NCBI GenBank assembly: GCA_032358255.1
Contig: JAULBX010001669.1
Location: forward strand, 1-64,000
Length of the DNA stretch: 64,000 nucleotides
Origin: Heterotrichella gracilis
Lineage: Eukaryota > Sar > Xanthophyceae > Tribonematales > Xanthonemataceae
Direction: 5' to 3'
A program made the translations under genes and the position numbers. This document shows, piece after piece, positions 1 to 64,000 of this stretch (its first letter is position 1; the number at the start of each line of letters is the position of its first letter). The notes under the pieces were generated by a model. That model had not been told where the DNA came from. It did no database searches and was given only the letters and a program-made list of their open reading frames with translations.

Positions 1-840
1 ATGAGCAGTTTCCGGATAAGTTCCTAAGTAGTATGAATTGAAGAGTATATAAGCAGCAAGCAAGTGAAGTGAACGAACATAGAGTTGAGTTGTGAAGTCT
101 TGTCTGTACACAGCGTTGCCATCTGTAACTATGAAAGGCCTTACCTACACACCGCCGAGACTCTGATTTCAATAGGGACGCCCCCAAGCCGCATGCGCGC
201 ACAGAGCCTGCCCCTCCCTCGCCTGCCCTTCCCCCATGCGCCTGGGCCTGCCACGCCAAGCCCCCAAGCCGCATGCGCGCACAGAGTCTGCCCTTAGTGT
301 CTGCGTGTCCCTTGTGTGTCCGTAATACTTGCTCCCATATGCATGCAACACTGCGGCGGCGTGGCCGGCTATGTCGAGGACGACTCCAGATTGGGGGAGG
401 TGCAAGCGCACGAGGATCAGGCTGCGTGCAAGCATGCAGCTTAAAGCTCAAAGTTTGGAGCTTTGTAACAGTCTCCCGTGGTCTTTTTTGTACTATTTCC
501 CACGGCGCAAACAGTTCAACTGTAAGTTACAAGGGTACCAGGAAGACCATGATTGTGTGTGTATGTACGTTTCCGCATACCATTTCTATCTGCTCAATGT
601 GGCCACTGTCTTAAGATATCTAAAGAGTACTACTAGACATTTCATTTCCTTGAAACAGAGGCCCTTACAAGACACAAGCCAGGCCAGGAAACACAAGAAT
701 ATGGAAAAAGGAACTCATGCGGTGCAAACCACGCCGGACTTTGGCGTCCGACGGCATTGCCACGCCATTGGTTCAAGTGTGATCAAATACTCACAGGACC
801 TATTACCCTTGGCTGGTTGCAACTTCAAGCACCTGGCATA
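1..840. other. Gene-free left edge, downstream of SF1
   Basis: No supported gene. Open frames here are short, overlap on both strands and resemble no family. On the minus strand a TGTAA element (+ strand 665-669), the usual green-algal polyadenylation signal, lies about 172 nt past the SF1 stop and is its likely 3' end signal. The only other structure is the direct repeat listed separately. Confidence 0.6.
181..293. repeat. Direct repeat, two 33-bp copies 80 bp apart
   Basis: Positions 181-213 and 261-293 are identical except for one C/T difference. Each copy holds the core CCGCATGCGCGCACAGAG. The 47-bp spacer is pyrimidine-rich. It looks like a small local duplication; no function is visible. 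Confidence 0.85.
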
Positions 841-3800
841 TCACCATGCCCTTCTTGTGTGACTGTGCCCATGCGTGCGCCCGGGGGGAGCGCCAGGCAG
901 TCCATTATAGTGGCGGTGATCATGTCCTGGCACACTTTGGCTTGAACGAGTGGCGCGCTGTCCAATCATAAACTGCCCTGCTGCACCGCCTTGGCTGATG
1001 GCGCCTTTGTACTCTCTAGCACTCCTTCTAAATACCTCCCCTCTACTATGCCTGTCATCATCCGCAACATGATCCCTTTGCAAGCCCCTTGCCCGGTCCC
1101 ACCCACGCTCCCTAGCCGGCGGGTGCTCACGGATCAGGCTTGGCCATGGGCGCGATGAAGCCTCAGTACCAGGCTCCATGGGAATCTCGCCTTCCTCTGA
1201 CACCTGCACACAAAGGAAAAACACAAGTGAAAAATGCTCATGTGCAGGTAGGCATTGGAGTAATAAAAGATACACACAACCTTGTCGCCGGAAGGAGAAA
1301 AAAAACGTATAAATTTACTCCCACTCCAATACCCTATTATGCCGTCCACAATTGGGCATGCCACCCACACTACTGGCTCTGTAGCCAACCTTTCCTACAT
1401 CCTTCCACAGCATGTCTAGCCAAGATGCCTTTATCGACTGGGGGCGTTGCAGGTTCTGCGCCTATCCGCTCTGCGTATTTTCGCTGACTATCATGCGTGG
1501 CTTAATTTTTATCTGATCATCAGGCCGGCAGCTGATTATGATATTAAAAACCAAAAAGAGAAAAAAAATGAAAGCGCTTTTGGGTTTGAAACAAAGAATT
1601 CCAGTGGGGTCGGGTGTGATGAAGAAGGGTTTGCTCTGACGCTCTGAATGTAAAAATTTCCTTCCCAAAGCGTCCCAATTCTTGCATTCCGTTATTCACG
1701 TACATTTATGTATTCGGCACCGTACTAGAGTAGTACTTCAATGATAGCATCTGACAACCATGTTGATGATTTGACCGCTGGCATTTGTTTATGATTTGTT
1801 ACGTGCTGCACCCCGCCCCCCACCCCCACCCTACACACACATACGGAAGCACACAGTAGCCGTTGCGCTGACGCACCTCAGGTGTGGCAGGTTTGGGAGG
1901 GGCTGGTGGCTTGGGTGGAGGTTTGGGCTTGGGTGGGTCTGGGGGCTGGGAGGGTGCGGGCCCCTGCCGCTGCTTGTGCTTGCCAGCCGATCCGTCTGTT
2001 TTGGAGGGAGGAGGGGGAGGCAAGGGAGTGGCCTGTGCCTGGGCTGTGCTGGTTGCCAACTTGTCATGTGGCTGGGACGACAAGAGGTCACCGCTGGCTG
2101 TCTCACAGATGTTGCCTCCTGATTCCTGCACCAGCGTCAGCCCTTAGCTTGAGTGTGCCCTTTGTAAAATATGTGAACGGTGACATGTACACAAACGATT
2201 ACATGTCAACAATCATCTATCATTTGCCCCCTTAAATTACAGGTCACAATTGGCTAATGCACCAAATGACCTCTGACATCGTTGCCTAGCACCCCTCGAA
2301 GCTGCAGCATGGCTCCAAAATGCTGTAATGCATGCACCTGACTGCAGTGAACACTGGAGTGGGCGCGCGCACCTGGTGCCCAGTGCCATGCTGGCGCTCG
2401 ACAGCAGTGGTGTCCGCAGGTGTTCTTGTGGTACCCTCCTCCATTAACTCATGCTGGCTCACCACAGGGCGTGCTACTTCCGCAGCCACAAGACCGCCAC
2501 CGTTGATCTCCTCGCCAGGGTCCTGCAAAAAATGTTTCACAAGTGCACATCCATGTCTCTACACAAGCAATACCTTCCATGACTCATGGACCACGAGGCA
2601 TGTTGGAACAACCCAGCATTGAGCATTACACAGTAAGGAACCACATATGGGGCCAAGGCACATGCCTGCAGCCACTAAAGCAACAGCAGGCAATAATCAC
2701 ATGTGCATCATGATCATGCGCATGCCTCTACTGACGGCATGCTTGTGTGAACAAGGTGGAACAGCTGTGAACCCCCAGCATGGATTATCGTGCAAGCAAT
2801 GGGTCCCCCTCCGCCCCGCCTTTCAATGGGTAGTCCCCGTCACCCGCTGGCTCACCTGTTGGTAGGTGTGCGGGTAGGGCAGCGGCGCATGGTGCATGTG
2901 GGTGAAGGCCGGGTCCACGTTGGGCAGCGGCGCGTGCGGGTCGGGGTAGTGGGTGGCCCTGCTGGCCTCTGCTGCACCATAGCGGGGGTACGCGGCATAC
3001 CCGTAGTCATGCGCCTGTACCACACACAAAATGTTAGTGCAACATTGCCAGGTAATGGCCAGTTTGCAGGCTTGGCCATAACTCACACGACCCCTCCTTC
3101 CACAAAAAGGGCTGGGATGGCCTGCGCCTGCCACAGCCTTGCGGGAAAAGCACCTGGCAGCTCAATGTGTACCTGGTACCCCACCACAGCATGAGCATGC
3201 AGCGGCTCCGCAGTGTCCATTCCAGGTGGTGCAGGCTCGCCCTCCTCCCCTGGCGGCGCGGGCTCACTTTGCACAAGCAGCGCAACACTGCTGGGAAGGC
3301 CGTGCCCTGAGGCTGCTGGGTGAGGGCGGGGGGCTGGCGGTGGTGGTGGTGGTGGTGGTGGTGGTGGCACAAGGGCCGCCCCCTGTGCCTGTTCACCTGC
3401 TGCTGCTGCCAGTTCGCCCCCCGCAAGGCACGTGGCAGGCAGCTGGTTGACACCCTGGTCCAGCGCCTCCGCCCTGCAACACAATGCACCATGACACACA
3501 TGCAAATCATTGAAAACTGTGCAATGGCGTGTATGGTCCACATCATTGCCACCACAATTTGCGCAGTCCCCGCAATGAAGTCCACTCCTTGGGTGGGATT
3601 GCACAGCCCCAAGCACCTTGTGCAGCTGGAAGACATGTGACATGGGCAGCATCGCTTCAACCGCACGGCACCAAACAGCTTACCCATCCACCGCCGATGG
3701 CAGACCCTCTCCAAACCCGCCTGCACCCTCCGCCGGGGCCGCGGCGGCCTGTGTAGCGTAAGGCTGATACTCATAGTGGGTGTCATATGCAGGGGGGTAC

Positions 3801-6607
3801 TGCTGGTAATAGGGATCGTAGTAGGGGGCAGGAGGTGTGGGATATGGCCCGGCCGGCAGCAGCGGCAGGTGGGTTGGTGTTGGCTGGTCTGTGGACCATG
3901 TTGCAGCTGCGGGGGCAGCAGGGAGGGAAGCAGCATTCTTTGCGCGCACTACCAGGCGCTTGCCAGCCACCTGCAGAAGGGAGCAGGCTGCGATGGTGAG
4001 GAGAAAGCGGGAAGCAGTTGTGGCGCGCAGGGGACACAAGCCACACAAGCACATTGCAACGGCTAGAGGACCGCTGATAACATGTGCCATGCAACTTAGG
4101 CAGTGCCTCAACCTTTGCTAATTCCTCTACCGTCCTGTTCAAGGACAGCCTGCATCTTTGTTATTTTTTTTTTTTTTCCGGTGCCGTGCAAGATGCAGCA
4201 GTAGATGCAACCATGCACACACTGCTGCATGATTGGAGTCGCTGCACATGGGCAGCAAGATGACCCTTCCCACCTGGTGATTGTTGAGATGCGCCACCGC
4301 CTGCGCCGCCGCCTGCTCACTGGCCACGCGCACAAAACCAAACCCTTTGTGCTGGCCTGTTGCGCGGTCCACAATGACATTGCACTCCACCACCGGCACC
4401 AGCGACGCAAATAACGCATGCAGTGAGGGCTCATCCATGGAGGGTGGGATATGTCCAACATACAGGTTGCAGGGGTCGTTGCGATCCGAGCTGGCGGGGT
4501 TGTATGGTGGGGGCCGGGGGGGAGGAGGTGCAGGTGCTCCGGGCATAGCAGGCACCCTGTAGCAATCCACATTGGTTGAAAAATGAAAGTGTGGGCAGAG
4601 CATATTAAATGGCCCAGTTGACAATGTTGTTGCACATGGATACCTAGTGACAATCATGTCCAACACATATAACAATGCCCAGGATATTGCAGCATGCCAG
4701 CCCCCATTTTCTGCAGACTACAAACAAACAACCAATTTTTGCACACCTTGGGCCTGGCCCCTCGCCCCCCAGCTCCTGCAGGAAAGTGTGGTACTCGCTG
4801 TCCATCTGGTGCGCGCCCACCCCCGTGCTGCGCGCAATGTCCCGCTGGTACTGCTCCTCCACCTGGCCGCGCAGGTGGTCCGGCAAGCGGTAGGGCTCGT
4901 CCTCCCCCTCGCCATGGGTGGAGGCCAACAGTTCGTGGTCACGCAGCGTGCCTGGAATATGCAGGGGCAGTGAATCACATGCCATGTGGCGGTGAGCGGT
5001 TAACGAAGATGGCATGCATATGACGGTATATGAGCAGCCAGCACAACATGCGCCAGCCTGCCCACCACGCATAAAGCATGACCTACTATGCCTTCAACAT
5101 TCATGAGAACGCTGCATCATGAACCCAAGGGTGTGTATGCAGTGCAGCCAGCAAGCCCCGCAGCCATCCTGCCGCTAGTGCACACACCATTGAGTGTTGC
5201 AAGCTCCCGCAACTGCTTGCGCTTGTGCTCATTCTGCGTCTCATCTGTTGGAACCAGAAGCTTTTGTACCATGTCGGCAGCCTGCGGTGGGAGTCACAAA
5301 GCACCTGCTGTCAGCAAGGCATGCAATGCATGGTACGAGATCAGAGGCAGTGTAATGCCAGGCATTGCGCGTCATCCCACACACAGCCGGCGCATCCCAA
5401 AGCGCCTGCAAATGCAGACATGCAGGTTGCATCTTTGCACCATGATGCCGACCATCACCCCATGATGCGACCATCACTCCCCCCCACCTTCTCCACCGCC
5501 TCCTCACTGTCCGCTGTAATGAGAACATGCAGATCCTCGCTGTCAGACGGGTCAGGCTTGGCGTCCCTGCCACGGCCCCGCCCCTCCTTTACCGACCCGC
5601 GGCCCCTGATGGCAATTTTGGCGCCACTCTCCTGCTCCATGCGTTTCTGCGTGTTGCCCCGCGGGCCAATGATGAGGCCAATGAAGTTGTAGCCGGGGTA
5701 GCTCGCCACAGGGATGTCGATGCGTCGCTTCTTCTTCTCGGGGCGGTAGTCGGTGGGCGGTCGGAAGCTGGGGCTGCGCTTGATGAGCTCTGTGATAAGC
5801 TCCTGCAGGTTAGTGGGTGAAGTGGGTTCAGCAACAGTCCAAGCTGACTTCAGGCAACATGCATACAGCACCCATCGGCAGGCCAACATTGGTCAAACAT
5901 GTAGTCAGTGGCATGCACCCACCGTGCGTTGCTTCACCAGTGCCTCCTTGCTGCGCTGCTCGCGCGTGTTGGTGCGCATGCCGTTCTGGTCATACACTGG
6001 CTCGGGCGACATGCCACGCTCCGCATCAGACACCAAATCCTCATAGTACTTGCCCGCCTGAATCAGCTGAAGCTTCTGGTTGACCTGCATGGGGGGTGCG
6101 TGCAAATAATGAGCAACTGAGGAGGTACTGTGTCTTGAACACTGTCCAGACGTGGCAGTCTTTCCTGATGCCAAGCTGGATATGCATCAACACAACAGCC
6201 GCATCACCTTCACCGGTGTGGTTCCTTACCACGTTGAGCTTGCGGTGCACCTCCATGGTTTCAGGGTCTGCCAGGTGTGCCATGATAGGTGGCAGCACAC
6301 CAGTAGCAGGCACAAGGGCAGACCCCGGGGCAGGTGCGTCTGGCTGGGGCTCCCAGCGGCTGCGCTTGCGCCTGCGCGGCTCACCCTCCTCGCCACCAGG
6401 GCCACTGGCAGACTCAGGCTCGGCCTGGATGGTATCAAGCTGCTTCTTGCTAGCATGCGCGTCAGTGCCAGCCTCCTCAATAGCGGCAGAATGGGGTACT
6501 GATGCCGGCTTTGCATCTGGACCCCACCGCGTTTTCTTCCTCTTGCGCTCCTTGGGTGGCTGGCTGGGTGCTGCTGCATCACCCACTGCTTCCTCGGAAT
6601 TGGCCAT
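841..6607 (-). CDS. SF1: Splicing factor 1 / branchpoint-binding protein, plant type (KH + RRM)
   Basis: Recognises the intron branchpoint and pairs with U2AF in early spliceosome assembly in the nucleus. Twelve exons: 6607-6230, 6084-5923, 5802-5488, 5281-5188, 4951-4747, 4556-4274, 3970-3684, 3473-3173, 3014-2856, 2522-2373, 2125-1877, 1203-841; about 981 aa. Residues 1-126 carry two basic RS-W motifs ([15 protein letters not shown]) of the U2AF-ligand type. The KH-QUA2 domain (about 200-315) has [20 protein letters not shown] and ends [11 protein letters not shown]. An RRM follows ([17 protein letters not shown], about 410-490), then a Tyr/Pro-rich tail with a run of eleven prolines and an Arg-rich end. 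The CCHC knuckles expected after the KH domain are absent. Domain identity is certain; the last three exons rest on phase and composition only. Confidence 0.93.
3339..3367. repeat. GGT microsatellite coding polyproline in SF1
   Basis: About nine GGT units on the plus strand read as CCA/CCC proline codons in SF1 exon 8 on the minus strand. Repeat length variation here would alter the protein in frame. Confidence 0.9.
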
Positions 6608-7685
6608 GATGGAGCCTAGGTCCAGTGTATCGCAACTCTACGTGCCCTTCCTCAGTGGTGCTGATTGCCTGATTGTGTAGTTCAGGGTGCAGCTGAGCGC
6701 CAAGGGAATTTCACAAGCAGTTTGCTGGAAGTAGGCTGAGCCATTAATATGGCGGAGACATTTGTCACTGCCAAGCAGGTGGGGCAGAGATTGTGTTGCA
6801 ACCGCACAGTGGGTCATCCAATAATATTGCATGCACAAAGCATGCATATGCCCACCTGCATATACCATGCGAACCTGCTGCGGCGCTCCCTTCGGAAGCT
6901 GGGCGAGACAACATCTCCCCTTTACATAGCTATTACTGTTGAATACTGGAATAGCGCAAAATGAGGGGCAGTGAAGTAGTACGGCGTTCACTAGTAAGTG
7001 CATGCCTCGTGCCTGCCTGTGTGCATGCTGGTGGGCACTGGTTTAACGGCAGCGCCCTGAAGCCAGTGTCAGTCGACAAACAACTGCGTTCCCTGGTTTT
7101 TCTGTTTGCAGGGGCACTCGGTGAAAAAGTTTCCCACTTGCGCGTTTGCATATTACTGAGTTTGCAACCTGCCGAGTGACTCACTGAGGCTGAGGCTCGG
7201 TTAAGGGTTTAGGGTTCAGCGTATTTCCTCCCCTTCAAGGGGATCAGCTGATGCACCCTTCGTGAAATCACGAGCTCCTCTCGACAACTCTCGCGGCCAA
7301 AGATACCAACCACTTCCTGCTTGCAACACAAGAGACATCGGTGTGCACCAGTCCCTGCACAACTGCGCTGTCGATTGGCCTGGGCTGGCACAGTCGTTGG
7401 CACGCCGGAACCCCAGAGGTGCAAACGATACCTCTGAGGCACAGCCTGTGATGGGGACAAGTCCCTTTGCAAGCGTTTGAACAGTTCAGCAGGGTTTCGG
7501 TTGGGCCATATTCGTGCCTACTTTTCTTCGCGTGGTGTTTGCCAATCCTTGCCACGATACAACTCTAGTGGTGGTAGACCAACGACCCTTTACGCTTTTG
7601 GTCCTCGTACCCTAACTTGCTTGTAGCACAGCCAGCGTGCTGTGTGCTTTGTTCAGCGCTACCTGCTTCTGGAGCGATTAGAAAC
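6608..7685. promoter_or_regulatory. Shared upstream region of SF1 and SEC1
   Basis: The 1.08 kb between two divergent start codons must hold both promoters. A telomere-type motif (AAGGGTTTAGGGTT) lies at 7203-7216, about 470 bp before the SEC1 start. No TATA box or gene could be identified with confidence. Confidence 0.5.
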
Positions 7686-10600
7686 ATGGTGGACTCCTTG
7701 AAGAAAATCACGAAGGACAGGCTCCTGGTGCGTGGCACTGGCCTATCCAATGCGTGCACCCCTCATGCTTCACCTGGAGTACTGAAGGCTGGTGGTGTCC
7801 TGCAGGTGGAGATGCTAGGGGCTGTCCGAGAGTCGTCGGGGAACGACTGGTCCGTTCTGGTCCTCGATCCAAGGACAACGAAAGTGATGTCAGCTTCTTG
7901 CCGCATCAGTGAGATCATGGACTACAGTGTCAGCTGTAAGTGGGGGGTTGCAGTGGGTTGGTCTAGACTTGCCTTCTTGCAACTCTTAGATATGCAGCTA
8001 AAATATGTAGTGAGCATATTTCACATCGGACAATCGGGTGCTGACACTGCCATAACGGAAAACGTTGATGGCATGCATGCATATAGCTATGGACACAGGC
8101 ACATGTGCTGGATGTGAACCCAAACGTAGTCACAGCTCAACGGGACTCGCTGTGCCCTGCAGTGGTGGAGGACTTGAACAAAAGGCGCGAGCCCCTGCCA
8201 GCGCTGCAGGGCATCTATTTCATCACCCCGTCAAATGCGTCGGTGTCAAGGCTAGTGAGCGACTTTCAGTCAGCATCTATGGCACAGTACAAGAAGGTGC
8301 ACGTCTTCTTCTCCTCCAAAGTCTCTGGTCAGCTTCTGCAGATGATCAAGGATTGTGCCCCATTGAGGGCACGTTTGGCAACCCTGAAGGAGGTGAGTGG
8401 GGGCACTCAGGGCCTGTGCATATGTGCCGTGCCTTCTCGCCTGAGCCGGTGTGTCAAGACTGAAAGGCTTTGTTTCCACGGCAGGTGAACTTTGAGTGGC
8501 TTGCGGTTGACAGGCGGACGTTTGTCACAGACCAGGAGCGCGCCCTTGTGACCTTCTTTGGGGAGGGCAACGAGGGTACACCCTTGTACAGAAGCGAGTT
8601 GACAACAACTGTCAATCGGCTGGTGACAGTGTTCGCCTCATTGAAGGTGGGCTGCTCATTTACAGGCACTGTAGAATGGCATCAACAACATGCTACAGCT
8701 GGGTTTCTGGTAACATTTGTGCTGTCAACCCTTGCATTGCATGTGCATTCTACTTAGAAGGTCACCACTTGACGGTTAAACCCTAAACCCTAAGGGTAGC
8801 AATTATCGTTGCTGTGACAGTGCATAACAGTCTTCAAGCATTTTGCTCGTGGTTGCAGATGTTCCCAGCCATTCGCTTCCGCCTGCCCAAGCCCTCAGAG
8901 GACCTGCCTGGTGTGGCAACTCGGCTGCTCATCTCCCAGCGCATTGCCGCAGACTTGCATGAGCGGTTATTGGAGATGCAGCGCACAGGTCTGCTGCCTC
9001 CTGGGGAGCAATGCGAGCTGGTGATCACGGATCGCTCCTTCGATGCAGTGGCACCCATCATCCATGAATGGACCTATGAGGCCATGCTGTATGACTTGGT
9101 GGGCCCTCCCCAACTGTCAGGAAGCACCTTCAAGTACGAAGCCGAGACACAGGGCGGTAAGTGCACACACTGCAGGGCTTTTGCTCACACCAACCTCCAG
9201 CCGGTCATGACTTCACAACTGCGGCTTGCAGGCAAGAAGGAGAACAAGGATCACCTGCTGGACGAATCCGATGACCTGTGGACCGCCATGCGCCACAAGC
9301 ACATCGCTGAGGTGAACATGAAGCTGTCAGAGAAACTGAACGAGTTCAAACAGAAGAACAAGGCGGCTCAGTATGCACAGGCGGGTGCAGGGCTGGACAA
9401 CATGCGAGCCTTCCGGCAACTAGTGCAGGCAATCCCTGAGTACAGGTAATGTCATGTCCATGGCAGGGCGCTGTTTATGTGGCAAGTTGTACGACCTTAA
9501 GCTGACCCTGTGTTTGCCATGGCAGGGAGCAGCTGAGCAAGCTGTACGTGCATGCTGAGATGGCCTCCTTGCTGAACCACCAGATGGATGAGCGCAACCT
9601 GCGCGAGCTGGGCAAGCTGGAGCAGGACCTGGTGTTTGGAGACGCAACCTCAAAGGAGGTCATCTCCTTCCTCACTACTAACCAGAACATTCCTTCACAG
9701 GATAAGGTGCGATTGAATGGTGTGGGTGCACGTTTAAATTGGGGTACGGTAGTAAGAGCCGCATTCTGATCCGCAAATGGGTGGCTGTGTTGCAGGTGCG
9801 TCTGCTGATGTGCTATGCAGCCACCCACCCTGAGAAGCTGGATGGCAACAAGCAGAGCAAGTACCAGCAGCTGGCTAAGCTGTCCACAGGGGAGATGGAG
9901 ACCATCAACTGCTTGGAAAACTTTGGCATTCCTGTGCGCAAGCACAGCAAGTCCACTGGCCTGTCGTTCAGCCGCAACAAGAAGCGCCTTGTGCGGAAGG
10001 TCAGTGCGGCATGAGATACCATTGCAATGCTCGCCACAAATTCAATTGTATGTCGTCGCATTGCATGAAAGGATGCCCAGGTGACCTGCCTCGTTTTCAA
10101 CTGCTACACGCACATGTCATCACAATCACAGCACCTCCGCCCTTTGTACTCACCCCCATGGTACCCCCACATTTGCCTGCAGGAACGCGAGGCTGATGAG
10201 GATGAGGAGCAGTGGGCCTTGTCCCGCTTCAACCCAGTGCTGCAGGACGTGGTGGAGGACCTGGCAGCGGGGCGCCTGTCTGTAGAGGAGTACCCGTATG
10301 TGCGCCCGCCGGCGTCAGCGGACTCAGGTAGGCAGCAGGTTCACCACAAATGTTGCATGCCATTGGTTGGCAGTACAAAACCTGAAGGGCATCTGCGCCT
10401 GCCTTTCAAGTGCTGATTGCCATTGGTGCTTGGCTGTGGATTGATGGGCACTGTCATCAATGAGTGGCGTTGCTGCTCTACAGGGGCGTCCAGCACTTTC
10501 CGGGGCATGTCAGCCCGCACTCGCGCACCCAACTGGGCCAAGAAAGCAGCAGACACGTCTCTGGAAGGCGCTAAACCCAAGGTATAGTGCTCACCAATTT

Positions 10601-10887
10601 TTGCCCTGCACCACTCTTGACATACTACCCATGTACCCCCGAATGTACTCCCTGTTGGTGTGAAGTTTCCATGTGTGCCTTTGCAGGGAAAGCACATTGT
10701 TGTCTTCGTCATTGGCGGTCTCACGCGCAGCGAGGTCCGGTCAGCCCATAAGCTATCCGCCAAGCTGGGCCGTGAGGTATTGCTGGGCAGCACCTCGTTG
10801 GAGACACCCACCTCCTTCCTGGGCAAGCTCTCGGAGCTGGGCAGCGCTACTGCTGACGTGGCAGCGTTGGAGATCTCCCAGATGTAG
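7686..10887 (+). CDS. SEC1: Sec1/Munc18-family vesicle fusion protein (KEULE-like)
   Basis: SM protein that binds syntaxin-type SNAREs and promotes exocytic fusion at the plasma membrane, including cell-plate formation in plants. Eleven exons: 7686-7727, 7806-7935, 8163-8392, 8485-8646, 8859-9156, 9232-9445, 9526-9706, 9796-9999, 10183-10327, 10484-10581, 10687-10887; 634 aa, normal for the family. Family blocks are LVLDPRTTKVMSA (domain 1), GIYFITPS, ELVITDRSFDAVAPIIHEWT (domain 2), LVQAIPEYREQLSKLYVHAE (domain 3a) and VFVIGGLTRSEVRSA near the C terminus. All phases agree, and the start MVDSLKKI is the first ATG of the frame that fits the family. A TGTAA element lies at 11363. Plasma-membrane Sec1 rather than Vps33, Vps45 or Sly1 is inferred from the overall resemblance. 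Confidence 0.95.
8776..8796. repeat. Interstitial telomere-type repeat in SEC1 intron 4
   Basis: About three tandem CCCTAAA units in the middle of intron 4, far from any chromosome end. It contains the plant telo-box AAACCCTAA. Confidence 0.85.
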
Positions 10888-12360
10888 GCGTGCATGGATA
10901 GGCAATGTCTTCTTCCGGCAGGCATTGCACATGTTTTTGCACAGCGCATACAATGGCCCTGCAGCTGCACACTGGAGGAGCAGCATTCTAAAACTTGGGA
11001 TGAGGGGCATTAAGTGCTGCAGTAAGGCACTGTTGAATACAGCGCAGTTGCCAGCAACACAAGTAATGCACGGTGTGCACACATTTTAGCGTGCATGTTC
11101 AATGTCATTGATAACCAGTGCCACCTCAGTCCATGGTCTCCAAAAGGAAGCGGCCTGGCCTGCAATTTGCTGTTGGTTGCTCAAATCAATGGTAGCTCCA
11201 AGTTGTTGACCTGTTTTGCCATCACTGTCCACTTACAACTGTCGTGATAAGGGCAATCATTAATCTCCAGGGGCTCTTTCTTATCTGAATGTTATGTTTG
11301 TTTACTTGGGGTGAGACGAAGCTTGCCCTGCCAAGTGGATGATTGCATGCTTTGGTTTAATGTGTAATGATAACAACTAAAATTGTTAACGTTGGGTTCA
11401 CTTTGTGTTCGCAATTGCCGTGGTGGCCAGATTAATCTGCACCGTAATACGTACTATGATTGAATATTAATTGATTAATTAATCAAACCTGGAGCATATT
11501 AAGTATCACAAGGAATTACGCTAGCGCTGTAATACTTTACATTCAAGCTTCTTGCCTTGCACCCGTCAAAAATGGCCATGGCCGGCCTAACCCCACATTG
11601 CGCGTTTCCTTTTTGTTTATAGAAAGAAAAAGGAAGGAAGGGGACGCACGGTGGCGGAGTTTGGAGGCCACTGGCTTGCATCAGGACACCACAACCAGTC
11701 AGAACGGCTAAGCAAACACAGGCCTTAGCCATTGCCAGCATGCAGGGCACGCAAAAGGGTATTACGTTTAGTGTACACATGCTATGCTATGCTGTGTACA
11801 TCTAAGGTTGACGGAGCAATGCCGCATTGGCATTTCAGATGGTCAACATTAATGACGCGACTCCTCATCTCAATAGCAGAAGTGCTGGGAAACAGACATA
11901 TTTTACAAGGTTACACGTAATACGATTCACATGTACAATCATATGCATGTAAAATGGCTCGACAATAGTGGATAAACAAGTCAATACGCCAAGTTGCAGT
12001 TGCCAATGTTCAATAGCGTGCGCTGCATGGGTGCCAATAGCGAGTAGTACTGCCGTACTAGCAGCCTGCTAACGCCCATGCAACATGAGACCTTATATAT
12101 AACATCCATGCATACCACACAGCAACTGACTGGCAGCATGCGCAGCGACTGGTGGTCCCTGTTAGCCAGGTTAATTTGGCCAATGCGCAAGCATAACATG
12201 CTCCAGCAGTAGTGCCTTTCATTTGCACCCTGTGTCAACCAGGTGAAAACCAAAATCATGGGTCTGAGGTGTTGCCACCCAGGACCAGTCGCCATCTGGC
12301 TTTCTGCCGCGAACCCCAAGACCCCGCGCCATGCTGAGACAGAAGTTCAGTAGGATGTCC
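10888..12360. other. Intergenic region between convergent SEC1 and PSMA1
   Basis: Holds the 3' ends of both neighbours. The part at about 11280-11530 is AT-rich, with an ATTAATTGATTAATTAAT block at 11466-11483. No coding or RNA gene was recognised. Confidence 0.6.
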
Positions 12361-13953
12361 TCACTCAGCCTCCATTGGGGCTGCAGCATCTCCTTGCTCT
12401 GCTGCTTCTGCAGCTGGTGCTGGCTCCTCTGCTCCCTCCTCCGCTGGTGCATCCTCAACCTGCAGGGCAACAAGTTGCTGTCAAACAAGTTCAACAGATC
12501 GTACTTGCCAGCAGCGTATTGGCATATTGGAGGGATCAACACAGGAAAGCAGAGTTTAGTATCTGCCAAATCCGCTGCGGCGCAGTAACACCCTACGATA
12601 CCAAAGATTAGGTTTAAACCAGTTCAGCTGTCCAAAGTTGTGGCATACCGGAATATCTTCAGGGCCATCATCTTCTTGATGCAATGTTGCAATGTATGGC
12701 TCAAGCTTCTCGTTCTCGTACAGCACAAATGGCGTGTCTTTGCCAACCAGGGCCACTGTGCAGTTGCTGGACGTCAGCTCATCATCAGTGAGCGATGAGG
12801 CCAACGCTGTCAGCGCATGCTTAATCAACTGATCCGCGCTTGCACCTGAGAAGCTCTCGAATTGCCGCTCCAAGTATGTTTTGCATGCCTGGCACACATA
12901 CAAGCTGTCAGTACACACGCCAAGCATCAAAGCTGCGCGGCCCGCCAAGCACCAGCCTGAGCAGGCAGAGATGTTTTGAGCACTGTGCACACACACCTGG
13001 GATCGTGCGCCGATAGCCATTGCTTTGTAGTCGTAGAAGTTACCAGACGGGCAGTTGTAGAACAGTTTTGCACCGGTCTGGTCATAGCCTGCCACCAATA
13101 GGCCTACACCATATGGGCGCTTCCAGGAGCGCTGCGTGCAAACCTGTGCTTTGTCTGCAACCTGCCGAACCAGGCGTCCCAGTGGCATAGGAGACTCGTA
13201 GACAAACCTGCAACGAGCAAAGGTGATGTACATTGTTGCAATGGAAGGCAGCGGAAGGCTCAACACGGCATATTGGCGGCAGGGTCTGGTTGTGGCGTGA
13301 GGCGGTTGTGGCGTGAGGCGGTTGTGGGTGATTTAAATCGGTGCTGCTCATGCCGTGATGCTGTGCACTCGGTTGCCCAGTGTTCCAGGCCGACCAGTCA
13401 CCCACGCACATGGAATGCATGGACTTGTGTGGATGGGAGGCATGCCATGCATGCACAGATGTTTGAGTCTGTGAAGCTGCTATCACTACCTGTGGTTCAG
13501 GCACTCGTTGCGCATGTATCTGCTCAAAACCCTGCCATCTGCTGTAAGACCGGATATAGCAATGCCCATATGCTCATCAATCTTGAACACTTTTCGTTGA
13601 TGCGAAGCCAGGTCCGTCTCAGCTTTCTTCAGGGTGGCGATGACGACATGGGTGTTACTCTGCGCACAACAACATTTCCTATGAGCACGGATGCGCAACC
13701 AACCATACAAGAGACAGCTGTAGTGCCCGGCTTTGCTACCTTCAACCCAAGTGCCGCGCTGCCCTGCTTCACTGCTTCCATGGCATACTCAACCTGATGG
13801 ATGCGTCCCTGGGGCGACCAGGTGACGACATCGGTATCATACTGCAGCATCACACGATCATCAGTGTAAACCAAAGTTTTACCATAGAGGTCATGGGTTG
13901 TCGACATATGTCACGCAAACGAGCCTCTCATCACCCACCTGGTTGCGAAACAT
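12361..13953 (-). CDS. PSMA1: 20S proteasome subunit alpha type-1 (PAF)
   Basis: Non-catalytic outer-ring subunit of the 20S core, involved in gating. Six exons: 13953-13939, 13841-13740, 13659-13490, 13207-12997, 12888-12649, 12459-12361; 278 aa. Exon 1 is a 15-nt microexon coding MFRNQ, the family's N terminus, followed by a GTGGGT donor. Gene finders are likely to miss it and start at an in-frame ATG in intron 1 instead. Family signatures are [56 protein letters not shown] and [13 protein letters not shown]. The acidic Ala/Glu tail ends in APMEAE, as in plant and algal orthologues. All phases close. Confidence 0.96.
13288..13327. repeat. 16-bp tandem repeat, 2.5 units, in PSMA1 intron 3
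   Basis: Unit GGTTGTGGCGTGAGGC occurs twice in full and once in part. A small intronic minisatellite with no visible function. Confidence 0.9.
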
Positions 13954-15025
13954 TTGGCGCTTGTTTCAAGCTGCTCCTGCAGCGTATAAGTCTGGAACCG
14001 GGTTGGAAGTGCCTTTCGAGACTCAACACGCAAGAGAAGGTACCTCAAGGAGCGGGTTTGGCGCTGGTCACTGATGGATGGTGCACCCAACTTTTTGCAG
14101 GGAAACAAGAGACCAGACCTTTGAAATACGCCACCTACTGGAAAGAGATAACTCATCAACACAACGAGTCTGCAGTTTTGGAAGCGCCAGTGACTGTATG
14201 AACGTCGTTTGTTCCCTGTGTATGCATGCATTGCAACGTTGGGAGGAACTGTCGATATCCTATTCTAGTCCCCCTGGATATAGTAGACCCTAAACCCCTA
14301 GACCCTAAACCCTTAAGTTGTTGGCTCCGAAATACATCTGGCAGCAGAATTTCGGTGCCGGACCTGCAGAACTTGCTATCTATTGGCAGCAATATAGTCC
14401 TTCAGATATCGATAGCCAGCACGGCCACTTAGGACTCACTATAGGTGTGACTGGGCAAGGCATGGCCAACCTCTCTGCAGGCACAGGGCACAGGGTCCCC
14501 GAGCTACCCACGTGGGCCCAAGCACCCTAAGCGCAGCCACAAGTAACCAGATGCAACCAGATGCTGCAGCAACAATGGTTCATGTTTGGGCATGCATGGG
14601 TGATGCCAATCCAGGTCCAACAAACCACTGGTTTACTGTATGAGGCCGGAGCAAACCCTCACCACACCACATTGCTCACTGCACACGAACAAGGTGTCCA
14701 GACGATAGCCCACATGCGACAGTCGATGGATAGCATACACCATTCCTGCAGACGCGACCTGAACTGCTCCACTAGCCAGCCGTTCATAGTATCTCGGCAG
14801 GCTGGCACCCTCACCAGGTAAGCATATTCATATTACACTGGCAGACCCAACAAAGTGCCCGTACACGTGGTTGCCTGCAGGCAACGCAACCCCGCCTTGT
14901 TGTACATAAGCCACTAACCTAGACGTCCTTGAGAGTGGTTCTCAGAAAAATATTATTGGGTGATAGTGGTCCAATAGTTCAGGAACGAACAAAGCTCTAC
15001 AGAGGGGTACCTAAGCCAGGTTCTT
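13954..15025. promoter_or_regulatory. PSMA1 upstream region and bL27 3' flank
   Basis: No gene seen. Imperfect telomere-type repeats (ACCCTAAACCCCTAGACC and following) occupy 14287-14315, about 340 bp upstream of the PSMA1 start. Proteasome and translation genes of plants often carry such telo-boxes, so a regulatory role is possible but only inferred. Confidence 0.5.
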
Positions 15026-15769
15026 TTAGGCAGCCACCGCCTCCGCCTCCCGCTGCTGGGCCCGTGGCGTGTACAGCGCCCTCTTCCTCATCTTCCTGCT
15101 TCCTTCCTGAAGCTGTTGCCCCTCAGGCTTGGTGTACTCGGATGATGGGATGACGTGAATCTACACAGTGGGCAAAGCCAAAGGCATGAGTGTCTTATAA
15201 TGGGCCTGCAGGTCTTGTGATACACTACATATGATTCAGGTGGAAACCAAGCATGCACACACAGGATGTTAGCACCAATTCACAATAGCCTCACTTGTGA
15301 ACAAGCGGGAGAGCTATTGTACACTGCAAGTTGCTCCTACCTTGTTCTTGTACTTTGAGGTCTCAAAACGCACGATGCCAGGAATCAGGGAGTACAGGGT
15401 GTAGTCGTTCCCAACACCAACGTTGTTTCCAGCATGGAACTGCACATAACCGAGACATGGTTAGCAACACTGGCATGCACACTGGGACACACACCCTGGA
15501 CTGGGTGTGAGTGCCAAACCCACCGTGGTACCAAGCTGACGAATGATGATGCCTCCAGCCTTCACCGGCTGACCGCCATACACCTTCACACCCCTCCTCT
15601 TGGAGTTGGAGTCGCGTCCATTCTTGGTGGACCCTGCACCCTTCTTGTGTGCTGCCTCAACACTGAATGGCGCTGGCAACCGTACGGCGCTAGACCTCTC
15701 GACACGCAGCTTCTGGCCAGCCAAAGAGGACCCGCCAAGCGAGAGCCCCTTGAAAGCGGAAGTCAGCAT
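15026..15769 (-). CDS. PRPL27: Plastid 50S ribosomal protein bL27, nuclear-encoded
   Basis: Component of the chloroplast large subunit next to the peptidyl-transferase centre. Exons 15769-15524, 15439-15341, 15160-15026; 159 aa. Residues 1 to about 39 form a Ser/Ala/Arg-rich transit peptide. The mature part starts near [20 protein letters not shown], the bL27 signature, followed by [39 protein letters not shown] and a basic tail typical of plastid forms. The start was taken at ATG 15769; an in-frame ATG at 15790 would add seven residues. It is divergent from the lumenal protein gene 0.6 kb away, so both plastid genes may share control. Confidence 0.95.
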
Positions 15770-16394
15770 CGCAGACAGTCTTTTGCACACACACCCAAGT
15801 TGGGCCGAGCTAAGGCATTCACTGGCGTACTAACCCACACAGCGCCGCCAACTCCAGTCACTAACACTGACGCATACCCCGGGTTGAAGAGCAGGTCGTG
15901 AAAGCGCTATCCACAGACCTGTCTTCATCTATCGCCAGGCTTGGGCTTGCAAGGGGCGGCCTGCAAAGTTGGGTGGCCACGGTAGTGCTGGCTTGTCCAG
16001 GGAGGCACAAAACGTTAATAAAAAGTGCCATGCACCATGCTTGAGACATGATTACGGAGTCACTCACTTCGCTTGAACATATAGTTGACAAAGTCCAGAT
16101 AACTGGGCACCTCAGTAGTACATCCGTCTCTCCTTAGCCCGAAACTGCCATAGGTTTCGCTTGCCTCCTCCTCTAGCCCGACACACCTAGCTCCCCACTC
16201 TGCACGCTTCTACTAGGCACTGTCTAGCCTTGTTCTCTATCTGTGTCACCGGGATTCCGTTCAGTCGCTTTCCCTTGTCTTTTATTGAACACCAGAGATA
16301 TATATTCCCTGCATTCGGGGTTCCGACTATCAACCAGTGTCAGTGCACGGTTGTTTTACCACCCACCTCGCAGCCCCAAAGCATATTTGATAGC
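15770..16394. promoter_or_regulatory. Shared upstream region of two plastid-protein genes
   Basis: 626 bp between the divergent starts of bL27c and the lumenal pentapeptide protein. No gene. A pyrimidine-rich stretch at about 16155-16220 precedes the plus-strand gene. Confidence 0.5.
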
Positions 16395-17814
16395 ATGGCG
16401 ATCCAAGCTTCTTTGTCACTCCAGGCCAGGTTCGTTCAGGGTGCGCCTGCGTTTAGAAGTTCGGGCTTCAACAAGCGCACGCATGGAGTGGCGCCACGCA
16501 CGCTGACAGTGAACGCTGCAGCTGCAGAGTCAGGTGGGCACTATATCTTGGCAGGGAGGCAGCAACAAGCTTTTGCTGCTGTTGTTTCTGAAGTGATGAG
16601 TCAAGAAACATCAGAGCTGAGCTAGCGCGGTTGCATGCCCTGACATGTTTGAATGGCATGCGTTTGTGGACGCCAACGAACCCATACTGTACAGGTGCCC
16701 ACCCTGCCAGCATCCTGCTGGCTGGACTCGCAGCTGCAGCTATCACCCTTTCAGCTACACCTGCTTTGGCAGCTTTCAGGCTGCCACCGATCGACAGAGG
16801 TATTTGAGCCCAGCTGGGTGTATGATTCTGCCAGCACATGCGAGTACTGCCTAGTGTGGCACCCACCAAACAAATTCTTGCTTGCAGACCCAGAGCGGTG
16901 CACACGAGGGTACGTCGGAAACACCATTGGCCAGGTGAGGGCACTTGCCTTGTTACCTGTGTGAGGTAACGCCCACTGTTGTGTGGTACTGAGGAGCTAG
17001 CCTTGCTGCAGGCCAACGCTGTGTCTGACAAGACTTTGGACCTGAGGTTGTGTTCCTTCAAAGGAGGAAACCTGTCAGGCTTGACACTGGCAGGTGCCCT
17101 GCTTTCGGATGCAGACCTGTCTGATGCAAACATGAGGGAGGCAGTGCTGACAAAGGTACTCGATGCCTTGCCTAGGCAGCCATTGTCATGCAAGCTAGTG
17201 GCGACAGCAAGCTATGTATCCGATTAATGCAAAGCATGTGTACTTACTGAATACGTTTGCGTTGTGTGAGCAGTGCATCACGCCTGTCATGGAGGACCAC
17301 AACATTTGCCACTTGCGTCCACTCTGTCCTGAATCGCCTCTGAACTGTCTGCAGGCCTATGCCGTGAACGCAAACTTTTCAGGTGAGCGGTCTGTAGGCA
17401 CTGGTGGGCTGCAATGTATTGAACCCCTGGTTGTTGTGTTGTTGAAGCTGACATGGGTGTGTGCGCACGCAGGTGCTGACATGACAAATGCAGTGGTGGA
17501 CCGGGTTGTGTTTGACGGAGCAGACCTGAGCGGGGTGAAGTTTGTGAACGCTGTCATCACTGGCACAACATTCAAGGACACAAACCTCGCGAACGCTGTG
17601 TTTGAGGATGCGCTGATTGGCAGCGAGGACGTCAGGCGCCTGTAAGTACCCGCACTTTTTTTGTGACCCTGCGCATGTGCAGTTTAAGGGTTTTCTTTAA
17701 CTGCGTGGCAAGTAGTACAGTTGGCGTACGGAGTCCAACCCTGCTGTGTTGTGTAGGTGTGCAAACCCCACACTTACTGGCGAAAGCAGGGTGGGAGTGG
17801 GATGCAGAAACTGA
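16395..17814 (+). CDS. Thylakoid-lumen pentapeptide-repeat protein (TL17-like)
   Basis: Seven exons: 16395-16533, 16695-16799, 16888-16934, 17012-17155, 17355-17382, 17473-17641, 17757-17814; 229 aa. The N terminus is bipartite: a Ser/Arg-rich plastid transit peptide (1 to about 46), then a hydrophobic thylakoid-transfer segment (LLAGLAAAAITLSATPALA) ending in an ALA cleavage site. The lumenal part carries pentapeptide repeats of the A(D/N)L type (ADLSDANMREA, ANFSGADMTNA, ADLSGVKF, TNLANAVF) and ends LCANPTLTGESRVGVGC, close to the plant 17.4-kDa lumen protein. No twin arginine precedes the hydrophobic stretch, so Sec-type import is inferred. Exons 3 and 5 are only 47 and 28 nt. A TGTAA element lies at 17933. 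Its molecular function in plants is unknown. Confidence 0.92.
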
Positions 17815-18566
17815 ACAGCAGGAGGGCTGGTGGTCACCCAGTGGCAACTGGACGGTTGGTGAAGCACCGCACACTTATAGGGGTGGGAGCAGTAGTGGAG
17901 CTGCTGTCATGCATGAAATCTCGAAGAGCAGGTGTAAATCTGGGAATGAACAGGGGCTTTATAGTCACTAGTAGCTTTTTTGGGGGGGTGGGGGAGGTGG
18001 CAGCCAATGCTTCTGGATCACATTTTGTTGCTGGGTGGTTCAAAGGCACACATGCAGAGGCAGAGACTCCCCTCTAGCTGTCTGATTTTGTAGTAAATGT
18101 ACCTTGGAACTCATCGTATTCTGAGCTTACCAGCATGAACTGGCAGATTATGGCGCTGAGAGTGAAACCGGACCCAATGGGCATCCGCCGCTGTGTGCAA
18201 TGCTTATGAAGCATGACATCCTGAAACTCTGTGTAAAGCTGCAGTGGCACGATTTTGCGCAGTTACAGCTCCGTGACTTGCCGAGCAGTCACTGGGTTCG
18301 GTTGAAGGGGCTTTCTACCCACCTCCCATTCTGTGGGCCACAGTGGTCGTGAAGTAAAAAACTTTTTATTTTGTTTTAAAAGTATTACCCGATTTGGAGC
18401 GTAGCAAAAATGCATGCATGTTATCCAGTTGATAGCAAGCGCCTGTTTGCTCACTGGTTCCTCCTGGACCTTCACGGATAGGAGCAACTGCACTCAGCCG
18501 TTTTATCCGTTGATAACACCTTAAAGCTTTGCCGCTTGGCATTGACATCACTATCTGGCATGTCCA
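17815..18566. other. Intergenic, lumenal protein 3' end to MATE promoter
   Basis: No coding or RNA gene recognised. It holds the TGTAA element of the upstream gene and the 5' flank of the MATE gene. Confidence 0.6.
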
Positions 18567-21500
18567 ATGGCAGCTAGCTTCTCAAGCGTCGGCCCACTCA
18601 CGGCAGCGTGCTGGACCGTTGAAAGGACTGCAGCACCTGTTCCAAATAGTTGCCAACAGCTTTGCTTCCGAAAACCCTTGCACCCGTCTCGGCCATGCAC
18701 ACTCGCAGTCAGCAAGGCGCGCAGTCAGCATGGGGCACCAACTCTGCGCTTGCTGCCTCCACGCCAGTGCTTAAAGCCAGGTAGTGGACACTTACGGGAC
18801 TGGACCGCACGCTGCACACCAGCAGGCAGCGTGGTGGTAGACCAGGCCAGCGACGAAGGTGAAACACCAGGTGAGGGCTATCCACATTACACGCCAATGC
18901 CCACATACTTTCCTACAGAAACCTACAGCCATTGTTCCCTGTTGACGGCTTTAAGCAAGAAGATGATGTGCACGACATCACCTGAGTTGCCAAAGTGCTA
19001 CTTTTCGCATGCATTGCACCAATGCCAGCATGCCTCCCAGCCCAGCGCCTGCACACAAACTCCAACAAACCCAACCGCATCCCATGCGCCCAGAAGCGTC
19101 CCCAGCTGAACCCCACCCCTCGCCTGCCACCACCATCTCCATCGGCCGCCTGCTGCGTTTCACCCTACCCACGCTTGGCATATGGATTGTGAATCCTATC
19201 CTGTCACTGGTGGACACCGCGGTGGTGGGCACCAAGAGCCAGGTGGAGCTGGCAGCGCTGGGCCCTGGCACCATGCTGTGCGATTACTTCTCATACCTCT
19301 TCACATTCATAGCAGTGGCAGGTGCGCTCAGGCTAAGGCAGGCGGGGGTACATGCCTGGCCAGCGGTAGAGCATGGGCTCAGGCTGTGTGCATGGACAGT
19401 TGGCGGGGCACACGTCTGAGCACGTCTGAGCACCATTGCTTGTTGTATGGCATCTGTTGTCCCATATCTGCTGCCGCCAGTACTTGGCAGCCACTTGCAT
19501 GCCGATGTCGCCTGGGGCATGGTTGTGTACACCCCGACCCAGCCATGCCCACGCTGCGCAGTGACCAACATGCTGGCGCTGTGCTTTGCGGACAACGACA
19601 GGCGGGGAGCCGGGTCTGTGCTGTCTGACGCCCTCAGCCTGGCGCTGGTGACCGGGGTGGCCATGGGCGGCCTCATGTACCTGGTGGCACCCGCGCTGCT
19701 GGAGCGCATCGCTGGACAGGCCTCGGCAATGGCGGTGGCGCCGGCAACCACCTACGTCAGTATCAGGTGGGGGGGGCCTGGTGTAGTGGCGGCATGGGTG
19801 AGGGTGCCGAGCCCGCCTGGCTTGTGTGTACATGTGTGCCGCTGTACCACTGATTTAAATGATGTAGACTTGGGCGTGAGGTGCTGGGAATATGTGGAAG
19901 CGCAGATGGCGTTCAATGTGGTGCAATCAATTTCAGTAGGCTGCACAGTCTTGGAAACTGACATGCCAGCACTCATAAAGTGAAATGCCAGCAATATGAG
20001 GCAAATGTAATGACCCCTTCTTACCCTAGTCGCATGAAATTCACGCTAATCTTCCCCCCACCCAACATTCCCTGCATGCCCTCACGCGCCCTTCCCCTCT
20101 GGCACAGGTGCTTGGGCTTCCCTGCTGCGCTGCTCATCTTCGTGGTGCAGGCCTACTTCCTGGCTGCGCAGGACCCCATCACCCCCTTGCTGGCGGCGCT
20201 GGTGGCGGGGGTGGTGAACCTGGTAGGGGATCTGTTCATGGTGAACACACTGGGCTGGGGCATAGGCGGGGCAGCGTGGGCAACGTCATTTGCACAGGTG
20301 AGTGAGAGGATGGGTAGGGGCGCCGGCTCTCGGAGAGGAAAAGGATGAGGTAGCAGCTTCTGCATGGTCTGGCATTCAAATGGCTTGCAATGGGATGGCA
20401 CCAGGGTGAAGGGTGCGGATTTGTTTAGGAAGTGGGGGGTGCAGGGGCGCAAATGATGTCATGTATATTATGTCACTGAATACAATTGTGTCTCTTTGTT
20501 TGGCATTTATTAAGGTAATCAAGCAGATATTGAAGCCTGGCAGCCTGCGCAAACAATGGCGCTTCATATTGTCAACTTGAAGGAAGTATTGCAACTTTTA
20601 CAGATATCCATACTGTATCAATGTATTGTACACAGGAATCCCTAACTTTGACAACCTTCCATTGTCTCACTGACAGTGAGAAAAGTATCCACATCGTCAG
20701 ATCTATCCACAACTGCAATTGCAGTGCAGTTTGCACAGTAGTAAATTAAGTAAAGCGCTAAAAATAATACTCGATCAAAGGAAGTGCATCAGTTAATGGA
20801 AGCCAATACTCAATGGCACAGCGCTAGAGGGAGCCTGTTCTTGCTGCGGAAATCTTCAAGATTCGCCGGCCGTGACTCTGCTCGGCCAACTCAGGCCGAC
20901 AATCGGTCTAGAATATTTACTGGATATTCAGCACATTTGCACAAGGGTTTGGGGATGTGAATTAATTGGTTTCTTCATGTTTTTCTTTGGGGGGGGGGGG
21001 GAGTTTTTATAGAATATATACTTTTACGTAGTTATGATGAATTTGAATTATTCGTTTTATTTTTTATTATCTGATCAACTATCATGCGTTCCAGCGGTAC
21101 AGATTAGCATTCTGTCCTATATGCCTTGCGCCAACAGTCCTGGGACTGCTTATACTATCCCTGCGCCGGGATGAACCTACATTGCACGCAGCAAAATCAC
21201 ATAGCACAAAAAATTGAAAAGATGGTCTTGCATTTGCACTTGAACCTAATTGGCTAACTAATTTTTAACTATTATGTACTATAAATTGGTTTGAAAGCAA
21301 TGTCTGCGCCCCAGAAACGGTGCGCGATTCAGTGCGCCTGCGCCATGGACAGCATGCAGGTAGGCAGCCTCACTCTTGCCTTGGTATGCTGCACATGCGC
21401 CCACCATCCAGGGACTGTGGCCACCGGTGAGGCGCACCACCCACATCCTACCTCATCTGTTTGCAGTTTGCCACCGCGGGGCTGCTTGTGGTTGCACTGT

Positions 21501-22965
21501 ACCGGCCGCTTCGCAAGGGCAGCTTGGCACCGGGGTGGAAAGTGGATGTGCGCTGGCGCCTGCCCAAGCCTGCTGCCGCGCTGCGCTTCCTGCAGTACGC
21601 GGGGCCAATCTGCGGGGTGCTCACTGCCAAGGTAGCAACATACGGTGAGTGAGGGAATCAGTCTGCCGCTGCCATGGCTTGTCGCATGAAGCAGTTGTGC
21701 ATGTGGACATGCGCATCGCCATTTTGTGCAAGGAATGTGGTGGCCTTGTGTCACAGGCGGGAGAAGGATATGCCTATGCTTGTTGCAATGACTCCACAAA
21801 ATTTCATGGGGCTTGCATTGTCCTGCGTGTATTGAACCATCATGCGTACCCCCTTTCAACACTGTCCCACACCTCTGACCCTCTCCCTTCATCCCAGGTG
21901 GCCTAACGACCGCGGCCTCAGGCATTGGCACGGTGTTTTCCGGCGCGCACCACGTGCTGTTCAGCGTGTACATCTTCTTTGCTGTGTTTGGCGACGCCGT
22001 TAGCCAGGCGGCTCAGACCTTCTTGCCGGCAGTAGTGGGGCGCCCGGGGCAGGCGCGGCGCATGGCCAAGCAGCTGCTAGCCACAGGGGCAGTCCTGGGC
22101 ATCATGAACAGCATGGCTGCAGGTGAGGGGTGTATGCCGCGTACACACGTGCATTCATGCCCACATTTTGTGGTGACTCGCTTGATACACCTGGCATTGC
22201 TGTTTCGTATTAGCTCACTACTTCTCGGTAGCTGTCCTTGATGGCTGTGAGCCTGTTTACATGTGCTTACCCCCCTCTCCCTCTGGTCCCCAGCCGCCAT
22301 CCTGCTGTTCATGCCCTGGCTGTTCACCAACAGCCCACCCGTCATCTCCGCCATCCATCAGGCGCTTGCGCTCATGTGCGTGGCGCTCACAATACACACG
22401 TGTTCAATGGCAACCGAGGGCATGCTGCTGGCAGGTTGGTGGAGGGAGATGGTGGATGTGGGCATTGATGGGACATGTTGTGCGTGGATGGGTGTCATTT
22501 GGGGAAGTGTGATACGGCTGGGCTGTGGGGCTCGCAAGGTAGAGAAATGGGTATAAGAGAGAGCACAAGGGCACACTGCTCCTGCACCACAAGTGGCTAT
22601 ACCAACAGCAGCAGCAGCCCCCACCAGTGGCATACGCGCTGTGAGCCATCACCCTGCGCAGGCATTGTCTCACTCCCTTCCCCCCACCCCCTCCCCCCGC
22701 AGGCCGCGACCTGCTGTGGCTGGTGAGCTCCTACGTGTTCAACATGGGTGTCACGCTGTGCACACTGGCCCTCACGCGCTCCATGGGCATGGGGCTGATA
22801 GGGGTGTGGCTGGGCGTGTTCCAGTTCCAGATCATCAGGTTGCTGCAGAACGGCAGCCGGCTGGCAGGGGCAACCAGCCCGCTCAACACAACGGATTCGC
22901 TGCGCAATACTGTGGGGGAGCAAGCTGGGAAGGAGGATGGTGGGGTACTGGCAGGGGCACAGTAA
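18567..22965 (+). CDS. MATE-family transporter, probably plastid-targeted
   Basis: Cation-coupled efflux carrier of the plant EDS5/DTX45 group. Eight exons: 18567-18870, 19094-19321, 19562-19766, 20108-20297, 21467-21644, 21898-22122, 22294-22434, 22703-22965; 577 aa. Residues 1 to about 100 are Ser/Arg/Pro-rich without acidic clusters, as in a chloroplast transit peptide. Twelve or so membrane helices follow. MATE landmarks are ILSLVDTAVVGTKSQVELAA in helix 1, AGVVNLVGDLFMVNTLGWGI, and GIWLG-like GLIGVWLGVFQFQ in the last helices. The acceptor of exon 2 is the least certain border. Exon 4 to 5 is spliced over a 1.17-kb AT-rich intron. The substrate cannot be told from sequence. Confidence 0.9.
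20298..21466. other. Long AT-rich intron 4 of the MATE gene
   Basis: At 1,169 nt this is the longest intron in the window and is visibly richer in A+T than its surroundings. It contains a run of 13 G at 20989-21001 and a perfect hairpin (TCTCACTG/CAGTGAGA) near 20664. No open frame, terminal inverted repeat or target duplication was found, so a mobile-element origin is only a possibility. Confidence 0.6.
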
Positions 22966-24377
22966 CAGTTCCATAGGAAGGCTTGGCTGTCATGTATGCC
23001 ACAGACCTGCTGGGTAGGGTGTATTGTAGGGTAACTTGTCAGTTTGAACCCCAAGGATTAGGCCTGTACATGTTGTATCGTTGTGGGGATAAATTCTTTA
23101 GGGCAGGACACAGGTGACGCAATCAGCATTGACAGGTGTGTAGTGGTTCAGACCCCTTTGACAAGGGGTTGTTGACAGGTGGCTTGCCCTGACATCTCCG
23201 GGCTTGTGACATTTGATCATTGCAAGTTGACAGGTGTGGGTATCAGCATGTACACACAACCACTGGTGCACTAAGGCAGCAAGTTTTCTTATGTTTGTGG
23301 GCTGGCAATTGTGACACACTTCTGGTAACAACGTTGCTGGTGCCAGCCAGCGTGCACTCCTCCCAACCGTGCAAACCGGTCGGGCATGTGACCAGTCCAG
23401 CAAACCATACCTTCTCATATTTCCCGTTTACAATACACTATTGCATTTTTGAAGGGATTGCACCAAGTCCTTGGGATATTGCAATTCCCTTATCATTGCA
23501 GTTTGCGAGTAGTGGCATCCGGTACCTGCCAGATACGAATTATACTACATTGCCAGGCGCGTACGAACAATCTATGTCACAAGTCAAAATTCATGCCATG
23601 CTTGCGGCAGCGCATTACCAACTGTGAACCATTAAGAGCAGGTTTGACGCGTATGACACATGTCACTTACAGTGTTTTCACCTGCAGTAACTAGGTACCT
23701 ACGTAGTAGTGTACACATCAAACAGATGTAATAATACATAATACATTCTCAACTTGATACAAAATCATATCAGACTCTGGAGGTAATGTATTATCTACAT
23801 TATCATAATGGGTAAATAATGGGTGTGCAACAACACGTGTACACGTGTGTGAAATTTTTCTGCTGTGGCAGGTAGCTAGGTCAACAACTGTTGCTGTACG
23901 TCTCAATGCAACATGATCATTACTGTTCATGGAGTCGAGCCACAGCGCTGTGGAAGGACCCCAAGGCTTGTGGACGGTCGTCTTGGGCCCTGACTCGGGG
24001 CTTGTTGAACGTTTTGCTCTTATAAAAATGATGCAAAACCGTGGATAATCTGGAAGAAGCGAAAATCATTGTACACCATATGGCCATGAATGGGTGATTC
24101 ATCTTTAGCGCACCATTAATCAAAATTTGATAATGCCAATCGGCTCCAGTGGAGGCCCAGGACAGTGCCAGGCTTCAAGCACCCCAGTGGTATGGAGGAT
24201 TCAATACGCTGCAGCTTACACCCACACACTGTGCGGGACCCTTGACCCCACACTCTCAATCCTAATCCCCCACCTTCCCCTGCAGGCCCACCAATATCCT
24301 GTTCAACGTTGCCCAAGGGCTGCAATTCCCCCCCAAACTCTGCCTGAAGCAATACGCTGCTGCATGGGCTGGCATGA
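22966..24377. other. Intergenic region between MATE and the membrane-protein gene
   Basis: No gene. It contains a hairpin at 23152-23169 (ACCCCTT/AAGGGGT) and a 16-bp palindrome at 23833-23848. The part at 23650-24130 is AT-rich. Confidence 0.6.
23833..23848. promoter_or_regulatory. Perfect palindrome with two CACGTG cores
   Basis: ACACGTGTACACGTGT is its own reverse complement and holds two G-box/E-box hexamers in tandem. Such sites bind bHLH or bZIP factors in plants. It is remote from either flanking start codon, so function is uncertain. Confidence 0.45.
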
Positions 24378-26258
24378 CTATGACAATGTACAATGTCGCT
24401 CCGCGACCCCGTCCGCAGTTGCCGCAGGTGCACTCTCAATTTCACCACCTCCCAATGTTGCAGATGAACCACCTGTCGCAACATTTTGTCCAGTGCTGGC
24501 TGTATCCAGTGCCTGGTCCAGAAGCGGGTTGGTGTGCCCTAGTGGTGCGCTGTTCCCTGCCTGTGGTGACTCCCAGGCCTCCAGCGACGTAAGTGATGCG
24601 CGGTTCAGGCTCGCTGAGTGCGTCAGATGCACATCGACACTCATGTAGCTGGGAATGCGCGCTGCAGGAGCGGGGCACGTGAAGTTGGTGAGGCGCCTTG
24701 AGGGACCACAAGCATGTGCCACTTGTATTATTATAGATGATAATATATATTTTTATTATTGAAGTTATATCAGCAACAGTGTATCGCCATTACCAATATA
24801 ACTTGTGCATGGCCAGTGCCTGATGAGGGCATGGCTACATGGCAGAGGTTGTACCAGCGCCAGTTCCGACTTGTGCATCGCCAAGCGCATGACCATACGC
24901 TGTGTGTATACTCACAATCTTCACGCCACACCTCAACAATTACACAGCAAAGCGTACCTAGGGCTTCCTCAACATTGTTTTGCAATGCTATTCCCTGCTC
25001 CACATCCTGATCGTGCTCTTCTGCGGCAGCCCTTGTATCGCCCCTGCTCTCTCTCTTCTCACTTTTCTCGCCTTTCATCTGCTCTGAGTCCAGCCAGGCA
25101 AACTCCACCTCGCTGCTGGGGTTGATCACCACCACAGGTGGACGCAGCATGGTGCGCACAACAGGTGAGCCACCTTGCCCCAGACCATCTGGGTCAGTGT
25201 CGCCTGTGGCAGAAGGGTAATATTGACGGTTGGTTAGCTCAATGGCATACCTGGTAGTCATCTCTACATGCAACCTCTTGTGCCTGTACATCCGCTATTG
25301 ACTGACAGCTGTATTTTTTAGTGGTCACATGAAATGCGGTCTCCTGCAACAAGTTGGCACTGTGGCATACGTGATACCTTTGCCTTGTGGAAAAGGTGAA
25401 ACCATTTCTGGAACCCATTTTGCCTGACCAAGCGCACCTGCGTTGCGCAGCGCCTCTGCTGCTTGAGCCCGCCTAGCAGACGCCCGCCGTGATTGAAAGC
25501 ACACCATTACGATGAGCAGCGCAACGACCACCACCAGCCCTACTGCCATGGTCACAGAGGTGAGGGCGCAGGTTGGTAATGGCAGGCAGCGCTTGCTGCA
25601 GACAAACGGCTGTACCTCATTGCATTGACTACAGCGAGGGCACAACAATGGGTGCATGTGCCAAGCCTAAGCAGCTGCATGTGCAGCTCTACAACTTCCA
25701 GGTAGTGCCGCAGCAGGCCCTTATTCCTGGAGCAACTGGCAAGTACACTGAAGGTCTGCTTTAGCTCCTTGCATTCAACACAGCACCTCCTGTTAGGGTA
25801 TCGTGCGACACAAGCTCACCTAGGACCATCCCTATCGTGCCAGCAAAGCCAGAGGCGGTCCAGCCCGGCCCACCGTAGAAGACCTGCGCTGACGGTGGCG
25901 GCGGTGGCGGCGGTGGTGGTGGTGCTGGTGGCAGTTGAGTTGACAGGGATGGCGACGCGGACGCAACCATTGCCAGGGACGGTGCGGTGGCACTGGCTAG
26001 GTGCTCCAGAGTGAAAGGTGTGCCTGGGGACTTGAGCACCTCACTGAGGCTGACAGGTTGTGGGAGATCCATAGTGGGTACGGACTGTGGTTGCCTGTCT
26101 CCGATGGTGTCAGTGTGGCTGGCTGCCACTGGGACATCAAATCTCTCAGAGCTTGCTGAAGATGCTTCTAAGGCTGGTGACGGTGCCAGTGTCTTGAATT
26201 TGCAAGGCCTGCAATAGCACGTGCCGCAACACACTGGTAACTTGTCGAAGTGATTCAC
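24378..26258 (-). CDS. Unknown Pro-rich single-pass membrane protein (5' end unresolved)
   Basis: No family recognised. Three consecutive exons join in phase: one ending at 25378, then 25203-24958 and 24661-24378. The first of these encodes a Cys-rich stretch (CSKRCLPLPTCAL), then a membrane helix (MAVGLVVVVALLIVMVCF) and a basic stop-transfer segment (RRASARRAQ). The downstream, probably cytosolic, part is acidic and Ser/Ala-rich. Further upstream, 26210-25822 is open and encodes a Ser/Pro/Ala-rich region with about twelve consecutive prolines, ending at a GTGAGC donor. Its phase does not match the membrane exon, so at least one exon in 25600-25820 is unplaced or the model is wrong there. 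The layout suggests a type I surface or wall-associated protein of the algal Pro-rich kind; this is inference. Confidence 0.5.
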
Positions 26259-28089
26259 ACACCAGTGGCAGCCCCTGGCAGAATCAGCATAACCAGATGC
26301 GCGTCTTCCAACTCGCGGCTCCGCCTAGCCTAGGTCAACTATAGTAGCTAGCTAGCACCCAAACCCTAAAATCTGGAGGGTCTCAACTGTAATGGTGTGA
26401 TCAGCTGTGTGCTAGGGACAAGCACACACAAAGCCTAAACCCTACCTTAAGGTAAATTCACCGCTAAATATGCAGCCGCTAAAGCTGAGCCCAAGGATTG
26501 TAGAGGACACCTGACATGAACCCTAGGGCACACGTCTGGTCACAACCCATTCTTTGAAAAATATCCAAACGTCTGCAGAATCTGATGCGGTCCTCAGAGC
26601 CTCGATAACGTGCAGCAGAGGTCAGTTGCACATGCCATGTGCCATGTGCCAATATGTTTGTGGGGATCACCCAACTTGGCATGGCATGATAATGCAGCGC
26701 ATGCGCAGCAAGCCTTGGTGAACTTTGGCAAATGATGTGCTGATTTATGGCCGCCACATTGGCAATTGCAAAATGATCAGTTCATGAACCAAGTCCGCAA
26801 TGATTATTATGACCAAACAGGTCTGCCAGACGGTAAACAGTCTGTAAATCGACCATTATTGGTAGCTTACCAATATTGTTCACTCACCTGCAATATTCAG
26901 ATTCCTGTAGCAATTGCAGCTAGGCTAGTAATTATATTCGTGCATGCATAATGCCTTACCTGACAACCCTGGCTGTGCTCTCTGAACCGTTGCCCAACCT
27001 CCTCAGCGAGTCAAATGGAGACCCTCAAGGCTTCCATGCCGTCAAGCGTGCACGAGCTCTCCGGAGAGGGGTTACTGCACCCGAGACAGTCTACTTCAAG
27101 GCTTGCTCTTTTACTTCAGCAGCAGGCCATAAAGCCCTGTACCCACCTCAATAGTCTTGTGGCTGTTACTGGAAGTAGTTGTACTACAAGGCTTTGTGCA
27201 ATGGTGTCGACAGGTTCTGAACAACCTTCTCGTGAAGCTTCTAGAACCTGTGTCACACAGTGTTGCCTCGTGGTTGCCTCGTTTGCTCTGCCAGAGTGCC
27301 ACTAGCATAGCAATATGCCGGGCACTGCTGCTGAAAGGCCGAGAGTTGACGTTCACTTTAAGGGGTGTGTGGCAGCCCGGGTGTTGAACAGGTGTTGTTA
27401 ACACCTGTCAAGGGCCGAGGGTTGCGGTCAAGAGGCGCTCGATACCATCCCGGGCTAGCCAAGAAGCCAGGAACCTGGAAGTGGCAAACTCTTGCAAAAG
27501 TTGTGCGAGGAGGACAGCTTGCGAAGCTGCACGACCGCTGTCAAATTCAGCTCGGCTGCAGCCACAGGGCCCATGCCCATGGCCCATGCCCTTCAGTGGG
27601 GTGGCCCACTGGGTAGAGCACACTCAGCACATTTTGCAGACCTTGAGCTCGTGCTTAAAGTTACTCCTGAGTACCAAATAGGCTGCGGAGATCACTGAAC
27701 TGAAGCTCATGAGCTCCAATTTAGTGTCAAAGTAATTTCGCAGACAACCTCTTGAGATGGGTCCTCTACCAAGCAACATGGATTTGGGTGACTACCTTTT
27801 TCCTACCCATTTGCTAACAGACCTGTGCATGATGCGGCATGCCACGCCATAACAAACAGCCACCAGATGCAGGGTGATATGCCCGCCAAGGTTTGACCTC
27901 GCCAATTGCTGCAATGTTGCAAGTTGCAATTTATTCAGTGCACATCCCCTTAAACTTCGTGATCCATCCCCCACTCCCGTCCCCGGTGATCTAATAATAC
28001 ATACATCCTCCTCTGCCTCACTGTACAAGGGTGCCACCTCCTGCAACCTTCTCCCGACTCTGTGCTCGCAGACCCACCCAATCTCCCTT
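26259..28089. other. Intergenic region with telomere-type motifs and a hairpin
   Basis: No gene. CCCTAAA-type motifs lie at 26359-26370 and 26433-26446. A perfect 9-bp hairpin (ACAGGTGTT, loop GTT, AACACCTGT) lies at 27388-27408. Open frames at 27000-27700 on both strands are short and show no family likeness. Confidence 0.6.
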
Positions 28090-30936
28090 TCACTGCCGCG
28101 ATCCCCCTTGTGGTCCCCCCCTGCGCCTGTAATTTGCTTCCTCCCAACGCCGTTCTATGCCATCAAGGTGAGCCAACCCTACCACCCCCACCACCCTCCC
28201 CTCCAGCTTGCGTAGCTGATCCACCATGATCTGTAAGGGGAGGGAAGGTGCAAGGGGTGAGGAAATCCAGCATGCGGTGTGCACACTATTAAGAGAAACT
28301 ATTACGCAGAGTACACACTGGATCACGAAATTCCCTGACGTGGAAATTTAAAATCATTGTGGACGTTGTGGGCACCCATTGCACTCGAGCTCAATGCCAC
28401 CCACAGCAGCAACGCAACCGACAGCAGTCAATGTGATGCTTCTTTCACATGGTGCACCCTCGCCACACCACTGCTGCCACAAAACCACCAAACCCTTATG
28501 CGGTCTTCATTGCCATAACCACCCACCCTACATTATGCACCCGCCCCCCCTAAACTCCCCACCTGGTCCCGCTCATCCACCAGCGCTTGCGCGAAAGCAG
28601 GGTTGACCTGGCGCAAGTACTCCATCATGGCGCGGGCCATGGCGCGCGTCTTCATGGCCTCAACCTGGGGGGTGCAGGGGGTGGGTGAGGACGAGGGAGG
28701 GCTAGGGGAAGGAGGGCAGCCCTTGCAGCAGGCACTTGTATGGTGTTGAGTACACAGGTCACATGATTACCTCATAATGCATGTAAAGAGGCCCATCATC
28801 TACCTGCCAAAGGCAGGTGCAGAAATGACCTCAATATATCCACCATATTGACCTCTATACAGCATCCCCACCACAATGAGTAAGTTAATATGTACCTTGC
28901 CTTCCAGCAAAGGTCATCCACATTGCTGGGTGTGCATTGCCAGCTCCCCACCTTACACAGCTACCCATCCTACCCGCCGCACCTGTGCCTCCAAGCCTGA
29001 ACCAAAATTGGTGCGCTCAAAATGCGCGGCCACTTCAGGGGGTGGCGCAGGACCCCCCCCCGCCATCATGCGCAGCACATCAGCGGGGGTCATGGCTGCC
29101 GCCAGCCGCTCCATGGTGATGTCGGCGCGCTGGTCCCCGTACACAATGTGGGCCCCTATCCGTTTTGCTTCCTCCATGGCCACCTTGAACTCGGCGCCAG
29201 GGTCCATGCCAAGGGTTTTGAGGAAGCGGTAAAACCCTACAGCACAGCATCATGCAACTATGTTATATCAACAAGTCTGAACCCTCTGGCCCCCAGTAGC
29301 AAAAAATGGTGCTGATTGATTGCAACCATGTATCTGATGGCAGACTGGCAATGAAGGCTGGTGGGCAGTGGGCAGCAATACGACATACTATCCCTCCAAA
29401 GCACAGCGATCCGTGCCACATCATGGTATTCACCGTGACCCTCCACGTTCCGCCACCTCCCAAAAACACACCTTGCATCCCGATCTTGAAAAACGCTGAA
29501 CCAAAACCTCCAGGTGACATGAACTCTCCAAGCGCCGTCTTGAAGAAATCCCCATCGCTGTCCTGCAGTTTTTGGTGCCTTGTCAGCGCGACCCAACAAG
29601 CTGGGAAAAGCACCACTCACTGACACTGACATGAACCAATCAACTGCATATCACTTGCCCAGCACGAAAAGTCGTGGGTAGCCTCCAACAATGGGGCACT
29701 GCACTTCCTTGCAACACAGGTGTACCTCCCTGTCAAGCATGAATGGCTTGAGCTTGTCACCTTTTATGCCACCCTAGGGGCAGGCCTGCTCAGATCCGGG
29801 CAGGCAGATCGCAAAGAAAAATCACCTGACGCATGCGACGCTTGGCTAAACACACTCCCAACCAAACGAACATTTGACCGCTGTACACACAGATGTTGCC
29901 ATCAGGTTGAACAGCATCACCAGCAATGGTAGAGAATGAGAACAGTCACAGCGCCGGACCTGTGGCCCCATGAGCTTCTGTGCCCTCTGTGGGTCCAGCT
30001 CCACCATCACCACCTGGGGGCGCACCACCCGGATCATCTCGCGCACCTCCTCGGCGCTGCTGCGGGAGACGTGGGCGGTGCCAACCAGGAAAATCTGCAG
30101 GGGGAAGCGCAGGAGGGGAGTGAAGGGGTGCACAACTTGGCTCCAGTGTGGGTTGAGCTAGTGGAGGATGGTGGAAGGAAAAGGAGATGGATAAACTGGA
30201 TTTTTCGGAAGGCAGGTACAGCCAAGCACTTTCCACTCAGTGGCGGTGGAAAATGACTCTGCATACACGAGCTGCCTGTAGCATACAAGCCCGCTATGTG
30301 GTGTTACTGCCCCCAGGCACTGTAACTCTGCACCAGCCAATTGCTGTCAACATCGTGCAGCAGACAACAAACTATCAACAGAAGATGGAGAGTACTGTGA
30401 TGGGTGGTTGTCTTTCCTAAAAATTTCACTGCGGTGCTCTACCTCTGCCCCGTTGTCCAGGTTGCGCAAGAAAGAATGGGTGTTGTGCAGGACTGCGCCC
30501 TTGGTGGAGTAGGGCAACGAGGAGGAAGGTGGAGAGTAGGAAAGCACCGGTGTCCACACTCTTCCGTGTCCCTGAAAGGTGTGGAAACACACAAGCATGG
30601 TTGGTTGTCACGGAAGCAGTGTCGACCACAGTTTCAGCCAGGTTGTCGTATCCTCAAGTACATGCCAGACCGCATGTGATGGGACTATGGGAAGCAAGTA
30701 ATCCAGTGGCATCCCTGTGCACAACTGTCAGTTATCTGGGCTGCGTATATTACCTGGAGTGGCCTGGGCTGTAGCCACGGTGCTGTGGGGCTGAACTTTG
30801 TTCTTTTCCAAGAGCCCAAATTGCTGTGTGCCCAAAAGCTGGACTGGCAGTAGGGCCTGGCGAAATTGAGCTTACCACTTGACGTTAGGGGTTGGTAAGC
30901 CAAGCGAGGCACACGGCACAGACTGCACGGGTTCAT
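28090..30936 (-). CDS. TraB/PrgY-domain protein
   Basis: Seven exons: 30936-30754, 30571-30443, 30094-29960, 29562-29472, 29236-28983, 28664-28563, 28230-28090; 344 aa, all phases closing. Residues 1 to about 75 are basic and Ser/Arg-rich, as in a mitochondrial or plastid presequence. The TraB domain starts at about 92 with FLRNLDNGAEIFLVGTAHVS, whose GTAH motif is paired with the C-terminal GLAHLDGI; these two GxxH motifs define the family. Between them lie VVRPQVVMVELDPQRA, GFYRFLKTLGMDPGAEFKVA and HIVYGDQRADITMERL. Human TRABD and plant TRB proteins are relatives; plant TRBs link ER and mitochondria and act in mitophagy, but no C-terminal membrane helix is seen here. The function of this member is unknown. 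Confidence 0.92.
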
Positions 30937-32055
30937 CTCACCCTTAAGGGATTTTGCGAGGGACTGAGGGTTGAGATGCACAGCTGTTTTCTGGTAAAAC
31001 TCACAAACGGCTAATTGGTAAGTGTTGCAACAGATTATCTTTCACAACCACGACCCAAATGCTCCTGGTTTTAAACTATAGATTCCCTGCTGCGAAAAGT
31101 TTTGGTAAACCCTGAGCATAAATGCATGCATGCAACGGTAAACGGAGTGGATGTGCTACTGCTGACGGAACTAACGTGTCTGTATATGTGTGCGACAATC
31201 CGGGGGTTCCCTATCGTGTGAAGTTGTCTGACAACGCGTTGCGCACTCAAAACTTGTCCTCTCCTCTCCTCTCGTCTCTGCCTGTTATCACGGTGTGGTG
31301 CTTGCTTCACCAAGGGGAGGGTTTCTGAAACCAAATTGCCCACATCAAGCTACCACCGCACTGCTGAGTAAACGGACAAAATCTTTAAGTAAAGGTCTCA
31401 TCTATGTTGTAATAGCCCATCGTAGCAACCTTCTCTTTCTCAACAGGATTCTGCAAGCTCTAATTATCGTTTTACGGCATCTCCTTCCCACCTTAAAAGC
31501 ACACTTTGCCCAGCAGCCGTGTGGCACCTTGTATATGGTCTGTCGACTTTGTCGACCAGGGAACAGTACATTGCGAAGCAGTGTATACTTACCTCGTGGG
31601 TATAAACCTTTTCCGAAAGCTTGTCCACAGTTGTTGCAAGCGCTGGGCAACCACATGCTGCACACACAGCGCGCCCTTACCGTCTCGACAAGTCCTCAGC
31701 AGGGATATCCGCTTGGACATCAGGGATGTCCAGAAGCTCGAAGCTCTTTCCTGAGGCCCCACCAGGTGCGCGGAAGCCCCCACAACACGCAGATCACCAA
31801 GCTGTGAAGAGAGGGGATATATCAGATAGGGTGCGTGTATCGTGCAGCAGCTCTCGAGAACCGAATTTAGCCCGCAAACACTTTAAATTGAAGATGCTTG
31901 TTATGGGGTATGCTTGTTCTGTTTGTTTGTCTGTATTGGCGGCGAGGGATGACCTTGCATCTCCACGCATGTCACCATGCCTGATGTTTCACCTGTCCCG
32001 CACAGGGCTAAAGGATTGGCCTCAGGAGCAAGGGTGGGCAGTGGTGTCAACTAAC
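30937..32055. promoter_or_regulatory. Shared upstream region of TraB and NAA60-like genes
   Basis: 1.1 kb between divergent starts. It contains a CT-rich run at 31257-31279, a common core-promoter feature of plants. No gene recognised. Confidence 0.45.
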
Positions 32056-34258
32056 ATGGCGAGGCAGGCAGACGCAGCCTCGTGCCAGGTACAAGCCCAT
32101 CAACTCATATGCATGCATTGGCCAGTGATGTCAACACAATAACTGCTGTGTGATTATCCTGAAAGCGCATGGATCACATGGTGCCATCAGGGACGTCCGC
32201 CGCTGTTGCTACAATGCCCGCCACCAAAACGTCACTGAGGTGGTACTATCAGTCAAGTGGCAGGGTCACACTTCTAGCACACTGCTGCCAAGGGTTTTAG
32301 CTTGGTTATACTAGGGCTTTCCCTTTTTGCGCAGGAGCTTGCCTGCCAGGAGCGCACCGGCGTGGCCTCCACCTCTGACAGCAGTGAGCCACTGGACATG
32401 TGGGTATTCCCTGCACGACCAGGCAGGCTCACAACCTGCGGCAGGATCAGCTACAGGTAACGCCCTACGCCATGCTTTCAGTCCGCACCACTTTGGCTTG
32501 CTTACACGTTTCAATGCTTGCACAAGATCTTCAACATGGAGCCTATCTCCAGAGCCTGTCCACCGGAGCCTTGTTGAATGCAATGCATTTCATTAAATAA
32601 TTAAAGTGCTTGCTTACTTGTGCATTAGCTTTATATGACTATTACAGTTAATTGAATGCTGCAGCCTTTGCTCTTAACGCGTGCAGGCCGCTTCGACCGA
32701 ATGACTATGACAGCTTGCGGTCCGCCCACCTGCAGCTGTTCCCCATTGACTACGAGGATGCGTTTTTTACGAGGGCGGTGCACGCAGCAGATGGCATAGT
32801 GTCGGTGGCAGCGATGGCCACGCAGGGGGACAGGTGCGCTGCAGGGTGATGGGGAGGGTGGCATGTTAGGGTGGGCATGCGGTGGGCAGCGAGGATGTTT
32901 TTGACGTGGTTTATATGCACGCACATTGCTTCCCCAATGAGCTGCTTAAGCATCTGCACCCGAAACCCCAATCATACCATCGCCGGGCACATAGCTGCCC
33001 TCCCTCCCATCGCCTGGCCTTGCGCACAACAAAGTAAAAGGGAAATATTTATGTTCACAACCCTGCGCACATTGTTCATCAACTGACTGCTCCACTTGCT
33101 CACATGCAGGGAGCACCTTGCGGGCTTCATCACAGCGCGCGTGTTTTGTGTGTCTGAGTGCGATCCGGTGGACCGCCACATGCTGGGGCTGGGCAGCCGG
33201 CTCATGGATGGGGAGAGGGTGGTGTACATCCTCACGCTGGGGGTACTGCCGGTAGGGGACACGCAGGGCCTTGGCAGCACTGGGGGAGGTACTGCATGAG
33301 ACAGTTTCTTATGGGGAACATCAGTGGTACCAGAGCTGTCCACTTTGCAATAAAATCTGTGGTGCATGCACTGATTCGTATGTACAGGGGTGGTCAGCAT
33401 ATGTCCACAACATGGCAAATGCTTCTTCTGTCCCGGGCTTTCCTGGCTGGGACATCCTGCTTATCTGTAGCCCTTTGCCCATCACCACGCATGCACACAT
33501 GGATGCCGTTCCCGAGTTGCCAACTGCCATGGCGCACCCGCCTCATCAGCCCCGCACCCTGCAGGAGTACGCGCGCCAGGGTGTTGCCTCCGACCTGCTG
33601 CGGCTCATGGTGCAGCACGCCACGGGCGCCTCATGCCGCTGCATATATCTGCACGTCATCACATATAATCTGGCGGCGCGTGCCTTCTATGAGAAGAACA
33701 ATTTTGCACAGCTGGCGACGCTCAAGGACTTCTATTACATCGGGTAAGGGCAGGGGGGAAGTCTGGGTCTGCATGCGGGCGTTGTGAAATTCAACGTCAC
33801 CCTTGCACAAGTCGGAGGATAGGGATGTTCTGATATTATAATCAAAGTCCTCATTAGCCTACCCTGCTCTGGGGCTGCACGTCTCCTGCGGCGCCAACAC
33901 TTTTATGACGCTCGTTTTCTTCCTTTCTGCTTGCAGAAGTGGCCGCCAACCCCATCCTGATCAGAGGCTGTTTGATGCCCACCTATATGCGCATGTCCTC
34001 CCGGCGTCCCTGACTGTCTCGCCAAGCGCCTACTTCCAGGCCGCACTGGCCCCTGTGCACCAAGTGCTCAGCCATGTCAGCATGTGCATGCCGTGGGCCA
34101 GCAGGAGGGGAAGTGGGGCATACTTTGGAGGAGGTGCTTTGCGCTCTGGGCACCCAGCTATGGCCATCACAAATGACGTCATTGGTCCAGGCGCTGCGTC
34201 GTACCAAAAGGCAAGGGGAGTGTCGCCATGGCTGGAGAAGTTGTTCAAGCGGCACTAG
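32056..34258 (+). CDS. NAA60: NAA60-like N-alpha-acetyltransferase (GNAT family)
   Basis: Acetylates protein N termini. Human NAA60 works at the Golgi and the plant enzyme at the plasma membrane. Exons: 32056-32088, 32335-32456, 32687-32833, 33110-33251, 33565-33743, 33937-34258; 314 aa. Exon 1 is 33 nt. The fold begins ISYRPLRPNDYDSLRSAHLQ LFPIDYEDAFF-like, then VVYILTLGVLPEYARQGVAS, which holds the acetyl-CoA loop (Q/R-x-x-G-x-A), then IYLHVITYNLAARAFYEKN. The exon 4 donor at 33252 was preferred over one 9 nt earlier because it keeps the LGVLPEY segment. The last 110 residues extend past the GNAT core and end WLEKLFKRH, hydrophobic and basic, as expected if the C terminus anchors to membranes. 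A TGTAA element lies at 34430. Confidence 0.9.
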
Positions 34259-35096
34259 CCCCGGTAGTGCCTTGTCCCCTGAGACCACCAGAGCTGGCTA
34301 GTCCTGCCTGATGAAGGCTTACAGGAGGCTCTGACAGACAAATATAGTTCCTTGTTTTGATACCAAGCAAACACTGGTAGCCACGCTTTTGTGTTTGTGC
34401 GTCGATTTACGCACCTGTCGTCCACAGGCTGTAAATAGGAGAACTGTGAACTGCTGTGGGGCTTATTATTTAGTATATGCAGCATTGATAATCCTTGCAA
34501 CTTAAGGTGGGACTGTCCAGGCAGGAATAGAGCCGTTCTTGTCGTGGTACGTCCTGTACCGTTTAGGGTTTTAGGGTTTTGATCTTGTCCCAGTTTCGTA
34601 CAAGGCACTACATTGTGACACTCTGTGTCAAACCAGTCAAGAAATAGCAGCATGGCAGAGTAATTGCGCAGTTTGGCTGCCCTTTTCAACTTTGCCGTCA
34701 ATTCCAAGCGCAGAAAGTGTCACAGCACCGCCTAGCCCGTCGAAGACCGAACCGTAGCATGTCGTAGCCACCCTAGTGTACAGCACCCCCCGGATGCCGC
34801 AACCTCGAAAAGGTGACGAGGGCTCTTAGTTGGAGATGTCTGTAGCATCTTCTCAAGAAAATCTTTCCAGCGTAGGAGTTAGTCTAATGCCTGCATCAGG
34901 AGTTACATGCATGCACGGTGGCCACCCATGGGCAGGGTGGGTTCACACACGCCCAACCCAGTCACAAACTGCGTGGCTAGTCGTACGTGCTACCTTGCAA
35001 AAATCCTGCTGCTATGACAGTATATGATGGGCAAATTAACCAAACAACCTGAGCTCGTGGCACACACTCTCGAGCCCCGTGCCTGTAGGGGCCAGC
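34259..35096. other. Intergenic, with telomere-type motif
   Basis: NAA60 3' flank and 5' flank of the next gene. GTTTAGGGTTTTAGGGTTTT lies at 34561-34580. A short open frame from ATG 34836 could be an upstream first exon of the next gene, but its donors do not match in phase. Confidence 0.5.
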
Positions 35097-36650
35097 ATGC
35101 ACCTGCGCTGGTGGCACCGTGCGCAGCCGCTGGCCTTCCGAGACAAGGCGCTTGAGGAGGAATACCTGCTGCACCGCAACGCCTGCTGGAGCACGCGGGT
35201 GGGGGAGGTGCTGTACGGCTTGCTGTTTCTCATAGGGCAACCACTCATGATGAAGAGAGTCATGGCGCACAGTGACAGCGACTGGGCGACGCAGCTGGAA
35301 TTGGGTGCGCGCTACGTACCAGGCGAACCGCTCCACTGCCTGCCTGATGCCCTAGGTTCAAACAAGGCTTTGGTCAATGCCCAAAGGCCTTGGCAATACT
35401 GTGCTGTACATTACCGGCATGAGTTCCACCCTGTCCAGCCAGTAAGGGCGCATTATGACAAAAAGCATCCCACACTTTGGTGGTTGACGCCATGCTGACG
35501 TCTCTCACGCCCTGCAGGTTCCATAGCAGTGGTGCTTGTCGGCACATGCGTGCTGGCTGCATGGTTCCAGGTATGTTGCCAACCATGGCCCAGAGTGTGT
35601 AGTGGTGCAGTGCTTTGTTGTGGTAGTGGTTGCCCCAGTGCTCTCAACTGCCAGCAGTGCCTGCTCAACATTCCTCACCACCCTATTCCTCCTGCCTCTT
35701 GCAACTTTGGCTGAAGTTGCACTGTGCGCTCTCAGTCATGACTACCCCTAGGTCGCCATGCCGCCAACCCCTTGCATAGCTACCAAGCCATACCCTACTC
35801 AAGCCCAGAGACCCACGTCAGTCACCCTGCTGGCCTTTCCCTGATGTACCCTCCCTTGCCTTGGTAGGTGCACAGGCCCGCCTCCTGGGCCTTCCTGCGC
35901 GACTGGGCTTACTTTGCCCACCAGCTGATATTCCTGGGCATAGTGCCGCGGCACGGGATGCGGTTCTACAGCTACACTGGCGTGCAAGGGGAGTGCAGCA
36001 AGGTCGTCCCCTCGGCGTACCTCTTCACAGTGGTGTCCAAAATGAGCCTGGGTGTGGTGACAAGCCTGTCCGCGCTTCACTACGTGGCGCTGTTCGCCAT
36101 CACGTCGTGGGTGCCGCCATTTCCAGAGGCGCGCTGGGGCCAGTGGTTCACCCACCAGTGCAGCACAATCCTGACGAACATTCCATGTACACAAGGGAAT
36201 ATGGAGGCAGCCTTCCAGATGCTGCAGGCGCCCCTGTGTGCTGTGTTCTACTCACACGGCTGCGGCCAGGACCTGACAGCTGTCCAGCAGTGCGTGGCCA
36301 CCCGCTGGTTTGTGTGGAACGTGCCAAAGCTGCTGGGGGTGCTGCCCCTGCTGCAGGTGGAGCGAGCCAGCAGGGCAGATTTCTTGCGCATGAAGGGGTT
36401 GCAGGCCCCTGAAATGCGCGCCAAATTGGGGTGGCTGGAGCAGGCGTGGATGGGGGTAGTGTCCTGGGCGGCGCCGAGGTGGAAGGCATGGTTGGAGTGG
36501 TTCATGCGGATGGACATGATGGACGAAGAGCTGGTGCTGCTTGCGGTGTGTGTGGGGCTGTGTGTGGGCGGCGCGGGGTGCGTGATGTGCGCCTCCGTCG
36601 CCTGGGGCTGGGTGTGTGACTACGTGCACTCGCTGCCTGCTGCCTTGTGA
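35097..36650 (+). CDS. Unknown multi-pass membrane protein
   Basis: No family recognised. Exons 35097-35304, 35518-35570 and 35868-36650 join in phase to 347 aa. Hydrophobic segments are VGEVLYGLLFLIGQPLMM, SIAVVLVGTCVLAAWF (a whole 53-nt exon codes this one helix), WAYFAHQLIFLGIV, SLSALHYVALFAITSWV and ELVLLAVCVGLCVGGAGCVM. Several conserved-looking Trp, His and Cys residues (RWWHRAQPL, QCSTILTNIPC, SHGCGQ) lie between them. The Met at 35097 is the first in frame, but an upstream exon joining at the acceptor ending at 35088 is possible, so the N terminus is uncertain. A lineage-specific algal membrane protein is the best description. Confidence 0.65.
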
Positions 36651-37546
36651 GTTTGCAGAAAGGGAGCAGCAGGGAGGGCGTTCAGGTGCTTTCAAATGGT
36701 CCCTGGTAGGCCAGCTAGATCTAGCAAGTCTCCTGAAGAGGTCCATGTCCCGCTTAAGACTGCACTTGGCATTGCTATATCTATTTTTTCTTCTTGTTTA
36801 TCTGCTTGACGTATGAGTGCCACCACCTGATGCATGGTTGTGTATGTTTTCGCACAGATCGTTTGACACCTTCGCATGCATTTTCAAAATGTTTTCATTA
36901 CCGCCGCAATTGCACGTACTCTATTATTTGTACATTATTGCCTGCCCCTTGCCTACCACCTTCAAGTCGCAGATGCCTGACAGGGCGTGGGTGCCAATGA
37001 CACCATGTGGTTGGCTTGCCTTAACATTTTTTGCATTTACCTTTGACTTTCACCATCCGCACTGTGTGTGTGCCCTTCAAAATATCACCATGTGAATATT
37101 CAGCTGTATACCTTCGCTTAGGGTCTTGCTCAAACCCCTAGGGTTTCGATGCCAACGGCATCGTGCCCGTGAGCACTTTAAAGCTGATAACTGGCTCTAT
37201 TTCTCGCTATGCCTTATCTTGGCTGAACAGAGAGACCGATAGCAACGTTGCCGGTGTTTGTGGGGTCACCCTCCCAACGGTTTAAGCCCACTGCTGGGCA
37301 CCACCACCGCAGCCAAGGCAGGCTCGGCCAGCAAGGAGCGCATGGCCGGAACTCCGTTGTATGCTGTGTCAATAGCATAGCACATCTGCAACTATGCAGT
37401 TGACCCTTCCCCTGTAGTTGGCTGATCCCTTCCTAGTTCGTTCGGCGGGGCCTCCTGTCTGCCACTGGTGCGGCGGGCGCATCAGTGCGGAGTCCTAGCC
37501 CGCCGCCGCTTCCGATGCCAGTCCAGTGACACCCACCGCCGCCACC
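36651..37546. promoter_or_regulatory. RPA2 upstream region with telomere-type motif
   Basis: No gene. TTAGGG at 37119-37124 and the near-palindrome AAACCCCTAGGGTTT at 37132-37146 lie about 400 bp before the RPA2 start. In plants, telo-boxes mark genes of the translation and ribosome-production machinery, so this is a plausible but unproven control site. Confidence 0.5.
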
Positions 37547-40500
37547 ATGCTGAAGGCCACAGTGCAGGGCACGGAGGTGCCGCCTGAGCTGGAGGCGCTG
37601 GTTGCGCCGCACATCCAGTCGTGGGACTGGTTCTATGACACCGGCCTGGAGGCGTCAGTGGCGGCGCTTGAGCCCGTCGAGGTACGCCGCTGCCAGGGAT
37701 TGCGACGCAAATTTGGACTGCTATTGCTTTCTATGTTGTGGGTGGCTAGCTGCAGTGAGTTATGTGGTGCTGGGCAACCCGGAGGTTGATGTCACAGTGC
37801 ATGCATTGTCGGCGGCCATATGCATGCATATAGCGAGCGCACTGAACGCTCCGCCGCTGGAGTGGCCACAGAACCCTGCGAATGAAGTGCTACATCTTTT
37901 TAAGAGGCTAAGCTGCCCCCTTTTCGCCATCAACTCTCATATCACTTTCCCTCGCCCTCAGGTCAGCACCCCAGGTGGAGCGCGCTACCGCATATGGCTA
38001 GAAGAGCCGCGCATCAACAAACCGCTGAAGGAAAATGAGGGGTTTGGAGCTAGCGGGGCAATCTACCCCAGGGACTGCAGGGAATCGGTGTGTGCTCAGA
38101 AAGCCATGCAAAACCCACCATGGCATGTGCTTGTTAGATCTGCCCTTGTCGAGGTTTTGTTGGTGCTGATGGATATGCTTGAGAAGAGGTTGTACGACTG
38201 GCTTGAAGTAGTTTGCAATGGCTTTTGGTGTACCTCATGCAGTGTCACTCCAGGGCTTCTGATGGGCCTATGTAGTGGGTTGTGTGGCTGCGGGCCTGTA
38301 TGGCTTTGGCTTGCGCAGCACCTGGCGAGGGCTTGCCTTTGCTTGGGGTGACACGCCCATTTGCACTGCATGGAAGGCCGTGTTCTCGAGCCTTCATTTG
38401 GCTCCACCTGCTCACCTGGTCCCCTATTGCAGGGCGTCACGTACAAAGGGGCAGTTTTCATCGAGGTCCATTGGGTGCGTGTTGGGTCCAAAATGCCCTC
38501 CCAGCATTTTACTCGCCGGCTGGGGTACATGCCAATTATGGTCAAGTCCAGGGGGTGCTACCTGAAGGGCCTATCTAGAGCAGAGCTGGTGGCAAGAAAA
38601 GAGGAGTCAACGGAAATGGGCGGGTATTTCATTTGTAATGGAATTGAGCGCATCATCCGGCTGCTTATTCTGCAGCGGCGGCATTACATCATGGCCATGC
38701 GGCGAGGGGCATACAGGAAAAGAGGGCCCAATTTCACAGAATTGGCCACGCTGATGAGGTGCGCCTGGGGCCGGGTGGTACTCCTGCTGTCCCAGTTGGA
38801 TTGTGAAGCTTTTCACATTGATTGCATGTGCGAAGATGGTGCGTTGCCTTTGTCAGTACAGTACAACACCCACTGTATGCTAGCAGTCCGTGTCCATTGG
38901 GCAAAAAGTTGCTGAATTGTACGTGTTGAGGTATTTTGACAGACTTTACATGCCCATACCCAATCTGGTACATGCAAGGGGGTTGTTGCATCAACTTACG
39001 GAGGCTATGATGAACAGCATAGTATACTTGAAGCGGAGTTACTCCCGTTCTTGAAAACTTACTAAGCAAATGTCTTTCGCTCCTATCTGAGCCTCCTGTA
39101 GCGTAATTACCTTGCACTCATCAAAAAAGACATTTCGCAATTAGATCCTCATGGCTGTCAGTCAATCCTGCCCTGGCAACCTCACTTCTTGGGATTTGAA
39201 AATCTCGCCTTTTACCTTTGCACCCCTCCCATGCGTAATCCTCAGGTACCCTAGACTGCAGGCCACCCACCCGTTTTAACCCCTGCCGCAGGTGCGTGCT
39301 GCCAGACGAAACCTCCACCACAATCCGCCTGCACTACCTGACAGACGGGACCGTCACCCTAGGGTTTGTCCTGCGCCGCGCCGAGTACTTCATCCCCCTT
39401 GGCATTGTCCTCAAGTGCTTGGTCGAGATCAGCGACAGGGAGATTTTTGACACCCTGGTCAATGGGTCGGAGCAGGTAGGGTTTTGGATGGGGTCATGTA
39501 GTGTGTGCCAATGTGGAGTTAGCAGGCAGCTACCTGATTGGCAAGTAGTGCTGTTATAACCAGGACCTGATGTAAGAAGACTGAAAGTTGTTAACAGCAG
39601 CACATGAATGGCCTGAATGCTCTCAGTATAGTCCAGGATACTTCTTACACTCCACCTCCTTTCTATGGACCAGCAGCACTACACTACCACCCCCCTCAAG
39701 CCTAACCCTTCTCCCATGTGTGTGCAGAGCGATGGCCACAGTTCCTTTGTGGCTGAGCGGGCAGAGCTGCTGGTACAAGCCGCTGCAGCGCACAACCTGG
39801 CCAACAGGGCGGATTGCCTGGCGTACATAGGCACATACTTCAGGGTGGTGCTGGACTGCAGCAAGTGGGAGAGCGATGTCGAGGTGAGCAGCACACCACT
39901 GTGGGCGAGGGGGGTTGCTGGAAGTTGGATGCGTGTGCTGTGGAGTCGCTTTCACGTTGGGAGTTCAAAATGATGTCTTCAACGCACGATGGATGCCACT
40001 TGACAACCATGTGCCCATCCTTGTCCATGGCCAATGGCAGGGTGCATTCATGCCGCTCCCAATGTCCTTGACCCCAGTACAGCTGCTCCCCCCCAATCCT
40101 TTCCTATCCTCACCTCGTCTCCTAAGCACGCCTTTGCACTCCCCTTCCACACCACTTAGCCCCACGCCACCCTGCTCCTCCCCTTCCCATTGTTCTTACC
40201 ACATCACCTTCCCAATCCTTCCCGCAGGCTGGCCTGAAGCTGATGCGCGTGATTGTGCTCCCCCACCTGCAAGAGCCTGCCTCCAAGGTGGCCACCCTGT
40301 TTGCCATGTGCCACAAGCTGTATGCGCTGGCCAATGGGGTGTGCGGGGAGGACAACCCGGATGCGCTCACACACCACGAGGTAGGGGTTGGTGTGGGGCG
40401 TGGGCTTGGTTGAGATAATGCTGTGGGCACAAGTGTGGTGTGTTCTGTCTCTCTCTGCACTTGTTCCTGCCTTCTAGCTTTGCCTCGAATGATGTGCCTC

Positions 40501-43500
40501 TCTTGCTGAAGAACAGCAATGAATTTACTACTAATAAACAGCCAGTTTCATGAATACAAAACAAGGATTCTCAACATGACAGTTCTGTTTGCTGCAGCTG
40601 ACACAGTACCCCTTTGCTCTCAGGTCCTGCTGCCCGGCCACTTGTTGACGCGCGCTGTGAAGGAGATGCTGTCAGGGGGCCTGGCAGCAATGAGGGATCA
40701 AATCATGCGGGACGGGGAGAGGGCGCCGGACGGGGTGCAGCTGGCGGTGAGTAGACTTTCCCTTCGAGTTGTGTGCATGTCATCTCTCCTGCAAGGCCTA
40801 GGACCTGTGACTAAGTTGAGGGCACTTTCTGGAGGAGAGAGCAGGTGCTCCCAGTAAGCTGTGATCCACATCCCCACCTGCATGGCACAATCTTGCGGTG
40901 GTGGAGCACATGCTGATGCACCCCCCCTCCCCTGCAGGATGACAGCTACCTGAAACGGGTGGCGGACCGCAACCTGCCCAACGTGGGGGACAAGGTGGAG
41001 TACCTGCTCAACACAGGCAACCTGGTGTCGCGATCGGGGCTGGATCTGCAACAGGCCACGGGGTTCACGGTAGGTTTGCAAATGCGTCTGCAATGGCCAT
41101 ATATCTGGCTATACCCGGCAACCCTAAAACACACTGAATGCCTGCACCTACGATATGCACAAAAATAATAACGAGGCCCAAGTGGCCTGCATGTACTTCA
41201 TGGGATGCTGCTTGATGTCCCTGGCTATAGTGGCCGGCTTTGTTGTGCTGCACCTGCATGGTATCATGTTTTTCGGCATGTGTAAATCGTTGAATCTTGG
41301 TTGATAACCGTTTCTTTCCCCCTTGCAGATTGTGGCTGAGAAGCTGAATTGGTTCAGATTCTTGTCGCATTTCCGGTCCATCCACAGAGGAGCATACTTC
41401 ATGGAGCTGCGCACAACCACTGTGCGCAAGTTGCTACCGGAATCCTGGGGATTTCTGTGCCCTGTGCATACACCTGATGGCTCCCCCTGTGGCCTGCTCA
41501 ACCATTTCACCGCACCCTGCCAAGTCATCACGCAAGTGCCTGCTGATACTGAGAACATGCGGCGACAAATGATTGCGGTACGGTTTCAATACATTGTAGC
41601 AATACACACACACAATTGCTGGCATACAGTTGCACATTGTCATATCTAACACTGAATGGATTGTGGGAGAGTCAAGAAATGCCTTTTCAATGTACTGTGG
41701 CAAAGCAAAACCTGACAAAGGACCTTCTACCTACCCACAGGCGCTCGGCATCCTTGGCATGACCCCAGTCAGTTCAGACCTCCCCGCCGCGCCCCCGCCA
41801 TCAAACATGCCAGTGATGTTGGACGGGGAGCTGGTTGGCTACGTGCCCTCAGTGCTGGCTGGGGGCCTGGTTGCGCACATCAGGTTGGTGAAGGCAAGCA
41901 AGCTGCAGGGGAGCAACCTGGTGGACGTCAAGACCCTCAACAGGGATGTGCCGCCAGACCAGTTCCTGTTCTTCATGCAGCGGGTAAGGCACAGTGGCGC
42001 TGGGGCTATTGCCATGGGGGGAATTGTAGCGTAGGAGGAGAAAAAATCAGCTGACACATGTGGAAGGATAGGTTGATATGTTGGAGCATGGTTTGATGCA
42101 CAGCTGTCCTGTCATTGTCTGGCTAGGCAAGGGGTTGTAGTAAGCAGCTCTTGTTGCTCTGTATCAGCTCTGCCAGGTCTGTTTGGTCAAAGCCTGGTAC
42201 CAACATCAGCACCAGTCCCCCTATTTAATGCGGCTCATCATTACCCTTCCCTGCAGGACCCTGAGATTGCCATCCCCGAGCATCTGGAGATTGTGCACAT
42301 ACCCCCCCTGCACGGCGGCCCCTACCCGGGTGTGTTCCTCTTCACCTCCCCTGCCCGCATGATGCGCCCGGTGCGGCAGCTGGGCACTGGGGCGGTGGAG
42401 ATGGTGGGGTCCCTGGAGCAAGCCTTCATAAGCATACGGTAGGGTTTTGCTAGGGTATTTGGCAACATGTGAGGTTCTATAAATGTGTCTATATGACGAT
42501 GATATTGCCAGGGACCTGCGGATAGGGCATTGGTAGGATTGCAGTACATGCTGGATCAATGTGGATTTGTTTGCACTGTCGAGGTAATCGGTAGGGTTTT
42601 CTAGGGTCTTTCTCGCAGCAGCTGATGACACAACCGTTATCCCTGGCTGAATCCACCAAGGCCGGTGGACTCGTGTTGATTAGCTATTAGCTCTAACTGA
42701 TGCTACGAGAAAGCCTGAAGCCCTAGTAGGGTTTGCATGCTGCGTTCATCATCACAGTTGCACTTGACTGCATGCACTTGCTTTCATTCTCTGAGCATCT
42801 CACATGAAGTTGTTATTTAGTGCTAGGCGTTGGACAACTTGTGTGATATTTCGTCTATGGTTTGGGTTATTGCATGTGCATCCCCCCTGCTGAGCCTCGC
42901 AGTGTGACCCGTGCTACAGCCTCCTTTTCTAACCGGCTGTAGCGCTAAAACATGCTGCAACATCGCATCCCCCTTCTGGGGGGCAGGCGTTTAAGCGGGT
43001 GCCAGCTCTGCGTTGCACATGCTGCCCACCCTTTGCACGCGCATGACATTTCCCCCTTCACACCCCAATATAGGGGTGATTACCATGCGCCCATTAGATG
43101 GTACCGGTGCAGACCCTAGCAGAACTTAAATCATGACGCATTTGACAATACTCATTGTATAGGTTATGAATGTCTAGATTTCAAAATGCCTAGATTTCTT
43201 GTTTGCACCCCGTTAATGTTTGCATCCTTCCTTGCATTTTCAGGGTCCCAGATGGCGGCGCGGGCGGATCAGAGGGGCTGAAATTCACGCATTCGGAGAT
43301 TAACACCTCTGCAATGCTGAGTGTGGTGGCCTCGCTCACCCCTTACTCTGACTTCAACCAGTCCCCTCGCAACATGTACCAGTGCCAGATGGGCAAGCAA
43401 ACCATGGGCACCCCGCTGCAGGTAAATGCAGCTGCACACCCGAGTTTGTCCCCTGCTGCATTCAAATGCACCCACTTACTGTACTGTGGAGTTGATGCCC

Positions 43501-46500
43501 ACCATCATATGCAGAAAGTGCAAGTTAAAATAGGCAGATCATTGTAGTTCTCGATGTGCAAAGGTTGGTGTTATCTCGGGGCTGTGATGGAATAAAGTAA
43601 AGGGTAATTTGCGTCAGCCGACTGGTTGAGACAATCTACTTGCTGAGCCCCAGATAGGTTGTTAAGGGACAGCGGGCCACCACCCCAGGTACATGCTGCA
43701 TCTCTCAGCAGGCTGTTTAGTGTATACTTGTGCTGCAAGTCATTCCCTCGTCAATGCATTTGTCTTGCCACATCTGGTCTGCACTGCTCCAGTATGTCCT
43801 TGCCTGTCAACAAACACGGCACAAAGTTAATAGTACATGGAACGAAAAGTATTAAAGTAATTGTGATATCAAAAAAGTGTGATGATTGCCGTTGCACCAT
43901 CGCAATATCTGTGTGAGGAGGGGTGATGATCCGCACTGGGCACCGACCAAAATATGACGATGCAACGTGCATGGGGCTAGGGGACTGACATCCCCTCCCC
44001 GCTACTGACCTCCTAACACACCACCCTCACCCAACCCACATGCAGCAGCAACCCTCGACTAGCAAGCCCACGCCACCCCACTCAACGCACACATCCCGCC
44101 CCCCCGCAGGCCTTCCCCCATCGAGCCGACACCAAGCTGTACCGCCTGCACACGCCGCAGACCCCGCTGGTGCGCACGAAGCGCTACGACCAGTATGCCA
44201 TGGACGAGTTCCCTGCAGGGGCTAACGCGGTGGTGGCTGTGCTGGCGTACACAGGTGGGGGGCCAAGGGGCTGGGCGGGGGGCTGCTGTGCAGTTTCCTG
44301 TTTTTAATATTTATTACAAGCTTTTCCAGATTGAAGTCGAGCGTTACTGCAACAATTCTGTGGCAAACCCTGTCAGTATTGTACAATGGCTTGTTGTAGG
44401 GTTCTTGTCAAAATGCACGGTTTGGTAGGGTTTGCTAGGTTCACCACTTGTGGGGTGTTGGCACTGGGCGGTGATGATCTTGCACATCCGATCTTCTGTG
44501 ACGAGATAATCAACTCCTACTCATTCTGAGCCCAATGCCACCCCCTTTATGCACACTGTACGGTTGCCTTGCAATTGTGAGAGGTGCACACAATGTGAAG
44601 GTGCGGGTTGTGAAGTAATAACAACAAAAAGTACTTGTTTGTTCATTATTGCAAAGTGCCATGTCACACCAATTTGATCCGCCGCTTGTTGTTTGCAGGC
44701 TATGACATGGAGGATGCCATGATCCTCAACAAATCTGCGGTGGATCGTGGGTTTGCTCACGCAACGCTGATCAAGACAGATGTTGTGGACTTGGCCGATC
44801 ACACGCCGCTCAAGACCGACTCTGTCATCTTCACTGCCCCGGTTAAGCCTGAGAAGAAGGGGGATGGCATGGAGCTGCTCCCGGCTACAAAGGAGAGGCC
44901 CTCGGTGAGTACGCAGTGCGGAATGCAAGGAATATTTCATCGACATGCTCACACGGAATTGAATGATTGAGTATGACACATTTTGTGTCATTGTTGCGAT
45001 TGATAAGGGAGAATCGTCTGAGCACATGGGATGCTCAGGGTACTGCAATCTCCGGCCTCCACTATTCACATGTTGAGTATTTTTCTGACTCGGCAAATTC
45101 CCCCTTCTCCCAGGGGGCATTTGGCCAAGAGTATCCCCAGAACGAGCCCAGCTCTGCCAAGTCGTCAGCGGTTAAAACCCTGGGGGTGTGCCCTGAGGGC
45201 AACTACCCCGACAGTGACCGCATTGATGTGGATGGCCTGCCGCATGTGGGGGCTGTGGTGTGGCCCAACCAGGGGTACTACAACCACTACAACACACGGA
45301 CACGTAAGTGCGCCTACGAACCCTGCCATGTTGCTGTGCTGGTTGTAAATTGTTGTTGGGGCAGATGATCGTCAATGGGTGTTTGCCTGATAGAAACAGC
45401 CCTGCTTTGGCTGCCAAAATCCCCTCAGCTTGCACAGCAGTAGTGGCCTGTGCCAACTCTTGGGAGGTTGAAAACTTTTAACCAAAACGTGTAGCCATGA
45501 CTGGAATTGTCCTCTCCAGCGGTCTCACTCTGCCCCTTTTCCCCTTGCTTCCTCCAGAGATGCACAAGCAAGGCAAGGTCAAGGGCGAGGAGGTGGCGTT
45601 CGTTGAGCAGGTGGCGGTGGTGGGCCAGAAGGACAAGCCCGTGTCACGCGTCAACATCAAGATGCGCTACAACCGCAACCCAGTGCCGGGGGACAAGTTC
45701 TCGTCGCGCCACGGTCAGAAGGGTGTGCTGTCCCAGCTGTGGCCGGACGTGGACATGCCCTACTGCCCAGCCACAGGCATCAGGTGAGCCATGGTGCTGG
45801 TGGCATGGGGATGTGGCTAATGGGCAGTGTTTGCGCCACATTAATGTGTCCAAGTATGTTATACAATGGCTGGCGATTGTTTCTTTCTGGGGCCTATAGT
45901 GGTGACAGTGAAGCTCTCTTGTCACTGCCAGTCATGAAGGAAACTTTTGTCATTTCAAGCTCACATGCACGTGCCGATCTAACTAATCCCCGGTTTCCTT
46001 CTTCCCATCCTTATGCTCCTCCTTTTGCACCCCAGGCCTGACCTCCTCATCAACCCCCACGCCTTCCCCTCGCGTATGACCATTGGCATGCTGGTGGAGT
46101 CGCTGACAGGCAAGGCAGCTGCGCTCAAGGGCACATTTGTGGATGCCTCCCCATTCCAAAGGTTTGAGGGGGGGAGCCAAAATGCCGCAGAGGAATTTGG
46201 CCGGATTCTGGAGGCAAATGGGTTTGCAAAGCATGGAGGTGAGTGGTAAATTGGGTTTTTAAGCTTCCATGGTGGATCCATGTGTGAAGCTGGCCTACGC
46301 ATGTCATTGCTGCCTGCTCTGCCCAAGTAGAAGTGGTAGAGCGCATTTTATTTGTGAAAAGCCGCCAAGTTGCAATGTGGCACCTGATTGCCTAGCATGG
46401 AGACATGGCGACGTCAGTGCATACTCACCCATATGTGCTGTGTTCATCCAGGTGAGACTATGATCAGCGGCATCACCGGGGAGGAGTTCCCTGTGGATGT

Positions 46501-47416
46501 TTACATCGGCCTGGTGTACTACCAGAGGCTGAGGCACATGGTGTCGGACAAGTTCCAGGTAAGGGTTCCTGCTGGGGTTTGTTAATAGCCTGCCACCAAT
46601 CAGGAGCAATTTAACCCTGCCACATGCGATGCACATGGAGTTTTAGACTGTATGCTGGTGGAGAACATGCATTGCTGGTTGTCTATCGTTACGTCGCTGC
46701 GGTGCTGAGTTGCCAAGTTGGCATGATGATACGCAGGGGCAGCGTCCTGATGTAAGTAAACTCCCGTGTTCTGACACCTCCCCATTCCCTTTCAGGTCCG
46801 CTCCACCGGCCCCATCAACCAGCTGACGCACCAGCCTGTCAAGGGGCGCAAGGCAGGGGGAGGGATTCGGTTTGGAGAAATGGAGAGGGACTCGCTGCTG
46901 GCGCACGGGGCAGCGTACCTGCTGCACGACAGGTACGGCGCTGTCTTCCTGACGCACTAATGCCCCTTGCATGCTTATGTCTTGGGCTTTTGAGATAATG
47001 CCAAAGGATCCTGTGCATGTTGCTGCCCTTGCATCCTCACTGATTGAGCATGCACACTCGTTGATCATCAATTATATGATCATCACCCTCTCCCTTCAGA
47101 ATCCACCAACTCACGCCCTCCCCGTGTATCTCCTCGCAGGCTGCACACCTGCTCAGACTACACCGTGCTGGATGTGTGCGCAAAGTGCGGCTTGCTCATC
47201 TCCACGCTGCATGTGCCGCACACAGCTGCAGCCTCGGTGGCCAGTGCAGTGGGGCTAGGGGACCTGGGCGCACCCGGGGTGGGCTCCCGCACCATGTGCC
47301 GCCTGTGCAGCAGCAGCAAGCACGTGGAGCGGGTGGCGCTGCCCTGGGTGTTCAAGTTCCTGGTGTCGGAGTTGGCGGCGATGAACATCAAGGTGTCGCT
47401 CAATTTGACGCGGTAG
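37547..47416 (+). CDS. RPA2: RNA polymerase I second-largest subunit (A135/RPA2)
   Basis: Forms one half of the Pol I catalytic cleft and makes the large rRNA precursor in the nucleolus. Twenty exons: 37547-37681, 37962-38087, 38433-38758, 39292-39475, 39728-39883, 40228-40380, 40624-40746, 40938-41069, 41329-41577, 41741-41983, 42257-42438, 43244-43421, 44110-44254, 44699-44904, 45114-45303, 45558-45783, 46036-46238, 46452-46558, 46796-46932, 47140-47416; 1,225 aa, all phases closing. The start has an ideal GCCACCATGC context. Key motifs are [63 protein letters not shown] and a C-terminal zinc site (CAKC..CRLC). Pol I rather than II or III is indicated by the N-terminal [14 protein letters not shown] block and the zinc-site spacing. 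Its introns host box C/D snoRNAs. Confidence 0.97.
39000..39096 (+). ncRNA. Box C/D snoRNA, snR60/U80 type, in RPA2 intron 3
   Basis: Perfect C box ATGATGA (39007-39013) and D box CTGA (39087-39090), closed by a 6-bp terminal stem GGAGGC/GCCTCC (39000-39005, 39091-39096). The guide before the D box (GTCTTTCGCTCCTAT, 39072-39086) pairs over 15 nt, with one G-U, to LSU AUAGGGGCGAAAGAC. The fifth nucleotide from the box faces the G that is Gm908 in yeast. A weak D' box (TTGA, 39028-39031) is preceded by GCATAGT, whose fifth-position T faces the A of GAACUAUGC, yeast Am817. Yeast snR60 guides exactly this pair, so orthology is very likely. Intronic position implies release by splicing and trimming. 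rRNA sequence and numbering are from memory. Confidence 0.88.
42609..42712 (+). ncRNA. Double-guide box C/D snoRNA in RPA2 intron 11
   Basis: A 12-bp inverted repeat with one mismatch (TTTCTCGCAGCA at 42609-42620, TGCTACGAGAAA at 42701-42712) encloses a C box (CTGATGA, 42622-42628), D' box CTGA (42647-42650), C' box (GTGTTGA, 42673-42679) and D box CTGA (42697-42700). The D guide TATTAGCTCTA pairs 11 nt with SSU UAGAGCUAAUA; the N+5 nucleotide is the A that is Am159 in human. The D' guide GTTATCCCTG pairs 10 nt with LSU CAGGGAUAAC in the peptidyl-transferase loop; N+5 is the middle G, Gm2815 in yeast (snR38). I know of no yeast or human snoRNA with this pair of guides. rRNA sequences are recalled. 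Confidence 0.9.
43578..43651 (+). ncRNA. Box C/D snoRNA, U16/snR87-like guide, in RPA2 intron 12
   Basis: C box GTGATGG (43584-43590, last base off consensus) and D box CTGA (43643-43646) are closed by GGGGC/GCCCC (43578-43582, 43647-43651). An internal guide GGGTAATTTGCG pairs 12 nt with SSU CGCAAAUUACCC. With the D' position right after it (a degenerate TCAG), N+5 is the middle A of CAAAU, which is Am484 in human and Am436 in yeast. The guide before the D box (AGACAATCTACTTG) found no rRNA match from memory. The weak D' box lowers certainty a little. Confidence 0.75.
43917..43998 (+). ncRNA. Box C/D snoRNA, snR76 type, in RPA2 intron 12
   Basis: C box GTGATGA (43923-43929, perfect) and D box CTGA (43985-43988) lie inside a 7-bp stem GGAGGGG/CCCCTCC (43917-43923, 43992-43998; three unpaired bases follow the D box). 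The guide GCACTGGGCA before a degenerate D' box CCGA pairs 10 nt with LSU UGCCCAGUGC. N+5 is the third C, which counts to yeast Cm2197, the snR76 site. The guide before the D box (ATGGGGCTAGGGGA) has no target I can name. It is the second snoRNA in this 688-nt intron, which is unusual because metazoan introns normally carry one. Confidence 0.8.
44459..44540 (+). ncRNA. Box C/D snoRNA with unassigned guides, in RPA2 intron 13
   Basis: Perfect C box GTGATGA (44471-44477) and D box CTGA (44526-44529), closed by an 11-position stem with one mismatch: TGGCACTGGGC (44459-44469) against GCCCAATGCCA (44530-44540). The structure is as good as its neighbours'. The D guide (CAACTCCTACTCATT) shares 9 nt of complementarity with LSU GAGUAGGAG, with N+5 on the A of UGAGU; I know of no established methylation there. 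A D'-like CTGT follows CACATCCGATCTT, with no match found. It may be a lineage-specific guide. Confidence 0.78.
46723..46774 (+). ncRNA. Possible box C/D RNA in RPA2 intron 18
   Basis: C box ATGATGA (46723-46729), a D'-like CTGA (46747-46750) and a D box CTGA (46771-46774) are present. The D guide has 9 nt complementary to SSU AACACGGGA, with N+5 on the C of ACACG. No terminal stem could be drawn and the RNA would be short, so this may be chance. Confidence 0.3.
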
Positions 47417-49055
47417 TATCGGGGTTTTGGGAGGGTTTTTCATGGGGTTTGTTGGTGAGAATGAAGGAGGGAGTGTGATGTGAGGAGTGTGATTGGTGGG
47501 TGTACATCAGGGGACTTGGGAATGCAAGGCCACATGGTCTGAGACTCGTTTTTGAAATGTTGTTTTTCTGCAAAGTATTGCTCAGGTTGTTATTCTAGGT
47601 TTGTTAGTGTAGGACAGACATGAGCACCTCGAGCCCTCGCATGACGGCAACAATTTCCAGTAGTTGAACTTTAGGTAGACAACAAAAGGAATTATTTTTA
47701 TACGCAACGCATATCGAGTGTTCACCATTGCTGGCGGCAGATTGCAAAAGCAGTACGCGCAGGATTGACCCACCAATTGCTCTGTATAGTCCATTGGCTG
47801 TGAGTGCAGAAATGAACAATTATTGTCGAATCATGTAGTATTCGTACGTTGAGCCCCACCATAATGCCAAATTTGCCATTTTAATGACAATTGCTTCCCC
47901 GTCGGCATAAACAACTGTTGCATTTGAAGATGTGGCTGAGTGATTGCGGGCGTCCAGACTAACACACTGTGACAACGCGGGGTTGTATTGAGGGCGTGCG
48001 AGGGGCAAACAGAAAGGAAATTGCGCAACGCCGAGTAGGGGCTCTTAAGTGCAAGGCAACAGACTGCCTGAGGCAGGCACACCAGGAGGGTCGCTTGGCA
48101 TGGGCTTGGCATCAAGGAAGTGCCACTAACCCTGGCCAAGGCATGATGGCCTCAACAATTATTGCGTGCATGTCACACGCTAGGCAGCACGGTGAAGTGG
48201 CAGCAACAAACGATGTGCAGCCCAGGCAATAGTCTTGGCGCTCATGCACACAGGCTTGACCCACCTCGACCACCAACCTGGCACCAGCACTGATCCAGAT
48301 GGTATCATGTGCCATCTTGGTGCTGCAGTGCAAATCCCAGTCTTTCTGAACCTTAGTATTGCACTGCAGCACCTAGTATGTACACAATACCGTTGCCAAA
48401 CTGGGTCAGTGGGTGGTCGAGTTTCAAATGTAGACAGTTTCAAATGCATGCATGCATCGTGGTGGGACAAAACCTGCACGACAGGACGAACCCAAGCCGC
48501 TTCAAGAACCCAAGAGGCCAACTGGGTCGGTTGGCAATAATGTTGTTTAGAGCTCTCTTAAGGCTTAATGGCTGAAGGGCGAACCTTGAAACATTTTATC
48601 TATGCAAACTCCCCCCTTGCAGTTCAAACTTGCATGCACTCGTATAGAGTCAGTTACCCACCAACCCGCGACTTCCATTGATTCAGTAGCTGCGACGTCC
48701 TCCGTTTCGTGACAGTTCGCTCTGGTTCCCTGGCTGCGTTCATGATATGTAGGTTTCCTTTCGTTCACCAGGGATTGTGCATATCAGTGTTGCAAGTTCC
48801 CAAGCGGGCGTTTGGTGACTGCCTGCTATACCTTACTTGCTTTACGTCGGTTTGTGGAACACCCAAAGTTTATTGCCAGTTTAGCAACACGCATGCATAT
48901 ATTGCACTGGGGTCTATATTTCAAGATGGTGGATGACCATCGCTGCTGAATCCTAGTGCGGTTTGTATGCGGGACCTGTAGATAATTAGGATCTTCATTC
49001 TTTGGAGCCAACTTCACTGCCTTTGTTGACTGGTTGAGGCCAATAACCCCGTGCG
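47417..49055. other. Intergenic region between RPA2 and the HMG-box gene
   Basis: 1.6 kb without a supportable gene. Short frames on both strands have no family likeness. It presumably holds the RPA2 3' end and the promoter of the intronless gene. Confidence 0.6.
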
Positions 49056-49766
49056 ATGGCCAAGCGGGCGCCATCAGCCTACTTCATCTTCTGTGACGAG
49101 TTCAGAGCCTCCGTCAAGGCTGAGCTAGTCAGCGCTGCCCCTGATGGAAAGGTTTCCGTAGCACTTGTTGCCAAAGCCCTTGGAGAGCGCTGGAAACAAC
49201 TGACTGACGAGGAGAAGCAAAAGTACAAGGCGCTCCATGACCAACAAGCGGAGGCCTTGAAGGCACAAGCCGCTGAGCAAGGGGAGCAGCAAGGGGATGG
49301 TGGGGCAGCTGCACCCGAGGAAGAAGAGGAGAAGGAGAACAAACTCCCTTTTGGGCTTCCGGTCGGCTCTGTGAAGCGCATCATGCACATGGATGACGAG
49401 GTGACCAGGACGTCCCTGGATGCTGTGCGGGCAACAGCCAAAGCTACCGAGCTGTTCCTCCAGATGATGGGAGTAAAGGCAGCGGGCGTTGCCAGGAAGA
49501 GCAAGCGCAGGACAATCAGGTTTGATGACCTGGAGCAGCTGGCCAAGTCTGACAGCCGGTTGGTGGAAATGGGGCTGAAGGAGGTGTTCCGGATCGACAA
49601 GGTGTTTGTCAGGATGCGGGAGGAAGCAGAGGAGAGGGCAGCTGCACAAGCTGGAAAGCGGGCAAATGACAAGAAGCAGGATGGGGATGCGCAGTCGCCA
49701 ACAGTTGGCAAGAAGGATGACCCCGTAACCAAGACTCGCCAAATCACTGACTTTTTCAAGAGATAG
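49056..49766 (+). CDS. HMG-box / NF-YC-type histone-fold protein with C-terminal PIP motif
   Basis: One uninterrupted exon, 236 aa, the only intronless gene here. Residues 2-70 form an HMG box (KRAPSAYFIFCDEFRASVKA, VAKALGERWKQLTDEEKQKY). An acidic linker (about 87-92) follows. Residues 97-185 form a histone fold of the NF-YC/Dpb3/CHRAC15 group (LPVGSVKRIMHMDDEV, RKSKRRTIRFDDLEQLA). After a basic, Ala-rich linker the protein ends TRQITDFFKR, a PCNA-binding box: I, then T-D, then F-F, with T instead of the usual Q at position 1. This points to DNA replication or chromatin assembly in the nucleus, perhaps as a Dpb3/POLE4- or CHRAC-like subunit. The domain calls are firm; the cellular role is inferred. 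Codon use looks like its neighbours'. Confidence 0.92.
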   Translation: MAKRAPSAYFIFCDEFRASVKAELVSAAPDGKVSVALVAKALGERWKQLTDEEKQKYKALHDQQAEALKAQAAEQGEQQGDGGAAAPEEEEEKENKLPFGLPVGSVKRIMHMDDEVTRTSLDAVRATAKATELFLQMMGVKAAGVARKSKRRTIRFDDLEQLAKSDSRLVEMGLKEVFRIDKVFVRMREEAEERAAAQAGKRANDKKQDGDAQSPTVGKKDDPVTKTRQITDFFKR

Positions 49767-50425
49767 GCAGCAGTACTCAGCCCAGTAGGGAAGGTGGGGT
49801 TGTATTTCCTGGACTAGAAACTCATCTTTGTTTGCTATCAAGCCTTGTGTTACCCAACTTCAAATTTTCAAACGCTTGTATTTTTTTGTTCACCCTTTTG
49901 ATTGCACCTTTCATCAGCTGGGGCTGTACAACCTTGCCAACAGGACACGCATGAACAAAGTTTTGCCCACTGCAACTGCAAAGGACACTTGAGCAAAGTC
50001 TGTAATGCTGACTGTCGTGGATGAAGTTTGTCCCACCATGGGATGCTGCAAGCATTGCGCCAAGCAATGCAGATGTGATACAACACATATGTGCGACGAT
50101 CTGTAAAGACCAGTGCAGTACTGCTTGGAACGGTGCAATGTAGCATGCATCTCCTGCCAAATAAACTGATCATTGCAATACTGAGACGCCAAGTGTGACA
50201 CCTTACCATTCGAATCCTGATCAGGGTTACCCTGACCAATACCCTAGGTTGGGGATAAACAGACAAAACGAACCTGCTTTAAATGGGTTACGTGTGACGG
50301 TGAAGATACAACAGTCGCCTCGCCCATGCAGTAATTTGGGTTGCGAGCGCTCACATAACAGGCGTTTATCACCCCCCACCCCATACTCGGCAGCTGTCGA
50401 GGAAACGGTGGGTCCCGAAACCTAG
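49767..50425. other. Intergenic, HMG-box 3' flank and NOL promoter
   Basis: 659 bp without a gene. A TGTAA element at about 49998 may end the upstream transcript. CATTCGAATCC at 50209-50219 resembles a Pol III B box but has no A box or tRNA fold around it. Confidence 0.55.
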
Positions 50426-53400
50426 ATGGGTCCTGTTGTTTGCCTTCAGCCCGCCTCTCTGAGGCCCTGCACGCTGCAACGCGCGCTCATCTCACGGCAA
50501 CAACACCCGCGACAAAATAGATTGCTGCCAGGTACGCCATTTGCTGCCTGCTACTCCCTGAGAGTTTTGTTGTATATGCATGCATATGAAGCATTGCCAG
50601 CACTTCCGTCCAGTGCTTTTGACAGCGTTGTTTGGCATATGAACAATTCAACATATTTACCTTGCAGCTCCCGGGGGACGGTTACACACCACGTGCCTAT
50701 TCAGCTCGGGCAATAATGGGCCTGAAATAAGACCACCCTTCAATGTGGTGGTCACTGGGTCCACTAAAGGTAAGGCTGTTACAGTGCCCACACTCCTACT
50801 TCCTCAGCCTTCAACGTGACCACTTGACTGGATTGAACATGCCACCTGTTAGCTGGCTACAGATATTGCACAAAAAAGGGTGCAATGTTGTGCCGCAAAG
50901 CCCTGATAGTGCGACACCCGCAGCTATGGCACAAGATGTGCATGTGGACGCAAGTGGCACTACATGTAGCGTCCTTGCGCCTCTAGATTCCTTTTTCACC
51001 CTTTCTCACCATGTCCAGGCGTTGGCAAAGCTCTAGCAACAGCGTTTGTGGAGGCAGGGGACAATGTCATTATCACGTCAAGAGCAGGTAATATATCGTT
51101 CCGACCGCCATGCACTGCCAACTTTCATGTTGTATGGCATCTCTTCTCCACTGCTCCTCAATGCCTGTCATTGAACCCCATCAGCATTGCCGCCTGATCC
51201 TTGCGAATTATTTAACTTTGCATTTGGTCCCATGCACGATTTTAGCTCCACGCGTGGCAGCCACGGTAGAGGAACTCCAGCCACTGGCCAAGCAGCGGGG
51301 CGCACTTGTCAAGGTAAAGCACATACCACAGTAGTGGGGATCCTGGCAATCGCATCACTGCCACCATGAACGCTCCATGCATGGAGGATCGCCCAGTTGT
51401 GAGCCAGCTACTTTGGTCCAACCAGCTGACATGCATAGAGGAGCTCTGAGCTGGGTCAGGGGCAGGCACCACAGCACACTATGCGCATGCCGCAGCCAGG
51501 CGTTTGGCTGTTGGTATCATGCACCAGCATGCCAAGTGCAGTTGTGCAGAGTACAGTCATTGCTATGGTCATGTGTGGCTGCATGTCACATGATACCCGT
51601 CCCATCAGTTCCATCTCTTGAGGCATGCAGTACCACCACATGGCTCACTTGGCCTGTGTGGCATGCAGGGGATTGCCGTGAATGTGGCCAAGCCCGGGGA
51701 GGTGGCCACATTGGCTAACTTTGCACGTGACGAGCTGGGCAGGGTGGACTTGTGGTGAGTGGAAGGGGCGGGGCACTGCAAGCCATTGTGCCAGAATACC
51801 TGAAGAATTTGCACATACGCTCTTGAATGCCATACCGCAGTCTGATCTCAGTTTTGTTGTACGCATGCTGGCATGAAGCTACCGCACAGCAATCTCATAA
51901 TGCTCATGCATGGACATAGAACTTAACGCACATGGGTTTCGTTCATTGTGCCGATTTTTTACATGAACACATTGCACTACCTTCCGGCAAAATATTGTGG
52001 GAGCATTTTGAAGAACTGTAGTGGACCAACAAAAAATGTTTGGTGGGGACATCCTTGGTCCCTGTCCTGTTTCCCAAACATCGCCCCTTGGCCTCCCAAC
52101 AGGATTAACAACGCGGGCAGCAACGCATACAAGTACACCCTATTGGCTGAGAGCGACGAGAGCGACCTGATCAACATTGTGGAGACTAATGTGCTGGGGG
52201 TCATGCTGTGCTGCAGAGAGGTGAGTACATGGGATGGGTGTGGTGCGGTTCGGGGTGGCGATGGATGAGTCATGCAGCGCATGGCGTGGATCTGGGCGGC
52301 GGTGCAAGGAGGTATCTTGCATTGCACATGTCAACAATGGCGGTGAGTGGTGGGAATCGATGGGGTCACTGGAAACGCTACGCAATGCTCAGGAATCCTG
52401 AGTCAGGATTTCCAAAGGCCGCTTTTCCGAGATATTGCTGCTTGCAAGCATGCATTTGCATAGTTGCTGTGTATAGCAAGGTACGGCACGCAAGGGAGTG
52501 AATTGCTTTGTTGAAAAGTACATAACCCCCTCCCCCTTTCCCTCCCACAGGCCATCCGGCTGATGCGCACCCAGCCCAGCGGGGGTCACATCTTCAACAT
52601 GGATGGTGCCGGGGCTGATGGCGGCGCCACCCCCCGCTTTGCTGCATATGGCGCCACAAAGCGGGGGCTGGAGCAGCTGGGCAAGTCGCTGCAGGTGGGT
52701 GCGGCTGGGTGGAGGTGGTGCGTTGAGGGGTGTTAGCAAAGCATTAAAGGATGCTGCGGGGGTTAGGGCGCAGGGGCCCAAGTTGCGCTACCTGCCCACT
52801 TAGGCGCGGAGACTTTGGTTAGCAAATCATCAGGATCCATGCACTGCCCACTCATGATCCCAGGTAAAGGGTATTCATAGGCCCTGTGAGAACAGCCAAT
52901 GCACCAGTTGAAATGTAGAGCAATGCATTTGTCATGGGTGATTCCTACCCCAAACCCTGTGGCGTGCTCGCCGAGTAAATCTCACTTACAATTCCCAGTC
53001 CTCACCCCACACATTTCCCGCAGTCCGAGCTGGGCATGCTTGACGTGAAGAACGTGGGGATCCACAACCTATCCCCGGGGATGGTGACCACCGACCTGCT
53101 CATGGCGGGGGCCGACACCCCCATCGCCAAGTTTTTCATCAACTGCCTGGCAGAGGAGCCTGCTGACGTGGCGGCATACCTGGTGCCGCGCATCAGGAAG
53201 GTGCCGGCGGAGGCCAGGGGGCTGGGGGGACCAGGGGGGACGTACATACGGTGAGCAGGAGGGGGTGGGATGGGCGAAGGGCTGTGTGTGTGGTGGGCGG
53301 TGCATGCGGTGCAGGTGACTGGGTATTGGTGGAAGGGGGGGAAAGGGGGAGGGGGGGCCCATGTGTACATGTGGCGAGGAGGTGTCGGGAGTGAGGAGGT

Positions 53401-53651
53401 ACAGTGTATGTGCCTGGCTGATGACATCCACTCTTTTTTGAATCATTTAGTTTCTGGACCCCAGTGCATGTTCTCCACCTGTGTCAGCCATGTCTCCACA
53501 GTACCCCCTTGATGCAGCCCTCCCGGATGTAACCCACCTCCATTTCCTCCCCCTGCCTGCCAGGTACCTCACCAAGCCCAAGGCATATGGCCAGATCCTG
53601 CGGCGCCTGGTGGCTGGGGAGAGGAAGAACAGGTTTGTGAAGGAGGGGTGA
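50426..53651 (+). CDS. NOL: Chlorophyll(ide) b reductase NOL
   Basis: Short-chain dehydrogenase that reduces chlorophyll b to 7-hydroxymethyl chlorophyll a, the first step of chlorophyll b and antenna breakdown in plastids; it acts with NYC1. Nine exons: 50426-50531, 50668-50769, 51019-51087, 51246-51313, 51669-51754, 52103-52220, 52551-52694, 53024-53250, 53564-53651; 335 aa, all phases closing. Residues 1 to about 50 are a transit peptide rich in Arg, Gln and Ser. The cofactor motif is VVVTGSTKGVGKALA, then WINNAGSNAYKYTLLAES, GGHIFNMDGAGADGG, the catalytic Y-x-x-x-K in FAAYGATKRGLEQL, and NLSPGMVTTDLLMAGA. The match to plant NOL is close along the whole length. No membrane helices are seen, which fits NOL rather than NYC1. 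Confidence 0.95.
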
Positions 53652-54939
53652 ACAGGAGCTGGGGAGTGGGTGGGTGGGGGTTGGGGGTGCCTAGGGGAGA
53701 GCAGCCTGTGGTCGGCGGGGAGAGGACGGGCATTTTTGTACACGAGTGGCGCTGACCGGGGCATGCAAGAGGGTCAAGCAGGGGAAAAGATAGGACAGTG
53801 CTGGGCAGCGTGCACATTGGATGAGGAGTGGGCTGGTCAAGAATTGGAGGTGTACAGATGCAAAGACCCTATAGTTGCAGTCTGGTATACCTCCGTTGGC
53901 CAAGACATGTGGAGAATTGAAATGTGGCGTCCATATGGCCAGGGGGAACACATAACCACCACTCATTGCACATTGCATTGTATCCCCCTCCAACGGTCGA
54001 CCCAGCCGTTGGCTCAGCACCTGAGTTTGAGTTGAGTCTTGTGTTCAACTAAGCAAGGGGTCGCAGATTCGAATCCGAAGGGTAGCGATATTTTTCGAAT
54101 TTCCCTGACCTTTGCGACGGGATAAAATGGGGAGCACGAAAGTGCCCTAAGCGGCACGACTGGTTGGCCACCATCTACCACACTGGAAACAGTGGCAGTT
54201 AAGCCTTGGCTCTAGGACTGGGGTGAGGCATACCCAGACATGCTAACCTGGCTTCAAAGCTGGAAAGCAAATACTTACTTATTGCAGATTGCATTGTATC
54301 ACATTTGATCCTGCTGATGAGAGTATCATACTGTCATAATGGTACAGCGTCATTACTCAGGATTTTTTGCAAGTCATAAGGTTTGAAAACATGTCTGGGA
54401 TGATCACTGTGATGTTCAGAGCATGATCACAATGTTGCAATGGCTTTTGCAATGGCCTAGCAGTACAAAGAGATTACTCCGTCGCAGCAATCCAACTTTG
54501 TTTTATCACAGCGCCATACTGCGGAAGAATGCTTTGCGCGGCATTGTTTCCCAGCTGCCCAGAGTCTTAGATGTTGCATGCATCAGGAATCTCGTGAGGA
54601 CATCGCATGATGCCCCTCAGAGTCAGCGTTCGCCATTGACAAGAGTCGTCAGCGAGCCAGATTTGCTATAACATACTGCGCGCAATGTATTACCTGAGCT
54701 GAATAATATTATAACATATCAATGATGTAATATTATGCGACTTGCAAGTCGGGAGATAAACTTGGATCCCCTCAAATGTACTTTATCAAGGTCCTCAACA
54801 ATATTCATATGATAGATAGATTGAACGAGATTGCAGCTGGGTCTAGATAGATGGGATGGCCATGACCATCCAATAAAAACCTTGCAAGTCCCATCCAAAG
54901 CTCTAAGCCAGCTTGTAAATCCGTCACCCGCTGGTCACC
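53652..54939. other. Intergenic region between convergent NOL and TANGO2, with a SINE
   Basis: No protein gene. It is occupied by the SINE listed below and by AT-rich DNA at 54670-54760. Confidence 0.65.
53972..54300 (+). mobile_element. tRNA-derived SINE with 13-bp target-site duplications
   Basis: The element proper is 53985-54287 (303 bp), bounded by perfect direct repeats ATTGCATTGTATC at 53972-53984 and 54288-54300. Near its 5' end are a Pol III A box-like TGGCTCAGCACC (54010-54021) and a B box GATTCGAATCC (54066-54076) 56 bp apart, as in a tRNA. Between them TTGAG/TTCAA can form an anticodon-type stem. A body of about 200 bp of non-tRNA sequence follows, ending in short ACTT repeats rather than poly(A). 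The intact duplications suggest a fairly recent insertion by LINE-type retroposition. No partner LINE is in the window. Confidence 0.82.
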
Positions 54940-56897
54940 TCACATCACGCACTTCCCCTGCACGCCATCTTCACACACACTCCCCATCACCTCCCCAGAC
55001 ATTTGAAACTTGAAGCGATTTTCCCGCCACACCCCGTCCTCCGCCAGGTAGCGCTCCCTTGCCTCCGCCCCGCCATCGGCCCACACCGCGATCCCGATCT
55101 GGCTGCGGGTGCCGTAGGGTCCAGTGGCCATGCGGATGGGGTCTATGTAGGTGGCGCTCAGCACCTGCTCAGCCTCTACGGGCCAACCAGTGCTGGGCAG
55201 GTGACGGGGGTCGGTCACCTAGACAGGAGGAGGATAAGGTAAGTAATGGTGGATTTGGTATTAACTTTATATGAAAATGTCACATAACCCACCTGAACAC
55301 CCCTACATGTAAGGACCAAGGGGAGGTGTCTGTGCTGGTGGACCAACGATGCTGCCACACAGCCATGGCAATCCGCATTATCACCCCATGACATCTCATG
55401 CCATGCGACGATTGTGGGATCTATCCTGGAGCAAGCAGCAGCGCGACCGACCAGCAAGATGATGCAGTTTCCCACCTGTTCCCGGTTGCTCAGGACCTCA
55501 GCAAATATCGCATCCCACGGCGCCTCCCCATCATCAAACTGCCCCCCTTGCAACATGGCTTTCAGCTGCTGCTCCCCCCTTGCCACCTTGGGCCACGTGT
55601 CATGCAGCAGCCCATTGGTCACCCCGATGACCCCCCCTGCTAGTTCTTGTGGCTGCGCCCCCCTGTTGCTGGTGTATGCCAGGTGTCCCAAGCACAGGTC
55701 GCCCACAATGAGATTGAAGCCGTTGAAGGACTGCAGGATACACCGTTGAATTTCATGTTATTTCATTTCATTTTCATTACTAATTAATTATAAATTCTTG
55801 GCGCGTGATTGCCATGACCAGTATGGAAACTCATTTTGGTGTGCTGACAAAACACAAGTGTACAGCACCTATCTCGATTTCCCAGCCAACACAGGTGACA
55901 ATGGACGCAATGACAGCACAAGTCACATGGTATTGTTACCGATTCGCACAACTCCACCCCTTCATGCAGGGCAATGCATGGATACAAAGTTGCCCCATGC
56001 CTATTATTGTAGCATCATTGGGTTTGTGCTTGTGGAGGCGTACCTCCCCGTCTAGCCCCTCCAGGTACTCCAGCGGTGTGGCAGTGCCCGTGAGGAAGTC
56101 CAAGGGGAGCACGCCACGGCTGGTGGCACCTGCCCTGGAAACAACCTGGGCACAGGCACAGGGGAACGGCTTGCGTTGGCGTTTCAAGGCATTTTTGCAG
56201 AATATGCGTGCACCAGCACCGCAGCGGTACTAACCATGCATTACGACTGTGTCGATAGGTCGCACTGTAGGATAGGGATGTCAATCGGACCTAAGATGTC
56301 TGGTGGAGCTTCATGGGCTACTCCTTGAAGAATGCAAAGTAAACCTGGGGTGCGTATGCAACTCTGCAGAGTTCTTGCAACTCCAGCCCGTTGTACCCTA
56401 GGTAAGGGTTTTGGTGCTGTGGCCAGGTGGATGCTAGCGGGGCGCACCTCTCGGAAGTTTGTGAGCAGGGCGAATCTGCCGTCCTTTGTGATCCCCAGCC
56501 AAGTCCCCCCCGCCTCCTGGTCCCTGCCGCCAAACACCTGGGGATGGTCTGGCCACCAGTGGGCAGGTTGGGTGGGCCTGCGAGGGGGGTGGGGAGGGGG
56601 GCCGGGGGGATGATGGTGGGTGGTGAAGTGGGAAGCACGTTTGAGGTATAGGTAAGAAAGGGGAAATGGGTTGCCAGAAAAAAAAATAAAGTGGCCATGG
56701 AGACTATCCAATGGATGGTTTGGTGCCTGGGGGGTTGGGTGTGGGCAGGTGTTCAGGTTGGGATTGGGGGATTTAAGGGGTGGTGAGGCACACGACGGGT
56801 TGGCTGGTGTTCACCTTGTCAAAGACTCGTCTCGGTTGAAAGCAAGGAAGAAAGCGAGGCGTGGTTGGGTCTTGTACAGCAGGAAGGCCACACACAT
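54940..56897 (-). CDS. TANGO2: TANGO2 / NRDE-family protein
   Basis: Five exons: 56897-56815, 56577-56448, 56145-56044, 55730-55476, 55218-54940; 282 aa, all phases closing. The N terminus is MCVAFLLYKTQPRLAFFLAF NRDES-like, with the invariant Cys2 and NRDE motif that define the family and resemble N-terminal nucleophile hydrolases. Further landmarks are GGRDQEAGGTWLGITKDGRF, LTNFREV, SRGVLPLDFL, FNGFNLIVGDL and GVTNGLLHDTWPKV. Animal TANGO2 is linked to Golgi organisation, mitochondrial lipid and haem or CoA handling; the biochemical reaction is not settled and is not predicted here. The start is fixed by the need for Cys at position 2. Intron 3 holds an AT-rich stretch at 55750-55795. Confidence 0.94.
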
Positions 56898-57615
56898 GGC
56901 TGCTTGTGGGTCAAGCTGGAGTAACGTATAAACTGGGCATACACCTTGTGAAGCACTGGAGAACAGCAGCCCACCACGGCGACCACCGTCGTCAAGACAT
57001 GTAGCTCCGCGTTGTTTTGCAACCTTCTGTCTTCGACGAGGTGACTGCAAACTGAGAGGTGGGTGACACTACGGTGCTTTCCGAGGAAATGCAGCAAGGT
57101 TCTGCGTGACACCAATGCGACAAACCCGTGGACTGCAGGCGGGTCGATGGGCGAGCCAGTATCAGAATAACACCCGGAAAACTCTTCTGTGCAAAGGGTT
57201 TGTAACTCATATCGAGAGTGTCGTGAGTCGTGACAGGTGCGCAGTGCATGCATAAGGCCCGGGCCCGACCGAGCGCGCCCCGGGCCCGCGCGCCAAGTGG
57301 AATGCTTGCGTGCTGTCCAGTGCTGCATAACACCACCATCCGTGTACACACGTGGCATTCTTATCAGTGCGCATGTAGGCTATGCTGGTGCCTCCCATCG
57401 CGACTGCATGCAAGTTTATGTCGACTGGAAAGGGATGCTGTGTGAAATGCATGCATATGAACCTACCTCGGGGCACTGTGCCTTACTATGGGCTAACCAC
57501 CTCCGCAACAGGACGCCCACATTTTCCCGTGTTACGTAGCCGTCAACCCCGCAGTCGAGCCTTGACTCCTTGCGCCTTGCTAACCTCAATTGCTCCCCAC
57601 ACCCTATCACATGCA
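56898..57615. promoter_or_regulatory. Shared upstream region of TANGO2 and HDAC genes
   Basis: 718 bp between divergent start codons. The part at 57257-57297 is very GC-rich (GGGCCCGACC... type). No gene recognised. Confidence 0.45.
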
Positions 57616-60522
57616 ATGGCCAGTCCTGAAGCTGCCTCCACCAGCGCACAACCTCAGTGCGATGCAGTCAAACCCGCTCCAGCAACCCCATCAACGTCAC
57701 AGCAGTCCTCGAGCCTGGCTGAAGCCTATGCAGATGTGGGCGCGTGGATCCATCCAGGGCAGCTCCCAGTGGTGTATTCAGATGCCTACAATATCGGCCT
57801 GTGGGGCCTAGAAAAGCTACATCCCTTTGATGCACAAAAGTTCAAAAAGGTATTCCTCTTGTGTGTCTGTGTCCACCCAGTGTTGCCAGCGTCAGGCCGG
57901 AACAGGTGCGGTCTTGTCCCCTACCCGCTGGTGCAAGGGGAGCAACCCCTTGTCAGTCCTGGTGTAGCAGCTCCTGTTTCACTCGACCTGGTCTTGAGCT
58001 GAACTGTTGCTGAACGGTTATGCGCTTCTGTTGCTGTGGTAACAGTGGATTTCTTGGGGCATTCAGGTGGTCAACAGCCTGCAGGAGCAGGGAGTTCTCA
58101 CCCCCAGCCAGGTGCGATCCTGTTGGTTTACAGGCACCTGCATCTACCTCGTTGCTACATTTTCGCTTGTGCGCAAAGCTGGAGTGCGCGTCACAATTGT
58201 GTTGTCTTCAACTGCCTTGCATGCCAAAAACCCTAGTGTAGGGTAATCTCACACCCCTCTGGTGCTGTTGCTGCAGCTGGTCACTCCACTGGAGGTTCCT
58301 GACAGTGTTTTGGAGGCGTTCCATGACCCCAAGTACTTGAAGGAGCTTCGGACCAGCAAGGTCAAGGTGACGCAGGTGGCTGAGTTTGCCCCCGCGCTGC
58401 TGTTGCCAAATTTCCTGGTCCAGCGGGTGCTGGTGAGGCCCATGCGGTACCACACTGCAGGGACAATACTGGTGAGGCACACGCAAAGGAAAGCACACAG
58501 AAGTGAGAGGTTGCCTGTAATTGCTGTGGAAGAATGTCTGCCTGCACCCTGGCATGCCTTTTTATTGGATAGGGACACTCAGTACTGCGCATCAGTTTTA
58601 TTTTGGTCATTCAAATGGATGTCCAAGGTTCCTTTTGTAGTGCATCGTACCACGCCAAAAAACCGTTGCCTGTGGTTGGCTCGTAGTGACGACTTCTGAT
58701 TCCCACCTAGCAAAATATAGAGAGGTACATTGCTCCCTCTTGCCCACACGATGTACTTTCTGCCACCATGCACACGGTTGTACTGTGTGTGCAGGCAGCT
58801 GGCCTTGCAGCAGAGCGCGGATGGGCCTTCAACATTGGCGGAGGGATGCATCACGCACATGCGCAGGTGGGAGCCAAATGTAAATCACCAATCCTAGAGA
58901 AGTCTGCAGCCTGCAGGCAACGTCTGTGACATATAGGAACCTGTCGATTACCCAAAGCTCTGGACTCAGTTATAGGCTGCTTTCTTGGCTAAACGCACAG
59001 TCTGTACTCCATACACTATATCCAACTGGCAAAAGTGTAGACACTTAACGCTTGCTCATGTGTGCAACCTACTCACTTGTAGGCTGTCGTTCAATGTTCT
59101 CCTTTTCCTGTGCAGGATGGTGGTGGGTGGTGCATGTTTGCAGACATCATGATGGCTCTGAAGAGGGTTCGGGAGGCGACAGGTGGGGCAGTCAGCAGGG
59201 CAATGATCATCGACCTGGACGTACATCAGGTACGAGTTGTCATCCACCGCCATTGCAGTCATGCAAATGCATGTGCATGCATCAGGTGAACTTAGGCATT
59301 TGGGGAGTTCTGTCAATTTTGGGCGTGCATCAGAGGATCAGCTGGCTGCCCGTGATGAATGACCAGAGTGGTAATACACATCGCAATGATGAATGTGTCT
59401 TCAAATTCCATCTAAATCGATATAGGGGCGATAGTGATCAATGGAAAATGCATCACGTAGTCAGCGACCAATGTATAATGACTGGTCTAGAATTGCATTC
59501 ACCACCTGGTAGCCACAGGGTAGCCAGTGGACATGCACCTGGTGATCCTGGATTTGTACCTCGTCATGTGGCACATAACAGCACTTGTAACATGCACCAA
59601 CAGCACGTCATGTACCCCCAGGATGATCCAAAACCTTTCACAAAGTACAACCAGGCTAGTGTTCTCAACATGATACAACAGTTGGAGTGTTTGCAAGTTC
59701 CTATTTCTTGCAGGACTCTCATTGTCACCCCTGAGCAAACCCTCCGCCCCCGTGCGCCTTGGCACCGTACCTATTGTGACTGCACATGTGCAGGGCAATG
59801 GGTTGGAGAGGGACAAGCTCGCTGGCAGGGTGAGCGATGTGTACGTCCTCGACATGTACAATTGCCAAGTGTACCCATCGGATGCTGTCGCCAAGGGGGG
59901 GATAGACGTGAAGGTGGAGGTGGGCAGTGGGTGTGGGGACAAGGAGTACTTGGAGCGCCTGCAGCATGCGTTGGCGCAGGCCTTCGCCTCGTTCCAGCCG
60001 GACATGGTGATGTACAATGCGGGCACTGACGTGTTGGAAGGGGACCCCTTGGGCAGGTGAGGCGCAGAGGGCTAGGGTAGAGGGCAAGCAACTCAGCATG
60101 CGGAGGTGGAAGGCTTGTCGTGATTATGACCATTGTGTGCATGCTGTGCACAACTGCAGAATTGATGTCACCTTGCTGTTTGTCAAATGTGTCATGCAGC
60201 GGGTGCACCCGCATATGAGGCAGCACTAGTTCTAGAATTACCTGATCCAATGCTCTTGCCACTTGCGGTCCAGGTTTCAAATGTTGGCCCGTTGCGGGTC
60301 CGTGATATCTGAACTTCAACTCCGCACGTTTGCAGAATAAATGTGTCCAGGGAAGGCATCATTGCCCGGGATGCAATGGTTTTCGATGCAGCTTTCAAGG
60401 CCAACGCCCGCGTGTGCATGCTTCTCAGTGGGGGGTACACCAAAAGGAGCGCCCAGGTCATAGCGGACTCCATTGCCAACCTATTCAAGCAGTTTGACCT
60501 CACCAATAGTTCCCTCAGCTGA
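57616..60522 (+). CDS. Class IV histone deacetylase (HDAC11 / plant HDA2 type)
   Basis: Zinc-dependent deacylase; human HDAC11 is best known for removing long fatty acyl groups from lysine. Seven exons: 57616-57849, 58067-58111, 58277-58471, 58795-58866, 59116-59229, 59794-60056, 60336-60522; 369 aa, all phases closing. The catalytic core is intact: GWAFNIGGGMHHAHA with the His pair, IDLDVHQGNG with the zinc Asp-x-His, the second metal Asp in YNAGTDVLEGDPLG, and LLSGGYTKRSAQVIADSI with the active-site Tyr. The start MASPEAAS was chosen by frame; the first 40 residues are Ala/Ser/Gln/Pro-rich, longer than in HDAC11 and possibly a targeting or disordered region. Class IV is supported by the GGGxHH and NVSREGIIARD context. 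Intron 6 may host a snoRNA. Confidence 0.95.
60162..60245 (+). ncRNA. Possible box C/D guide RNA in HDAC intron 6
   Basis: D box CTGA at 60242-60245 is preceded by AGTTCTAGAATTAC (60228-60241), which pairs 14 nt, with one G-U, to SSU GUAAUUCUAGAGCU. N+5 falls on the U of GUAAUUC, equivalent to human U153, not a site I know to be methylated. The C box is poor (TTGATGT, 60162-60168) and no terminal stem was found, so the match could be chance. Confidence 0.33.
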
Positions 60523-61533
60523 ATCTGTGTTGCAGCAAGTTGGCTCGGGACACGGTAGGTGTAAAGGGCCCTGTTGTGGCAAATGAACGAGAGATGTTCG
60601 TTTTTCCATTACCTGTTCATACAAAGCGCTAAATAGTGACACAGCAATACTCCATTACTGAAGTCACCTGTGCTAATAATCTTGTCAAGCAATAATAACC
60701 AGTGCTCGAGTTCTTTTTTATTCCTTTTTCCTCATTTAGTTAATTAAATTCATTTTTCTCCCCGTCCCTGCTGAATAATTCCACACCCTGTCCCTACCAA
60801 CTCACCTCGATGGGCCACAGTTTGCGTCAGTCGTCAATATGCGCAGTGCTGCCTGTCTTGTAACCGCTTTGACTGCTGTCGCGTAGTGTGATTACTGTGC
60901 GACGTTCTGCGACGAGACACATTGGCCACCCACGTTGAGTCCACATCCTCTCAGCTAAGCCTGTGTTGAGCTCAATCATAGACCATGCTACTTGAAACAA
61001 CATACATATGCTACCGCAAAGGTTTTCCAAAGCTATAAACTTTGTGGGTTGTTTCAGTGACGTGAAACCACGCCGCTGGTTGTATAGTGTGTTGTTACAA
61101 TCACACAGTTGACTCGCATTCAGTCGGATAGCGCACAGTAAAACCTTGCTGCAAACCGGGCTTTGGACCCACGAGGACACACTTCGGCGAATAATACGCT
61201 AGAAATATGGTGACTCACCACTCTGGTGGTTGAACTAAAAGCGCTGCGTTGGTCTTCCTATCTTATTACCACCCTGCAGGTGACTCACATTGTGGCTAGG
61301 AATGACATGCCGTGGCTAGCAGCACGTGCCTGCCACAGTTGCTGGACGTTCCTGCGACACTTATTGGGTCAAACGTGGAACCTCAACTCTATCAACTTAT
61401 TTGGGCGGTACTATAAGCATAGTCGCTTGTTGCACGTACCCTTTTCGACATCCTGTACCCTTGCCAGTTTGGACTGGGTTGCATGGTAACACCTTTGGTT
61501 GGTCAAGCAGGTTGGCTACAGGGGGTATCAACT
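60523..61533. other. Intergenic region between HDAC and the coiled-coil gene
   Basis: 1.0 kb, AT-rich at 60700-60780, without a gene. The acceptor-like CTACAG at 61515-61520 leaves room for an upstream non-coding or short coding exon of the next gene. Confidence 0.55.
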
Positions 61534-63805
61534 ATGCCCACTCCCATGAAAACCCCTCTTAGGACGGGTGGGGGCTACAACTTGGACGACGACACCTTTT
61601 TCAAGCAAAAGGAAGCCAATCAGCGTGCCAAGGACAAAGAGAGGGACCAGGAACAGAAAGTCAGGCAGTACGTACCAGCAGTTCCAGTCTATGCCTTCAG
61701 CCACCTACCATACTTTATACTACCCAACGTACAATGTTTGTAGCAGTTCATACCGCATTATAAACCACCCACAGCCTACGCTCACCTGTGTCCCGGTGTG
61801 AAACCACCTGACTTGGGCTTTGCTCTTGCTGACTGGCACTCGTTCCTGGCGCCTGTTGCAGTCTTATATGCACACCTCAGACCACCGCATATTTATTGGA
61901 ATGTTGTCACAGGTTGGTTGTGCAGCTCCAGCGCACAGAGGAGGCTGCCAAGCGGGCGCTGCTGCGGTCGGACAGGGCGGCCAATGGCAGTGTCGCGCAG
62001 GAACTGCTCAATGCCCAGCGGCAGATAGTGGCAATGCAGACAGACAACACGGCGCTGAGGCACAAGGTGGCACAAAAACGGAAGCTAGCCCAGCAGCAGG
62101 GGAAGAAGATTGAGGAGCTGAAGCAAAAGTGCGTGGTTGCGCTTTTATTCTGTTAAGTCTGACCCTAAACCCTAAAGCAAACTGGGCCTTATCCAAATGC
62201 TAAGCTGTTTATGGACAGCTGACACCAATGCAGAAGCGTGGTTTAACACGAGTAGGATGATAACAGCATATGGCTGGCGTACAGGGTTGTGTCCATGGGC
62301 AAGGAGCAGCGCTTTCTGGTGCAGCGCATTGGGGCATTGGAGGGGCGCCCCTCAGCGGTCAAGCCCCCAGCCCCCAGGGAGGATTACACCAACGAGGAGG
62401 CGGGGAGGCGGTTTATGCGCCAGCAGGAGGAGCTGTGTGACCTGAAGGCTGAGAACAAGCGGCTGCAGCGGCTGGTGGGGGGCAAGCAGGGACCAGGTGG
62501 GGAATTCACCCAGGAGGTGCACTTCACTCTAAACCCTAAACCCTAAAGCCAGACTGCCAAGAGACTGATGGATGTTCATGCCCTGTGAGGCGGCAGCATT
62601 ACTTCACTAAGTACATGGCGCTTCATTCAGCACAGGTATCAGATAAATGTGCACCGCCTCGTATGTGCCAGTGCTGCAATCAGGACATCGCACCTAAGAT
62701 CACATGCGCCATTGTGCAGAGAATGGGGCGTCAGCTTCAATGAGCGAGGCTGCATCACAGAAGCGTGTGACTGAGCTGCAAAACCTGGTGAAGCTGAGGG
62801 AAGACACGGTCGCTAGCTTGGAATCAGAGGTACGTGCACACAATCTGTGGCTGAGACATTCCAATATAATGCAGTAACGCAGATGCACTGTGCGTGCACA
62901 GCACTAATGCATCCACACCCTTAGCAACCGCAGGCAACGGGATCCTAATTTCACAATATACACGCACCCCTCGCAACTTTGAACACATTGTGCTTTCCAT
63001 GTAGGGCGTTGCATTGCATCTGGCAGTGTGGAATTTTGTTGCATCCCAAGGTGAGCACACCCTCCCCCCTGCTTCATCAGGTGAACGCCCTACGCCGTGC
63101 CAGCCACCATGCTGCAGCAGGCAGTGGCAGCCAGCAGCCGTGCCACACAGACCGCTGCGGCCCCCCTCCACCTGGGTTGATGCAGGCTGCGTGGGACAAG
63201 CTGGCCTCCCTCAAGGCGCGGTACAGCGAGACGCTGCACACTGTGCAGGCGCTGCTGCAGCACAACGCAAGCCTGGTCAAGGTGAGGATGGGGCCTCAGG
63301 GCAGCAGTGGCAAGCGTTTACATGCGCGGGCAGGAGATTTGCCTTCAGGGTGTGTTGTATGCACGTGTCCACTTGCATTCTCCCCAGTGCCAGGCATGCC
63401 AATGCCATTTAACAGCAAGCACATCATAGCAGTGCCAGGACACACCTGCTTGGCACCGCATGTGCAAGACTGACGGCTGATCTGGCTGTATTGCTAGATT
63501 GCGCATTTTAATTAAACAATCAACAGCATGGCATGGCAATGCCATGCGTCATGTGTCCTAGTGGGGCCCCTGGGGGTAAGGCATGCAGCGGCCCCTCAAC
63601 CCGAGTACCCACTTGCCTGGGGTACCCCCCTGTGCAGGAGCTGGAGGAGAGGGACAGCCTGCTGCAGCACCATGCACATGCAGGCATGATGCACCATGGG
63701 CAGGGGCAGGGGCACTGGCAGCAGCCTGGGCAGTGGCAAGTGGGCAGCGGGGGGCACCACATGCGAAGCACGGGCGGGATGTACTATGCGGCACATGGGA
63801 CATAG
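61534..63805 (+). CDS. Unknown coiled-coil protein with His/Gln-rich tail
   Basis: No family recognised. Six exons: 61534-61667, 61913-62128, 62285-62496, 62720-62829, 63081-63281, 63638-63805; 346 aa, phases closing. After a short N terminus (TPMKTPLRTGGGYNLDDDTF) almost everything to residue 290 is predicted coiled coil by heptad composition: KEANQRAKDKERDQEQKVRQ, RTEEAAKRALLRSDRAA, QKRKLAQQQGKKIEELKQK, RRFMRQQEELCDLKAENKRL and KRVTELQNLVKLREDTVASL. The last 50 residues are rich in His, Gln, Gly and Met (HHAHAGMMHHGQGQGHWQQP). It could be a cytoskeletal, centrosomal or tethering protein. Exon joins are supported only by phase and composition; an upstream exon is possible. Confidence 0.75.
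62162..62177. repeat. Telomere-type repeat in intron 2 of the coiled-coil gene
   Basis: ACCCTAAACCCTAAAG: two CCCTAAA units, 34 bp inside the intron. Confidence 0.85.
62529..62547. repeat. Telomere-type repeat in intron 3 of the coiled-coil gene
   Basis: Two and a half CCCTAAA units, about 32 bp after the exon 3 donor. Two neighbouring introns of the same gene thus carry the motif at similar distances from their donors. Confidence 0.85.
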
Positions 63806-64000
63806 CCACCTACGATCAGCATTGGGCCAATGTGAAATCATGGCTTTGGGGTCGTACAGCCAATTTACAAACTTTGATAATGTTGTAATTATTGTGCACA
63901 CTCTGCCACAGATTACACACTGTTCAGCCTGAGCGGCCTGGGCCTCTGCGGGCAGAATCTTAAATTCCAGATTCTGATTCGTGCTTGCATCAGCCCCACA
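63806..64000. other. 3' flank of the coiled-coil gene to the window end
   Basis: 195 bp. It includes AATGTTGTAATTATT at 63878-63892, whose TGTAA (63883-63887) is a good candidate polyadenylation signal 78 nt after the stop. No other feature. Confidence 0.5.

Follow-up and report, generated by a model that had tools for sequence, protein, structure and literature searches.

The RNA polymerase I subunit gene RPA2 of Heterotrichella gracilis as a probable host of five intronic box C/D snoRNAs

Known hosts and the RPA2 gene

The location of snoRNAs in introns of ribosome-biogenesis genes is an ordinary, known arrangement. In the alga Ostreococcus tauri, 72 of 131 snoRNAs are intronic, and ribosome-biogenesis genes reportedly harbour 33% of the set (PMC7671301). 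In human, SNORA40 has a recorded host in TAF1D, which encodes a Pol I factor (PMC8629011, PMC6466398). The locus described here resembles the O. tauri hosts in that C/D units lie in the introns of a gene with nucleolar function, several per host and two in one intron. It differs in that RPA2 is a core Pol I subunit, although an overlap with the O. tauri hosts is possible. RPA2 shares with TAF1D that it codes for a protein of the Pol I transcription machinery and carries putative rRNA guide RNAs; TAF1D, however, is an initiation-factor subunit with an H/ACA RNA, whereas RPA2 is a polymerase subunit with five candidate C/D RNAs. The original prediction had called the host unusual. We found no description of a Pol I subunit gene as a snoRNA host in the open-licence literature searched (absence from print is not claimed), and RPA2 seems previously undescribed in this role, but the O. 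tauri and TAF1D precedents make it less unusual than first thought.

The window, i.e. the whole stretch of 64,000 nucleotides that was analyzed, contains a gene with 19 GT-AG introns, consistent phase, and a single open frame of 1227 aa. This gene is the Pol I second subunit, closer to Pol I than to its Pol II and Pol III counterparts. The protein scores 1009, 953, and 943 bits against three Pol I second-subunit entries, versus 401 (archaeal), 385 (Pol III), and 371 bits (Pol II) against other polymerases, and contains the Rpa2-specific domain PF06883 (54.9 bits, cutoff 27). The product of Pol I is ribosomal RNA. The term catalytic subunit is loose wording for RPA2, the second-largest core subunit, because the metal-binding aspartates of the polymerase sit in the largest one. 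A search for RPA2 relatives in viral contigs gave four stretches that fit a pattern and no true relative, and ARAGORN found no tRNA.

Five box C/D units in four introns

All five box C/D units are on the sense strand and within RPA2 introns (Table 1). The scan and the folds recover each of them with its boxes and terminal stem, as originally predicted, and the intron numbers and coordinates given at that time match the 20-exon model. The four introns concerned are the longest among the 19 of the gene.

Table 1. Positions in the window of the host gene, its snoRNA-bearing introns, the predicted box C/D units, and their guides with predicted targets (At, Arabidopsis numbering)
Feature	Position	Strand	Remarks
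RPA2, second-largest subunit of RNA polymerase I	37547..47416	+	20 exons, 1227 aa
Intron 3	38759-39291	+	contains S1
Intron 11	42439-43243	+	contains S2
Intron 12	43422-44109	+	contains S3 and S4
Intron 13	44255-44698	+	contains S5
S1, snR60/Z15 (U80) family	39000..39096	+	intron 3 C/D unit
S1 boxes	C 39007-39013; D' 39028-39031; D 39087-39090	+	D' TTGA
S1 D guide	39072-39086	+	25S At G917 (yeast G908), 15 pairs, one G-U
S1 D' guide	39017-39023	+	At A826 (yeast A817), weak, 7 pairs
S2, double guide	42609..42712	+	intron 11 C/D unit
S2 boxes	C 42622-42628; D' 42647-42650; D 42697-42700	+	C CTGATGA
S2 D' guide core	42636-42645	+	25S At G2816 (yeast G2815)
S2 D guide	42685-42695	+	18S At A162, 11 pairs
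S3	43573..43656	+	first C/D unit of intron 12
S3 boxes	C 43584-43590; D' 43615-43618; D 43643-43646	+	C GTGATGG; D' CAGC (degenerate)
S3 D' guide	43602-43614	+	18S At A440 (yeast A436), 13 pairs, one G-U
S4	43910..44020	+	second C/D unit of intron 12
S4 boxes	C 43923-43929; D' 43943-43946; C' 43955-43960; D 44005-44008	+	D' CCGA; C' TGACGA
S4 D' guide	43933-43942	+	25S At C2198, 10 pairs
S5	44461..44538	+	intron 13 C/D unit
S5 boxes	C 44471-44477; C' 44499-44504; D 44526-44529	+	C' TGACGA
S5 D guide	44514-44525	+	25S At A1377, 12 pairs, two G-U, on rRNA L002

The D box (CUGA) is exact in all units, and the C box (RUGAUGA) is exact in S1, S4, and S5, with a single deviation in S2 and S3. Only S2 has an exact D' box; there is one deviation in S1, S4, and S5, and two in S3. 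Compared with TGATGA, the C' box has one deviation in S2, S4, and S5, and two in S1 and S3. Every unit has a terminal stem at the canonical offset, with K-turn geometry (stem scores of 11 for S2, 10 for S4, 9 for S5, and 5, the lowest, for S3), and this stem is part of the minimum-energy fold in all five (fold z from -1.5 to -3.1, the latter in S2). The initial description of the five units stands, with two amendments to the boxes. The D box of S4 was moved from the inner CTGA at 43985, which lacks a canonical stem, to 44005-44008, where the terminal stem has 10 Watson-Crick pairs and one mismatch; and the D' box of S3, as well as the S2 and S3 C boxes, are off consensus. Judged by its boxes, S3 is the weakest unit.

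We scanned both strands of the 64 kb (128 kb of strand) for C and D boxes with a terminal stem at standard K-turn spacing and a stem score of at least 5. With these settings, chosen after the five units were already known, there were five matches on the forward strand, exactly S1 to S5, and none on the reverse strand. When the gene span was shuffled 500 times with a first-order Markov model, 492 shuffles had no unit and 8 had one, never more; 100 shuffled windows (one strand) had 0.23 units on average and 2 at most. Eight non-standard stem offsets gave zero or one match each, except (2,1), with six on the forward strand: four of these correspond to RPA2 units displaced by a single pair, and the other two are located in the gene at 49056-49766. 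A looser scan gave six more forward-strand matches outside RPA2, each with another stem offset. With E values allowed up to 10, Rfam also gave snoU82P (minus strand, 42387-42435) and snoZ30a (49661-49740) as C/D candidates; neither has a canonical unit, and both were dropped.

S1 is a member of the snR60/Z15 family (RF00309, 49.2 bits, gathering threshold 41, E 2.6e-5). The Rfam matches of the other units coincide with them in position: snoR38 for S2 (RF00213, 32.5 bits, threshold 45), Z101 for S3 (24.4, threshold 44), SNORD88 for S4 (24.1, threshold 46, with a match that stops at the inner CTGA), and both Z105 (28.4, threshold 45) and Z221 (27.5, threshold 44) for S5. Since these scores are under the gathering thresholds, S2 to S5 were not assigned to families. 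One could argue from these four sub-threshold units, from the shortness of the boxes, and from the freedom to pick D' boxes that fit, that the units are chance matches selected by eye. We regard this as practically negligible, given the ceiling of one unit in the gene-span shuffles, the E-value of S1 by itself, and the position on mapped sites of three of the five D guides, whose box is fixed by the stem. Gene identity, box geometry, stems, Rfam matches, and N+5 pairing all agree with the proposal of a multi-snoRNA host, and RPA2 very probably hosts five intron-encoded box C/D snoRNAs.

Guides and predicted rRNA targets

Targets were predicted with the N+5 rule and compared with the Arabidopsis list of mapped 2'-O-methylation sites; pairing used conserved rRNA of other eukaryotes and the Rfam consensus. 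Six of the ten guide slots, at least one per unit, fall on mapped sites: G917, G2816, C2198, and A1377 in 25S, and A162 and A440 in 18S. Five come from guide-versus-control pairing, and that of S2 D' from the snoR38 Rfam alignment and the list of mapped sites. The original prediction had guides that fit rRNA in four of the five units; the fit is confirmed, and the count rises to five. It also had six N+5 sites, left unnamed, on positions methylated in yeast or human; the six given here are mapped in Arabidopsis.

On the rRNA stretches tested, which were picked around candidate sites, five of the ten slots score at least 10, all on mapped sites, whereas among 561 control guides four score at least 9.9 and none is at a mapped site. 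The L002 stretch for S5 joined this test after an earlier run gave S5 D no mapped site. On the Rfam consensus this guide makes 9 pairs (8 at best elsewhere), and has no mapped site there because these pairs start four bases from the box. The S3 D, S4 D, and S5 D' guides have no mapped site on the stretches tested. When 250 controls were compared on the whole available rRNA, 0, 4, and 11 were as good as S1 D, S3 D', and S5 D, respectively, which places these three in the top 5%. The numbers were 21 for S4 D', 126 for S2 D, and 159 for S2 D', the low rank of the two S2 guides arising because the rRNA used differs at the site or lacks it.

S1 shares its D guide and target with snR60/Z15/U80, and has equal D' guide spacing to A817/A826, with a D' guide cut to 7 pairs. 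The D' guide of S2 retains the core and register of snoR38, whose 25S site is mapped, and its D guide is predicted to target the site of Arabidopsis SnoR18. S2 would therefore combine in one RNA the guides for G2816 and A162, for which Arabidopsis has two snoRNAs. The predicted targets of S3, S4, and S5 are the Arabidopsis sites of SnoR15/U16, SnoR118, and SnoR7, respectively, which makes these equivalents by target.

Several assignments were corrected or set aside. The S2 D guide had been placed at A100, which was wrong, the CUAGAGCUAAUA site being A162. We take this number from the start of Arabidopsis 18S and from position 162 of the SSU model; an offset of two, seen further along the SSU, would place the model's neighbouring A at A162. 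The assignment of S3 to yeast 18S A420 was also wrong: when the published sites (C414, A420, A436 and C418, A440) are set out by their spacing on the Rfam SSU consensus, S3 falls on A436/A440. A 12-pair match of S3 to the L006 5.8S was set aside. The best match of S2 D' (6 pairs at the mapped G2396) was considered a chance match and not counted, the real site being absent from the tested rRNA. Neither did we count the match of S4 D to G2399 of the LSU model (9 pairs on L002, 8 on the consensus), which is between the mapped G2392 and G2396 and is equalled by 63 of 250 controls.

Some units, S3 being the likeliest, might be silent or in decay, while active paralogues exist at other places in the genome. 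The divergent C and D' boxes of S3 and its low stem score fit this idea, and plant snoRNAs are often multicopy (PMC7671301). Yet S3 retains a terminal stem and a guide whose 13 pairs are in N+5 register with a mapped site, and we find such decay unlikely.

Proposed release of the units and possible consequences of the arrangement

The sequence itself shows the gene with its introns, as well as the boxes, stems, and guides with their predicted targets, and from these we infer the processing and methylation steps. Pol II would transcribe the RPA2 pre-mRNA, and splicing would free introns 3, 11, 12, and 13. Debranching would be followed by exonuclease trimming back to the terminal stems, where C/D proteins (15.5K/Snu13, Nop56, Nop58, and fibrillarin) at the K-turn would shield the ends. 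Since intron 12 carries two units, an internal cut between S3 and S4 would be required. The mature RNAs would then direct 2'-O-methylation at the six positions listed above.

Vertebrate C/D units typically lie at one fixed short distance from the 3' splice site. Here, the 3' ends of the units are 89-531 nt from it, with no fixed short distance, and release therefore probably leans on the terminal stems. Strong stems and variable distances could also be expected of genuine snoRNAs produced at least in part from intronic promoters or cut out of the pre-mRNA before splicing, which would make host expression largely irrelevant; in plants and algae, snoRNAs commonly have genes or clusters of their own (PMC7671301). 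However, all five units are sense-oriented in the introns of a single gene, and we consider such an origin highly improbable. With RPA2 as the host, one transcript may couple rRNA synthesis with rRNA modification, a suggestion drawn from co-transcription. A further possibility, which we consider unlikely, is that in this lineage the RPA2 introns serve as a snoRNA platform that is under selection and conserved: a single Pol II unit would set Pol I abundance as well as the guide supply for several rRNA sites, such that rRNA output and methylation capacity co-vary.

If the proposed reading holds, a core Pol I subunit joins the list of snoRNA host genes. It would offer five testable guides, among which S2 unites 25S and 18S guides split between two snoRNAs in Arabidopsis. 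It would also provide a concrete case for asking if the synthesis of rRNA and its modification are coordinated through the choice of host, a question that would become directly testable if the arrangement is conserved.

Host gene and the units in its introns

The host gene model comprises 20 GT-AG-bounded, phase-consistent exons that yield a single unbroken frame of 1227 amino acids. The top solved relatives of the predicted protein are three second subunits of RNA polymerase I (1009, 953 and 943 bits), against 401 for the archaeal, 385 for the Pol III and 371 for the Pol II enzyme. Because of these scores, and of the Rpa2-specific Pfam domain that it carries, we identify the gene as RPA2. Of its 19 introns, those that host units measure 533, 805, 688 and 444 nt and are longer than all of the other 15, which span 163-345 nt.

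A looser scan (C box deviating at one position at most, exact CTGA 45-120 nt downstream, terminal stem) found the five box C/D units S1-S5 within RPA2, six additional hits on the forward strand outside the gene, all with other stem offsets, and nothing on the reverse strand of the window. When the K-turn spacing was set to three unpaired bases next to the C box and none next to the D box, and stems had to score 5 or more (settings picked after the units were known), the window yielded S1-S5 and no others. Under this strict scan, 492 of 500 Markov shuffles of the RPA2 span gave none and 8 gave one unit, while 100 window shuffles averaged 0.23 units (maximum 2). Eight alternative stem offsets gave 0, 0, 0, 1, 6, 1, 0 and 1 matches on the forward strand and 0 on the reverse; four of the six at one offset are S1-S5 units displaced by one pair. 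Minimum-energy folds contain the terminal stem in all five units, with z-scores of -1.50, -3.10, -2.43, -2.85 and -2.48 from S1 to S5.

The S1 match is the only one above a curated Rfam threshold in the whole window. A below-threshold search of 37000-48000 (E up to 10) matched C/D families at the places of S2-S5, whose scores are insufficient by themselves; geometry and guides are their main support.

Features of the window and of rRNA-bearing contigs
Feature	Position	Strand	Basis or content
RPA2	37547-47416	+	gene model
S1 (intron 3)	38998-39098 (Rfam match)	+	Rfam snR60/Z15, 49.2 bits, E 2.6e-5
S2 (intron 11)		+	Rfam snoR38, 32.5 bits, below threshold
S3 (intron 12)		+	Rfam Z101, 24.4 bits, below threshold
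S4 (intron 12)		+	Rfam SNORD88, 24.1 bits, below threshold
S5 (intron 13)		+	Rfam Z105 28.4 and Z221 27.5 bits, below threshold
RRM + BBP-like KH domain gene piece	4142-5892	-	Pfam
Sec1 family gene piece	8787-9446	+	Pfam
Proteasome subunit gene piece	12559-13332	-	Pfam
Hairpin	48312-48381	both	Rfam mir-367, 26.7 and 23.8 bits (threshold 54)
HMG-box gene	49056-49766	+	single exon, frame at 49047
TANGO2 gene piece	55218-56810	-	Pfam
Eukaryotic LSU rRNA (592 nt)	L005 3004-3595	-	1.16-Mb contig, bacterial isolate Mangrovicoccus ximenensis T1lg56
Eukaryotic 25S and 18S rRNA pieces	L001 1-130 and L007 1-107	-	short, at one end of viral-filed contigs

Elsewhere in the window, the HMG-box protein (box at residues ~6-70) has an NF-Y-type histone fold (residues 104-164) and a C-terminal stretch, TRQITDFFKR, resembling a PCNA-binding motif. 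The mir-367 likeness of the hairpin is weak, and its presence on both strands points to an imperfect inverted repeat.

Guides and predicted rRNA targets

Pairing was tested on rRNA of other eukaryotes and Rfam consensus. Five genome contigs (L002-L006) carry eukaryotic rDNA, evidently contamination or chimeras, the L005 stretch probably being one or the other; the rRNA ends of L001 and L007 are joined to other sequence, and the 18S piece of L007 served as a pairing reference. Coordinates come from alignments with the Rfam models of LSU and SSU. Against the 111 Arabidopsis (At) RiboMeth-seq sites listed in PMC8053127, the LSU consensus is offset by +5 in 18 of 18 sites (2198-2422), +3 in 7 of 7 (1263-1479) and +4 for G917 and A945; on the SSU consensus C418 and A440 fit -2. 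Yeast methylated sites listed in PMC5199042 include G908, A817, A436 and G2815.

By the N+5 rule, the S1 D guide is predicted to target 25S G917 (15 pairs, one G-U, on four LSU sequences), S2 D 18S A162 (11 pairs on L007), S3 D' 18S A440 (13 pairs, one G-U, on the consensus), S4 D' 25S C2198 (10 pairs) and S5 D 25S A1377 (12 pairs, two G-U, on L002; 9 on L006). For S2 D' the predicted target is 25S G2816, by its snoR38-like guide core, register and the published site, not by pairing. Six guides are thereby assigned to mapped Arabidopsis sites. The S1 D' guide forms only 7 pairs, with a spacing that matches yeast A817/At A826; none of S3 D, S4 D or S5 D' leads to a mapped site in the 1015 nt of rRNA picked around candidate sites.

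On those 1015 nt, used identically for 561 control guides (16 nt upstream of every other CTGA, both strands), five of the ten guide slots score at least 10, all five at mapped sites. The best match fell at a mapped site in 28 of the 561 controls at any score (one of the 28 at 8-9) and in none at 9 or more; four controls reached 9.9 or more at any position. In a site-blind test against all rRNA at hand, controls equalled or exceeded the guide in 0 of 250 cases for S1 D, 4 for S3 D', 11 for S5 D, 21 for S4 D', 63 for S4 D, 126 each for S2 D and S5 D', 159 each for S1 D' and S2 D', and 199 for S3 D. Given these two sets of controls, the case for the guides lies in pairing and position jointly.

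Proposed release, and kind of host

C/D snoRNA processing proceeds by splicing, debranching and then exonuclease trimming up to the protein-bound K-turn, and the introns of S1-S5 would likewise be spliced, debranched and trimmed as far as that K-turn. The units start 151-488 nt downstream of the 5' splice site, and 89-531 nt separate their ends from the 3' splice site; since these distances vary, a single fixed branch-point distance is unlikely and stem-dependent release appears more likely. As intron 12 carries two of the units, a cut inside it is implied.

The original prediction of five units in RPA2 holds, with corrections to boxes and guides, and RPA2 hosting of S1-S5 is well supported by sequence analysis. 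Intronic snoRNAs inside ribosome-biogenesis genes are a common arrangement: for O. tauri, PMC7671301 reports 72 of 131 snoRNAs as intronic and 33% of snoRNAs in ribosome-biogenesis hosts, and TAF1D, a human Pol I factor gene, is given as host of SNORA40 (PMC8629011, PMC6466398). The combination of two guides in one RNA in S2 is a further, modest novelty. RPA2 is a new host, within an already known kind of snoRNA host.
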